NCBI GenBank assembly: GCA_015143295.1
Contig: CM026551.1
Location: 12,420,499-12,484,498, forward strand
DNA length: 64,000 nucleotides
Direction of reading: 5' to 3'
DNA from: Tetracentron sinense
Lineage: Eukaryota > Streptophyta > Magnoliopsida > Trochodendrales > Trochodendraceae
The notes under the pieces: model-generated
Seen by the model: only the letters and a program-made list of their open reading frames with translations
Told to the model about the DNA's origin: nothing
The model's database searches: none
Position numbers and translations under genes: made by a program
Part shown: piece after piece, positions 1 to 64,000 of the stretch
Position numbering within the stretch: position 1 is the first letter of the stretch
How the letters are laid out: the number at the start of each line of letters is the position of its first letter

Positions 1-117
1 GACTCTTAATATTAACACTGTAACTAAAGTTATCATTTTACCTTTTTTACCCCTATTACTTGATTGAGGAAACACATCTTTACCCGTTTGAAAGCTCAAC
101 CAAAGAAAAACATAAAG

Positions 118-922
118 TCCCAAGCTGCCACGTGTCCCTTTTATTACCCACTAACTATGATTAAGATTTATTCACTCCTAAGGTTTATCCATCTAACCTT
201 AGTTTTAGGGAAAAAATAACCTTAGGTTGGTTATGCTTAACCGCAATTAAAGAGGGCTCTACAAGCCGCCATGTGTCACTTTTAACACCTACTAACTGTG
301 GTTAAGATTCGCTCATCCCTAGAATTCATTAATCTAACCTTGGTTATAAGAAATAAAAAAAAAATTAATCTTAACCACATTAAAGAATCTTTATAAGCTG
401 CCACGTGTCACTTTTAACACTCACTAACTATGGTTAAAACTAACTCACCCCTAGGGTTCATCCATCAAACCTTGGTTTTTAGAAAAAAAAAAAAACCTTA
501 GATTACTTATGCTTAACCACAATTAAAGGGAGTTCTACAAGCCGCCATGTGTCCCCTTTAACGCTCACTAAATATGGTTAAAATTCACTCACCCCTAGGA
601 TTCATCCATTTAACATTGATTTTTAGAAAAGAAAAAAACTTTAGGTTGATAATGCTTAACCACAATTAAAGGGGCTCTACAAGCCGCCACGTGTCCCCTT
701 TAACACCAACTAATTGTGCTTAAGATTCACTCAACCCTAGGATTAATCCATCTAACCTGCTTTTAAGAAAAATAATAAAAATAATTACCTTAGGTTAATT
801 ATGTTTAACCATAGTTAAAGGATCTCTATAAGTCACCATGTGCCCCTTTTAATACCCACTATCTATGGTTAAGATTCACTCACCCCTAGAGTTCATCTAT
901 CTAACGTTGGTTTTTAGAAAAA

Positions 923-953
<31 letters not shown>

Positions 954-960
954 TTAACCT
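118..960. repeat. Minisatellite, about 140-bp unit, six copies
   Basis: Six tandem units begin near 123, 264, 397, 541, 684 and 830. Each starts with a GCCACGTG- or GCCATGTG-type core followed by TCCCTTTTAA-like sequence, then a TATGGTTAA block, a CCCTAGG block, a CTAACCTTGG block and an A-tract. Spacing is 132-147 bp. Several units carry a perfect CACGTG palindrome (plant G-box). No reading frame is conserved. The last unit runs into an AT dinucleotide tract at about 930-953. A related single unit in opposite orientation lies in the spacers downstream of the HSP70-17 copies (for example 6100-6240), so the unit may derive from a dispersed MITE-like element. Confidence 0.8.
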
Positions 961-1423
961 TAAGTTGATATTATTAACCTCGGTTAGAAACCAATTATCA
1001 TTTATTTTATTAAATTAACTAACCTTGTGTTGAAAAAGGGTAATTTAGACATTTTAAATTATTTAAATGATGACATCATCAAAGTCCATCTATAAAGTAA
1101 CGGTAAACTTAAGGGAATGGGGTATATGTTATATACAACCAAAGTTGAGGGGAGGACAATGTAATTTCAGAAACTAGAGGAGAGGTTTTTGAAATTTCAA
1201 CAGACCTTAAGGGAGGTGAGTGTAATTTACCCAATAATTAACTTAGCAAACAAATTCGGAATATTTGTATCCATTAAGACCCTTACGCCCGACCAATTGT
1301 ACCCGAGCCTATGAAACATAGGTAAAACCGTACAAGAAATATGTGCTCACCTTATAGTTGAGGATCACCCAGTAATGTTGATCCATGCCCATTGATTTAT
1401 TTGTTCAAGAAGAGTGTTTTTGC

Positions 1424-1692
1424 AATGGGATTTGATCTGGCTCTCGCCAATCAAAACCATCCGGCCTAAGTGCAGTGTGTGACACAAATCCGGCTCTCGC
1501 CAAGCCGAAACCATCCGGCGTAAGTATAATGCGTGACGTGTGCCGTTAAAAGGGAGAAGATATCAAATGGAGAGAAGTCAAAAAATATGGGGGAAATGAA
1601 AATTTCTCCCCTTTTATCACCACATGTCATACACTGCACTTAGGCCTGATGGTTTTGGTCCGACGAGAGCTAGATCAAATCCAATCCCATTT
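1424..1692. repeat. Imperfect inverted repeat, MITE-like
   Basis: Arms at about 1424-1491 and 1623-1692 are reverse complements with a few mismatches. Both read as a TTTGATCT.GCTCTCG block, then AAAACCATC.GGCCTAAGTGCAGTG when put in the same orientation. A second, direct copy of part of the left arm follows at 1492-1550 (CCGGCTCTCGCCAAGCCG). About 130 bp separate the arms. No target duplication was established and no transposase is visible. It could be a MITE or a folded remnant of a larger DNA transposon. Confidence 0.6.
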
Positions 1693-1739
1693 GGAAAAGG
1701 ATAGTTCCACATATAAAATTGAGGGGGAAAAATACCGGA

Positions 1740-2530
1740 AAGGACACGCGTCAGCTGCAACTGTTCACCTCAGGTTTACTGGTAGAAGGTAGAAGTTGAA
1801 GGGTGTGATACCCTGACCTGTACTCCGATGATAAAGTAAGTAGATGAAGAAGATGATGAACAGTAAAGCAAATTGGAGCACTGAAAAATATGCCTATCTT
1901 TCGATCCCTGTAACACTGAAATTCTCGGGGTATTTATAGGTTAACCTTGGTATGGCCATAGATGACTATAGATGCCCATACCACGTGCCCTGCACTTATT
2001 ACCAAATATGTCAGTAAAATCTACCACCTGTTGCATCACACGTGAAAACCTACCATTAGTTCAGTCGGTTGAGTCTGACAGCACACAGAAGTGACCTGCA
2101 TTAAATACCGAGGCAGTGCTTTCGGCCCATTTGTCAGAACAATCGATCGCCTCCTGATTATTCCCTCCTGCGAGTCGGTCTCGTTGTTGACTTGAGCTCG
2201 AGTACGTTGTATATGTCTTGAAATATGACCTGGTCATCCTTATCTGAATCACGACGGGCTCGTTGTTCAATTAACACCGAAAACGTTGTCGAGAATACGT
2301 CTACGTTGTGCACAAGACAACGGATACGTTGTCGAAACCACAACGAGAACGTTGTTTCGCAAGACCACGGATACGTCTTAATTTGTACAACGTGAACGCT
2401 ATGCATCAGATACTGTGTATCCTTCTATTTTAAGCACGTGACTCAAACACACGTCCACGTGTCACCTTCGTGCACAAAACAACAAAAGCCAGCTCGTTCC
2501 CCAACGTTAAACCAGTTTTTACGAATTTTA
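1740..2530 (-). mobile_element. LTR fragment, Ty3/gypsy (Tat-like) candidate
   Basis: Read on the minus strand this has LTR architecture: an upstream region with many ACGT cores (2460 down to 2200), a TATA-box-like CCTATAAATACC at about 1931-1942, a transcript-leader-like stretch, then ATCGGAGTACAGGTCAGGGT near 1810-1835. The last resembles the TCGGAGT..TGCAGGT stretch common in U5 of plant Tat/Retand-type gypsy LTRs (family knowledge, recalled by pattern). The U3-side end is abrupt at 2530, where the HSP70-17 duplicon begins. No internal coding region, primer-binding site or complete end is visible, so it is a fragment. Confidence 0.45.
1931..1942 (-). promoter_or_regulatory. TATA box of the LTR fragment
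   Basis: On the minus strand the sequence is CCTATAAATACC, a strong match to the plant TATA consensus. It lies downstream (minus-strand sense) of a dense ACGT cluster and before a leader-like region. Activity is unknown. Confidence 0.5.
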
Positions 2531-2604
2531 TCCTTAGCAGAAGTGGAATACTTTCTTTGGATCGAGCAGATGTTGTTATAGAAGTAGCGGAATGGGTAGA
2601 AGTT

Positions 2605-2708
2605 CCTAAAAAGAATCTGACTGTGGATAACTTAACTTTTGTTATTCCTAACTCTACCTAAAAAGAATCTGACTCTGGATAATTTAACTTTTGTTATTCC
2701 TAACATAT
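2605..2708 (+). repeat. 52-bp tandem duplication inside an HSP70-17 exon
   Basis: CCTAAAAAGAATCTGACT starts at 2605 and again at 2657, with a few substitutions over the following bases. 52 is not a multiple of three, so the duplication shifts the frame. It is also present in copies B (about 19064) and C, but is single in copy D (about 32436), making it a marker for the A/B/C lineage. Confidence 0.85.
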
Positions 2709-4072
2709 CAGTTGAAGCTGCCCAGGGAACAATTCAGAAGGAAATTGAGAAGGAAACAAAGACTACTTGCCCGTTGATGATGGGATTAGTAATGCATCTT
2801 ACTTCAATGTAGAAAAGCAAAGTAGCATGGATCCTGGTACAGAAGAAATTGAAGAAGTGGACATTTAGAGTTCCACTAAAGGTGCAAGCTGGCTAAATGT
2901 TCTAAAACTTATTTTAATATTAATCACGGTTATTCCAATTAAAAACATTAATCAGGGTTATAAAATTGCTTTAGTTAACTTAAAACAGTTTTGAATGCAA
3001 ACATTTCTTATTATTTTTCATCATTACACTTTCTCGTTTGGCAATTATAGGTAGTTGAGAAAATGGATGGACCTGAATGTCTCTTTCAAAAAAATCTCTT
3101 TCTGAAGCTAAACTTGGATTAGAGGCACTGGACAAAAAGGATGCAGAGCAAAGAAGAACTGATGAACTAAAAAATAACCTGGAAGGATACATATATGCTA
3201 ATAAAGAAAATGTTTGAAGTCATTTCATAAATACAAAACTGCTATTTAATTAAAAAAAAAGGATGGTTTTTCCTGTCACCCATTATTCTTTCTTCTTGAT
3301 GACCCAGTTTGATGATTGTGGATTTTATTAAGTTATGCTTCTCATTTTATTCTAGGATTGATCATATAAAGGTCTCATTCTTTCCTCATAGTTTTTTTTG
3401 GTAGATTGATTAAGCGCACACACACACACATATAAAGGTGAGTCTGATATGAAAGTTGCACTGGATGTTTTAACTCTCTATGGGGGGGCCTTCATTAATT
3501 ATTCTGTATGTTCTGTTCATTATTCCTTTTGATTATTTCCTCGTTTAGGTTTTCAAGGTTTCCATCGAGTTATTTTATCTTTTTGGGGATTTGGAGGAAT
3601 ATTTTCTTATTTCCTACTTTACTGACCTGTTTATCTTGAGTTTTTTCTTTTATTTGTTGGCTTTGTTTTTCCTCACACCAGGTTGAATCATCTAAGGAGA
3701 TTGGGAAATTTTTTACCGGGCAGGAATGCCAATCCTTTATTGAGTAGCTTGACGAGGTTGGCCTTCATGTCTGCCTCCCAGGGCTTATTCATCTTCCTCT
3801 CACTTAAATTCGAATCTGTTGTTATGAAATGTATCAGGTGCAAGATTGGTTGTATACTGATGGCGAAGATGCTTCTGCGACCGAGTTTCAAGAATGCCGA
3901 CCCAATATTTTTCAGGTCGGTTCTTAAGTTAATGTGTTACAAATGCTAATTTTTTTAGGTGAGAAAATTTGTACCAATGATGACTTATGTAATGCCAGAC
4001 TTACAACAAGGCCGGCAGCATCTGAAGATGATTGTGGATATCTTGGCAAGCTGCAACAGGTATTTGAAATAG

Positions 4073-4201
4073 TTGTCATTATTGACAAATTGCTGGTCAA
4101 GTATCTTAGCTTGACTTTTTTGGGTTTTCTCTGGGCGATGTTTCTTCCATCGTTTGTATATTCTTTTTAATAAAATTTACTTTTATTCTATAAAAAATAA
4201 A
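4073..4201 (+). mobile_element. Severely 5'-truncated LINE tail in copy A intron
   Basis: About 110 bp match the 3' end of the window's LINEs (GGTCAAG...TTGAC, GGCGATG, CATCGTTTGTATAT, then an A-rich tail). At the 5' junction there are 22 bp (4073-4094) that repeat sequence found downstream at 4233-4254 in the flanking intron. Copies D and F lack the insert and show the empty site. Equivalent inserts are at 20531-20661 and 53069-53203. Confidence 0.8.
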
Positions 4202-5844
4202 GTGAATAGTAGCACTCAGTGATAACCAAGAGTTGTCATTATCGACAAATTGCTTTATTGAGCGTGTATTGGCTACCATGGTTTACAGTTGTAGATGTTC
4301 GATGACTGCATGACATTTAATGTGAGTTTCTAGTTATTAAATCTGAGATGGCTAGAAATTGATAAAAGCAGAAGATACACAATTGAAAACTTGGAATGCA
4401 AAAGGCTATGGTTATTTCTTGGATATCAAACTTATATGAATCACACAGCAAATAGGGTGGCTGGAATCCCTTCTCTTTCTAGCCAGGGGTCTTCAAGCTT
4501 GATCTATTATTTCTAGGGATGTTTTAAAAAAAAAAGTTGTACTTCAATTGTCATTTTGGTTCTTAACAATTACTGTTCTTTTTTCCCTTTGCTTCAAGGA
4601 AACATCTGTTTCTGGTCCTTGTATTCTTTGTTTTTCCTTTTTTTTTTCTTTGTTCTTCTCATCATCCGGTCTCCTGATCTTGCTAAGTTCTTGAACATTG
4701 ACCAGCTAGGAATTGTGGACTATTATCTTCTTTAGGGCAATGTATTGGGCCTGCACTAATTCCTTGGTATTCTAACAAGTCCATATCTTCAAAATCAGAA
4801 CTTCACTTCAAATTGTAGGAGGATAGGGGCTTTCAATAAAGCATCTCGTGATTTAGTAGAACTTATGATAGTGCATATTTATTCAACTTGAAAATGTTGC
4901 AGAGTACAGATAGAGTGCTCGCACCACTGCAAAAGTAAGCCTATGTGGCAGCTCAAATGGGATGAAGTAAACTAACAGAATTGCTACTTGTCTTTAGTAA
5001 ATTACCTAATGTACATGGTTTGCAAACTTTTCACAGAATATATCTTTTAATATATTTCTCATTTTGGTTGCAACAAAACAAAATTCTTAAAAGTTAGCAG
5101 TCATGTCCCCGTTTTAGTATGTACCATACCAAATATGATAAGGTAATTTTTCATGCATTTTTTTTTGCCGTTAACACAGATGTAAACATTTATGCTGGTC
5201 ACATGAGCACTTAAATTTTTTTTTTTTTGCGAGAATCAAGGGGATCTTTATTGCTTAATCGTCCATCCAACAGGGAGTTGCTAGTTGTTCATTTGTAAAA
5301 GGACCATCCTTCAACTACAATTTTACTAGTGAAATAGTTAAAACTTCTTGGTGTGCATATAAGTTGTTGATAAGTGTATGATATCCATTGCATAGAAAAA
5401 CCGGCTTCCAATTATTGCCTATTTTATAAAATTATTTCTTCATCATATCATTTGCGAAAGTTTTTTAGTAGGTTATTTTCATTAGTAAAAGGGCTTTATT
5501 AGGTTTTCCTGCAACATTGTGTATCAACTAATAGGTTTGGTACATTGCTTGGGTTAGGTTTATAGATAATAGCACTATTGATTTGACATTTCCTTTTTGA
5601 GCATTTGCAGGTTATAAGCGGTTGGGAGAAGAACAAATCGTGGCTTCCCATACATCTTTTCATCTAATTGGTCTTCTTTATATTTTTGTCTTCAATATGT
5701 TGAAATTATCTTGATTTGGGGTTTGAGACTTTATGACAGAAAAATTCAAAATTAAAATCCTACATTCAAATTTAATTTTTCAGGTTCTAATGATGCTGAC
5801 AAGGTCAAGGATTGGTTGGAGGAGAAGGAGGTCAAGCATAAAAA

Positions 5845-7027
5845 GTATGTGATCTCTTGGTCTGTATAGTTACTGTGTTAATCCGTCATGTTTTATTCAA
5901 ATTCTATACCCATTTTGATGCTTATCACTTATTAGTTGTTGAAAATAATAAAAGTAATTTCTTTATATATTTTTTTGATTTCTAGATGATTTTTGAACAA
6001 TACACATGGATAAAATATAAAAGAATCTTTGAAAATTCAGATTTTATATAATTTTTTATAAGTCCTGAGAATCAGGGTCTGCTTTTTAGCTGACCCAGGT
6101 GTCCCCGTGTTCCTTTTAACCCTTGTTTAACCATGGTTATGCCTCACTACATTAAAAAAATTAGTAATTTTGTTTTTTTCTAAAAAACAATGGTTAGATT
6201 TCTTAACCCTAGGAGATGAATCACAATTGATGGATGGTAAAAAAAGAGGGGCTTGGACCAATGAGGTCACGAGGGGGGGTCTATTTTTCATTTCCCATTT
6301 TTTTATTAAACATTTTTTTGGGGGTAAGGGCCGCATGTGTCTTGCATGTGCAACATCTAACTAGCCTTATCTATTATCTATTACTTTAATATAAAAGAGA
6401 ATATAACAGGGGCAGTTAGTGAAATGTGTTCTTAGATTATTTTCACTAATTTCTCCATGTCCCATATCTATTACCTAATAAGTCCCACTGTCCAAAGCCC
6501 CCACTGATTTCTTCTGCAAAGTCATTATGTGATGATGCAATGAAACTTCATCATCGCTGATTCTTTTGTCAAAGAATCATCGTTGGCGCTTTCGTCGAAA
6601 AATCATCGTCGGCGCTTTCATCGGAAAATCATTGTTGGCGGCTTGGCGCTTTCATTTGAGAATATTAAAATGCTGAAATTTACCGCCAACAAAGATCACG
6701 AGAAGCAAGACCAGAGTTTTTTTAATTGAATTTAATATTATCTCTGTAGAACACGAAAATGGTCTCTCACAGATAAGAACTAGATTTCTTTATGCTTCTT
6801 TTCTTCTTATTTATGGCTGCATTTCTTTATGCTTCATTTCTTCTTATTTATGGAGGACTAATGGAGTTTTGTATTTCTCTTCTTAGCCCTGTTTAGATAG
6901 CAGAGAAGGGTATATGATTTTATGAATTTTCATTCTCTACAACATTTATATCTTGTGGGTGAAGGGAGGAAGAAAAAGCTTGTGCTTTAATGGAGAAATA
7001 GAGTAGTTGAAGAGTTGGTGCTTTAGA
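5845..7027. other. Spacer downstream of copy A
   Basis: No gene recognised. Holds an intron-like remainder, an inverted single unit related to the 140-bp minisatellite (about 6100-6240), and a short imperfect tandem array of a TCATCGTCGGCGCTTTCGTC-like motif at about 6560-6655. Short open frames at 6127-6364 overlap on both strands and carry no family motif. Confidence 0.6.
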
Positions 7028-7032
7028 GATCT
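7028..7032. repeat. Target-site duplication, left (GATCT)
   Basis: GATCT directly precedes the LTR start TGTAGGGACC and recurs directly after the LTR end at 10117-10121. Confidence 0.85.
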
Positions 7033-7346
7033 TGTAGGGACCCGACTTCTGATTACCAAGAGAATGTGTTATTAGTACCTAAAGGTGGTAAATATATGAG
7101 TTAATATTATAGCTCATATAGACATGAAAGGGGTGACCCTAAGAGACCCTAAGAATTTAGACTTCAGATCATAATATCCATCAATCGGGGCAGAATTTCT
7201 AAAGTCTGACATTAACAGAAATGACCCGTCTAATATAGAGAAGGGTTTGGAGAGATAAAAAATATATATATTATTTTTTTAATTACTAATTATGATTAGT
7301 GAGTAATTAATTGATTAATCAGTGATTAGGATGTTAGTGATACTTT

Positions 7347-7414
7347 ATTTTGAGATTAAGGGCTTAAGTCTCTAAATGGTATTTTGAGATTAAGGGCTTA
7401 AGTCTCTAAATGGT
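7347..7414 (+). repeat. 34-bp tandem duplication private to the copy A LTR
   Basis: ATTTTGAGATTAAGGGCTTA begins at 7347 and again at 7381. LTR copies B (about 23819) and C (about 56333) have it once, so it arose after the A/B split. Confidence 0.85.
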
Positions 7415-7591
7415 TAAGAGGGGGGGGGGGTTAAATTATAATTAAGGTAAGTTAAAGAAGTATAATAAGGTTACTTTGTATTCTTAATTACAAGTAGTAA
7501 GTAACTAATTAACTAATTTGTGTTTAAAGAGGCTAATAATAACTAATTGGGATTTAAGGACTTAAGTGTAATATAGTATTAAGTAGAAGGG

Positions 7592-7606
7592 TTATATTAT
7601 AAATAA
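7592..7606 (+). promoter_or_regulatory. Putative LTR TATA box
   Basis: TATTATAAATAAG lies in the LTR upstream of a leader-like, purine-rich stretch and is conserved in the other two LTR copies. This would be the U3 promoter if the element is read on the plus strand. There is no evidence of activity. Confidence 0.4.
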
Positions 7607-8792
7607 GATATGTGTAAAGGCATGTGTTGGGTGGAGGTGAAACCACCCAACTGACTCAGCTTTAAAGTAAATCTGCTGTACATGTTTTGGAGAAGAGAAA
7701 CATTACATTGAACAGTAACAAGCTTAGAAGGTTTGTAGAGAAGAAGAGAAGAAAGGAAAGAGGAAAAGAAAGGAAAGGAAAGGAAAGAGAGAAGGAAAAG
7801 GGAAGAAAACAACAACAGAGGGATCTAGAGTGTGTCATCACCACCCCTTAAGGTACTCTCAACCCTTATCTTCATTTTTGATAGTTGACATGATGAATGA
7901 ATTGGTAGGATTTGTCACCTTAAGGTTTTGTTTATGAGCGGGAAGTTGCAGAATTCCCTGCACAACTCTAGAGATAGATGTTTATAAAAAGCTAGACTCA
8001 AGTTGTGGATCCCATGCTGTCAGAGGTTCATATGAACCAGACCAAGGTTTTGGCTAAAGGTTGGAATTATCGGCCCTTATTTGGTATTTAAAATGTAATT
8101 AAGAACGGAAAAGATGTGTTTTACAAATTCTACATTTCTGAATGTTGTCTGTCTTTGGGGAAGATGATTCCCTAGTTAAAACCATTGGTTTCGCAAATTT
8201 GGTGAGAAATTAGGAATGTAAGTCTACTTTTAAATGAAACAACTTTCAGGTCCAAATCTTGAATATTGAATGAGTTATGGTTGAATGTTCCAAACAGACT
8301 CATTCTGGAAAACAGTTTCCAGCACTTGTTCTCGTTGGTCAAAACTCCTAATGAGCTATGGACATCATCAATTGTGCATAAATCATATGTTGTCTACAAT
8401 ATACGATCAGTGGAGATTCATATCAACTTGATTTCATCCCATTCAGAGCAATAGTTTAGAAGATATGAAGTGTGATAGGGTCTGTCTGCCCAAATGATTC
8501 AAATCAATGCTCTTGAGTCAATTGTACTTTGCTCATTATGAATCCACACGTGCATAGATTGAAACAAACAATGAATGGTTCTTAAGGGCAAATCATAAAT
8601 TAAGAGCATAAACTACGTAAAGGACATTAGGGGTATAAAAGAAATTAAATAAACAAATTGGAAAAGGAATTTCTAAAGATGGGCAATTGTATTTTTTAAA
8701 GGAAAACTGATAGAGAAACAAGAGGGTTTTGGCTAAGGCTTGGGTGGTGTTTATCGACTGAGAAGGATTTGATCTTGATAAGGTAAGTACAT

Positions 8793-9186
8793 TCTACTAG
8801 CTTACTTTGTAGATATAATTATGAATGTGATGTTTTGAATCCATGCATGTTGTATATTGTTATGAGCATACTTTGGAGATAGAATTATGTATTCATATTC
8901 AAATTTCATGACTATTATTACTTGGTATTGAAGCATGATGATTAAGTATGCTCTATTGTTTAGACTTTATGATTGATCATTCATGCATGTCTACTAGCTT
9001 ACTTTGTAGATATAATTATGAATGTGATGTTTTGAATCCATCCATGTTGTATATTGTTATGAGCATACTTTGGAGATAGAATTATGTATTCATATTCAAA
9101 TTTCATGACTATTATTACTTGGTATTGAAGCATGATGATTAAGTTTGCTCTATTGTTTAGACTTCATGATTGATCATTCATGCATG
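8793..9186 (+). repeat. 197-bp tandem duplication in the LTR
   Basis: TCTACTAGCTTACTTTGTAG begins at 8793 and again at 8990. The two units differ by a few bases. Copy B has the same pair at 25259 and 25456, so the duplication predates the segmental duplication. Confidence 0.85.
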
Positions 9187-10116
9187 TCATGATTTCAATT
9201 TCAGTTTTAAGAATGCATGTTTATATAAGTGTTAACATGAATTTGAAATGAAATGAAAATAGTTTATGCAAGACAAGTCTAAGATCTTAGTTCTAGGCTT
9301 CAAGGATCATGTCTAAATCTAGTTTATTAGGCTTTCAAGGATCAAAAATAATGATAATGCCAGACACAAGGGCTGGTTCAACGGAGTTGGGGAAATTGAC
9401 ATTTTATATATATATATATATATTATACTATGACAGTAAAGCATGGCCGTTACCAAGTCAAGGCTCTAACTCCCGGCTCACAAGCATGTATCGAAGAGAG
9501 TTCAAGTAAGAACAAGAACAAGCAAGTTCAAGCAAGTATAATACCATGATTCACACAAGGCAAGAACAAGAACAATATTGCATGATTTTTCAAATATGTA
9601 CACGACAAGAACCATGAGTTATGCATCAACAAACATGTTTTAAAATGGCATGAAAAGTCATGTTTAAGTATTAAGTTCCTGCATGCATCATGATTTTCTT
9701 GTTTTAATTTCCATGTAAGCTATGTCATGTTTATTATCCATTATTAGCTATTGGTTTGTACTCGCATCGTATTCCATACGCAGCCGTACATTTTATGTCG
9801 GCAGGTATTGGCTTCGATAATTGTGGTTCAGGTCATGGATTGAGAAAGTTTATTGCGAAGAATAGCAGTGTAGGGAACCTTAGGTGGAGCTAGAGAATTG
9901 GATGTTTGGCTTTACGAATAGGCTCTTGATCATGGAAAACTAAACAAGTATGTTTGCATGTATTTAGCTTTAGTAGTTGTTGGAATACTTCTATCAGGTA
10001 TATAAAATTAGCTTCCACTGTAGCATGCCTTGTTAATTGCAGGATGGTTTGATAGGTCAGGTCAAGTCATAATCCAAAGTACCCTAAACTCCTAGGGGGC
10101 ATTTTGGGGCGAGACA

Positions 10117-10121
10117 GATCT
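10117..10121. repeat. Target-site duplication, right (GATCT)
   Basis: Matches 7028-7032 exactly and abuts the ACA end of the LTR. Confidence 0.85.
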
Positions 10122-10757
10122 AGTTTGAAATTGCAGCATTAATAAGACCAATAAACAATCAAGATTTACACTTTTACTCAAAAGAAATCAAGAATTACTA
10201 AACAACATAGGTCAATCAACAATCCCACAATAATGAACTTTCAAATTTGATCGGGTGATTGTAATGGCAGTGAGAACTTTCACTAGCTTAGGAATTTTGA
10301 CAAATATTCATTGAGATTTTCTTGTCAATTGAGGATTTTAAAGAAATTAATTAGGCTCAACAATGGTTATGAGTTAGACTTCAGTTTCGGTATAAACTTC
10401 GGTCGCTAAGGAAGTTGACACGTTTCGAGGAAGTTTAAGGAAGTCTAAATAAGTTATGTAAAAATTAAAGAAATCTAAGAAACTTTAAGGAAACATTGGA
10501 AATCTAAGATGAAACTTTAGAAATTTAATACTTAAGCATAAATACACATCTAGAAATCATTATATTACTGATGCAAGCATGTAGTACTCAAATGTGAGAA
10601 TTATATTAAGTGACATGCGTTGTTAGCAGTCAAGTGAAGGGATATGTATTCTTTTTTTTATTTTTCAATGATTATCCATGTTAATTGTTTTGGAAACCTA
10701 AAAACCTTATGAATGCACATTGAAGTCGATAAATTATTGAAATTCAATTTAGTTTCT
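10122..10757. other. Spacer after LTR copy A, up to the duplicon breakpoint
   Basis: Collinear with 26597-27304 of copy B except for a missing stretch of about 85 bp near 10624. Contains a run of GAAGT-type short repeats (10395-10500). Similarity to copy B stops at about 10757, within a TTTAGTTTCT stretch, marking a rearrangement breakpoint. No gene seen. Confidence 0.7.
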
Positions 10758-10892
10758 TTTTGGGAAATTTGTTTTCTGTTTCTATTAGAACTCTCCAAAA
10801 ATGAGAACAGTCTCAGTAGAAACAGAGGGATTTCTAGGGTTCTTGACATGATTGGGGACATTGTTCGTCCTTCCTCAATAATGGGGATTTGT

Positions 10893-11490
10893 CATCTTTC
10901 ACTTCACTCTCCTTAATTTTCAGATGATCTGGATCGTCCGCATTGTCTCCGGCAAAATGATCAATGATTTCCAAGTTCAGGTCGATACCCTTGAGGGGTT
11001 CTCGTCAATCCATCTTCTCCGGTCACCTTGTGTTTCGCTGTATTTCTCAGTCTCGAATTCCACACTACAATTTCACCATTAAATCAGAGCTCAAAACCAA
11101 GCAGTAATGGCGGAGAGAGGCGGAGACCGTGGAGGTTTCGGTCGCGGGTTCGGCGGCCGCGGTGATCGAGGTGATCGCGGACGCGGCAAGGAAGAACAAT
11201 GGGTTCCTGTAACAAAGCTTGGGCGTCTCATTAAGGAAGGAAGAATTCGAAGCTTGGAGCAGATCTACCTTCATTCGCTTCCCGTCAAAGAGCACCAGAT
11301 CATCGAAACCCTACTCGGATGGGTCATATTCCCGTCAATGATTGCATGTTTCTTCTTACAGGGATGGAAAAACAGAACAGTTGCAGAGCTCCAAAAACTA
11401 TGGGTCATATTCTCGGTAGCTATCTTCTTTCATTTAACTCTCCTTAATTTTCAGATGATCTGGACCATTCGCATTGTCTCTGATGAAATG
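10893..11490 (+). repeat. About 65-bp direct repeats flanking the RPS2 fragment
   Basis: CTCTCCTTAATTTTCAGATG followed by ATCTGGA(T/C)C.TTCGCATTGTCTC-like sequence occurs at about 10904-10955 and again at about 11435-11485. The paralogous block at 15060-15240 has the surrounding sequence without the RPS2 piece, which suggests that the 450-bp interior was inserted between duplicated borders. Confidence 0.65.
11107..11319 (+). pseudogene. 40S ribosomal protein S2 (uS5), 5' fragment
   Basis: The start is the ATG in a CAGTAATGGCGG context. The first about 70 codons give the typical eukaryotic S2 N-terminus: an RG-rich tail ([19 protein letters not shown]) followed by [37 protein letters not shown] and ETLLG. 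Intact S2 is about 270-285 residues and sits at the mRNA entry and decoding side of the 40S subunit. Here similarity stops after ETLLG (about 11319) and the open frame runs on to 11499 into unrelated sequence, so the S5 fold and C-terminal domain are missing. No splice donor is evident at the break. About 70 bp of 5' UTR-like sequence precede the ATG. It is a transposed gene fragment rather than a functional gene. Confidence 0.85.
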
Positions 11491-12460
11491 GACGGTTGAA
11501 ATTTTTCTGTACGATTTAGAAAAACCTTGGAACAAACTTAGCCATTCGGATTCGGATCTGGTCTTCCATTTTCAAAACCTCGAGGAAAACTTCCATTTTC
11601 AACCGTCCACTTGTCCTCCCAGACGTCTAAATGAGTCCACGGACACGCGACTCAGTCACTCTCTCTCTCTACTACCAGCCCCAGGTAGTTTTTTTCTTTT
11701 CTATTATCTCTCTCTCTCTCTCTTTTTCTCTGTATTGATTCTGCCTGATTTCAATTCTTTGCTGCCATGTCTCTGACTGCTGAACACAAGAACGAAGGTT
11801 CGTTGGAACTGTTATGTTTCCTGATGTTTCGGGAAGGTATGGACTTCCCATTCTTCAACAGCTTCATCCGTAAAATAATTCTAAGAACATCCCTGCAACA
11901 CTAGTTTGTCGGGTTTGATGTATTCTAATCCTGTCAAGAACAGAGCTGTGTTTCTGGTGTCAGCCAGAATCGGCTACAAGAGCTGATGATAATGGTGAGG
12001 AAGGAGGAGATGCTGCTTCGCTCATTAGTAGTAGTGAGTGGAGCGAGACTATGCCGAATCTGATAACCACCCTTTCACCTTCTCCAAAATCAACAAGAGG
12101 GGGCTATGCTATCCGCGGTTGGGAGCTTGGTAAGAACTCTCACTTTGTGTTTTTGTTGCATGAAGCTATGAACAATAATAAATATACAAAGTTCATCATT
12201 CAATTTCAAAGAGAGATAAAATTGCTCAACATACGTCTCTTTAAGAGAGCTTAGTGTAGGATTCAATCACCACCTCTTTCGTATCATCGAACTTAGCTGC
12301 TACCGAGATTGAGCTCTTTATGTGGAAATATAAGCTCAGTCGTAGATGCCTTTCTTTGAGTTTCAGTGAAGTGAATTTTCTGAGTACATGTTCTCATTGT
12401 TCTAGCTTTGGATTTGCTGAGCTTCTTTACTAGTGCCTTTGAAAAATGCCGAGGAATTTC
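11490..12460 (+). other. Unrecognised gene-like 5' block, first copy
   Basis: Contains a CT-microsatellite leader (about 11704-11728), an ATG at 11767, and a coding-like acidic/serine-rich stretch at about 11977-12129 (DDNGEEGGDAASLISSSEWS, later STRGGYAIRGWELG) ending at a GGTAAGAA splice-donor-like site. Upstream frames contain stops, so no full exon chain can be built. A paralogous, more deleted version lies at 15190-16000. I do not recognise the protein. It could be the 5' part of a gene that lay next to the HSP70-17 fragment before amplification. Confidence 0.4.
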
Positions 12461-14450
12461 TTTTTCAGAACATATATGTTGTATTTTTCTTCCTTTATTT
12501 TCTGATTCAGATATACCTCAAAATGTGTTACAAAGGCTTCCTTTATTTTCTGATTTAGATATACCTCAGAATGTGCTACAAAGGCTAATTTTTATAGGTG
12601 AAATTTTTTACCAATGGTGACTATTTAATGCCAGACTGATGAGCTTACAGCAAGGCCGACAGCTTCTGAACATGCTCATGGATATCTTGGCAAGCTGCAA
12701 CAAGTATTTGAGATAGTAAATAGTAGCACTCCTTGATAACCACGAGTTGTCATTATTGATAAACTCCCTTATTGAGCTTGGATAGGCTACCATGGTTTAC
12801 AGTTGTAGATGTTCAATGTCTGAGTGACATTTAATGTGAGTTTCTAGTTATTGAATCTTACATGGCTAGAAATTGATAAAAGCAGAAGATACACATTTCA
12901 AAATTTGGAATGCAAAAGGCTAGGTTTATTTCCTGGATATCAATCTCATATGTTTCACACCACAGATAGGGTGGCTGGAATCCCTTTTAACAATAGAGGT
13001 AACTCAGAGTACAATATGAAAAGATTCTTTTATGATATTATGACTGCGTTAAGGAAAAAAAAAATTATGGAAGGGACTAGGGAGATCTCCAAGCTAGATC
13101 ATTATTCTAGATTTTTTTTTCCAGAAATTGTGCTTCAATTTTCATTATGGTTGTTAACAATTAACTTCATTTTCTTCCATTTGCTTCATGGAAACTTCTG
13201 TTTCTGGTCCTTGTATTCTTTGTTTTTCCTTGTTTTTTTCTATTCTTTCCATCTGGGATCTCCTCATCTTGCCAAGTTCTTAAACAATTGACCAGCTAAA
13301 AATTGTGGACCATTAACTTCTTCAGGGCAATGTATTGGGCCTGCACTACTTCCTTGGCATTCCAACAAGTCCACATCTTCAAAATCAGAACTTCACTTCA
13401 AATTGTAGGAGGGTCGTGATTTTCAACAAACCATCTCGTGATTTGGTAGAACTTATGATAGTGCATATTTATTCAACTTGAAAGTGTTGCAGAGTATAGA
13501 TAGAGTGCTTGCACCACTGCAAAAGTAAGCCTATGTGGCAGCTCAAATGGGATAAAAAATATAGGATTGGTACTTGTCTTTAGTAAACTAGCTAATGCTC
13601 ATGGTTTGCATACTTTTCACAGAATATATCCTTTAATATATTTCACCTTTTGGTTGCAACAAAACCAAATTCTTAAAAGTTTGAAGACATGGCCTCGTTT
13701 TAGTTTGTACCACACACGAATTATGATATGGTAACTTTTTGTGCATTTGTTTTGTTGTTTACACAGATGTGCACATTTATGCCCATCACATGAGCACTTA
13801 AACTTAATATTTTGCGAGAATCAAGGGGCGTCTTTATTACTTAATCATCCATCCCAACTAGGGAATTGCTAGTTGTTCATTTGTAAAAGGACCATCCTTG
13901 GACTACAATTTTACTAGTGAAATAGTTAATACTTCTTGCTGTGTGTATAAGTTGCTAATAAGTTTATGATAACCATTGCTTAGAAAAACTGGCTGCCAAT
14001 TATTGTCCATGTTAATAAAATTACTTCTTCATCATATCATTTGCAGAAGGGTTTTAGTAGGTTATTTTCATTTGCAAAAGGGCTTTGATAGGTTATTTTC
14101 CTGCAACATTGTGTATCAACTCTTAAGTTTGCTACCTTGTTTGGGTTAGGTTTGTAGATAATAGCACTATTGATTTGACATTTCCTTTTTGAGCATTTAC
14201 AGATTGTAATTGGTTGGGAGAACAAATCGTGGCTTCCCAAAACTAGAATAGATGAGGTGCACTATCAACTTGTCATCTAATTGGTCTTCTTTATATTTTT
14301 GTCTTGAATATGTTGAAATTTTCACGATTTGGGGTTTGATACTTTATGACAGAAAAGTTCAAAATTAAAATCCTACATACAAATTGGATTTTTTTATGTT
14401 CTAAGTGATGCTGACAAGGTCAATGATTGGTTGGAGGCTGAGCAGGAAAA
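12400..14450 (+). pseudogene. HSP70-17-like pseudogene remnant, copy F
   Basis: Three exon remnants of the same HSP70-17 gene are readable: 12635-12703 (DELTARPTASEHAHGYLGKL), about 14213-14261 (WENKSWLPKTR) and about 14397-14450 (VLSDADKVNDWLE, whose acceptor reads ATG instead of CAG). The intervening intron (12716-14212) is collinear with copies A-D. A 48-bp stretch around 12490-12590 is duplicated in tandem (TTCCTTTATTTTCTGATT-type). All exons before DELTARP are missing. The LINE tail seen in copies A-C is absent here, so this copy carries the empty site. Confidence 0.75.
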
Positions 14451-14451
14451 G

Positions 14452-15060
14452 TATTTGATCTTTTGTCTTTATAGTAACTAAATGTTAAATCAATCCAGTT
14501 TTATTCAAATTCTATACCCATTGTGTTGCTTGTATAGCATGAGTGTTCTTTTTGAACCTAAAGTTGTTCAAAAGCTTTCTTTAGGTATAAACTTGCATGC
14601 TAGAATATCACCTATAATAATCTATACCAGAAGATCGTTTCTGGGGAAGAATATCATTCTTTTGAGAGCTTCTTGTTTTGAGGTGAATATTGAGGACTCT
14701 TGGTCTTGGAGTGGGGCAGTGTGTTGGGAGTGCGAGGTCTTTGGTCTTGGAGTTGGTCAATGTGTTTGGAGTGCGAGGTAGGATCTAGACTCTTCGGATT
14801 AGTGATTCAAGTGCACATGGTGGATATTTGGTAGTGAAAAGAATGAAGGTACAGAGTTAGATTTATGTCATGAAGGCAATTGTCTCTTTATGCTTCTTTT
14901 TAAGTTCTAGGTTTTCAAGCTTTTTACAAAATGAGGAAGGGTTACGAGACAATGAATGAGCAAGGTTTGTGTTTTTTTAACTTCATTTCGAGTTTTCTTT
15001 GATTTTTCTAGTTCCAGTTTTGGAAATTTCCTTACATTATGTGTTTTTGCTTTTCTGTTT
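14452..15060. other. Unassigned stretch
   Basis: The first about 130 bp resemble the intron downstream of the last exon in copy D (37160-37280). From about 14640 the sequence includes a 60-bp imperfect tandem pair (TCTTGGTCTTGGAGT at about 14698 and TTTGGTCTTGGAGTT at about 14739). No family recognised in any frame. Confidence 0.5.
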
Positions 15061-15780
15061 CTATTAAAATTCTCCAAAAAATGAGAACAGTCTCAGTAGA
15101 AACAGAGGGCTTTCTAGGGTTCTTAGCATGATTTGGGATATTGTTCATCATTTCCTGTTGAGATCAGGATCTGGTAATCTGGATCGTTTATTCCGTTAGG
15201 TTGGTTTCTCTGATCCGGTCTTCCATTTTCAACCCTTGAGGAGAAGCTCCATTTTCAACTGTCCACTTGTCCTACCCGATGTCTAAATGAGTCCACGGAT
15301 ACGCGACTCAGTCACTCTCTCTCTACTACCAACCCCAGGTAGTTTTTTTTTCTATACCTCTCTTTAGTATTTTTTCTTTGTATTGATTCTGCATAATTTC
15401 GATTCGTCTGCAAAACAATGCTAAGAACATCTCCTGTAACACTAGTTTGTTGGGTTTGATCACCTTCTCCAACATCAACAAGGGGGCTATGCAATCCGTG
15501 GTGGGAGCTTGGTAAGAACTCTCATTTTGTGTTTTGTTGCATGATGAAGCTAAGAATAAAAATGAAAATGTCATCTTTCAATTTCAAAGAGATGGTATTA
15601 TGTTGCTCAACTATTCAACTATGTAAGAGAGCTACTATGTGTAGGATTCAGTCACAATCTCTCTCATATCATCGACTGTAGCTACTATGATCGAGCTCTT
15701 TATGTGAAAATATAAGTTCAGTCGTAGAGGCCTTTCTTTGAGTTTCTGTAAATTTTCTGTGTGTAAACAATAGTTGAGAT
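15060..15780 (+). other. Unrecognised gene-like 5' block, second copy
   Basis: Paralogous to 10760-10920 joined to 11540-12380 but without the RPS2 piece and with internal deletions. The CT-rich leader, the AGAACATCTCCTGTAACACT segment and the GGGGGCTATGCAATCCGTGG...GGTAAGAAC donor region are conserved. The coding-like stretch is shortened. It leads directly into intron sequence upstream of HSP70-17 copy B. Confidence 0.45.
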
Positions 15781-15786
15781 TCGAAA

Positions 15787-15941
15787 GATGCCTCTTGCTT
15801 CAATGGTGTGGGGTGTGGCCTCTCTCAATAGAGAGGTCTTGGGATCCCTTCCCCCCGGATGATGAGTAGCAAGAGCTCCAATCCCCAATGCTATCCATTG
15901 TTACTAACCGTAGGTAAATGATATCGGCCGCCAAAAAAAGG
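15787..15941 (+). mobile_element. SINE-like insertion
   Basis: About 150 bp absent from the paralogous position near 12385. It has a tRNA-promoter-like layout: GGTGTGGCCTCTCTCAATAG (box A-like), then GGTCTTGGGATCCCTTCC (box B-like), and it ends in a short A-run after GATATCGGCCGCC. No clear target duplication could be read. Could also be an unrelated filler segment. Confidence 0.45.
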
Positions 15942-16049
15942 TGGTCTCTTTGTTCTAGCTTTGGATTTGCTTCGTCAATATTGAGCTTACTATTGCCTTT
16001 TTCTTATTTACAGTCATCTGGAAATCTATTCAAGCATAAGGGTTGAATG

Positions 16050-16230
16050 AATGGTGCCTGTCAGGGGTGGAGCTAGGATATTATCGAAGGGGGACTCGCA
16101 AATAGTTGATTGAAATTATTAGTAATTGTTGATGAATTTGTGAAAAATGAATTAAGTGTGTACGGATTATTGGTTAAGTAGTGAACATATCACTGGTGTC
16201 GTTACTTAAGATACCTTGCATATTGAACAT
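16050..16230. other. DNA-transposon-like remnant
   Basis: Begins CAGGGGTGGAGCTAGGATAT, a motif resembling the CAGGGGCGGAGC(T/C)AGG ends seen on plant hAT-like and related MITEs (pattern recall). No matching opposite end was identified. Confidence 0.3.
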
Positions 16231-16580
16231 GAAAAATGCCAAGGAATTTTTGGTTTAAGAACGTGTTGTATTTTGCTTCCTTGATATTGCGATTTAGATT
16301 TTCCTCAGATAAGGTAAAATACATTTGTTCCAATTACTTGTTTTCCGTCAATTGTCTTTAGAAATGTGATTTTGTCCTATAGTTGGCTTTGGTATAATTT
16401 GCTTATTATAGATTTCTATTTTCCTCCAGGAGCACTATAACTTGTGAGAAGTTTGAGGTACTCTGTGGAGACCTTTTTGAGATATCTCTTATCCCTCTTA
16501 AAGAAGTGCTCAAGCATTCCGGTTTGAAGGTTGATGAGGTAGAACTGATAGGCTATGCCACTAGCGTGCCAAAGTTACAG

Positions 16581-18727
16581 GTCAATACCTACATTCTCTT
16601 ACTACATTATGGGACATAAACTACATTCTTTCATTTTTCGAAGGCATCTAAGCAATAATCATTTCTCACTTGGCTCATTCACTCAATTCTCTGAAAGAGA
16701 ATCAGACATGGAACCAGATAGTACTTCTCCAGAATTCACATGTTTCTTATTTAAATTTTTTTATATTATACACTGTGATTACTGATAAAAATAATAATTT
16801 GAATATTGAACTATTGTTGTAAGAATCAGTTTTCCCTCGTTCCACTTCAACTCTTCCTGGCTCCTGCTTTGGGTATTTTTGAAAAGTAACAATACTGCAC
16901 CACATTAGTACTTGATTTAATGCTATGCACAATTCTCAAGGATATTCAGGGTACCAATATGTATACTGTTGGACATGCAGTTGGGTCGGCTCCTACAGGT
17001 GTCTTCATTTGTGGCTTGATAAAACATCTTTGTCGTATTTGTAACAAGAAGCACTGCATGTTGGTGTTTAATGATTTTAGTCATTAGGGGATTTCCTTTT
17101 ATACATAATTAGTGGTCCATAAAAGGAAAATTGAAGAATGTATTGTATTATAAGACAAGATTTCAGTACAAGTAGCCTACTTGAAGCAGCGTTTTAAGCT
17201 GCATTCTCCAACTTTACCTTGAGGTCATGCACAATGTACTCCAATGAACTCTGTCATGGTTTTATCTCAAACCACTTGCTTCTTGTTGAGTGTAAAAGTG
17301 CATGTACGGGTTACATGAGGCCAGAATTTAATCAGCTGATATAAAAGATTTCTATACCTTTTGTGTGGTTCTAAATATCAATAACGACATGCAGGTTTCT
17401 CAATACAATACAATGCCTATACATTATAAAGGTTACACATTTAGAATGACAATTAATAAAAAATAGTTTTGATCTATACACATATCAATTAACCGAGGGA
17501 CTATGCACATGGATTCATTGATGCGGTTTTATGTGCCCTTTGCATAGGGTTCTGTATCAGCTTTATGTTCTTGCTGATGCTGTGTCACCTATACCTTCCC
17601 CCCACTTCATCCGTTCTCTCCTACACATGACATTACTGCGAGCACTAGGAAACATCCAAATCTGATTCTTATTGCTGGTATTGGTATTGGCATTCTTGGC
17701 GATATCATTATATGTGTTAATCATTTTCATGCACATCTGGTCCAGGAAAGAAAAATGCATCTCTCAAAGAAAGTGGTACGTATTTCAGATGCAATTTCAG
17801 ACATATTTTATGATGTCAAAATATTAGTATGCATTCTTTATGTTTGACAGATATATTTTGACCCTCAAAATTATTTCTTTTGTTAGATCAAGATACTTAA
17901 AAACTTTTGATCACTTTTTCCATCCATCTCATTTTTGGACATCTCCTTGTCCTTTTTAGAGCCTTCGACCTTTTTATCATAAACAATTTATCAAATAGAG
18001 CCAGAATGCACACCAACCTTTGCTGAGGAAAGTGATGACACCTTCTTCAGATTTCAGTGGTGAAAGCTACATCACCATGAAAACCAAATTGGATTCAATA
18101 TTGATGTCCTTTATTTATTATTGAATCAAAGAACCTTAGTTAACCAAAGCTTCGTTCATTGCATCAAATATTTGAAAAAGAGAGAGAAAACAACATAGAA
18201 TTTTAAGACCTCCTTTTACTATCCATTTTGTTTCATAATCTCCTCATTCTTTATTTTTCTTCCATCAATTTCTTTGAACTGGTAAAGCTGTATCTAACCC
18301 AAGTTTGGTTTTCAAGTGATACTATATATTTTCAAGTGATATTATATGACCGTTGTAGACACCTCATTTAGGATTTCTGGGATCCTTTTAGTCCACATCG
18401 ACCAACAACGTGAAATCCTTCACCATTATAAAAGTCCTGTACACTCCATTCTCAATTCAACTTGGAACCTATGGAGCTTTGAGACCTTGGCCACTTTGCA
18501 ACTTTGGAAGACTTTGCATACTTTTGTATCCACCACACTTGCGAAAATCCTAGTTTTAGCCTCGGTATGAATCAAAATAACAGTATCGAATGCCATATCG
18601 GTAAGTCCAAAACAGGAGGGGTGCGGAAACCCTATTTCTAGACTTTGCACACTTTTGTATCCACCACACTTTACAAAGATTTTGAAGTTTGTCTTTACTT
18701 ACGAGAGTGCAGATCTATTACTAGCAG
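16581..18727. other. Long intron-like stretch of copy B
   Basis: Lies between two HSP70-17 exons that are not adjacent in the family protein, so at least one exon is missing. It holds the receptor-kinase-like fragment at 17560-17775 and, at 18345-18620, a promoter-like segment (AGTCCACATCGACC, then CATTATAAAAG) followed by a TIR-like end (GTATCGAATGCCATATCGGT). Copies D, C and E contain the same stretch at 29820-32095, 49049-51264 and 62692-64000. Confidence 0.6.
17560..17775 (+). pseudogene. Receptor-like kinase transmembrane-segment fragment (possible)
   Basis: One frame reads ASTRKHPNLILIAGIGIGIL and, after a one-base shift, ISLYVLIIFMHIWSRKEKC. This pattern of a short polar stretch, a hydrophobic helix and then a basic stop-transfer resembles the extracellular border and membrane span of plant ALE2-type receptor-like kinases (family knowledge by recall). 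No kinase domain follows. The frame is broken and the piece recurs at 30810-31012, 50010-50197 and 63600-63770 with further damage. It could instead be chance similarity in non-coding DNA. Confidence 0.35.
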
Positions 18728-20530
18728 GGGTATCTTCTGAGAAGTTTGCCCAGTTGGCAATGCCTGGTTTGACAGATGCTAGTGAGAAGTAAGAGATTAG
18801 CAACTTCTTGAATTATGCATAGATCTGAATTCTGCTTTAAAGCATTCAAGCAGTGGTAATTCGTTCTTCTGTGCGGAACTGCAAAATCTAACTAGGTAAA
18901 CTTTAATTATGAAGTTCTCTTATATGCTCTCTTTTCTAGGTATTCATCTCGAAATCTCACTTCACCCATCAAGGCAAATCTGCATTTCTTTCTTAGCAGA
19001 AGTGGAATACTTTCTTTGGATCGAGCAGATGTTGTTATAGAAGTAGCGGAATGGGTAGAAGTTCCTAAAAAGAATCTGACTGTGGATAACTTAACTTTTG
19101 TTATTCCTAACTCTACCTAAAAAGAATCTGACTCTGGATAATTTAACTTTTGTTATTCCTAACATATCAGTTGAAGCTGCCCAGGGAACAATTCAGAAGG
19201 AAATTGAGAAGGAAACAAAGACTACTTGCCCGTTGATGATGGGATTAGTAATGCATCTTACTTCAATGTAGAAAAGCAAAGTAGCATGGATCCTGGTACA
19301 GAAGAAATTGAAGAAGTGGACATTTAGAGTTCCACTAAAGGTGCAAGCTGGCTAAATGTTCTAAAACTTATTCTAATATTAATCACGGTTATTCCAATTA
19401 AAAACATTAATCAGGGTTATAAAATTGCTTTAGTTAACTTAAAACAGTTTTGAATGCAAACATTTCTTATTATTTTTCATCATTACACTTTCTCGTTTGG
19501 CAATTATAGGTAGTTGAGAAAATGGATGGACCTGAATGTCTCTTTCAAAAAAATCTCTTTCTGAAGCTAAACTTGGATTAGAGGCACTGGACAAAAAGGA
19601 TGCAGAGCAAAGAAGAACTGATGAACTAAAAAATAACCTGGAAGGATACATATATGCTAATAAAGAAAATGTTTGAAGTCATTTCATAAATACAAAACTG
19701 CTATTTAATTAAAAAAAAAGGATGGTTTTTCCTGTCAACCATTATTCTTTCTTCTTGATGACCCAGTTTGATGATTGTGGATTTTATTAAGTTATGCTTC
19801 TCATTTTATTCTAGGATTGATCATATAAAGGTCTCATTCTTTCCTCATAGTTTTTTTTGGTAGATTGATTAAGCGCACACACACACACATATAAAGGTGA
19901 GTCTGATATGAAAGTTCCACTGGATGTTTTAACTCTCTATGGGGGGGCCTTCATTAATTATTCTGTATGTTCTGTTCATTATTCCTTTTGATTATTTCCT
20001 CGTTTAGGTTTTCAAGGTTTCCATCGAGTTATTTTATCTTTTTGGGGATTTGGAGGAATATTTTCTTATTTCCTACTTTACTGACCTGTTTATCTTGAGT
20101 TTTTTCTTTTATTTGTTGGCTTTGTGTTCCTCACACCAGGTTGAATCATCTAAGGAGATTGGGAAATTTTTTACCGGGCAGGAATGCCAATCCTTTATTG
20201 AGTAGCTTGACGAGGTTGGCCTTCATGTCTGCCTCCCAGGGCTTATTCATCTTCCTCTCACTTAAATTCGAATCTGTTGTTATGAAATGTATCAGGTGCA
20301 AGATTGGTTGTATACTGATGGCGAAGATGCTTCTGCGACCGAGTTTCAAGAATGCCGACCCAATATTTTTCAGGTCGGTTCTTAAGTTAATGTGTTACAA
20401 ATGCTAATTTTTTTAGGTGAGAAAATTTGTACCAATGATGACTTATGTAATGCTAGACTTACAACAAGGCCGGCAGCATCTGAAGATGCTTGTGGATATC
20501 TTGGCAAGCTGCAACAGGTATTTGAAATAG

Positions 20531-20661
20531 TTGTCATTATTGACAAATTGCTGGTCAAGTATCTTAGCTTGACTTTTTTGGGTTTTCTCTGGGCGATGTT
20601 TCTTCCATCGTTTGTATATTCTTTTTAATAAAATTTTCTTTTATTCTATCAAAAAAATAAA
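20531..20661 (+). mobile_element. 5'-truncated LINE tail in copy B intron
   Basis: Same insert as at 4073-4201. The 22-bp 5' junction patch (20531-20552) repeats 20693-20714 exactly, followed by GGTCAAG... and an A-rich end before AGTGAATAGTAG. Confidence 0.8.
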
Positions 20662-22326
20662 GTGAATAGTAGCACTCTGTGATAACCAAGAGTTGTCATT
20701 ATTGACAAATTGCTTTATTGAGCGTGTATTGGCTACCATGGTTTACAGTTGTAGATGTTCGATGACTGCATGACATTTAATGTGAGTTTCTAGTTATTAA
20801 ATCTGAGATGGCTAGAAATTGATAAAAGCAGAAGATACACAATTGAAAACTTGGAATGCAAAAGGCTATGGTTATTTCTTGGATATCAAACTTATATGAA
20901 TCACACAGCAAATAGGGTGGCTGGAATCCCTTCTCTTTCTAGCCAGGGGTCTTCAAGCTTGATCTATTATATTCTAGGGATGTTTAAAAAAAAAAAGTTG
21001 TACTTCAATTGTCATTTTGGTTCTTAACAATTAATTGTTCTTTTTTCCCTTTGCTTCAAGGAAACATCTGTTTCTGGTCCTTGTATTCTTTGTTTTTCCT
21101 ATTTTTTTTTCTTTGTTCTTCTCATCCGGGGTCTCCTGATCTTGCTAAGTTCTTGAACATTGACCAGCTAGGAATTGTGGACTATTATCTTCTTTAGGGC
21201 AATGTATTGGGCCTGCAGTAATTCCTTGGTATTCTAACAAGTCCATATCTTCAAAATCAGAACTTCACTTCAAATTGTAGGAGGATAGGGGCTTTCAATA
21301 AAGCATCTCGTGATTTAGTAGAACTTATGATAGTGCATATTTATTCAACTTGAAAATGTTGCAGAGTACAGATAGAGTGCTCGCACCACTGCAAAAGTAA
21401 GCCTATGTGGCAGCTCAAATGGGATGAAGTAAACTAACAGAATTGCTACTTGTCTTTAGTAAATTACCTAATGTACATGGTTTGCAAACTTTTCACAGAA
21501 TATATCTTTTAATATATTTCTCATTTTGGTTGCAACAAAACAAAATTCTTAAAAGTTAGCAGTCATGTCCCCGTTTTAGTATGTACCATACCAAATATGA
21601 TAAGGTAATTTTTCATGCATTTTTTTTTGCCGTTAACACAGATGTAAACATTTATGCTGGTCACATGAGCACTTAAATTTATTTTTTTTTGCGAGAATCA
21701 AGGGGATCTTTATTGCTTAATCGTCCATCCCAAACAGGGAGTTGCTAGTTGTTCATTTGTAAAAGGACCATCCTTCAACTACAATTTTACTAGTGAAATA
21801 GTTAAAACTTCTTGGTGTGCATATAAGTTGTTGATAAGTGTATGATATCCATTGCATAGAAAAACCGGCTTCCAATTATTGCCTATTTTAATAAAATTAT
21901 TTCTTCATCATATCATTTGCGAAAGTTTTTTAGTAGGTTATTTTCATTAGTAGAAGGGCTTTATTAGGTTAGTTTCCTGCAACATTGTGTATCAACTATT
22001 AAGTTTGGTACATTGCTTGGGTTAGGTTTATAGATAATAGCACTATTGATTTGACATTTCCTTTTTGAGCATTTGCAGGTTATAAGTGGTTGGGAGAAGA
22101 ACAAATCGTGGCTTCCCAAAACTAGAATAGATACATCTTTTCATCTAATTGGTCTTCTTTATATTTTTGTCTGCAATATGTTGAAATTATATTGATTTGG
22201 GGTTTGAGACTTTATAACAGAAAAATTCAAAATTAAAATCCTGCATTGAAATTTAATTTTTCAGGTTCTAAGTGATGCTGACAAGGTCAAGGATTGGTTG
22301 GAGGATAAGGAGGCTGAGCATAAAAA

Positions 22327-23498
22327 GTATGTGATCTCTTGGCCTGTATAGTTACTGTGTTAATCCGTCATGTTTTCTTCAAATTCTATACCCATTATGA
22401 TGCTTATCACTTATTAGTTGTTGAAAATAATAAAAGTAATTTCTCTATATTTTTTTTGATTTCTAGATGATTTTTGAACAATATACATGGATAAAATATG
22501 AAAGAATCTTTGAAAATTCAGATTTTATATAATTTTTTATGAGTCTTGAGAAGCAGGGTCTGCTTTTTAGCTGACCTAGGTGTCCCTGTGTTTAACCATG
22601 GTTATGCTTCACTACATTAAAAAAATTAGTAATTTTGTTTTTTTCTAAAAACCCTAGGAGATTAAACACAATTGATGGATGGTAAAAAAGAGGGGCTTGG
22701 ACCAATGAGTTCACCGGGGGGGGGGGTCTATTTTTCATTTCCCATTTTTTATTAAACATTTTTTTGGGGGTAAGGGGGGCCGCATGTGTGATGTGTCTTG
22801 CACGTGCAACATCTAACTAGCCTTATCTATTATCTATTACTTTAAAATAAAAGAGAATATAACAGGGGCGGTTAGTGAAATGTGTTCTTAGATTATTTTC
22901 ACTAATTTCTCCATGTCCCATATCTATTACCTAATAAGTCCCACTGTCCAAAGCCCCCACTGATTTCTTCTGCAAAGTCATTATGTGATGATGCAATGAA
23001 ACTTCATCATCGCTGATTCTTTTGTCAAAGAATCATCGTTGGCGCTTTCGTCGAAAAATCATCGTCGGCGCTTTCATCGGAAAATCATTGTTGGCGGCTT
23101 GGCGCTTTCATTTGAGAATATTAAAATGCTGAAATTTACCGCCAACAAAGATCACGAGAAGCAAGACCAGAGTTAATGTTTTGGAAGTTTTTTTAATTGA
23201 ATTTAATATTATCTCTGTAGAACACGAAAATGGTCTCTCACAGATAAGAACTAGATTTCTTTATGCTTCTTTTCTTCTTATTTATGGCTGCATTTCTTTA
23301 TGCTTCATTTCTTCTTATTTATGGAGGACTAATGGAGTTTTGTATTTCTCTTCTCAGCCCTGTTTAGATAGCAGAGAAGGGTATATGATTTTATGAATTT
23401 TCTTTCTCTACAACATTTATATCTTGTGGGTGAAGGGAGGAAGAAAAAGCTTGTGCTTTAATGGAGAAATAGAGTAGTTCAAGAGTTGGTGCTTTAGA
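22327..23498. other. Spacer downstream of copy B
   Basis: Collinear with 5845-7027. Holds the minisatellite-related inverted unit (about 22575-22690, partly deleted), a poly-G run near 22720 and the TCATCGTCGGCG motif repeats near 23030-23110. No gene recognised. Confidence 0.6.
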
Positions 23499-23503
23499 GA
23501 TCT

Positions 23504-26500
23504 TATAGGGACCCGACTTCTGATTACCAAGAGAATGTGTTATTAGTACCTAAAGGTGGTAAATATATGAGTTAATATTATAGCTCATATAGACATGAAA
23601 GGGGTGATCCTAAGAGACCCTAAGAATTTAGACTTCAGATCATAATATCCATCAATCGGGGCAGAATTTCTAAAGTCTGACATTAACAGAAATGACCTGT
23701 CTAATATAGAGAAGGGTTTGGAGAGATAAAAAAAATATATATTATTTTTTTAATTACTAATTATGATTAGTGAGTAATTAATTGATTAATCAGTGATTAG
23801 GATGTTAGTGATACTTTATTTTGAGATTAAGGGCTTAAGTCTCTAAATGTTAAGAGGGGGGGGGGGGGTTAAATTATAATTAAGGTAAGTTAAAGAAGTA
23901 TAATAAGGTTACTTTTTATTCTTAATTACAAGTAGTAAGTAACTAATTAACTAATTTGTGTTTAAAGAGGCTAATAATAACTAATTGGGATTTAAGGACT
24001 TAAGTGTAATATAGTATTAAGTAGAAGGGTTATATTATAAATAAGATATGTGTAAAGGCATGTGTTGGGTGGAGGTGAAACCACCCAACTGACTCAGCTT
24101 TAAAGTAAATCTGCTGTACATGTTTTGGAGAAGAGAAACATTAGTTCCTGTTGTACAGTAATAGTAACATTGAACAGTAACAAGCTTAGAAGGTTTGTAG
24201 AGAAGAAGAGAAGAAAGGAAAAGGAAAAGAAAGGAAAGGAAAGGAAAGAGAGAAGGAAAAGGGAAGAAAACAACAACAGAGGGATCTAGAGTGTGTCATC
24301 ACCACCTCTTAAGGTACTCTCAATTTCTTATCTTCATTTTTGATAGTTGACATGATGAATGAATTGGTAGGATTTGTCACCTTAAGGGTTTTGTTTATGA
24401 GCGGGAAGTTGCAGAATTCCCTGCACAACTCTAGAGATAGATGTTTATAAAAAGCTAGACTCAAGTTGTGGATCCCATGCTGTCAGAGGTTCATATGAAC
24501 CAGACCAAGGTTTTGGCTAAAGGTTGGAATTATCGGCCCTTATTTGGTATTTAAAATGTAATTAAGAACGGAAAAGATGTGTTTTACAAATTCTACATTT
24601 CTGAATGTTGTCTGTCTTTGGGGAAGATGATTCCCTAGTTAAAACCATTGGTTTCGTGCAAATTTTGGTGAGAAATTAGGAATGTAAGTCTACTTTTAAA
24701 TGAAACAACTTTCAGGTCCAAATCTTGAATATTGAATGAGTTATGGTTGAATGTTCCAAACAGACTCATTCTGGAAAACAGTTTCCAGCACTTGTTCTCG
24801 TTGGTCAAAACTCCTAATGAGCTATGGACATCATCAATTGTGCATAAATCATATGTTGTCTACAATATACGATCAGTGGAGATTCATATCAACTTGATTT
24901 CATCCCATTCAGAGCAATAGTTTAGAAGATATGAAGTGTGATAGGGTCTGTCTGCCCAAATGATTCAAATCAATGCTCTTGAGTCAATTGTACTTTGCTC
25001 ATTATGAATCCACACGTGCATAGATTGAAACAAACAATGAATAGTTCTTAAGGGCAAATCATAAATTAAGAGCATAAACTACGTAAAGGACATTAGGGGT
25101 ATAAAAGAAATTAAATAAACAAATTGGAAAAGGAATTTCTAAAGATGGGCAATTGTATTTTTTAAAGGAAAACTGATGGAGAAACAAGAGGGTTTTGGCT
25201 AAGGCTTGGGTGGTGTTTATCGACTGAGAAGGATTTGATCTTGATAAGGTAAGTACATTCTACTAGCTTACTTTGTAGATATAATTATGAATGTGATGTT
25301 TTGAATCCATGCATGTTGTATATTGTTATGAGCATACTTTGGAGATAGAATTATGTATTCATATTCAAATTTCATGACTATTATTACTTGGTATTGAAGC
25401 ATGATGATTAAGTATGCTCTATTGTTTAGACTTCATGATTGATCATTCATGCATGTCTACTAGCTTACTTTGTAGATATAATTATGAATGCGATGTTTTG
25501 AATCCATGCATGTTGTATATTGTTATGAGCATACTTTGGAGATAGAATTATGTATTCATATTCAAATTTCATGACTATTATTACTTGGTATTGAAGCATG
25601 ATGATTAAGTTTGCTCTATTGTTTAGACTTCATGATTGATAATTCATGCATGTCATGATTTCAATTTCAGTTTTAAGAATGCATGCTTATATAAGTGTTA
25701 ACATGAATTTGAAATGAAATGAAAATAGTTTATGCAAGACAAGTCTAAGATCTTAGTTCTAGGCTTCAAGGATCATGTCTAAATCTAGTTTATTAGGCTT
25801 TCAAGGATCAAAAATAATGATAATGCCAGACACAAGGGCTGGTTCAATGGAGTTGGGGAAATTGACATTTTATATATATATATATATATATATTATACTA
25901 TGACAGTAAAGCATGGCCGTTACCAAGTCAAGGCTCTAACTCCCGGCTCACAAGCATGTATCGAAGAGAGTTCAAGCAAGAACAAGAACAAGCAAGTTCA
26001 AGCAAGTATAATACCATGATTCACAAAAGGCAAGAACAAGAACAATATTGCATGATTTTACAAATATGCACACGACAAGAACCATGAGTTATGCATCAAC
26101 AAACATGTTTTAAAATGGCATGAAAAGTCATGTTTAAGTATTAAGTTCCTGCATGCATCATGATTATATTGTTTTAATTTCCATGTACGTTATGTCATGT
26201 TTATTATCCATTGTTAGCTATTGGTTTGTACTCGCAGAGTATCCCATACTCAATCGTACATTTTACGTCGGTAGGTATTGGCTTTGATAATCGTGGTTTC
26301 AGGTCATGGATTGAGAAAGTTTATTGCGAAGAATAGCAGTGTAGGGAACCTTAGGTGGATGCTAGAGAATTGGATGTTTGGCTTTACGAATAGGCTCTTG
26401 TGATCATGGAAAACTAAACAAGTATGTTTGCATGTATTTAGCTTTAGTAGTTGTTGGAATACTTCTATCAGGTATATAAAATTTAGCTTCCACTGTAGCA

Positions 26501-26591
26501 TGCCTTGTTAATTGCAGGATGGTTTGATAGGTCAGGTCAAGTCATAATCCAAAGTACCCTAAACTCCTAGGGGGCATTTTGGGGCGAGACA
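23504..26591 (+). mobile_element. Solo LTR, copy B
   Basis: 3088 bp, ends GGGGCGAGACA; the start reads TATAGGGACC (TGT mutated to TAT). Flanked by the same GATCT at 23499-23503 and 26592-26596 as copy A, and collinear with it throughout, including the 197-bp tandem pair (25259 and 25456) and a longer TA microsatellite at about 25872-25892. It keeps a block at about 24144-24174 (TTAGTTCCTGTTGTACAGTA) that copy A has lost. Confidence 0.85.
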
Positions 26592-27489
26592 GATCTAGTT
26601 TGAAATTGCAGCATTAATAAGACCAATAAACAATCAAGATTTACACTTTTACTCAAAAGAAAATCAAGAATTACTAAACAACATAGGTCAATCAACAATC
26701 CCACAATAATGAACTTTCAAATTTGATCGGGTGATTGTAATGGCAGTGAGAACTTTCACTAGCTTAGGAATTTTGACAAATATTCATTGAGATTTTCTTG
26801 TCAATTGAGGATTTTAAAGAAATTAATTAGGCTCAACAATGGTTATGAGTTAGACTTCAGTTTCGGTATAAACTTCGGTCGCTAAGGAAGTTGACACGTT
26901 TCGAGGAAGTTTAAGGAAGTCTAAAGAAGTTATGTAAAAATTAAAGAAATCTAGGAAACTTTAAGGAAACATTGGAAATCTAAGATGAAACTTTAGAAAT
27001 TCAATACTTAAGCATAAATACACATCTAGAAATCATTATATTACTGATGCAAGCATGTAGTACTCAAATGTGAGAATTATATTAAGTGACATGCGTTGTC
27101 TGCTTGTCTGAGCTGTAATTTTTTCTTGGTATTTCTCTGGATTGTCAATTTTTTAAAACTATATTTCATCTTCTTTGTCAAGTGAAGGGGTATGTATTCT
27201 TTTTTTTATTTTTCAATGATTATCCATGTTAATTGTTTTGGAAACCTAAAAACCTTATGAATGCACATTGAAGTCGATAAATTATTGAAATTCAATTTAG
27301 TTTCTAAACCTATTTCATTCTACAATTGATGAGCTCAATGTTTTTACAATACTGAATCAATATGTGAAGAGGAGGAGATGGGTAGTCACATAATTTTGAA
27401 TTTATGAAATACTATTAGGAAATTATCTGATTTTTTAAATATTACTAAAAAGTCATTATCGGCATAATATACTAATAACAAGATTATTA

Positions 27490-27690
27490 GAATAATAAAA
27501 TTATAATTTATAGTAAGGTTAATGCTAACCACACTCAAATAATAAAATTATAATTTATAATAAGGTTAATGCTAGCACACTCTCGTTTAAAGTTAATTAT
27601 ATTTATAATAAGGTTAATGCTAGGTACACATGTCTTTCCTTATGAAGAAAGTAAGTTTAAAACGGGTGAAACTAGCATTACCCTTTTAAG
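27490..27690. repeat. AT-rich triple repeat with inverted end
   Basis: AATAATAAAATTATAATTTA plus TA(G/A)TAAGGTTAATGCTA occurs twice and a third, shorter version follows. An inverted counterpart, CTAGCATTACCCTT, lies near 27672-27685. The copy at 61300-61490 has lost one base block. Possible MITE remnant. Confidence 0.5.
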
Positions 27691-28127
27691 TTAAAACCTG
27701 AAGTCGTTCAATATACAGATATTTTCTATACACTTCGGTTAACTTCCACTGAAGTTCTACATTTTCTCAACAATTTTTTTCTATTTCGGTCGAAGTTTAA
27801 CAGGAAGTCCAATATTTTTAAAATACTAGTGCATTTCACTTCGGACACCACGGAAGTCGACTCAATTCGGTCAACTTCGGCGGAATTGAGTCAATTTTTG
27901 ATACCATGCATGTGAGGTGGGGTTTCAAATAGTATTGGGTTAAATAACAACCAGCAGCAAGAACTAATGGATTTATGAAATTATGGTTAGGGTATAGGAA
28001 TATGGTTGTTTTTAGGGTTTGGAATGGTATTAGGGTTGATGGTATTGGTATTTTAGCGTTTACACGTGAATTAGGGTTTGAGTAAGAGGGGAATAGGATT
28101 AGGTACAGGTTAGGGAAAGATTAAAAT

Positions 28128-28345
28128 TGCTGGGACAGGTTTGGGACAAAGGAATAGTGCTGGGACAGTGTTGGAATGTGGCTGGAGGCAGTGACAGTGT
28201 AGGGGAGGAGCTGTTGGGGGACTGTAGATGCTGGGACAAGCTTTTGGGATAAAAGGAATAGCGCTGGGACAGTGTTGGAATGTGGCTGGAGGCAGTGAAA
28301 GTGTAGGGCAGCGGCTGTTGGGGGACTGTAGATGCAGGGACAGGT
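28128..28345. repeat. 101-104 bp tandem repeat, two units plus part
   Basis: TGCTGGGACA or TGCAGGGACA starts units at 28128, 28229 and 28333. The G-rich plus strand leaves all three minus-strand frames open, but they encode shifted low-complexity Pro/Ser/His stretches and are not supported as genes. Same array at 61936-62150. Confidence 0.8.
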
Positions 28346-28802
28346 TGTTGGGATTGGTGCGGCAGCCTTGGACAGCAAGGTAAGGTTTGGTTTTGCAATA
28401 CAAAGGGCTGGTGGCTGTTGGGGGATTGTAAGGAGTGGCTGTTCTTTGGGAATCACTCTAATGGCATCACACCAAATCCAATCACTGGAGAATGCTTAAA
28501 AATATTTTCTTTTCATTCATTAAATTCATCAACTTACAATTTACAGCATAAATTATGTTTAAATGATGCAGTAAAAAATTAAGAATAGTAAACTAAAGTT
28601 TGTTTTGTTTTTATCGGTAAATAGCAAATATAATAAAAAATAAACGAAACTACAACAGTTTACAGAATGCAATGCATTGCTATAGTTGGCTTTGGTATAA
28701 ATATGCTTATTATAGATTTCTTTTTTCCTCCAGGAGCACTATAACTTGTCCGAAGTTTGAGGAACTCTGTGGGGACCTATGGGAGAAATCTTTTATCCCT
28801 TT

Positions 28803-29818
28803 AAGAAAAACACGAACACCCAAAGATCTTGGGTGGAAGAAGAAACAAGGAGGGAGATGGAGACAGAACATCAATAGGACTGTTGAAACCCAAAATTGTA
28901 GTGGGCATGCAATTCATAAGATAAAAAGCAGTCTGAAGGGCATCAGACAAAAAACGTTTAGGAACGTTCATGCTAAACGAATAAGCATGAGTGATTTCCA
29001 ACAGATGACGGTTCTTCCTCTCAGCAACACCATTTTGCTGGGGAGTACCAACACAAGTTGTCTGGTGGATAATCCCGTGATCGCGGAAGTAGGAGAAGAG
29101 AGTAGTAGACAGATACTCTCCATCATTATCAGAACGAAAGGATCTTTAACTTAACATCAAACTGGGTTTCAATCATTTTATGAAAAGATTGAAAAACAGA
29201 GCAAACATCACTCTTCTGTTTCAACAAGTAAACTCACGTTACTCTAGAGAAATCATCAACAAATATAACAAAGTAACGAAATCCACGAGAGGAAGTGATA
29301 GGAGCAGAACGTCACACATCAGGATGAACAATGGAAAAAGGTGAATTACTTATATTAAAATCAACATTTTTTTTACAAATTCACAAGTTTCACATTGAAG
29401 TTCAGACACAGAAACAGAAATAAAATACTGTGGAAACAGTTTCTTTAACATAAAAATGGATGGGTGGCCCAAACGTCTATGCCACTGCAACAACTGTACA
29501 ATGTTGTGATCACGACTACTACTACTACTAGGCCCATCGCGAACTTGCTGAACAGGAGAAGCCACCGGTGAGGAACTATCCAACAAGTACAATCCCCTCT
29601 CCTCATAGCCTCTACCAATCGTTTGTCTCGTCTCCAAGTCCTGAAAGACACAGTGAGAGGGAAAAAAGATGACACTACAATTCAAGGATTTGGTTAGGTG
29701 ACTGACAGACAAAAGGTTTAATTTGGTGACTAGTTTGTATAAAATTGTGGCCAAAATTCTTGCGGATAGACTGAAGAGGGTGGTGTGGGGGCTTATCAAG
29801 GCGCTTTTGTAAAAGGGA
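28803..29818. mobile_element. Captured copia-plus-LINE segment inside an HSP70-17 exon
   Basis: About 1.01 kb nearly identical to 45249-46260: minus-strand copia integrase-region sequence (28803-29735) followed by about 80 bp of plus-strand LINE reverse transcriptase (29737-29818; YKIVAKILADRLKRVV). It replaces about 100 bp of exon and donor site that are intact in copies B and E, so it is not a clean insertion. No target duplication. The minus-strand frame at 29350-29799 contains the copia pre-integrase HRRLGHPSIF and CETC motif. Confidence 0.85.
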
Positions 29819-30809
29819 TACCTACATTCTCATACTACATTATGGGACATAAAGTACATACTTTCATTTTTCGAAGGCATCTAAAGCTCTAAGCAATAAT
29901 CATTTCACACTAGCTCTCATTCACTCAGTTCTCTGAAAGAGAATCAGAAATGGAACCAGATAGTACTTCTCCAGAATTCATGTGTTTCTTATTTAGATTT
30001 TTCAGTATTATATACTGTGATTACTGATAAAAAAAAAAAATTGAATTTTGAGATATTGTTGCAAGAATCAGTTTTCCCTTGTACCCCTTCAAGAGGCCTG
30101 GCTCCTGCTTTGGGCATTTTTGAAATGTAACAATACTTCACCACATGAGTACTTGATTTAATGCTATGCCCAATTCTCAAGGACATTCAGGGTACCAATA
30201 TGTATACTGTTGGACATACAGTTGGGTTGGCTCTTACAGGTGTCTTCATTTGTGGCTAGATAAAATATCTTTGTCGTATTTGTAACAAGAAGCGCTGCAT
30301 GTTGGTGTTTACTGATTTTAGTCATTAGGGGAATTCCTTTGATACATAATTAGTGGTCCAGAAAAGGAAAATTGAAGAATTTATTATTCGACAAGATTTC
30401 AGAACACGTAACCTACTAGAAGCAGCGTTTTAAGCTGCATTCATGAACTTCGCCCTTGAGGTCATGCACAATGTACTCCAATGAATCTCTGTCATGGTTT
30501 TATCTCAACCACTTGCTTCTTGTTGAGTGTAAAAGTGTGCATGTATGGGTTACATTAGACCAGAATTTAATTAGCTGATATAAAAGATTTCTTTAGTTTG
30601 AGTGTGATTCTAAATTTCAATAACGACATGTAGGTTTTTCAATACAATAAAATGCACATACATTATAAAGTATACACATTAAGAATGAAAAAAATAGTCT
30701 TGATCTATACACATATATCAATTAACACAGGGACTATGCACATGGATACATTGATGCGGCTTTATGTGCCCGTTGCATAGGGTTGTTCTGTATCAGCTTT
30801 ATGTTCTTG

Positions 30810-31012
30810 CTGATGCTGTGTCACCTTTACCTTCCCCACTTCATCTGTCCTCTCCTACACATATGACATTACTGCGAGCACTGGGAAATATCCAAATCTG
30901 ATTCTTAACGTATTGGTATTGGCATCCTCAGCGTCATCATTATGTCTGTGTTAATAATTTTCATGTACATCTAGTCGAGGAAAGAAGAATGCATCTCTCA
31001 AAGAAAGTGGTA
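30810..31012 (+). pseudogene. Receptor-like kinase transmembrane-segment fragment, copy D (possible)
   Basis: Same piece as at 17560-17775. The best frame gives GIGILSVIIMSVLIIFMYI, then a stop, then SRKEECISQRK. The preceding ITASTGKYPNLILN is in another frame. Confidence 0.35.
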
Positions 31013-31449
31013 CGTATTTAGATGCAATTTCAGGAATATTTTATGATGCCAAAATATTAGTATGCATTCTTTATGTTTGACCAATATATTTTGACCCTCA
31101 ATGTTATATCTTTTGTTAGATCAAGATAATTAAAAACTTTTGATCACTTCTTCCATCCATGTCATTTTTGGACGTCTCCTTGTCCTCTTTAGAGCCTTCG
31201 ACCTTTTTGTGATAAACAGTTTATCAAATTAATAATCTCTTCAAGTGTCCCTGGACAAAACGATAAATAGAGCCAGAATGCATACCAACCTTTGCTGAGG
31301 AAAGTGATGACACCTTCTTCAGATTTCAGTGGTGAAAGCTACATCACCATGAAAACCAAATTGTATTCAATATTGATGTCCTTTATTTATTATTGAATCA
31401 AAGAACCTTAGTTAATCAAAGCTTCGTTCATTGCATCAAATCTTTGAAA

Positions 31450-31735
31450 AAGAGAGAGAAAACAACATATAATTTTTAGACGGCGAGGAGTCTGCAATGC
31501 ATGTAATCACCCTTGAAAAAGGTGATAATCTTTTATTTGAGCAACTTTTGTGTTTCGGTGTTTAAAACGGCAAAAATATGTTCATCCAAGATTCGAATTC
31601 TGATTTGCCCGCTAACAACTCAGCGCAACGTTTAAATGTGGAAAGAAACACATTTTGTTAATTTAAAGTGCGAAAATATTATTTTTTAACATATTCTGTC
31701 ATGTCTGAGCCATTCATCTCATGACACCTCATTTA
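31450..31735. other. Segment private to copy D
   Basis: Between collinear flanks, about 250 bp (ACGGCGAGGAGTCTGCAATG onward) replace the corresponding stretch of copy B (about 18200-18345). Nothing recognised. Confidence 0.5.
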
Positions 31736-32507
31736 GGGTTTCTGGGATCCATTTAGTCCCACGTTGACCAAAAACGTGAAAACCCTCATCCTTCACCATT
31801 ATAAAAGGCACACCCTATTCTCAATTCAACTTGGAACCTTTGAAGCTTTGAGACCTTGATAACCTTGAAGCTTGACAACCTTGGCCACTTTCAACTTTGG
31901 AAGACTTTGCACACTTTTGTATCCACGACACTTGCGGGAAACCCTAGTTCTTGCCTGGGTATGATTCAAAATATCGGTATCAGGTGCCGTATCGGTAAGT
32001 CCAAAACAGGAGGGGTGTGGAAACCCTAGTTCTAGACTTTGCATACTTTTGTATCCACCACACTTTACAAAGATTTTGAAGTGATCTATTACCAGTTGGG
32101 GGGTATCTTCTGAGAAGTTCGCCCAGTATGTAGTGTTTGGTTTGACAGATGCTGGTGAAAAGTAAGAGATTAGCAACTTCTCGAATTATGCATAAATCTG
32201 AATTCTGCTTTAAAGCATTCAAGCAGTGATAATTTGTTCTTCTGTGCGAAACTGCAAAATCTAACTAGGTAAACTCTAATTACGAAGTTGACTTTTATGT
32301 TCTCTTTTCTAGGTATTCATCTCGAGATATCACTTCTCCCATCAAGGCAAATCTGTATTTGTCTCTCAGCAAGAGTGGAATACTTTCTTTGGATCAAGTA
32401 GATGCTGTTATAGAAGTAGCAGAATGGGTAGAAGTTCCTAAAAGAATCTGACTGTGGATAACTTAACTTTTGTTATTCCTAAAATATCAGCAGAAGCTGC
32501 CCCCCAG

Positions 32508-32752
32508 GAAACAAAGATTACTTGCCCGTTGATGATGGGATTAGTAATGCATCCAACTCCAATGTAGAAAAGCAAAGTAGCATGGATCCTGATACAAAAG
32601 AAACTGAAGAAGCGGACATTTAGCTAGCTTTCACCGAAACAAAGATTACTTGCCCGTTGATGATGGGATTAGTAATGCATCCAACTCCAATGTAGAAAAG
32701 CAAAGTAGCATGGATCCTGATACAAAAGAAACTGAAGAAGCGGACATTTAGA
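32508..32752 (+). repeat. Tandem duplication of about 125 bp within the copy D exon
   Basis: GAAACAAAGATTACTTGCCC starts near 32508 and again near 32637. Both copies run to the GAAGCGGACATTTAG stretch. Only copy D has it. The join carries about 12 bp (CTAGCTTTCACC) of sequence not found at the other end. Confidence 0.85.
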
Positions 32753-33066
32753 GTTCCACTAAAGGTGAAAGCTAGCTAAATGTTTTAAAACTTATTGTAA
32801 TATTAATCACGGTTATTCCAATTAAAAACATTAATCAGGGTAATAAAATTGCTTTAGTTAACTTAAAACAGTTTTGAATGCAAACATTTCTTATTATGTT
32901 TCATCATTACTCTATATTAACCTTTCTCGTTTGGCAATTATAGGTAGTTGAGAAAATGGATGGACTTGCATGTCTCTTTCAAAAAAATCTCTTTCTGAAG
33001 CTAAACTTAGATTAGAGGCACTGGACAAAAAGGATGTAGAGCAAAGAACTTATGAACTAATAAATA

Positions 33067-33347
33067 ACCTGGAAGGATATATATATGCTACTAGAGAAAA
33101 AGTTTGAAGTCATTTCATAAATATAAACAACTATTTAATAAATAAATAAAAGATGGTCTTTCGTGTCAACCGTTATCTTTCTTCTTGATGACCCAGTTTG
33201 ATGATTAACCTGGAAGGATACATATATGCTACTAGAGAAAAAGTTTGAAGTCATTTCATAAATATAAGTTGCTATTTAATAAATAAGAAAAAGGGTGGTC
33301 TTTCCTGTCAACCATTATCTTTCTTCTTGATGACCCAGTTTGATGAT
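33067..33347 (+). repeat. Tandem duplication of about 140 bp spanning an exon end
   Basis: AACCTGGAAGGATA(T/C)ATATA begins at about 33067 and again at 33207. Each copy runs to the CCCAGTTTGATGATT stretch. It duplicates the LEGYIY codons, the donor site and part of the intron. Private to copy D. Confidence 0.85.
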
Positions 33348-33398
33348 TGTGGATTTTATTAAGTTATGCTTCTCATTTATTTCTAGGATTGATCATAT

Positions 33399-34733
33399 TC
33401 GTCGGTTCGAATTCGGGTTCACAATTCGCAATTCACCACTCTAGAGTGAACTTGGTTCGCCAGGGGTAGGATGAGATAGTCATGGTTCAAAATATCGGTA
33501 TCGGTCGCCGTATCGGTAAATCCAAAATAGGATACGTATCAGCGTATCGGTTAGATATGGCGGAAAAAATTTAGGATAAGCTAAAAAAATCTTGGATACG
33601 CAAGGAAAACCTTGGATTCCTTGCATAAAACCTCTTTTAATGCAAATATAAGCTAAAAACAAACTAAATGAAGGCCTCCAACTATATTTATAATCATACA
33701 TATGAGAGGTAACAAATTTATAAGTTAAAAAAGGCATGTGCACTAAGAAATATGTATGAAAATACAAACCATAGTTACTTAACCAAGTGATAGAATCTCA
33801 CTTGCATTCATAAATCAAAAATATGAAAATACATACTCTTGTATTCACAAATCAAGTTACATACATGATAGAAGCTCAATACCACATTAAGCTTCGTGTT
33901 GGCTCATATTCTATCATTGTGGGATCAGGAATTGAGTAGAGTGATACATTATATAAGTGGTCCAGACATGATGACACCACTGTGTCCAAGTCATCATCGT
34001 GCGATACATGCCTAGGTACATTTGTACATATGTCTGCTGCTGTATCATGATTTGTCCATAACTGTCAGTCAAAGACTGGGACTGAGCATCATTACCAGTG
34101 GCTCCTAATAAGTAGGGTTGGGCTGGGGCATCATAACCAGTGGCTCCTGATAAATAGGGCTGGGCTGGGGCATCAGAACCAGGGGGATAACCTTATTTAC
34201 ATATTAATATCTAAAGTAAATGAAAGTAAAATCAAGTTAAAATCATTTATTTAAATAATATATTATGTAAATAAGTTGTGTGTATCGGGTTTGTATTGTG
34301 GATCCTTGTGTGTATTGGTTTTTTTTTTCCAGCGTACCAGTGTATCGGGTAGCTCCAAATAGGATACGTATCGGCCCGTATCAGTCGATACGTATCGATA
34401 TTTTAAACCATGGAGATAGTTCGTTTCCCGGTTCACTTAGTTCTTTAGTTTGGTTCACTTATATAATATCAATATATATATATAAATTGTGTAAATAAAT
34501 ATATTATAAAAAATTATTAAAAAATAGGTTATTTAAAAAAAACCATTAAAAAATAGGTTTTGTGGCTGGTTCGTGAAGCCAAAAAACAAATTCGTCGAAC
34601 TCAAAGTATAAGTTCACCGAACCCAAACAAAAAGTTCGCCGAACCAATGTTATTGGGTTTGGGTAGCGGGTTTGCTCAATTTGACGAACCCGAAGCGAAC
34701 TAGTTCGCGGTTCCCACTAGTAGGTAGCGAACT
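33399..34733. mobile_element. Outer GGTTCG-type inverted-repeat element
   Basis: In copy D this block replaces about 190 bp of the intron present in A-C. The left end has TTCGTCGGTTCGAATTCGGG; the right end has, in inverse sense, GGGTTTGCTCAATTTGACGA, CGAACTAGTTCGCGGTTCCC. Both are built of GGTTCG/CGAACC motifs. A second TIR element lies inside it. No transposase is seen, so it would be non-autonomous. Confidence 0.5.
33480..34412. mobile_element. Nested non-autonomous TIR element
   Basis: Ends are inverted repeats of about 60 bp: the left reads CATGGTTCAAAATATCGGTA then a GCCGTATCGGTAAATCCAAAATAGGAT-type stretch; the right, reverse complemented, reads CCATGGTTTAAAATATCGAT then GATACGGGCCGATACGTATCC. 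About 930 bp. The interior has two near-identical 45-bp units (GGCTGGGGCATCA, 34105-34185) and no transposase. Confidence 0.65.
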
Positions 34734-36535
34734 AGGTAATCAATATTCCGTTTTAATCATTTCTTTGTTTAGGTTTTCAAGGTTTCCATCGGGTTATTTT
34801 ATCTTTTCTGGGATTTGGAGGAATAATTTCTTATTTTCTTCTTTACTGATCTGTTTATCTTGACTTTTTCTTTTTGTTGCTAGCATTGTTCCTCATACCA
34901 AGTTGAATCATCCGAGGAGATTGAAAAAAATTTACCGGGCAGGAACGTCAATCCTTTATTGAGTAGCTTGACTAAGTTGGCCTTCATGTCTGCCTCCCAG
35001 GGCTTAGTCTCTTCCAATCACTTAAATTCTAATCTGTTGTTATCAAATGTATCAGGTGCAAGAGTGGTTGTAATTGTATACTGATGGCGAAGATGCATCT
35101 GCGACTGAGTTTCAAGAATGCCTAGATTTGTTAAAAACGATTGGTGACCCAATATTTTTTAGGTCGGTTCTTAAGTTAATGTGTTACAAAGGCAAATTTT
35201 TTAGGTGAGAAAATTTGTACCAATGATGACTTATGTAATGCCAGACTGAACGAGCTTACAGCAAGGCCGACAACATCTGAACATGCTCGTGGATATCTTG
35301 GCAAGCTGCTACATGTATTTGTAATAGTGAATAGTAGCACTCTTTGATAACTAAGGGTTGTCATTATATTCATAAACTGCTTTATTGAGCTTGTGTATGC
35401 TACCATGGTTTACAGTTGTAGATGTTCAATTATTGCGTGACATTTAATGTGAGTTTCTAGTTATTAAATCTTAGATGGCTAGACATTAATAAAAGCAGAA
35501 CATACACAATTGAAATCTTGGAATGCAAAAGGCTAGGTTTATTTCCTTGATATCAATCTTATAAGTATCACACAACCAATAGGGTGGCTGGAATCCCTTT
35601 TACAACAGTGGCCTTAACAAACAATAGAGGTAACAAAGCGTACAATATGAAAAGATTCTAATATGATATTATGACCGCGTTAAAGGAAAAAAATTATAGA
35701 GGGGACAAGGGAGTCCCCTGTCTTCAAGCTAGATCAATTATTCTAGAGATTTTTTTTTCAATGTTGTACTTCAATTATCATTTTGGTTCTTAACAATTAA
35801 CTCTTCTTTTTTCCCTTTGCTTCAAGGAAACATCTGTTTTTGGTCCTTGTATTCTTTGTTTTTCCTCTTTTTTTATTTATTTATTCTTCTCATCTGGGGT
35901 CTCCTGATCTTACCATGTTCTTAAACATTGACCAGCTAGGAATTGTGGACTATTATCTTCTTTAGGGCAATGTATTGGGCTGGCACTAATTCCTTGGCAT
36001 TCTAACAAGTCCACATCTTCAAGATCAGAACTTCACTTCAAATTGTAGGAGGATAGGGGCTTTCAATAAAGCATCTCGTGATTTAGTAGAACTTACGATA
36101 GTTCATATTTATTCAACGTGAAAATGTTGCAGAGTACAGATATAGTGCTCGCACCACTGCAAAAGTAAGCCTATGTGGCAGCTCAAATGGGATGAAGTAA
36201 ACTACAGAATTGCTACTTGTCTTTAGTAAATTACCTAATGTACATGGTTTGCAAACTTTTCACATAATATATCTTTTAATATATTTCTCATTTTGGTTGC
36301 AACAAAACAAAATTCTTAAAAGTTAGCAGTCATGTCCCCGTTTTAGTATGTACCATACCAAATATGATATGGTAAATCTTCGTGCATTTTTTTTTGCCGT
36401 TAACACAGATGTAAACATTTATGCTGGTCACATGAGCACTTAAACTTATTTTTTTGCGAGAATCAAGGGGATCTTTATTGCTTAATCGTCCATCCCAAAC
36501 AGGGAGTTGCTAGTTGTTCATTTGTAAAAGGACCA

Positions 36536-36652
36536 TCCTTGGACTACAATTTTACTAGTGAAATAGATAAAACTTCTCGGTGTGCAAATATAATCCTTGG
36601 ACTACAATTTTACTAGTGAAATAGTTAAAACTTCTCGGTATGCATCTATAAG
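36536..36652 (+). repeat. 57-bp tandem duplication in copy D intron
   Basis: TCCTTGGACTACAATTTTAC occurs at about 36536 and again at about 36593. Other copies have it once. Confidence 0.85.
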
Positions 36653-37155
36653 TTGCCGATAAGTTTATGATATCCATTGCATAGAAAAACCGGGTGCCAA
36701 TTATTGTCCATGTTAATAAAATTATTTCTTCATCATATCATTTGCAGAAGTTTTTTAGTAGGTTATTTTCCTTTGCCGAAGGGCTTTGATAGGTTATTTT
36801 CCTACAAAATTGTGTATCAACTATTAAGTTTGCTACCTTGCTTGGGTTAGGTTTGTAGATAATAACACTATTGATTTGACATTTCCTTTTTGAGCATTTG
36901 CAGGTTATAACTTATAAGTGGTTGGGAGAACAACAAATCGTGGCTTCCCGAAACTAGAATAGATACACCTTTTCATCTAATTGGTCTTAATATTTTTTTC
37001 TTGAATATGTTGAATTTATCTTGATTTGGGGTTTGAGGCTTTATGACAGAAAAATTCAAAATTAAAATCCTTCATTCAAATTTGATTTTTCAGGTTCTAA
37101 GTGATGCTGACAAGGTCAAGGATTGATTGGAGGAAAAGGAGGCCAAGCAGAAAAA

Positions 37156-37701
37156 GTATGTGATCTCTTGGTCTGTATAGTAACTTTGTTAATCAGTCCT
37201 GTTTTATGCAATTTCTATACCCAGTGTGATGCTTGTATATATTCTCTTTTTGATGTAAAGCTGTTCAAAAGCTTTATTTTTAGGTTCATTATCACTTATT
37301 ACTTATTAGTTGTTGAAATATTCTAAAAGTTATTTCTCTTTTTTTTTTTGATTTCTATATGATTTTTGAACAATATACTTGGATAGAGATTTACTTGGAT
37401 AAAATATAAAAAAATCTTTGAAAATTCAGATTTTATATAGTTTGTTATTAAAAAAAAATTTCGGGGATAAGAGCCGCATGTGCCTTGCACGTACAACATC
37501 TAATTAGCCTTATCTATTATCTTTTACCTTAATATAAAAGAGAACATAACAGTGGCAGTTAGTGAAATGTGTTCTTATATTATTTTCACTAATTCCTCCA
37601 TGTCCCATATCTATTACCCGTCCCACTGTCCAAAGCCTCTGCCTGACTTCTTTCATTTGTTTCTACGTCTACAAAGACATTATGCGATGATGCAACGAAA
37701 C
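37156..37701. other. Spacer downstream of copy D
   Basis: Corresponds to the spacers after copies A and B up to the GATGATGCAA stretch, where it is cut by the copia-1 LTR at 37702. No gene seen. Confidence 0.6.
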
Positions 37702-37843
37702 TGTTGGAGAAATGGTAGAGAAGAGAGGTTAGGGTAAATTATTTAGTTAAGGATTAGAGAACCCTACTAGCATATTATATAAAGAGAGAACATTACATTT
37801 ATGCCCTTTTACAAGTATACCCCTGATATTACATATATCAACA
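37702..37843 (-). mobile_element. Copia-1 LTR (142 bp)
   Basis: Starts TGTTGG and ends CAACA, an inverted terminal pair typical of copia LTRs. The next bases on the plus strand, CTCCCCCTAAAG, are the reverse complement of a polypurine tract (CTTTAGGGGGAG), which places this as the 3' LTR of a minus-strand element. A minus-strand TATA-like motif is present (TATATAAAG complement near 37770). No partner LTR was found upstream of the coding part. Confidence 0.75.
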
Positions 37844-40405
37844 CTCCCCCTAAAGCTGGAGCATAAACATTAAGTATGCCCAGCTTGACAGTAATATCCT
37901 GAAGAATAGCAGGGCCAACCGGCTTGGTGAAGATATCAGCAAAGTTGTTGAGATGACGAAACATGTTGAAGAGATAAAGAACAATCCCGGGCTTTCTCAC
38001 AAAGAAAGTGAATATCAACCTCAATGTGCTTTGTCCGCATATGAAGCATAAAATCTGAGGCAATCTTTGCAGCAGCCTCGTTACCACAATATAAGGACAA
38101 GGTCTTTAATAGGAAACTCTAACTCAAAGAGGAGAGAATGAAACCATAAGAGTTCACAAGTGCCATGAGCAAGTGCATGATATTCTGCTTTGACACTAGA
38201 CCGAGAAATCACGGGTTGCTTTTTGCTCTTCCACGCAACTAAGTTGCCTCCAAGGAAAAAGCACAATAGCTCAGGTGGAATGATGGTGCCATGAGCAAGT
38301 GCACGACCCACAAGACGCTGATAGACATGAGGATCAAAAAGAAGATCACTCTCACTATCAAGCAAAGAGAGTTTCAGATCCATGAGAGAAGTAGCGGGTT
38401 TATATCCACTCATACTAGTATCGCTGAGGTGGTCAAGAGAATACTTCCGTTGTGACAGAAAAATTCTCTTCTTAGATCGAGCAGTCTCCAAGACCAAGAA
38501 AGTACTTCAGATGACCTAGATCTTTGACATCAAAGGTACGCCCCAGCTCATGCTTAGCATGAAAGATGAATGAGGAGTCATCGCTAATCAAGATGATATC
38601 AACATATACCAGAAGAATAGTGCGGCCTGAGGTGTCAGAATGGATGAAAACTGTATGATCAGAGTGACATCGCTGGAAGACTCCCCCTGAAGCAGGAAAC
38701 TAGGAGGGGAGGGGGATCCATATACACCTTCTCGGTGAGATGCCCATTAAGAAAAACATTCTTGATGTTTAATTGATAGAGAGGCCAACTTTGATTTGCT
38801 GCAGGAGAGAGGAGAACACAAATAGAAGTTAGTTTGGCCACAGGCGCAAAAGTAGCATCATAGTCAAGCCCATAAGTCTGAGTAAAGCCGCAGGCGACAA
38901 GACAAGCCTTATACCGAGCAACACTGTCATCAGAGTTATGTTTGATGGTGAAGACCCAACGACTCGCCCACAGGTTTCTTCCCAGCTGGACCATATGCCT
39001 AGTCTGATTAGACTGAAGAACATTCATTTCATCAACCATAGCACTCTTCCACTCAGGATGAAGAAAAGCATCACGAACGGACCGAGAAATAATCACAGAG
39101 TCAATTGCTGAAACGAAGGCCTGATACGAGGGAGATACAGCCTGATAACAAATATACTTGACAAAGGGGTAAAAAGTAATACAGGAGCGAACACCCTTGC
39201 GATGAGCAATAGGTATCTCAAGATTAGAAGCAATAGGAGTAACAATAGCAGGAGAATGAACAAGAATAATGGAGGGTAAAGAAGTACCTCGAGGAGTGGC
39301 CTGCGGGGAAGATTGTGGTAGAGGCGCATCGGAGGAGCAACCATGTGGTTGGCAGCGAGAGTATGTGAGAAACTCTTTCTGCTATGGGAGTTCCCCTACA
39401 ATAGGTAAAGGCATAGAAACGGGAGAAATAAAAGGTAAAGGCACAAAGACAGGTGGCACCGTAGGAGCATGAGAGAAAAAAGGGACTGTCTCAAAAAAAT
39501 TAACATCCAAAGAGACAAACAAACGACGAGATTGAGGGTCATAACACCGATAGACTTTAGAGGTGCTAGAGTAACCAACAAAGATACATCGAATGACCTT
39601 ATCATCCAATTTCTAATGATTGGGCGAAGATCCTAGACAAAGCAAGTATAACCAAACACCCATGGCTCAATGGGAAAAATAGGAACTTGAGGGGAAAGAA
39701 GCTGATTGGTGAGAGGCCATCAAGAAAGCAAGAAAGAGCTCGATTGATGAGAAAACATGCAGTGAGAAGAGCCATGGACTAATATGGCTTAGACACCTAC
39801 ATGCCTCGCAACAAAGAACGAGTGACACAAACTAAATGACAATTCTTCCGCTCAACAACGTCATTTTGTTAAGGCGTGTAAGGACAGGTAAGCTGATGGG
39901 CAATCCCATGAGTTTGAAGAAACTGGACAAAAGGTGCATAGAGATACTCACCGCCATTATCAGAACAAAGGGACTTAATAAGACCACCAAACTGGGTAAC
40001 AATCATAGCATGCAATTTTTGAAATTCTGAGAACACCTCATCCTTAGACTTAAGAAGGTACACCCAAGTAGCTCGAGTGTCATCAATAAAAGTAATATAA
40101 TAAAGAAAGCCATCACTCGAGGGAACAGAAGATGGTCCCCAAACATCCGAGTGAACTAACTGAAAAATAGAACGACATAAACAGTACGAACATGTGTTTA
40201 GTAAGCACACAAGTATCACATTGAAAACTAGATGAAGAACAAATTTTACTAAAAATAGGAATCAAAGAGCATAAAGTCTTAGATCCAATATGCCCATGCT
40301 TGGCATGCCATAAATGATAAGTATCAAGAGTAGCATCAACAGAAAAAAGAAAAACAGAAATAGTAGCAACAGTAGAGGAGACTCGATCAGGAGTATAATC
40401 GTTGT
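37844..40405 (-). pseudogene. Ty1/copia polyprotein remnant, copia-1
   Basis: Minus-strand order: pre-integrase (about 40340-40210; LDTYHLWHAKHGHIGSK, then CDTC), integrase core (40219-39869; VHSDVWGPS, ITFIDDTRATWVYLLKSKDE, CSDNGGEY), integrase C-terminus (39609-39382), reverse transcriptase (39096-38500; EMNVLQSNQT, ARYKACLVACGFTQTYGLDY, NIKNVFLNG), RNase H (38300-38000; SRSSVKAEYHALAHGTCELL). The catalytic YVDD box reads YVDI: one Asp codon is missing near 38585-38600. Several frameshifts and stops separate the pieces. Gag and protease are absent at the 5' end. The element copies via RNA in the cytoplasm when intact; this one is dead. Confidence 0.85.
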
Positions 40406-42962
40406 GGTAATATCATGGTCTGAAAAATACTGTATTTCTGATAAAAGAAAATGAGAATAAGCCTAACTATTGTGAAGTACATAAATGACTCTACTGTTAA
40501 CAATGGCCTGATTTCATTGGAGACTCTAGAGTTATACAAGTACTATAGTAGTTAACAAGCTACTGTTAACTATTGTGAAGTGTTAGTAAGACTTGAGTAA
40601 TTAATGCTGAACATTTGCAAAAAATATTGGTATAAGATGTTTTGATTTAATTAGGAAAATACTTCAAAGCTCCTTATCAAATCCTTGTTATTTGTTACCT
40701 AGGTAAAGGTATGGTTATCAACTTTGACACCAACATTGGCACTTCAGCACCCTCATGCCTAAGAAAGACAATATGCTGGTATGATTATATTTGTTCATAT
40801 TTAGTAAACTGTTGATTTACTGATAGAAAGAAGTATACTATAGATTTAAATACAATGGCTGAAGAAGGTAAAGTAACTAAAAAATATGAAGACTTTTTAG
40901 ATATTTAGTATGAATATCCTCAATGAAATTGGTTAGTAATTGGACATGTTAGTTTTTTCTGTTTGGGTACTACCTGAACTCTTGACATACGATCCTAAAA
41001 GTACCAATACCTAGTACATGTTACACATGAGTACTTCATCCAAGTGTGTTTAGGTAATTTAGCTCAATTCCGGTGTCTGAAATTGAATATTGCTTGGTCA
41101 ACTAGACCATGAAGTGAGTACTAACCTCCTAGGAACTTCTTGTAATGTACCTACTTGTTGCTCACTCAAAATTAAGTTTTAGGATTCCTTTAGGAATGGG
41201 GGTTTATATATTGAGCTTTTCTTGAGGGCCTTAGAACTCACTCATGCTAGCAAATTTACAAATAGCTGGATTGGCTCAAGTCCCATTAGACCAAGGTTGT
41301 GGAAATGCTCTTTTCTCTCACTAATATATTTCATGAATTGTAAACCCTTATATTTTTGTCTATTTAGACTAGGAGCAGACTGATGAAAGAGAAGGAACGT
41401 TCCTATTAGCACCTTCCATGTCCTCCATAAGTCATCGGTCAAGTTTAACCTATGGAGCTACAACCACCCATTAAGTATTGACAGTCTCACAATATGTTCC
41501 ACATACAATAGTCATCAACCACAACAAAAATATTGCTATTACCCTGAAACAAAAGCATATATAAACAATGGATAATTATTGTTTGAATGATCAATACCCA
41601 GGGGTCATCACTTGTTATGCACAATATATCAATATATTTTCTTCTTTGTTGACTAATCATAAAGTTTTTCCTTGCTGGAGCATGTATTGGCCTAAAGGGG
41701 TTCAAAAGTACCACATCCATCCTTGCAAATGATAAAGTAGGCTTGATCGACTACTGGAAAGGTACCATTAAAATATGAATGTTCTCGAGCAGATTTGAAA
41801 TTTTTAATCTTCTTAGGTTATTTATTGCAAAGTAAACTTCTGAATGCGATTTTTCTTCTTAGGTTTTGACATTTGATTTTTTTTTTTTTAGGTTTATCGT
41901 ACCGTCAAATGTGAATTAGAATGAGGAGTTTGAGAGGCGAATAAATGATCGATATAGCTACCATGACGAGACATTGATATAATCCAACAAAACAAATGAG
42001 AAGAAGGTTAGAATCTTAGCATTTATAATCATTTAACATTCTTGCTGTTATATTGTTTATATTTTAATTGTATATTACATTTTCAAGGTCTTATTTGAAA
42101 TTTGAAATGAAAGCCTTATCATCTATTTTTATTTTATCTTTCTCTCGGCTATGATTCGGTCGTCTATACTGTTGTCCATGGTTTACCCTTTTATTTTATT
42201 TCTTTTTAATCTTATGTATTTTAGTTTGTATTATATTAGATGTTAGTCTATATATTAGTTAATTACTCTATTTGTTTGTAAATTAGATAATTTGTATGCT
42301 AGGTTAGTTAATCTGGATTTTAGATTCATTTTAGGTGTAGTTAATAATGTGTTTTTTAGTTTAGATTAATTAACAACTGAATATTAGTTTAGAATCTGAT
42401 TTTTTATTAGTTTGTTATCTAATTTTTAGATTTGTGATTAATATAATATTAGTTTAAACTTATTTATAATCTGATATTTTTAATTCATTGATTTTTAGAT
42501 TCGCAATTAATTTAACTTTTAGTTTAAACTTATTTATAATCTGATATTTTTTAATTCATTGATTTTTAGATTCGCAATTCATTCAACTTTTAGTTTAAAC
42601 TTATTTATAATCTGATATTTTTTAATTCATTGATTTTTAGATTCGTAATTAATTCAACTTTTACTTGATATGTTAGGTGATTAATTTGACTCTCATTAGT
42701 TAGAATAGATTAAAATTCTATTATGATTAGTTGTTATTCTGGTTTCATTAGTTATGATTCTGTAGTTATTAATTTTATTATTAGATAATAGATTTGTTAT
42801 TAAACAAATTTCCTTAGTTAGGATAGATTAGTTTAATCTATTTAGGTGGTTATTTTGATTTTTTTTAGCTTTAATAGTTTCTTAAAGATCTCAAACAAAA
42901 TAGGCAAGCTGAAGCTCAGCTCGAATGAATTTAAGCCAATCTAACCATTAGACGAGCCGAGC
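40406..42962. other. AT-rich spacer between the two copia elements
   Basis: No family recognised in any frame, including the minus-strand open stretches at 41242-41442 and 41487-41720, which lack known motifs. The right part (42000-42860) is very AT-rich and contains the 71-bp tandem repeat at 42441-42665. Confidence 0.6.
42441..42665. repeat. 71-bp tandem repeat, about three units
   Basis: TTTAAACTTATTTATAATCT starts at 42453, 42523 and 42594. Each unit continues with ATTCATTGATTTTTAGATTC. Extremely AT-rich and non-coding. Confidence 0.85.
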
Positions 42963-43204
42963 TGTAGAGACCTGCTTTTCTATTAAATTATTATGATGAT
43001 TTTTTTGAAATTTGTGCTAAAGTTTTCATGATAAATAGTGGAATTCCTTAAGGTTTGAAGGAGGAAGAAGAAGAAGAGAAAGAGGAAGAGAGTAGAGAAC
43101 TTAATGTTTCTTCTCTATCATATTCTATTAATAGGTAGGGTTTTAAGTAGGGTTCCTCTAATTACAAGTGTGCCCCTAATTACAAGAATGCTTAATATTC
43201 TACA
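42963..43204 (-). mobile_element. Copia-2 LTR (outer boundary uncertain)
   Basis: The right boundary is supported: ...TTCTACA followed by CTCCCCCTCAAG, the complement of a polypurine tract. An inverted partner TGTAGA occurs at 42963, giving 242 bp. A start nearer 43057 (TTTGAAGGAGGAAGAAG) is also possible, since many plant copia LTRs begin with TGTTGAAGGA-like sequence. 3' LTR of a minus-strand element. Confidence 0.55.
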
Positions 43205-46172
43205 CTCCCCCTCAAGCTGGTATGTAGATATTACAAATGCCGAGCTTGCCAATAATCTTAGTAAATTGTGTATGACCAAGACCCTTGGTCAAAATATCAG
43301 CAAATTGGTCACTGGTCTTCACAAATGAAATCCAGATGAGATTTGTCTTCAACTATTCCTTGATGAAGTGTCTATCCACCTCAATGTGTTTGGTTTTGTC
43401 GTGTTGAACCGGATTGTGAGCAATGCTGATTACCACCTTGTTGTCACAATGCAACTTCATAGGACCTTGAATGGAGAGGTTCAGGTCGGCCAAGAGAATG
43501 CAAAGCCACAAAATCTCACATAATCAATGAGCCATCAACCGGAACTTTGCCTCTGCCCTAGATCTGGCTACTACAGACTTTTTGTTACTTCTCCATGTGA
43601 CTAGATTACCACGAATAAACGTACAGGAACCAAAAGTGGAGCGCCTATTTGAAACAGATCCAACACAGTTTGCGTCAGTGAAAACTTTAATCTGGAGATT
43701 ACCGGTACGAGCATACAACAGTCTTTGTCCTGGAGCAGACTTGAGAAACCTCAGAATCCTGTACACCGCATCCAAGTGGGTTGAGGTAAGAGTATGCATG
43801 AACTAGCTCACCACACTGACAGCATACGCAATATCAGGACGAGTGAGTGAGAGATATATCAATCTCCCTACAAGTCTCTGATATCTCCCTACTTCGATAA
43901 TCTTCTCACCAGTGGCTTCACCAAGCTTCATCCTATGATGCCAGTCTCATGTAGGAGGTCAATGACATATTTACGCTGTGATATAAAGATACCTTTTATG
44001 GACCTGGCAACCTCAATACCCAAAAAATATCTCAACTGACCTAGATCCTTGATTTCAAATTCCTTTGCAAGTAGGCCCTTCAAGTTATGCATTTCCCCCT
44101 GGTCATCTCCAGTAAGCACAATGTCATCTATATAAACAATGAGTGCAGTCACCTTCTTGCCGTTGTGCTTGATAAACAAAATATAGTCAGCTTGGCTTTG
44201 TTTGTAGTCATTTCTAATCATGGCTGGGCGAAACCTTTCGAACCAAGCCCTAGGAGACTGCTTAAGCCCATACAAGGCCTTCTTCAGTCTACGCACCTTC
44301 CCTTCAGCTACAGGAAACTTGAGCCCTGGAGGATGTTTCATGTACACTTCTTCTAAGTCATCATGGAGAAATGCATTCTTCACATCGAATTGCATAAGTG
44401 GTCAATTCAAGTTGGATGCAAGAGATAAGAGAACTCTTATTGAGTTCATCTTTTCTACAGGAGCAAACGTCTCCTGGTAGTCTATGTCATATGTCTGTGT
44501 ATACCCTCTTGCAATGAGTCTGGCTTTGTATCTTTCCACTGACCCATCAGACTTATGCTTCACAATGAACACCCATTTGCATCCTACCGGAACTTTGCCT
44601 CTTGGTAAATCAACCATTTCCTATGTCTTATTCTTTTCCAGAGCCTGCATTTCTACTTCAATTGCTTCTTTTCATTCTAACTTAGAAAGAGCATCTGCAA
44701 CACTGCGAGGAATAGACACAGAAGACAAAGTCATGACAAAGGTACGATACGAGGGAGATAGTGAACCATACGACATAAAGTTTGAAATAAGGTGTTGTGT
44801 GCTAGAGCGAACACCTTTCCTATGAGCAATAAGAAGGTTAAAATCAATAAGGGAGGTATGGATATTACCTGAATTTGAGAAGTATTCATGGCAGGGCATA
44901 TGAGGGTCTTCTTTGTTAGTATTCGTCATCCAAACCCCACGATTTGGATTCCTGGAGAAAACCTGCACCTCACTTTGTTTTTCTCCATTTACATTTTGGT
45001 CCCCTCCATCTATGTTTTCATCATTTTCCCCATTACCAGTTATCGGAAAATCCCCTGGATTAATAGAAATAGGTAAAGGAGAAGAAGACATCTCTTCAAC
45101 ACCAATGGTCTCCCCCTGAAGAGAAGTCTCATTCGCAGAATAAAAGGGGAATGGTAACACTTATACCCTTTCTGACTCGAAGCATACCCCAAAAATAAAC
45201 ACTTGAGTGCCTTAGAATCAAGTTTGGTACGCGCCGATTTGTCAATATGCACAAAACACGAACACCCAAAGATCTTGGGTGGAAGAAGAAACAAGGAGGG
45301 AGATGGAGACAGAACATCAATAGGACTTTTGAAACCCAAAATTGTAGTGGACATGCAATTCATAAGATAAAAAGCAGTCTGAAGGGCATCAGACAAAAAA
45401 CGTTTAGGAACGTTCATGCTAAACAAAAAAGCACGAGTGATTTCCAACAGGTGATGGTTCTTCCTCTCAGCAACACCATTTTGCTGGGGAGTACCAACAC
45501 AAGTTGTCTGGTGGATAATCCCGTGATCGCGGAAGTGAGAGAAGAGAGTAGTAGACAGATACTCTCCACCATTATCAGAACGAAAGGATCTTTAACTTAA
45601 CATCAAACTGAGTTTCAATCATTTTATGAAAAGATTGAAAAATAGAGCAAACATCACTCTTCTGTTTCAACAAGTAAACTCACGTTACTCATGAGAAATC
45701 ATCAACAAATATAACAAAGTAACGAAATCCACGAGAGGAAGTGATAGGAGCAGGACGTCACACATCAGAATGAACAATGGAAAAAGGTGAATTACTTATA
45801 TTAAAATCAACATTTTTTTTGAAAATTCACAAGTTTCACATTGAAGTTCAGACACAGAAACAGAAATAAAATACTGTGGAAACAGTTTCTTTAACATAAA
45901 AATGGATGGGTGGCCCAAACGTCTATGTCACTGCAACAACTGTACAATGTTGCGATCACGACTACTACTACTGCTAGGCCCATCACGAACTTGCTGAACA
46001 GGAGAAGCCACCGGTGAGGAACTATCAACAAGTACAATCCCCTCTCCTCATAGCCTCTACCAATCGTCTGTCTCGTCTCCAAGTCCTGAAAGACACAGTG
46101 AGAGGGAAAAAAGATGACACTACAATTCAAGGACTTGGTTAGGTGACTCACAGACAAAAGGTTTAATTTGGT
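43205..46172 (-). pseudogene. Ty1/copia polyprotein remnant, copia-2 (pol part)
   Basis: Minus-strand order from the right: PR/pre-integrase linker (46172-45900; TKLNLLSVSHLTKSL, ETRQTIGRGYEERGLYLL, LLQWHRRLGHPSIF... CETC motif partly out of frame), integrase with breaks (45600-45450), integrase C-terminus (45447-45040; RFLSDALQTAFYLMNCM, PPKIFGCSCF), reverse transcriptase (44617-43928; CKWVFIVKHKSDGS, DVKNAFLHDDLEE, YGLKQSPRAWFERF, YIDDIVLTGDD) and RNase H (43799-43524; TGNLQIKVFTDANC). Unlike copia-1 the YIDD catalytic box is intact, but frameshifts and stops break the frame. The 5' part of this element continues at 48305-48983 beyond a nested LINE. Confidence 0.85.
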
Positions 46173-48304
46173 GACTAGTTTGTATAAAATTGTGGCCAAG
46201 GATCTTGCGGATAGACTGAAGAGGGTGGTGGTGGAGGCTTATCAAGGCGCTTTTGTAAAAGGGAGGGAGCTGGTCGATGGTGTCTTGATTGCTAGTGAGT
46301 GTATTGATACTCGGATTAAAGAAGGGTCAGGTGGTCTTGTCTGCTAGGTAGACATGGAAAAGGCATATGACCATGTGGATTGGGGGTTTTTAGGAGAGAT
46401 GATCATCTTTATGGGGTTCGGGGAGAGATGGATTAGGTGGATGAAGGGGTGTGTTTGGTCGTCTCATTTCTCTATTCTAGTGAATGGGTGCCCGCATGGA
46501 TTTTTTCCTAGTTCTGGAGCTTTGCGATAGGGCTGCCCTTTATCTCCTTTTCTTTTCATCATTGTGGCAGAAGCTTTTAGTAAACTCCTTTCAAAGGCAG
46601 AAGATTTGGAGATGATTAAGGGTTTTCAGGCGGGACCGGAGGGGCCTATTATTTCACATCTTCAGTATACAGATAATACCATTCTCTTTCTAGAGGCGGA
46701 TGAGGCCTTATCCAGATTGAAAATTAATATTGCCAAGAGTAAGTTGATAGGGGTGGGGGAGGTGGAGGGGGGTTTTTTAGAAAGAAGTGCTCGAAGTTTG
46801 GGCTGCAGTTTGGAGTCCTTGCCAATCAGGTATCTGGGATTGCCTGTAGGAGCTAACCCGCGATCGATGGCCATTTGGGATCCAGTGGTGGAGAGAGTTG
46901 AATAGAGATTAGCGGGTTGGAAGTAAAGATTTTTGTCCTTAGGAGGGCGGATAACTTTGATAAAAAGTGTGTTGGCGAGTCTCCCCATTTTTCAAATGTC
47001 CTTATTTAAGCCTCCTCGGGCGGTGATAATGAGGTTGGAGAAACTTCAGAGGGATTTTTTGTGGGGGGGCAGGGGAGACTCCGGGAAATTGCATTTAATG
47101 AAGTGGGATTGGGTGACGAGACCACAGGAATTTGGAGGCTTGGGTTTCAGAAGAATCAAGTGTATGAACAAAGCTTTATTGGGAAAGTGGATTTGGCGCT
47201 TTAATATGGAAAAGACGACGTTGTGGAGGAGGGTAATTAAGGACAAATTCGGGGTGTCTAGGGGTGACTGGGATCCAAAGCCGGTGAAGAAGTCTTATGG
47301 AGTAGGAGTTTGGAAAGGGGTCATGACATCTATGGTTTCGACTCAGGAGTTCTTGAAATTCAGGGTAGGGAATAGAAGCAGGGTGCGTTTCTGGGAAGAT
47401 GACTGGTTGGGGGAAGGGAAGCTGTGTACGAGATTTCCAAATCTCTATAGATTGGTGGTGAGGAGAGAGGTGAAGGTGCAGGACTGTTATGAGGTTCATG
47501 ATGGAGAGGTTCGATGGGGTCCGCGGTTTAGGAGGGATAATTTTGGGGAAAGAGAATTGAGAGATTGGTTGGAGCTACAAAGACTTCTCACGGTGTGTGT
47601 GATTCACCGCGATATGGAAGATAGACGAAGATGGGAAGGGGGTGCCGAGGAGGAGTTTTCAACAGCTCATTGCTACTCGATGCTTTGGAAGGAGGGGGGG
47701 GGGGGGGGGGAGGAGCAACAATGCTTTTCAGAAGATTTGGAAACTTAAGATTCCCTCGAAGGTACAGGCTTTCATTTGGGCTGCCTCTCTAAACAAAGTT
47801 CTCACCGTGGATCACTTAAGGCATAGGGGAATGGTCATTCCCAATAGATGTGTAATGTGCAGGCAAGCGGAGGAGAATGTACATCATCTTTTCCTTCATT
47901 GCCCACGGTTAAGTGCAGGGATTAATTTCTTTTGCGAATCAGTTTGATTTATTTGGGCCTTTTTGGGATGAGCTGGGTTTCGCAAGGGGGTTTGGGGGAA
48001 GTGGTGTTGGGATGACCCAAAGGTGTGTTCAACAGGAAAGGGAATGAGGTGTGGAAGATGCTTCCGGCGGCGATTTGTTGGGATGTATGGAGGGAACGAA
48101 ATAGCAGAATTTTTGAAGATAAGGAAGAGTCGATTCCCAAAGTCATCCTAAAGATCGGGTGATTGTTATTTTCTTGGTATTCTGTCCTAGTTGATTTTAA
48201 GCAGGTTCATTGGTCTGATTTTTTTTTTCTGGGCGATGTTCCTTGCACGTTTGTATATTCTTGCCTCTTTAATAAAATGTTCTTCTTATCTATAAAAAAA
48301 AAGA
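46160..48304 (+). mobile_element. LINE (L1-type) nested in copia-2, 5'-truncated
   Basis: Plus-strand reverse transcriptase starting inside the RT domain (YKIVAKDLADRLKRVV, YQGAFVKGRELVDGVLIASE, MEKAYDHVDWGFL, PHGFFPSSG) through the thumb (GGRITLIKSVLASLPIFQMS, EFGGLGFRRIKCMNKALLGK) to the C-terminal zf-RVT-type region (RFWEDDWLGEG, then HRGMVIPNRCVMCRQAEENV with HLFLHC), and ending in GGCGATG...TTTGTATATTC and an A-tail at about 48293. The endonuclease and ORF1 are missing. Disabled by stops (near 46347, 46529, 46905, 46925), by the catalytic box YTDN in place of YADD (46673-46684), and by a 17-base G run at 47694-47710 that shifts the frame. Inserted opposite to copia-2. Confidence 0.85.
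47694..47710 (+). repeat. Poly-G homopolymer, 17 bases
   Basis: The homologous site in the other LINE (minus strand near 58545) has a much shorter G run followed by GAGGAGGG. Here the expansion breaks the LINE frame. Confidence 0.8.
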
Positions 48305-48983
48305 ACATGAAGAACTTATGATAAAGGCATAGATGGGGTAGCAGAGATGCTACCCTTACCAGCAATAAAAGAATAAGACTCATCAACGATTCTAACTTTG
48401 TCCCTATCAGAGCAAATATGATAGGAGGCAAACAAAGATAACATACTAGTCATGTGATCCGAGGCCCCTGAATCAATAATCCAGGGGCGAGTAGATGTGG
48501 AGACAGATGCATTAAAAGCCGAAGCTGATGTACCTGAGTGTGCAAACGAGGATGTGAAAGATGTACCCGACTGCTCTAACTGACCCATATCTTAGCACGG
48601 GAAAGGCTAAGGCTGTTAGAAGATGACGATGCACCAGATGTAAGAGTGGGAGCTAGATCAGAGGTAATTGAGTGAGCACTAGAGCCACACCAAGAACACC
48701 AACATGGCCATTGCGGGACCCTCCACCTCTCTATTGTAGGCGCCCATGGAGGTCATTAACAAGTCGCAGGGTCTGTGGTCGACGTGCGGACACAATGGCA
48801 CCACTTCCGCGGTCTCTATAACCCCAGTGTTCCTGACTCCCACCTCCCTGCCTTCCACGAAAAACTATCACAGCCCCCGTTGTGAACATGAAGAAAGAGG
48901 AGATCGCTTTAGCGAAGAAAGGTTTGCATGTTTTTGTCCGGTTGACGGTATTCCCTGTGGAGAAGTACTATCCTGTCTGCCTC
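48305..48983 (-). pseudogene. Copia-2 gag-protease part
   Basis: Minus strand 48588-48316 gives STRPWIIDSGASDHMTSMLS, the copia aspartic-protease motif (DSGAS), followed by VRIVDESYSFIAGKGSISAT and SMPLS, then a stop and VLHV at the LINE junction. This joins in sense to TKLNLLSVSHLTKSL at 46172, confirming that the LINE split one element. The part towards 48983 is gag-like by position only; no zinc knuckle is readable. Truncated by the N gap. Confidence 0.8.
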
Positions 48984-49048
48984 NNNNNNNNNNNNNNNNN
49001 NNNNNNNNNNNNNNNNNNNNNNNNNNNNNNNNNNNNNNNNNNNNNNNN
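48984..49048. other. Assembly gap (65 N)
   Basis: Sequence is unknown here. Left of it is copia-2; right of it is the intron of HSP70-17 copy C, starting just downstream of where its STITC exon should be. Confidence 0.99.
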
Positions 49049-52000
49049 AGGCATCTAGCCAATAATCATTTCTCACTAGCTCCTTCAGTCAATTCTTGAA
49101 AGAGAATTCGACAGCGAACACAGATGTACTCTCTAGAATTAACCATGTTTCGTATTTAAAATTTATATAGATACACTGTGATTACTGATTTAAAAAAAAA
49201 TAATTTGACTATGAGCTTTGTTGTTAAGATTTTCTAATCAGTTTTACATTGTTGCCACCTCAACTCTTCATGGCTCCTAGCTTTGGTATTTTTGAAAAGT
49301 AACAATACGCACTAACATTAGTCTTGATTTAATGCTATGCCACCAATCTAAGGATACTTCAGGGTACCCATATGTATACTTGTTTGGAACATGCAGTTGG
49401 GTCGGCTCATACAGGTGTCAGTCATTGTGTGGCTTGATGAAAAACATCTTTGTGTTATCAGTTGTAACAAGAAGCACTGCATGTTGTGTTTAAGATTTTA
49501 GTCATTAGGGGATTTTTATACATAATTAGTGGTCCAAGAAAAGGTTAAAATTGAAGAATGCCTGTAGTATAAGACAAGATTTCAGTACACGTAGCCATAC
49601 TTGAAGCAGCGTTTTTAGCTGCATTCTCCAAACTTACCTTGAGGTCATGCACGATGTACTCCAAGAAACCTGTCATGGTTTATCTCAAACCCACTTGTCC
49701 TTCTGTTGAGTGTAAAAAGGGCCAGTGTACGGGTTACCATCGAGGCAAGACTTAAATCAGCTGATATAAAAGATTCTATACCTTTTGTGTGGTTCTAATA
49801 TCCATAACGAACATGCAGGTTCCTCAATAAAAATAAAATGCCTTTCCTATACATGATAAAAGGTTAAACATTTAGAAGACATAATAAAAAAAGTTTTGAT
49901 CTATACACATATCAAGTAAACGAGGGGACTACGCACATGGTCGTGATGCGGTTTTATCGTGCCCTTTGCACTAAGGGTTCTGTTCAGCTTATCTTCTTGC
50001 TGTGCTGGGTCACCTAGACCTTTACCCCCCATTTCATAGTTCTCTCCTACACATGACTTATGCTGAGCACTAGGAAATCCCAAATTATGATTCTTATTGC
50101 GGTCTGGTATTGGCATTCTGTATGATATTCATAGAGGGTATAATTTCATGCACAGTCTGCGTCCAGGAAAGAAAAGCATCTCTCAAAGAAAAGTGGTAAG
50201 TATTTCCACGATGCATTTCATACATTATTTTATGATGCTCATAAAATACCCCTGTCAGTATGCTATCTTCGGTTTGACGATCTATTTTGACCCTCACAAA
50301 CGTATATCTTTTGTGACGATCAAGATACTTAAAACACTTTGATACTCTTTTCCATCCATCTCATTTTTGGACATTCCTGTCCTTTTTAGAGTCTTCGACC
50401 TTTTTATAATAAACAATTTATCAAATAGAGCCAGAATGCAAACCAACCTTTGCTGAGGACCAAGTGATGACACCTGCTTCAGATTTCAGTGTGTGAAAGT
50501 ACCATCACCATGCAATACCACAATGGATTCAATATCTTGATGTCCTTATATTTACTTATGACATCAAAGAACCTTTCGTTCAACCAACGCTCGTTCATTT
50601 GCCATCAAATAATTTAGAAAAAGATGAGAGAAAAACACTAATAGACTGGTAAGACCTCATTTTACTATCCATTTGTTCTTCATAATCCTACTATTCTTTA
50701 TTTTCGTTCCATCAATTTTCTCTTATCCAGTGGTAAAGCTGTATTAAACCACAGTTTGGTTTCAAGTGAATACCTATATATTTTACAAGTGATATTATAT
50801 GACTGTTGTAGCACACTCATTTAGGATTTCTTGGGACTCATTTTAGTCCACAGTTCGACCACAACCGTGAAATTCCTTCAATCATTTAAACAAACGTCCT
50901 GTATCCTCCTATTCTCTCAATTCAACCTTGGCGACCGATGGTATTGCTTTGAGACCTTTGAAACCTTTCGAAGTTTTTACAAACCTTGGCAACTTGCCCA
51001 AAACCCTTTGGAAGCACCCCTCCCTAGTTGCTCTATAATTTTGTATCTAACCACACGCGCAGAAATCTTAGTTTTAGCCTCGGTATGAATCAAAAAAACA
51101 CTAGTAACGACTGCCCATATGGGATACCGGTCCCAACCAATTACAGGTAGGGCTTCCTTCCGCGGGGTGTGGAAACCTATTTTAGATTCTGCACTCACTT
51201 TGTATCCACACACCTTTACAAGATGTGAAGTTGTCTTAATTAGAGAGTGAAGATCTACTTACTAGCATGGGTATCTTCTGAGAAGCCTTGCCCAGTTTTT
51301 GCAATGCATGTGTTTGCCAGATGCTAGGGCAGAAGTAAGAGCATTAGCAACCTGTCCGAAATATGCTATAATCGAATTCTGCTTTAAAGCATTCAAGCAG
51401 TGGTAATTCGTTCTTCTGTGCGGAACTGCAAAATCTAACTAGGTAAACTTTAATTACGAAGTTGTCTTATATGCTCTCTTTTCTAGGTATTCATCTCGAA
51501 ATCTCACTTCACCCATCAAGGCAAATCTGCATTCTTTCTCAGCAGAAGTGGAATACTTTCTTTGGACCTCGAGCAGAGGTGGTTATAGAAGTAGCGAATG
51601 GGTTAGAAGTTCCTAAAAAGAATCTGACTGTGGATAACTTAATTTTGTTATTCCTAACTTACCTAAAAAGAATCTGACTCTGGCTAATTTAACTTTTGTT
51701 ATTCCTAACATATCCGTTGAAGCTGCCCAGGAACAATCAGAAGGAAACAAAAGACTACTGCCCGTTGATGATGGGATTATGTAATGCATCTTACTTCAAT
51801 GTTGAAAGCAAAGTAGCATGGAATCCTGGTATAGAAGAAATGAAGAAGGGACATTAGAGTTCCACTAAAGGTGCAAGCTGGCTAAATGTTCTAAACTTAT
51901 TCTAATAGTAATCACGATTATTCCAATTAAAAACATTAATCAGGGTTATAAAATTGCTTTAGTTAACTTAAAACAGTTTTGAATGCAAACATTTCTTATT

Positions 52001-54865
52001 ATTTTTCATCATTACACTTTCTCGTTTGGCAATTATAGGTAGTTGAGAAAATGGATGGACCTGAATATCTCTTTCAAAAAATCTTTTTCTGAAGCTAAAC
52101 TTGGATTAGAGGCACTGGACAAAAAGGATGCAGAGCAAAGAAGAACTGATGAACTAAAAAATAACCTGGAAGGATACATATATGCTAATAAAGAAAATGT
52201 TTGAAGTCATTTCATAAATACAAAACTGCTATTTAATTTAAAAAAAAGGATGGTTTTTCCTGTCAACCATTATTCATTCTTCTTGATGACCCGGTTTGAT
52301 GATTGTGGATTTTATTAAGTTATGCTTCTCATTTTATTCTAGGATTGATCATATAAAGGTCTCATTCTTTCCTCATAGTTTTTTTTTGGTAGATTAATTA
52401 AACACACACACACACACACATATAAAGGTGAGTCTGATATGAAAGTTCCACTGGATGTTTTAACTCTCTATGGGGGGGCCTTCATTAATTATTTTGTATG
52501 TTCTGTTCATTATTCCTTTTGATTATTTCCTCGTTTAGGTTTTCGAGGTTTCCATCGAGTTATTTTATCTTTTTGGGGACTTGGAGGAATATTTTCTTAT
52601 TTCCTACTTTACTGACCTGTTTATCTTGAGTTTTTTCTTTTATTTGTTGGCTTTGTTCCTCACACCAGGTTGAATCATCTAAGGAGATTGGGAAATTTTT
52701 TACCGGGCAGGAATGCCAATCCTTTATTGAGTAGCTTGACGAGGTTGGCCTTCATGTCTGCCTCCCAGGGCTTATTCATCTTCCTCTCACTTAAATTCGA
52801 ATCTGTTGTTATGAAATGTATCAGGTGCAAGATTGGTTGTATACTGATGGCGAAGATGCTTTTGCGACTGAGTTTCAAGAATGCCGACCCAATATTTTTC
52901 AGGTCGGTTCTTAAGTTAATGTGTTACAAATGCTATTTTTTTTAGGTGAGAAAATTTGTACCAATGATGACTTATGTAATGCCAGACTGAACGAGCTTAC
53001 AACAAGGCCGGCAGCATCTGAAGATGCTTGTGGATATCTTGGCAAGCTGCAACAGGTATTTGAAATAGTTGTCATTATTGACAAATTGCTGGTCAAGTAT
53101 CTTAGCTTGACTTTTTTGGGTTTTCTCTGGGCGATGTTTCTTCCATCGTTTGTATATTCTTTTTAATAAAATTTTCTTTTATTCTATCCAAAAAAAAAAA
53201 AAAGTGAATAGTAGCACTCTGTGATAACCAAGAGTTGTCATTATTGACAAATTGCTTTATTGAGCGTGTATTGGCTACCACGGTTTACAGTTGTAGATGT
53301 TCGATGACTGCATGACATTTAATGTGAGTTTCTAGTTATTAAATCTGAGATGGCTAGAAATTGATAAAAGCAGAAGATACACAATTGAAAACTTGGAATG
53401 CAAAAGGCTAGGGTTATTTCTTGGATATCAAACTTATATGTATCACACAGCAAATAGGGTGGCTGGAATCCCTTCTCTTTCTAGCCAGGGGTCTTCAAGC
53501 TTGATCAATTATTCTAGGGATTTTTTTTAAAAAAAAGTTGTACTTCAATTGTCATTTTGGTTCTTAACAATTAACTGTTCTTTTTTCCCTTTGCTTAAAG
53601 GAAACATCTGTTTCTGGTCCTTGTATTCTTTGTTTTTCCTCTTTTTTTTTTCTTTATTCTTCTTATCCGGGGTCTCCTGATCTTGCTAAGTTCTTGAACA
53701 TTGACCAGCTAGGAATTGTGGACTATTATCTTCTTGAGGGCAATGTATTGGGCCTGCACTAAATCCTTGGTATTCTAACAAGTCCACATCTTCGAAATCA
53801 GAACTTCACTTCAAATTGTAGGAGGATAGGGGCTTTCAATAAAGCATCTCGTGATTTAGTAGAACTTATGATAGTGCATATTAATTCAACTTGAAAATGT
53901 TGCAGAGTACAGATAGAGTGCTCGCACCACTGCAAAAGTAAGCCTATGTGGCAGCTGAAATGGGATGAAGTAAACTAACAGAATTGCTACTTGTCTTTAG
54001 TAAATTACCTAATGTACATGGTTTGCAAACTTTTCACAGAATATATCTTTTAATATATTTCTCATTTTGGTTGCAACAAAACAAAATTCTTAAAAGTTAG
54101 CAGTCATGTCCCCGTTTTAGTATGTACCATACCAAATATGATAAGGTAATTTTTCATGCATTTTTTTTTGCCGTTAACACAGATGTAAACATTTATGCTG
54201 GTCACATGAGCACTTAAATTTTTTTTTTTGCAAGAATCAAGGGGATCTTTATTGCTTAATCGTCCATCCCAAATAGGGAGTTGCTAGTTGTTCATTTGTA
54301 AAAGGACTATCCTTCAACTACAATTTTACTAGTGAAATAGTTAAAACTTCTCGGTGTGCATATAAGTTGCTGATAAGTGTATGATATCCATTGCATAGAA
54401 AAACCGGGTTCCAATTATTGCCTATTTGGATAAAATTATTTCTTCATCATATCATTTGCGGAAGTTTTTTAGTAGGTTATTTTCATTGGTAGAAGGGCTT
54501 TATTAGGTTAGTTTCCTGCAACATTGTGTATCAACTATTAAGTTTGGTACATTGCTTGGGTTAGGTTTATAGATAATAGCACTATTGATTTGACATTTCC
54601 TTTTTGAGCATTTGCAGGTTATAAGTGGTTGGGAGAAGAAAAAATCGTGGCTTCCCAAAACTAGAATAGATACATCTTTTCATCTAATTGGTCTTCTTTA
54701 TATTTTTGTCTTCAATATGTTGAAATTACCTTGATTTGGGGTCTGAGACTTTATGACAGAAAAATTCAAAATTAAAATCCTGCATTCAAATTTAATTTTC
54801 CAGGTTCTAAGTGATGCTGACAAGGTCAAGGATTGGTAGGAGGATAAGGAGGCCAAGCATAAAAA
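49049..54865 (+). pseudogene. HSP70-17/HYOU1-like pseudogene, copy C
   Basis: The STITC exon is lost in or before the gap. Exons: about 51265-51329 (FAQ..., noisy), 51487-51870, 52039-52198, 52669-52743, 52825-52902 (VQDWLYTDGEDAFATEFQE), 52986-53055 (LNELTTRPAASEDACGYLGK, keeping the 9 bp lost in A and B), 54618-54669 (ISGWEKKKSWLPKTRID), 54804-54865 (VLSDADKVKDW then TAG). It shares the 52-bp duplication, the frameshift, the TAG for Trp, the 23-bp deletion and the LINE tail with A and B. The receptor-kinase-like piece is at about 50010-50197. From 49049 to about 51900 small indels are far denser than after it, probably reflecting sequence quality rather than biology. Confidence 0.8.
53069..53203 (+). 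mobile_element. 5'-truncated LINE tail in copy C intron
   Basis: Same insert as in copies A and B, with a longer terminal A-run (14 bases). The 5' patch TTGTCATTATTGACAAATTG recurs downstream at about 53235. Confidence 0.8.
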
Positions 54866-56013
54866 GTATGTGATCTCTTGGCCTGTATAGTTACTGTGTT
54901 AATCCATCATGTTTTATTCAAATTCTATACCCATCGTGATGCTTATCACTTATTAGTTGTTGAAAATAATAAAAGTAATTTCTCTATATTTTTTTTTTGA
55001 TTTCTAGATGATTTTTGAACAATATACATGGATAAAATATAAAGGAATCTATGAAAATTCAGATTTTATATAATTTTTTATGAGTCCTGAGAAGCAAGGT
55101 TCGCTTTTTAGCTGACCCAGGTGTCCCCGTGTTTAACCATGGTTATGCTTCACTACATTAAAAAAATTAGTAATTTTGTTTTTTTCTAAAAAACAATGTT
55201 TAGATTGCTTAACCCTAGGAGATTAACCACAATTGATGGATGGTAAAAAAGAGGGGCTTGGACCAATGAGGTCATCGGGGGGGCGGGGGTAAGGGCCGCA
55301 TGTGTGATGTGTCTTGCACGTGCAACATCTAACTAGCCTTATCTATTATCTATTACTTTAATATAAAAGAGAATATAACAGGTGCAGTTAGTGAAATGTG
55401 TTCTTAGATTATTTTTACTAATTTCTCCATGTCCCATATCTATTAACTAATAAGTCCCACTGTCCAAAGCCCCCACTGATTTCTTCTGCAAAGTCATTAT
55501 GTGATGATGCAATGAAACTTCATCATCGCTGATTCTTTTGTCAGAGAATCTCATCGGCGCTTTCGTCGAAAAATCATCGTCGGCGCTTTCATTGGAAAAT
55601 CATTGTTGGCGGCTTGGCGCTTTCATTGGAGAATATTAAAATGCTGAAATTTACTGCCAACAAAGATCACGAGAAGCAAGACCGGAGTTAATGTTTTGGA
55701 AGTTTTTTTGATTGAATTTAATATTATCTCTGTAGAACACGAAAAGGGTCTCTCACAGATAAGAACTGGATTTCTTCATGCTTCTTTTCCTCTTATTTAT
55801 GGCTGCATTTCTTTATGCTTCCTTTCTTCTTATTTATGGAGGACTGATGGAGTTTTGTATTTCTCTTCTCAGCCCTGTTTAGATGGCAGAGAAGGGTAGA
55901 TGGTTTTATGAATTTTCTTTCTCTACAACATTTATATCTTGTGGGTGAAGGGAGGAAGAAAAAGCTTGTGCTTTAATGGAGAAATAGAGTAGTTGAAGAG
56001 TTGGTGCTTTAGA
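54866..56013. other. Spacer downstream of copy C
   Basis: Collinear with 5845-7027 and 22327-23498, with a deletion near 55280 that removes part of the poly-T/poly-G region. No gene recognised. Confidence 0.6.
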
Positions 56014-56018
56014 GATCT

Positions 56019-59000
56019 TGTAGTGACCCGACTTCTGATTACCAAGAGAATGTGTTATTAGTACTGAAAGGTGGTAAATATATGAGTTAACATTATAGCT
56101 CATATAGACATGAAAGGGGTGACCCTAAAAGACCTTGAGAATTTAGACTTCAGATCATAATATCCATCAATCGGGGCAGAATTTCTAAAATCTGACATTA
56201 ACAGAAATGACCCTTCTAATGTAGAAAAGGGTTTGGAGAGATAAAAAAAAAACATATTATTTTTTTTATTACTAATTATGATTAGTGAGTAATTAATTGA
56301 TTAATCAGTGATTAGGATGTGAGTGATACTTTATTTTGAGATTAAGGGCTTAAGTCTCTAAATGTTAGGAGGGGGGGGGATTAAATTATAATTAAGGTAA
56401 GTTAAAGAAGTATAATAAGGTTACTTTGTATTCTTAATTACAAGTAGTAAGTAACTAATTAACTAATTTGTGTTTACAGAGGCTAATAACAACTAATTGG
56501 GATTTAAGGACTTAAGTGTAATATAGTATTAAGTAGAAGGGTTATATTATAAATAAGATATGTGTAAAGGCATGTGTTAGGTGGAGGTGAAACCACCCAA
56601 CTGACTCAGCTTTAAAGCAAATCTGCTGTACATGTTTTGGAGAAGAGAAACATTAGTTCCTGTTGTACAGTAACAGTAACATTGAACAGTAACAAGCTTA
56701 GAAGGTTTGTAGAGAAGAAGAGAAGAAAGGAAAGAGGAAAAGAAAGGAAAGGAAAGAGAGAAGGAAAAGGGAAGAAAACAACAACAGAGGGATCTAGAGT
56801 TTGTCATCACCACCCCCTTAAGGTACTCTCAACCCTTATCTTCATTTTTGATAGTTGACATGATGAATGAATTGGTAAGATTTGTCACCTTGAGGGTTTT
56901 GTTTATGAGCGGGAAGTTGCAGAATTCCCTGCACAACTCTAGAGATAGATGTTTATAAAAAGCTAGACTCAAGTTGTGGATCCCATGTTTTTGTCAGAGG
57001 TTCATATGAACCAGACCAAGGTTTTGGCTAAAGGTTGGAATTATCAGCCCTTATTTGGTATTTAAAATGTAATTAAGAACGGAACATATCTGTTTTACAA
57101 ATTCTACATTTCTGAATGTAGTCTGTCTTTGGGGAAGATGATTCCCTAGTTAAAACCATTGGTTTCCTGCAAATTTTGGTGAGAAATTAGGAATGTAAGT
57201 CTACTTTTAAATGAAACAACTTTCAGGTTCAAATCTTGAATATTGAATGAGTTATGGTTGAATGTTCCAAACAGACTCATTCTGGAAAACAGTTTCCAGC
57301 ACTTGTTCTCGTTGGTGAAAACTCCTAATGAGCTATGGACATCATCAATTGTGCATAAATCATATGTTGTCTACAATATACGATCAGTGGAGATTCATAT
57401 CAACTTGATTTCATCCCATTCAGAGCAATAGTTTAGAAGATATGAAGTGTGATAGGGTCTGTCTGCCCAAATGATACAAATCAATGCTCTTTAGTCAATT
57501 ATACTTTGCTCATTATGAATCCACACGTGCATAGATTGAAACAAACAATGAATGGTTCTTAAGGGCAAATCATAAATTAAGAGCATAAACTACGTAAAGG
57601 ACATTAGGGGTATAAAAGAAATTAAATAAACAAATTGGAAAATGAATTTCTAAAGATGGGCAATTGTATTTTTTAAAGGAAAACTGATAGAGAAACAAGA
57701 GGCTTTTGGCTAAGGCTTGGGTTGGTGTTTATCGACTGAGAAGGATTCGATCTTGATAAGGTAAGTACATTCTACTAGCTTACTTTGTAGATATAATTAT
57801 GAATGTGATGTTTTGAATCCATCCATGTTGTATATTGTTATGAGCATACTTTGGAGATAGAATTATGTATTCATATTCAAATTTCATGACTATTATTACT
57901 TGGTATTGAAGCATGATGATTTTTTTTTTTTTTTGATAGATAACGGGAAATATATTAAAGGAAAGGGAAATATACAAACGATGCGAGAAGCATCGCCACG
58001 AGAAACTAAAGCACGTCAAGATAACAAGCTTGACCAACTATACAAAAACAAAGACCAATGACTCTTCTTAAAATCCTCTAACACAGAAGTCCACGAATAT
58101 AATAGCCATCCTATCTTGAGAATGATCTTGGGCAACGAGTCTTCCTTATCTTCAAAAATTCTTTTATTTCGTTCCCTCCATAAACCCCAACAAATAGCCG
58201 CCGGAAGCATCTTCCACACCTCGTTCCCCTTCCTGCTGAACACTCCTTTTGGCCACCCCAACAAAACGTCCCCCAGATTCCCTTGCAAGACCCAACACAT
58301 CCCAAAAAGGCCCAAATAATGATTCCACACTGCTTGCACTTGCGAACAGTGAAGGAAAAGATGCGTGACATTTTCCTCATCCTGCCTGCACATCGGACAT
58401 CTATTGGGAATGATCATTCCCCTATGCGTTAAGTGATCAATTGTAAGCACTTTATTTAACGAAGCAGCCCAAAGGAAAGCCTGGACCTTCGAAGGTATCC
58501 GCAGCCTCCATATCTTCTTAAACGCAAGGGTGTGCCTACCCTCCTCCCCCCCCTCCTTCTTCCATAACTCCAAATAACAATGGGCTGTAGAGAACTCCTC
58601 CTCAGCACCCCCTACCCATCTTCTTCTGTCTTCCATATCTGGATGAATCACACAAGCTGTGAGAAGACTTTGCAGCTCCAACCACTCACCCATCTCCCTT
58701 TCCCCAAAATTATCCCTCTGAAACCTCGGCCCCCATCTCACCTCTCCCTCCTGCACCTCATAGCACTCTTGAACCGTCACCTCTCTCCTCAACACCAATC
58801 TATAAAGATTTGGAAATTCCGACACAACATCCCTTCTCCCAACCAGTCATCTTCCCAAAACCGCATCCAACCTTAAATTTCAAAAATTCCTGAAGCAACA
58901 CCATAGTCGTCATGACCCCTTTCCAAACTCCCACCCCCCAAGACCTCCTCACCGGCTTTGGATTCCAATCTCCTCGACATACCCCAAATTTGTCTTTGAT

Positions 59001-60400
59001 CACCCGCCTCCACAACGCTGTCTTCTCCGTATTGAAACGCCAAATCCACTTCCCCAATAAAGCGTTATTCATACACTTTATTCTTCTAAAACCCAAACCT
59101 CCAAATTCTTGGGGTCTCGTAACCCATTCCCACTTTACGAGGTGCAATTTCCTGAGATCCCCTGCCCCCCCACAAAAAATCTCTCTGAAGCTTCTCCAAT
59201 CTCTTGGCCACCACCCGCGGCATCTTGAATAAAGACATTTGAAAAATTGGAAGACTTGCCAACACACTTTTGATCAACGTTATCCGCCCTCCTAATGAAA
59301 GAAATCGTTTCTTCCAACCCGCTAATCTTAGCTCCACTCTTTCCACTACCGGATCCCAAATAGTCGATGACCGAGGGTTCGCTCCTAGCGGCAAGCCAAG
59401 GTACTTGAGAGGCAAGGAGACTAAACTGCATCCCAAACTTCTAGCACTTCTTTCCAGAAAACCCCTTTCCACTTCCCCCACCCCAGACAACTTACTCTTA
59501 GCCATATTAATCTTCAGGCCTGATAAAGCTTCAAAACATCTGAGCACTCCTCGCATGTTTGCCACCTGATCACTATCCGCCTCCAAAAAAAGAATGGTAA
59601 CGTCTGCATACTGGAGATGCGAAATAAACGGTCCCTCCGGCCCCACCTGAAACCCCTTAATCATCCCCAACCCTTCTGCCTTTGAGAGAAGTTTGCTAAA
59701 AGCTTCTGCCACCATGATGAATAGAAAAGGAGATAACGGACAGCCCTGACGCAAGCCCCTAGAACTCGGAAAGAACCCATGCGGGCACCCATTCACAAGA
59801 ATCGAAAAAAATGGCGACGAAACACATCCCTTCATCCACCGAATCCATCTGTCCCCAAACCCCATCAATCTAAGCATCTCTTCCAAAAACCCCCAATCTA
59901 CGTGGTCATACGCCTTTTCCATGTCTACCTGGCAAACAAGACCACCTAACCTTTCTCGACTCCGTGAGTCGATACACTCACTAGCAATCAAAACTCCATC
60001 AACCAACTGACGCCCCTTAACAAAGGCCCCTTGATACTCCCCCACCACCTTCCCCACCACCCTCTTCAATCTCTCTGCAAGAACCTTGGCCACTATTTTA
60101 TACAAACTTGTCACCAAACTAATCGGCCGAAAATCTTTCATCTCTTCTGCTCCATGAGTCTTCGGGATTAGGGAGATGAATGTCGCTCTAACCTCCTTAT
60201 TCCATCTACCCCTTTCATGAAATTCCACAAACACCCTCATCAGATCTACTTTCACCACATCCCAACATCCCTTCAATCAGGTATATAAAATTTAGCTTCT
60301 GCTGTAGCATGCCTTATTAATTGCAGGATGGTTTGATATGTCAGGTCAAGTCATAATCCAAAGTACCCTAAACTCTTAGGGGGTATTTTGGGGCGAGACA
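56019..60400 (+). mobile_element. Solo LTR, copy C, interrupted by a LINE
   Basis: Starts TGTAGTGACCCGAC and ends GGGGCGAGACA, flanked by GATCT at 56014-56018 and 60401-60405, as in A and B. LTR sequence is 56019-57920 and 60276-60400. About 1.06 kb of LTR present in copy B is missing where the LINE sits. Confidence 0.85.
57921..60275 (-). mobile_element. LINE (L1-type) in the copy C LTR, 5'-truncated
   Basis: Minus-strand element of about 2.35 kb with its poly-A tail at 57921-57934 (T run on the plus strand). Reverse transcriptase at 60276-59086 (ISLIPKTHGAEEMKDFRPIS, YQGAFVKGRQLVDGVLIASE, GLRQGCPLSPFLF, SGLKINMAKSKLSGVGEVE), a frameshift near 59150, the connecting region at 59267-58800, and a C-terminal zf-RVT-type region at 58825-58016 (HRGMIIPNRCPMCRQDEENV, HLFLHC). 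The catalytic box reads YADV instead of YADD (about 59603), so the second metal-binding Asp is lost. The endonuclease domain and ORF1 are absent. Less decayed than the LINE at 46160-48304. Confidence 0.88.
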
Positions 60401-62541
60401 GATCTAGTTTGAAATTGCAGCATTAATAAGACCAATAAACAATCAAGATTTTCACTTTTACTCAAAATAAAATCAAGAATTACTAAACAACATAGGTCAA
60501 TCAACAATCCCACAATAATGAACTTTCAAATTTGATCGGGTGATTGTAATGGCAGTGAGAACTTTCACTAGCTTAGGAATTTTGACAAATATTCATTGAG
60601 ATTTTCTTGTCAATTGAGGATTTTAAAGAAATTAATTAGGGTCAACAATGGTTATGAGTTAGACTTCGGTTTCGGTATAAACTTCGGTTGCTAAGGAAGT
60701 TGACACGTTTCGAGGAAGTTTAAGGAAGTCTAAAGAAGTTATGTAAAAATTAAAGAAATCTAGGGAACTTAAACGAAACATTGGAAATCTAAGATGAAAC
60801 TTTAGAAATTCAATACTTAAGCATAAATACACATCTAGAAATCATTATATTACTGATGCAAGCATGTAGTACTCAAATGTGAGAATTATATTAAGTGACA
60901 TGCGTTGTCTGCTTGTCTGAGCTGTAATTTTTTCTTGGTATTTCTCTGGATTGTCAATTTTTTAAAACGATATTTCATCTTCTTTGTCAAGTGAAGGGGT
61001 ATGTATTCTTTTTTTTATTTTTCAATGATTATCCATATTAATTGTTTTGGAAACCTAAAAACCTTATGAATGCACATTGAAGTCGATAAATTATTGAAAT
61101 TCAATTTAGTTTCTAAACCTATTTCATTCAACAATTGATGAGCTCAATGTTTTTACAATACTGAATCAATATGTGAAGAGGAGGAGATTGGTAGTTAAAT
61201 AATTTTGAATTTATGAAATACTATTAGGAAATTATCTGATTTTTTAAATATTACTAAAAAGTCATTGTCGGCATAATATACTAATAACAAGATTATTAGA
61301 ATAATAAAATTATAATTTATAGTAAGGTTAATGCTAACCATACTCTAATAATAAAATTATAATTTATAATAAGGTTAATGCTAGCACACTCTCGTTTAAA
61401 GTTAATTATATTTATAATAAGGTTAATGCTAGGTACACATGTCTTTCCTTATGAAGAAAGTAAGTTTAAAACTGGTGAAAGCATTACCCTTTTAAGTTAA
61501 AACCTGAAGTACTTCAATTTACAGATATTTTCTATACACTTCGGTTAACTTCCACTGAAGTTCTACATTTTCTCAATAATTTTTTTCTATTTTAGTCGAA
61601 GTTTACCAAGAAGTCCAATATTTTTAAAATACTAGTGCATTTCACTTCGGACACCATGGAAGTCGACTCAATTCGGTCAACTTCGACGGAATTGAGTCAA
61701 TTTTTGATACCATGCATGTGAGGTGGGGTTTCAAATAGTATTGGGTTAAATAACACAACCAACAGCAAGAACTAATGGATTTATGAAATTATGGTTAGGG
61801 TATAGTAATATGGTTGTTTTTAGGGTTTGGAATGGTATTAGGGTTGATGGTATTGGTATTTTAGCGTTTACACGTGAATTAGGGTTTGAGTAAGAGGGGA
61901 ATAGGATTAGGTACAGGTTAGGGAAAGATTAAAATTGCTGGGACAGGTTTGGGACAAAGGAATAGTGCTGGGACAGTGTTGGAATGTGGCTGGAGGCAAT
62001 GACAGTGTAGGGGAGGGGCTGTTGGGGGACTGTAGATGCTGGGACAAGCTTTTGGACAAAAGGAATAGCGCTGGGACAGTGTTGGAATGTGGCTGGAGGC
62101 AGTGAAAGTGTAGGGCAGGTGCTGTTGGGGGACTGTAGATGCAGGGACAGGTTGTTGGGATTGGTGCGGCAGCCTTGGACAGCAAGGTAAGGTTTGGTTT
62201 TGCAATACAAAGGGCTGGTGGCTGTTGGGGGACTGTAAGGAGTGGCTGTTCTTTGGGAATCACTCTAATGGCATCACACCAAATCCAATCATTGGAGAAT
62301 GCTTAAAAATATTTTCTTTTCATTCATTAAATTCATCAACTTACAATTTACAGCATAAATTTTGTTTAAATAGATGCAGTAAAAAATTAAGAATAGTAAA
62401 CTAGAGTTTGTTTTGTTTTTATCGGTAAATAGCAAATATAATAAAAATTAAACGAAACTACAACAGTTTACAGAATGCATTGCATTGCTATAGTTGGCTT
62501 TGGTATAAATATGCTTATTATAGATTTCTTTTTTCCTCCAG
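60401..62541. other. Spacer between LTR copy C and HSP70-17 copy E
   Basis: Collinear with 26592-28733. Includes the AT-rich triple repeat (61300-61490) and the 101-104 bp tandem repeat (units at 61936, 62038, 62140). No gene recognised. Confidence 0.6.
61936..62150. repeat. About 102-bp tandem repeat, second location
   Basis: Same array as 28128-28345, with a few substitutions and a short deletion near 62054. Confidence 0.8.
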
Positions 62542-64000
62542 GAGCACTATAACTTGTCAGAAGTTTGAGGAACTCTGTGGGGACCTATGGGAGAAATCTT
62601 TTATCCCTTTTAAAGAAGTGCTCAAGCATTCCGGTTTGAAGGTTGATGAGGTGGAACTGATAGGCAATGCCACTCACGTGCAAAGTTACAGGTCAATACC
62701 TACATTCTCATACTACATTATGGGACAAAGTACATACTTTCATTTTTCGAAGGCATCTAATGCTCTAAGCAATAATCATTTCACACTAGCTCTCATTCAC
62801 TCAGTTCTCTAAAAGAGAATCAGAAATGGAACCAGATAGTACTTCTCCAGAATTCATGTGTTTCTTATTTAGATTTTTCAGTATTATATACTGTGATTAC
62901 TGATTAAAAAAAAATTGAATATTGAGATATTGTTGTAAGAATCAGTTTTCCCTTATGCCCCTTCAACTCTGCCTGGCTCCTGCTTTGGGCATTTTTGAAA
63001 TGTAACAATACTTCACCACATGAGTACTTGATTTAATGCTATGCACAATTCTCAAGGACATTCAGGGTACCAATATGTATACTGTTGGACATACAGTTGG
63101 GTCGGCTCTTACAGGTATCTTCATTTGTGGCTAGATAAAATATCTTTGTCGTATTTGTAACAAGAAGCACTGCATGTTGGTGTTTAATGATTTTAGTCAT
63201 TAGGGGAATTCCTTTGATACATAATGATTTTAGTCATGCACAATGTACTCCAATGAATCTCTGTCATGGTTTTATCTCAACCACTTGCTTCTTGTTGAGT
63301 GTAAAAGTGTGCATGTATGGGTTACATTAGACCAGAATTTAATTAGCTGATATAAAAGATTTCTTTAGTTTGAGTGTGATTCTAAATTTCAATAACGACA
63401 TGTAGGTTTTTCAATACAATAAAATGCACATACATTATAAAGTATACACATTAAGAATGAAAAAAATAGTCTTGATCTATACACATAGATCAATTAACAC
63501 AGGGACTATGCACATGGATACATTGATACGGCTTTATGTGCCCTTTGCATAGGGTTGTTCTGTATCAGCTTTATGTTCTTGCTGATGCTGTGTCACCTTT
63601 ACCTTCCCCACTTCATCCGTCCTTACTGCGAGCACTGGGAAATATCCAAATCTGATTCTTAACGTATTGGTATTGGCCTCCTCAGCGTCATCATTATGTC
63701 TGCGTTAATAATTTTCATGTACATCTGGTCGAGGAAAGAAGAATGCATCTCTCAAAGAAAGTGGTACGTATTTCAGATGCAATTTCAGGAATATTTTATG
63801 ATGCCAAAATATTAGTATGCATTCTTTATGTTTGACCAATATATTTTGACCCTCAATGTTATATCTTTTGTTAGATCAAGATAATTAAAAACTTTTGATC
63901 ACTTCTTCCATCCATGTCATTTTTGGACGTCTCCTTGTCCTCTTTAGAGCCTTCGACCTTTTTGTGATAAACAGTTTATCAAATTAATAATCTCTTCAAG
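62542..64000 (+). pseudogene. HSP70-17/HYOU1-like pseudogene, copy E (runs off the window)
   Basis: Exon 62542-62691 reads STITCQKFEELCGDLWEKSF and KEVLKHSGLKVDEVELIGNA with good AG/GT borders, but one base is missing in the final codons (GTGCAAAG where copy B has GTGCCAAAG), shifting the frame before the donor. The following intron matches copy D after its insertion (29820 onward), with a deletion near 63230 (about 160 bp removed), and includes the receptor-kinase-like piece at 63600-63770. The copy continues beyond the window. Confidence 0.8.

Follow-up and report, generated by a model that had tools for sequence, protein, structure and literature searches.

A copia/LINE segment in an HSP70-like exon of Tetracentron sinense, most probably a repair patch at a DNA break

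An HSP70-like exon in a stretch of 64,000 nucleotides of the Tetracentron sinense genome (the window) is interrupted by a 1012-bp segment that crosses the border between a copia element and a LINE nested in it. We consider it highly probable that this insert is a repair patch of ectopic sequence at a DNA break, and we count the capture of a free fragment within this reading. In this reading one event explains the anatomy. Repair of a double-strand break had been proposed in the original prediction, and it is supported by a donor still in place, ends internal to two elements, a loss of 78-85 bp, near-blunt joins and the absence of a target-site duplication (TSD) or poly(A) tail at the insert. 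Since 64 kb contain the donor, the recipient and two paralogous sites without the filler, the copy relationship, its direction, the pre-insertion state, the lost bases and the structure of the joins are legible without a second genome. The features are listed in Table 1.

Table 1. Coordinates of the insert, its donor and the uninserted paralogues within the window.
Feature	Position	Strand	Basis or remark
Paralogue A, the other copy of the patched site without insert	16493..16595	+	
HSP70-like exon (recipient, B), retained 5' part, truncated by the insert	28734..28802	+	AG acceptor read at 28732-28733
AAGA at the left join	28803..28806	+	either filler foreign to the donor or exon sequence that follows a 2-base deletion (TA)
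Insert, copied copia/LINE segment, 1012 bp	28807..29818	+	self-comparison of the window, alignment
copia/LINE border inside the insert	29717..29718	.	46162/46163 in the donor
Right flank beyond the join, colinear with paralogues A and C	29819..31481	+	self-comparison
copia, approximate extent	43524..46162	-	integrase-side frame and RVT_2; Pfam-tested part leaves out 43524-43802
Donor, or closest copy in the window, inside copia with nested LINE	45253..46264	+	self-comparison
LINE, 5'-truncated, nested in copia, terminal A run	46163..48302	+	homology to second LINE, RVT_1
Paralogue C, uninserted exon end, splice donor and intron start	62605..62706	+	splice donor at 62692-62693

When the window is compared with itself, the insert pairs with a donor of equal length at 97% identity. 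BLAST reports E = 0 and 96.9% over 1013 columns, and the base-by-base alignment contains 29 mismatches and two 1-base gaps. The first and the last A of the insert can each be assigned to the recipient as well. Both copies have the copia/LINE border in common, so the predicted near copy across this border is real. The coordinates given for it, 28803-29818 and 45249-46260, were shifted: the donor begins about 4 bases further to the right, and the insert proper at 28807.

The donor is the only near copy of the insert within the window. Many dispersed copies with these ends, which the original prediction named as its refutation, are thus not seen inside the window. Weaker matches are found to another copia-like stretch (39836-40112, 67%) and to another LINE (60122-60013, minus strand, 78%). 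In addition, we listed colinear unmatched segments of 40-4000 bp bounded by plus-strand HSPs (100 bp or more, 80% identity or more), with up to five other matches for each. Among the 15 segments listed, only this insert has a full-length near-identical match outside the sister repeat units; 3 of the others have a LINE tail in common.

The donor lies 15.4 kb downstream of the insert, in direct orientation. On the minus strand, 45040-45591 is a single open frame with a retroviral-type SH3-like domain (PF25597, 4e-18, above the cut-off), while the integrase core matches of this piece are below the Pfam cut-off. A reverse-transcriptase piece of the same copia is found at 43928-44401 (minus strand, RVT_2, 2e-38), and beyond the LINE the copia resumes with a protease-side piece at 48316-48591 (minus strand, Pol_BBD, 1e-10). 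Homology of the nested LINE to a second LINE in the window starts at 46163, and the A run near 48302 is the end of the LINE. Its RVT_1 match of 20.3 bits is below the Pfam cut-off of 29.6. Among the eight peptides that were compared with Pfam one by one, two are without a match, a 55-residue LINE piece and the truncated exon described below.

Both ends of the donor fall inside coding sequence. The left end is inside the integrase-side frame of copia, which crosses the left end of the insert without a stop, and the right end is inside the reverse-transcriptase frame of the LINE, where a stop follows some 85 bases on and homology to the second LINE continues. At the 45-kb locus both elements continue outward on both sides, whereas at the insert neither does, and this makes the direction of copying clear, with the 45-kb locus source-like and the insert derived. 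The template may be 45253-46264 itself or a near-identical copy elsewhere.

A few further observations concern the donor element. Reading the surrounding copia by eye suggests that a few target codons were lost when the LINE at 46163-48302 inserted. No TSD was accepted for this LINE, as the shared words of at least 7 bases (7-8) occur only some 600 bases past the A run, too far beyond it. Dating the copia by its LTRs was abandoned, since 40400-46163 against 48226-48983 gave no convincing direct repeat (two weak hits, E 0.15). The element may extend past a gap of 65 N at 48984-49048, which separates the copia from a fourth copy of the sequence found downstream of the HSP70-like exons. That copy starts at 49054, about 70 bases to the right of the position that corresponds to the patched site, and the exon is not seen there.

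At the recipient site, the direction of the event and the ancestral state are clear because paralogues C and A keep the uninserted sequence. The unfilled exon, which the original prediction would have sought in other genotypes, is thereby found twice in the window itself, as paralogues. The last stretch of the recipient exon before the join is identical to C base for base through 28802 (CCCTTT), and the intron restarts at the A of 29818, which is shared with the donor and corresponds to intron base 5 of C. The splice donor and the 3' end of the exon fall in the stretch that the recipient has lost. The predicted setting, an HSP70 exon without its end and its splice donor, agrees with this and with the HSP70 match of the uninserted paralogues; only the size of the loss, given as about 100 bp, has to be reduced to 78 or 85 bp.

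The identity of the exon rests on the two intact copies. As isolated exons they pass the Pfam cut-off of 20.6 (27.1 and 24.4 bits), exon A matching positions 291-343 and exon C positions 291-338 of PF00012. Against solved structures, exon A has matches among DnaK, HSP70 and BiP chains, the lowest E-value being 1.3e-5. The truncated exon, taken as a 40-aa peptide including insert residues, has no Pfam match; it holds only about 23 exon residues, with which a match is hardly possible. At 28621-29151 the frame of the truncated exon passes the left join without a stop and runs on through about 110 codons of antisense copia, seemingly by chance.

Which of the two losses applies depends on how the left join is read. 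If AAGA is filler, 85 bp are lost (62611-62695 of C); if the exon is read through AAGAA with a 2-base deletion, 78 bp are lost (62618-62695 of C). If paralogues C and A are taken to represent the site before the insertion, the overlap between recipient and donor is 1 bp, one A, at each join, and from the base composition of the window an overlap of at least one base has a probability of about 0.47 per join. The microhomology of four bases, AAAA, that had been proposed at the left join is ruled out by the comparison with these two paralogues, which leaves the single A common to each join. No TSD was found at the joins, where the longest of the best five common words has 5 bases and stands away from the joins, and neither insert end carries a poly(A) or poly(T) tail.

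A donor sequence that is still present, target loss without a TSD, and joins with near-zero homology and possibly a small filler, all seen here, are the features of filler DNA. The features of a retrotransposon insertion, LINE or LTR, are missing: the ends lie inside coding frames, and no TSD or poly(A) was found. The claim that this cannot be a normal transposition is supported, since the ends lie within two different elements and target sequence has been lost.

Next, we studied the age of the insertion. Alignment of donor and recipient, proposed in the original prediction for this purpose, gives 29/1009 differences (2.87%) between insert and donor, compared with 71/3638 (1.95%) between the flanks of the recipient (B) and paralogue C (Fisher P 0.085). 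The two flanks taken separately diverge from C by 2.09% and 1.70%. For transversions the values are 7/1009 and 35/3638 (Fisher P 0.57), while transitions are more frequent between insert and donor (22/1009 versus 36/3638, P 0.006). By transversions, insert and donor are no further apart than the B-C flanks. This must be so for an insertion later than the split of B and C, and the insertion does postdate this split. The excess of transitions could come from the deamination of methylated transposon DNA, where C-to-T change would be faster, or from another donor copy.

With the second LINE as outgroup, changes are suggested on both sides in the LINE part, as read by eye: GG to AA near 29755 in the insert and T to A at 46202 in the donor. 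A donor-side G to A near 46235 is less sure, with a gap close by. A signature of error-prone copying was considered and rejected. There are five adjacent mismatch pairs where 0.8 are expected (P 0.0015), yet ordinary unit-to-unit alignments in the window show similar excesses (e.g. 8 against 1.07 and 11 against 3.92 expected), so mismatch clustering is uninformative on repair.

The anatomy suggests the following course for a repair patch. A double-strand break would have occurred in the HSP70-like exon, and some 80 bp of target would have been lost at it. About 1 kb of filler would then have been synthesised on an ectopic template, the copia with its nested LINE, by SDSA or by polymerase-theta-type end joining, and end joining with almost no homology would have closed the break. 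Some points speak against this reading. Insert and donor are in total somewhat more diverged than the B-C flanks, the transitions being the cause, and the joins share one base each, while increased microhomology accompanies insertions in tobacco.

Within the repair reading, the filler could instead be a free DNA or cDNA fragment that was captured by end joining, either transposon DNA that was broken or extrachromosomal, or the cDNA of a readthrough transcript. Copying and capture cannot be separated from the junctions alone. The near-blunt joins with 1-bp overlap and the possible 4-base filler suit end joining. Further, the plant work, in the part we draw on, reports donors close by as well as one from a different chromosome, and argues that some cases involve free fragments (PMC3289645), and the human class 2 templated insertions are, as far as that account goes, partly ascribed to RNA templates (PMC5110952). 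On the other hand, the sole near copy that the window contains has the same orientation and stands 15.4 kb away, a proximity that favours a chromosomal template, and poly(A) is not seen at the insert. Capture is a variant that we hold to be possible, though somewhat doubtful.

Replication template switching (FoSTeS/MMBIR), or a larger duplication that was trimmed on both sides by deletions, would also place a nearby segment in direct orientation among repeated units, as is seen here. Template switching commonly leaves a few bases of microhomology, but each join here shares a single base. Trimming would require two or more additional events after which the flanks of one exon were still colinear, and the divergence from paralogue C is similar in the two flanks. 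This makes either route unlikely. That a mobile chimeric element with these same ends transposed into the exon is very improbable, given ends within integrase and reverse-transcriptase coding sequence, a target that lost bases with no TSD or poly(A) found, and a single near copy within 64 kb. An assembly error might be suspected in a repetitive region with an N gap, but it is the least probable explanation, as 29 sites and two gaps separate the insert from the donor, so that one sequence has not been placed twice, and the flanks are both colinear with paralogue C.

Filler DNA at breaks in plants has reportedly been treated by Gorbunova and Levy 1997, Salomon and Puchta 1998 and Wicker 2010. 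The kind of event is already described in plants and vertebrates, and the insert adds a new and clean case that causes little surprise.

In maize, filler at repaired breaks of p2/p1 was copied from nearby sites and reaches up to 131 bp in the loci listed (PMC2686159). At I-SceI-induced breaks, the insertions reported together with target loss measure 127-677 bp in tobacco and 80-534 bp in Arabidopsis, and in tobacco they are accompanied by increased microhomology at the joins (PMC3289645). The same account holds two candidate pathways to be hardly separable by junction sequence, nearby donors suggesting SDSA and other inserts being free fragments (PMC3289645). Our case resembles the plant filler of these accounts in the ectopic nuclear sequence, the target loss and a donor that is sometimes nearby (PMC2686159, PMC3289645). 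It differs in that the insert, with 1012 bp, is longer than the sizes given there, crosses the border of a nested transposon and has less microhomology at its joins than in tobacco.

In vertebrates, repair-mediated duplications described as intrachromosomal and closely linked, of at least 50 bp and up to 619 bp, were found by exploiting the repetitive structure of the genomes and are ascribed to SDSA (PMC2671141). Our insert is likewise a closely linked intrachromosomal copy found through repeats, but it is longer than the 619 bp given there and comes from a plant. The human class 2 templated sequence insertions, as characterised in PMC5110952, have no TSD and no poly(A), show microdeletion, microhomology or added bases at the joins, and are ascribed largely to RNA templates from distant loci. 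The insert is similar in lacking TSD and poly(A) and in the loss of target bases, whereas its near copy is only 15.4 kb away.

The case illustrates how break repair can scatter pieces of transposons without transposition, and an annotator could mistake such a patch for a new element. General views are unchanged by it. A more far-reaching reading is that the segment at the copia/LINE border is captured recurrently as a patch, with transposon-rich DNA of the repeat region repeatedly templating repair in neighbouring units. We regard this as highly improbable; if it were true, units outside the window would hold patches derived from this donor stretch or from those next to it.

The exon most likely belongs to a duplicated gene fragment, and the patch is probably damage to a relic, as judged from the sequence. 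If the original prediction implied that a working HSP70 gene was hit, this is not upheld: as far as the Pfam scans show, what was hit looks like a single-exon relic, and paralogue C is one base short of A near the exon end. The scans covered the three plus-strand frames of 1501-46000 and 49051-64000, and in these frames HSP70 matches occur only at exons A and C, on which ground a working gene was rejected. In long frames these known exons scored 19.3 and 15.7 bits, below the cut-off of 20.6, so short or diverged exons could be missed. One long frame compared with solved structures gave two hits only (E 0.94), neither of them HSP70.

The three HSP70-like exon copies accompany long repeated units at 2525-10623, 18984-27099, 51538-57921 and 60271-64000, the first two being 8.1 kb at 96.8% identity. 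Three units contain a LINE 3' tail of 127-130 bp with an A-rich end (53070-53199, 20532-20660 and 4074-4200), and the corresponding site is empty in the unit at 35323-35328. In contrast to the insert, the tail was inserted without clear target loss. In addition, the window contains an exact direct duplication of 116 bp, at 32508-32623 and 32636-32751, with 12 bases between the copies.
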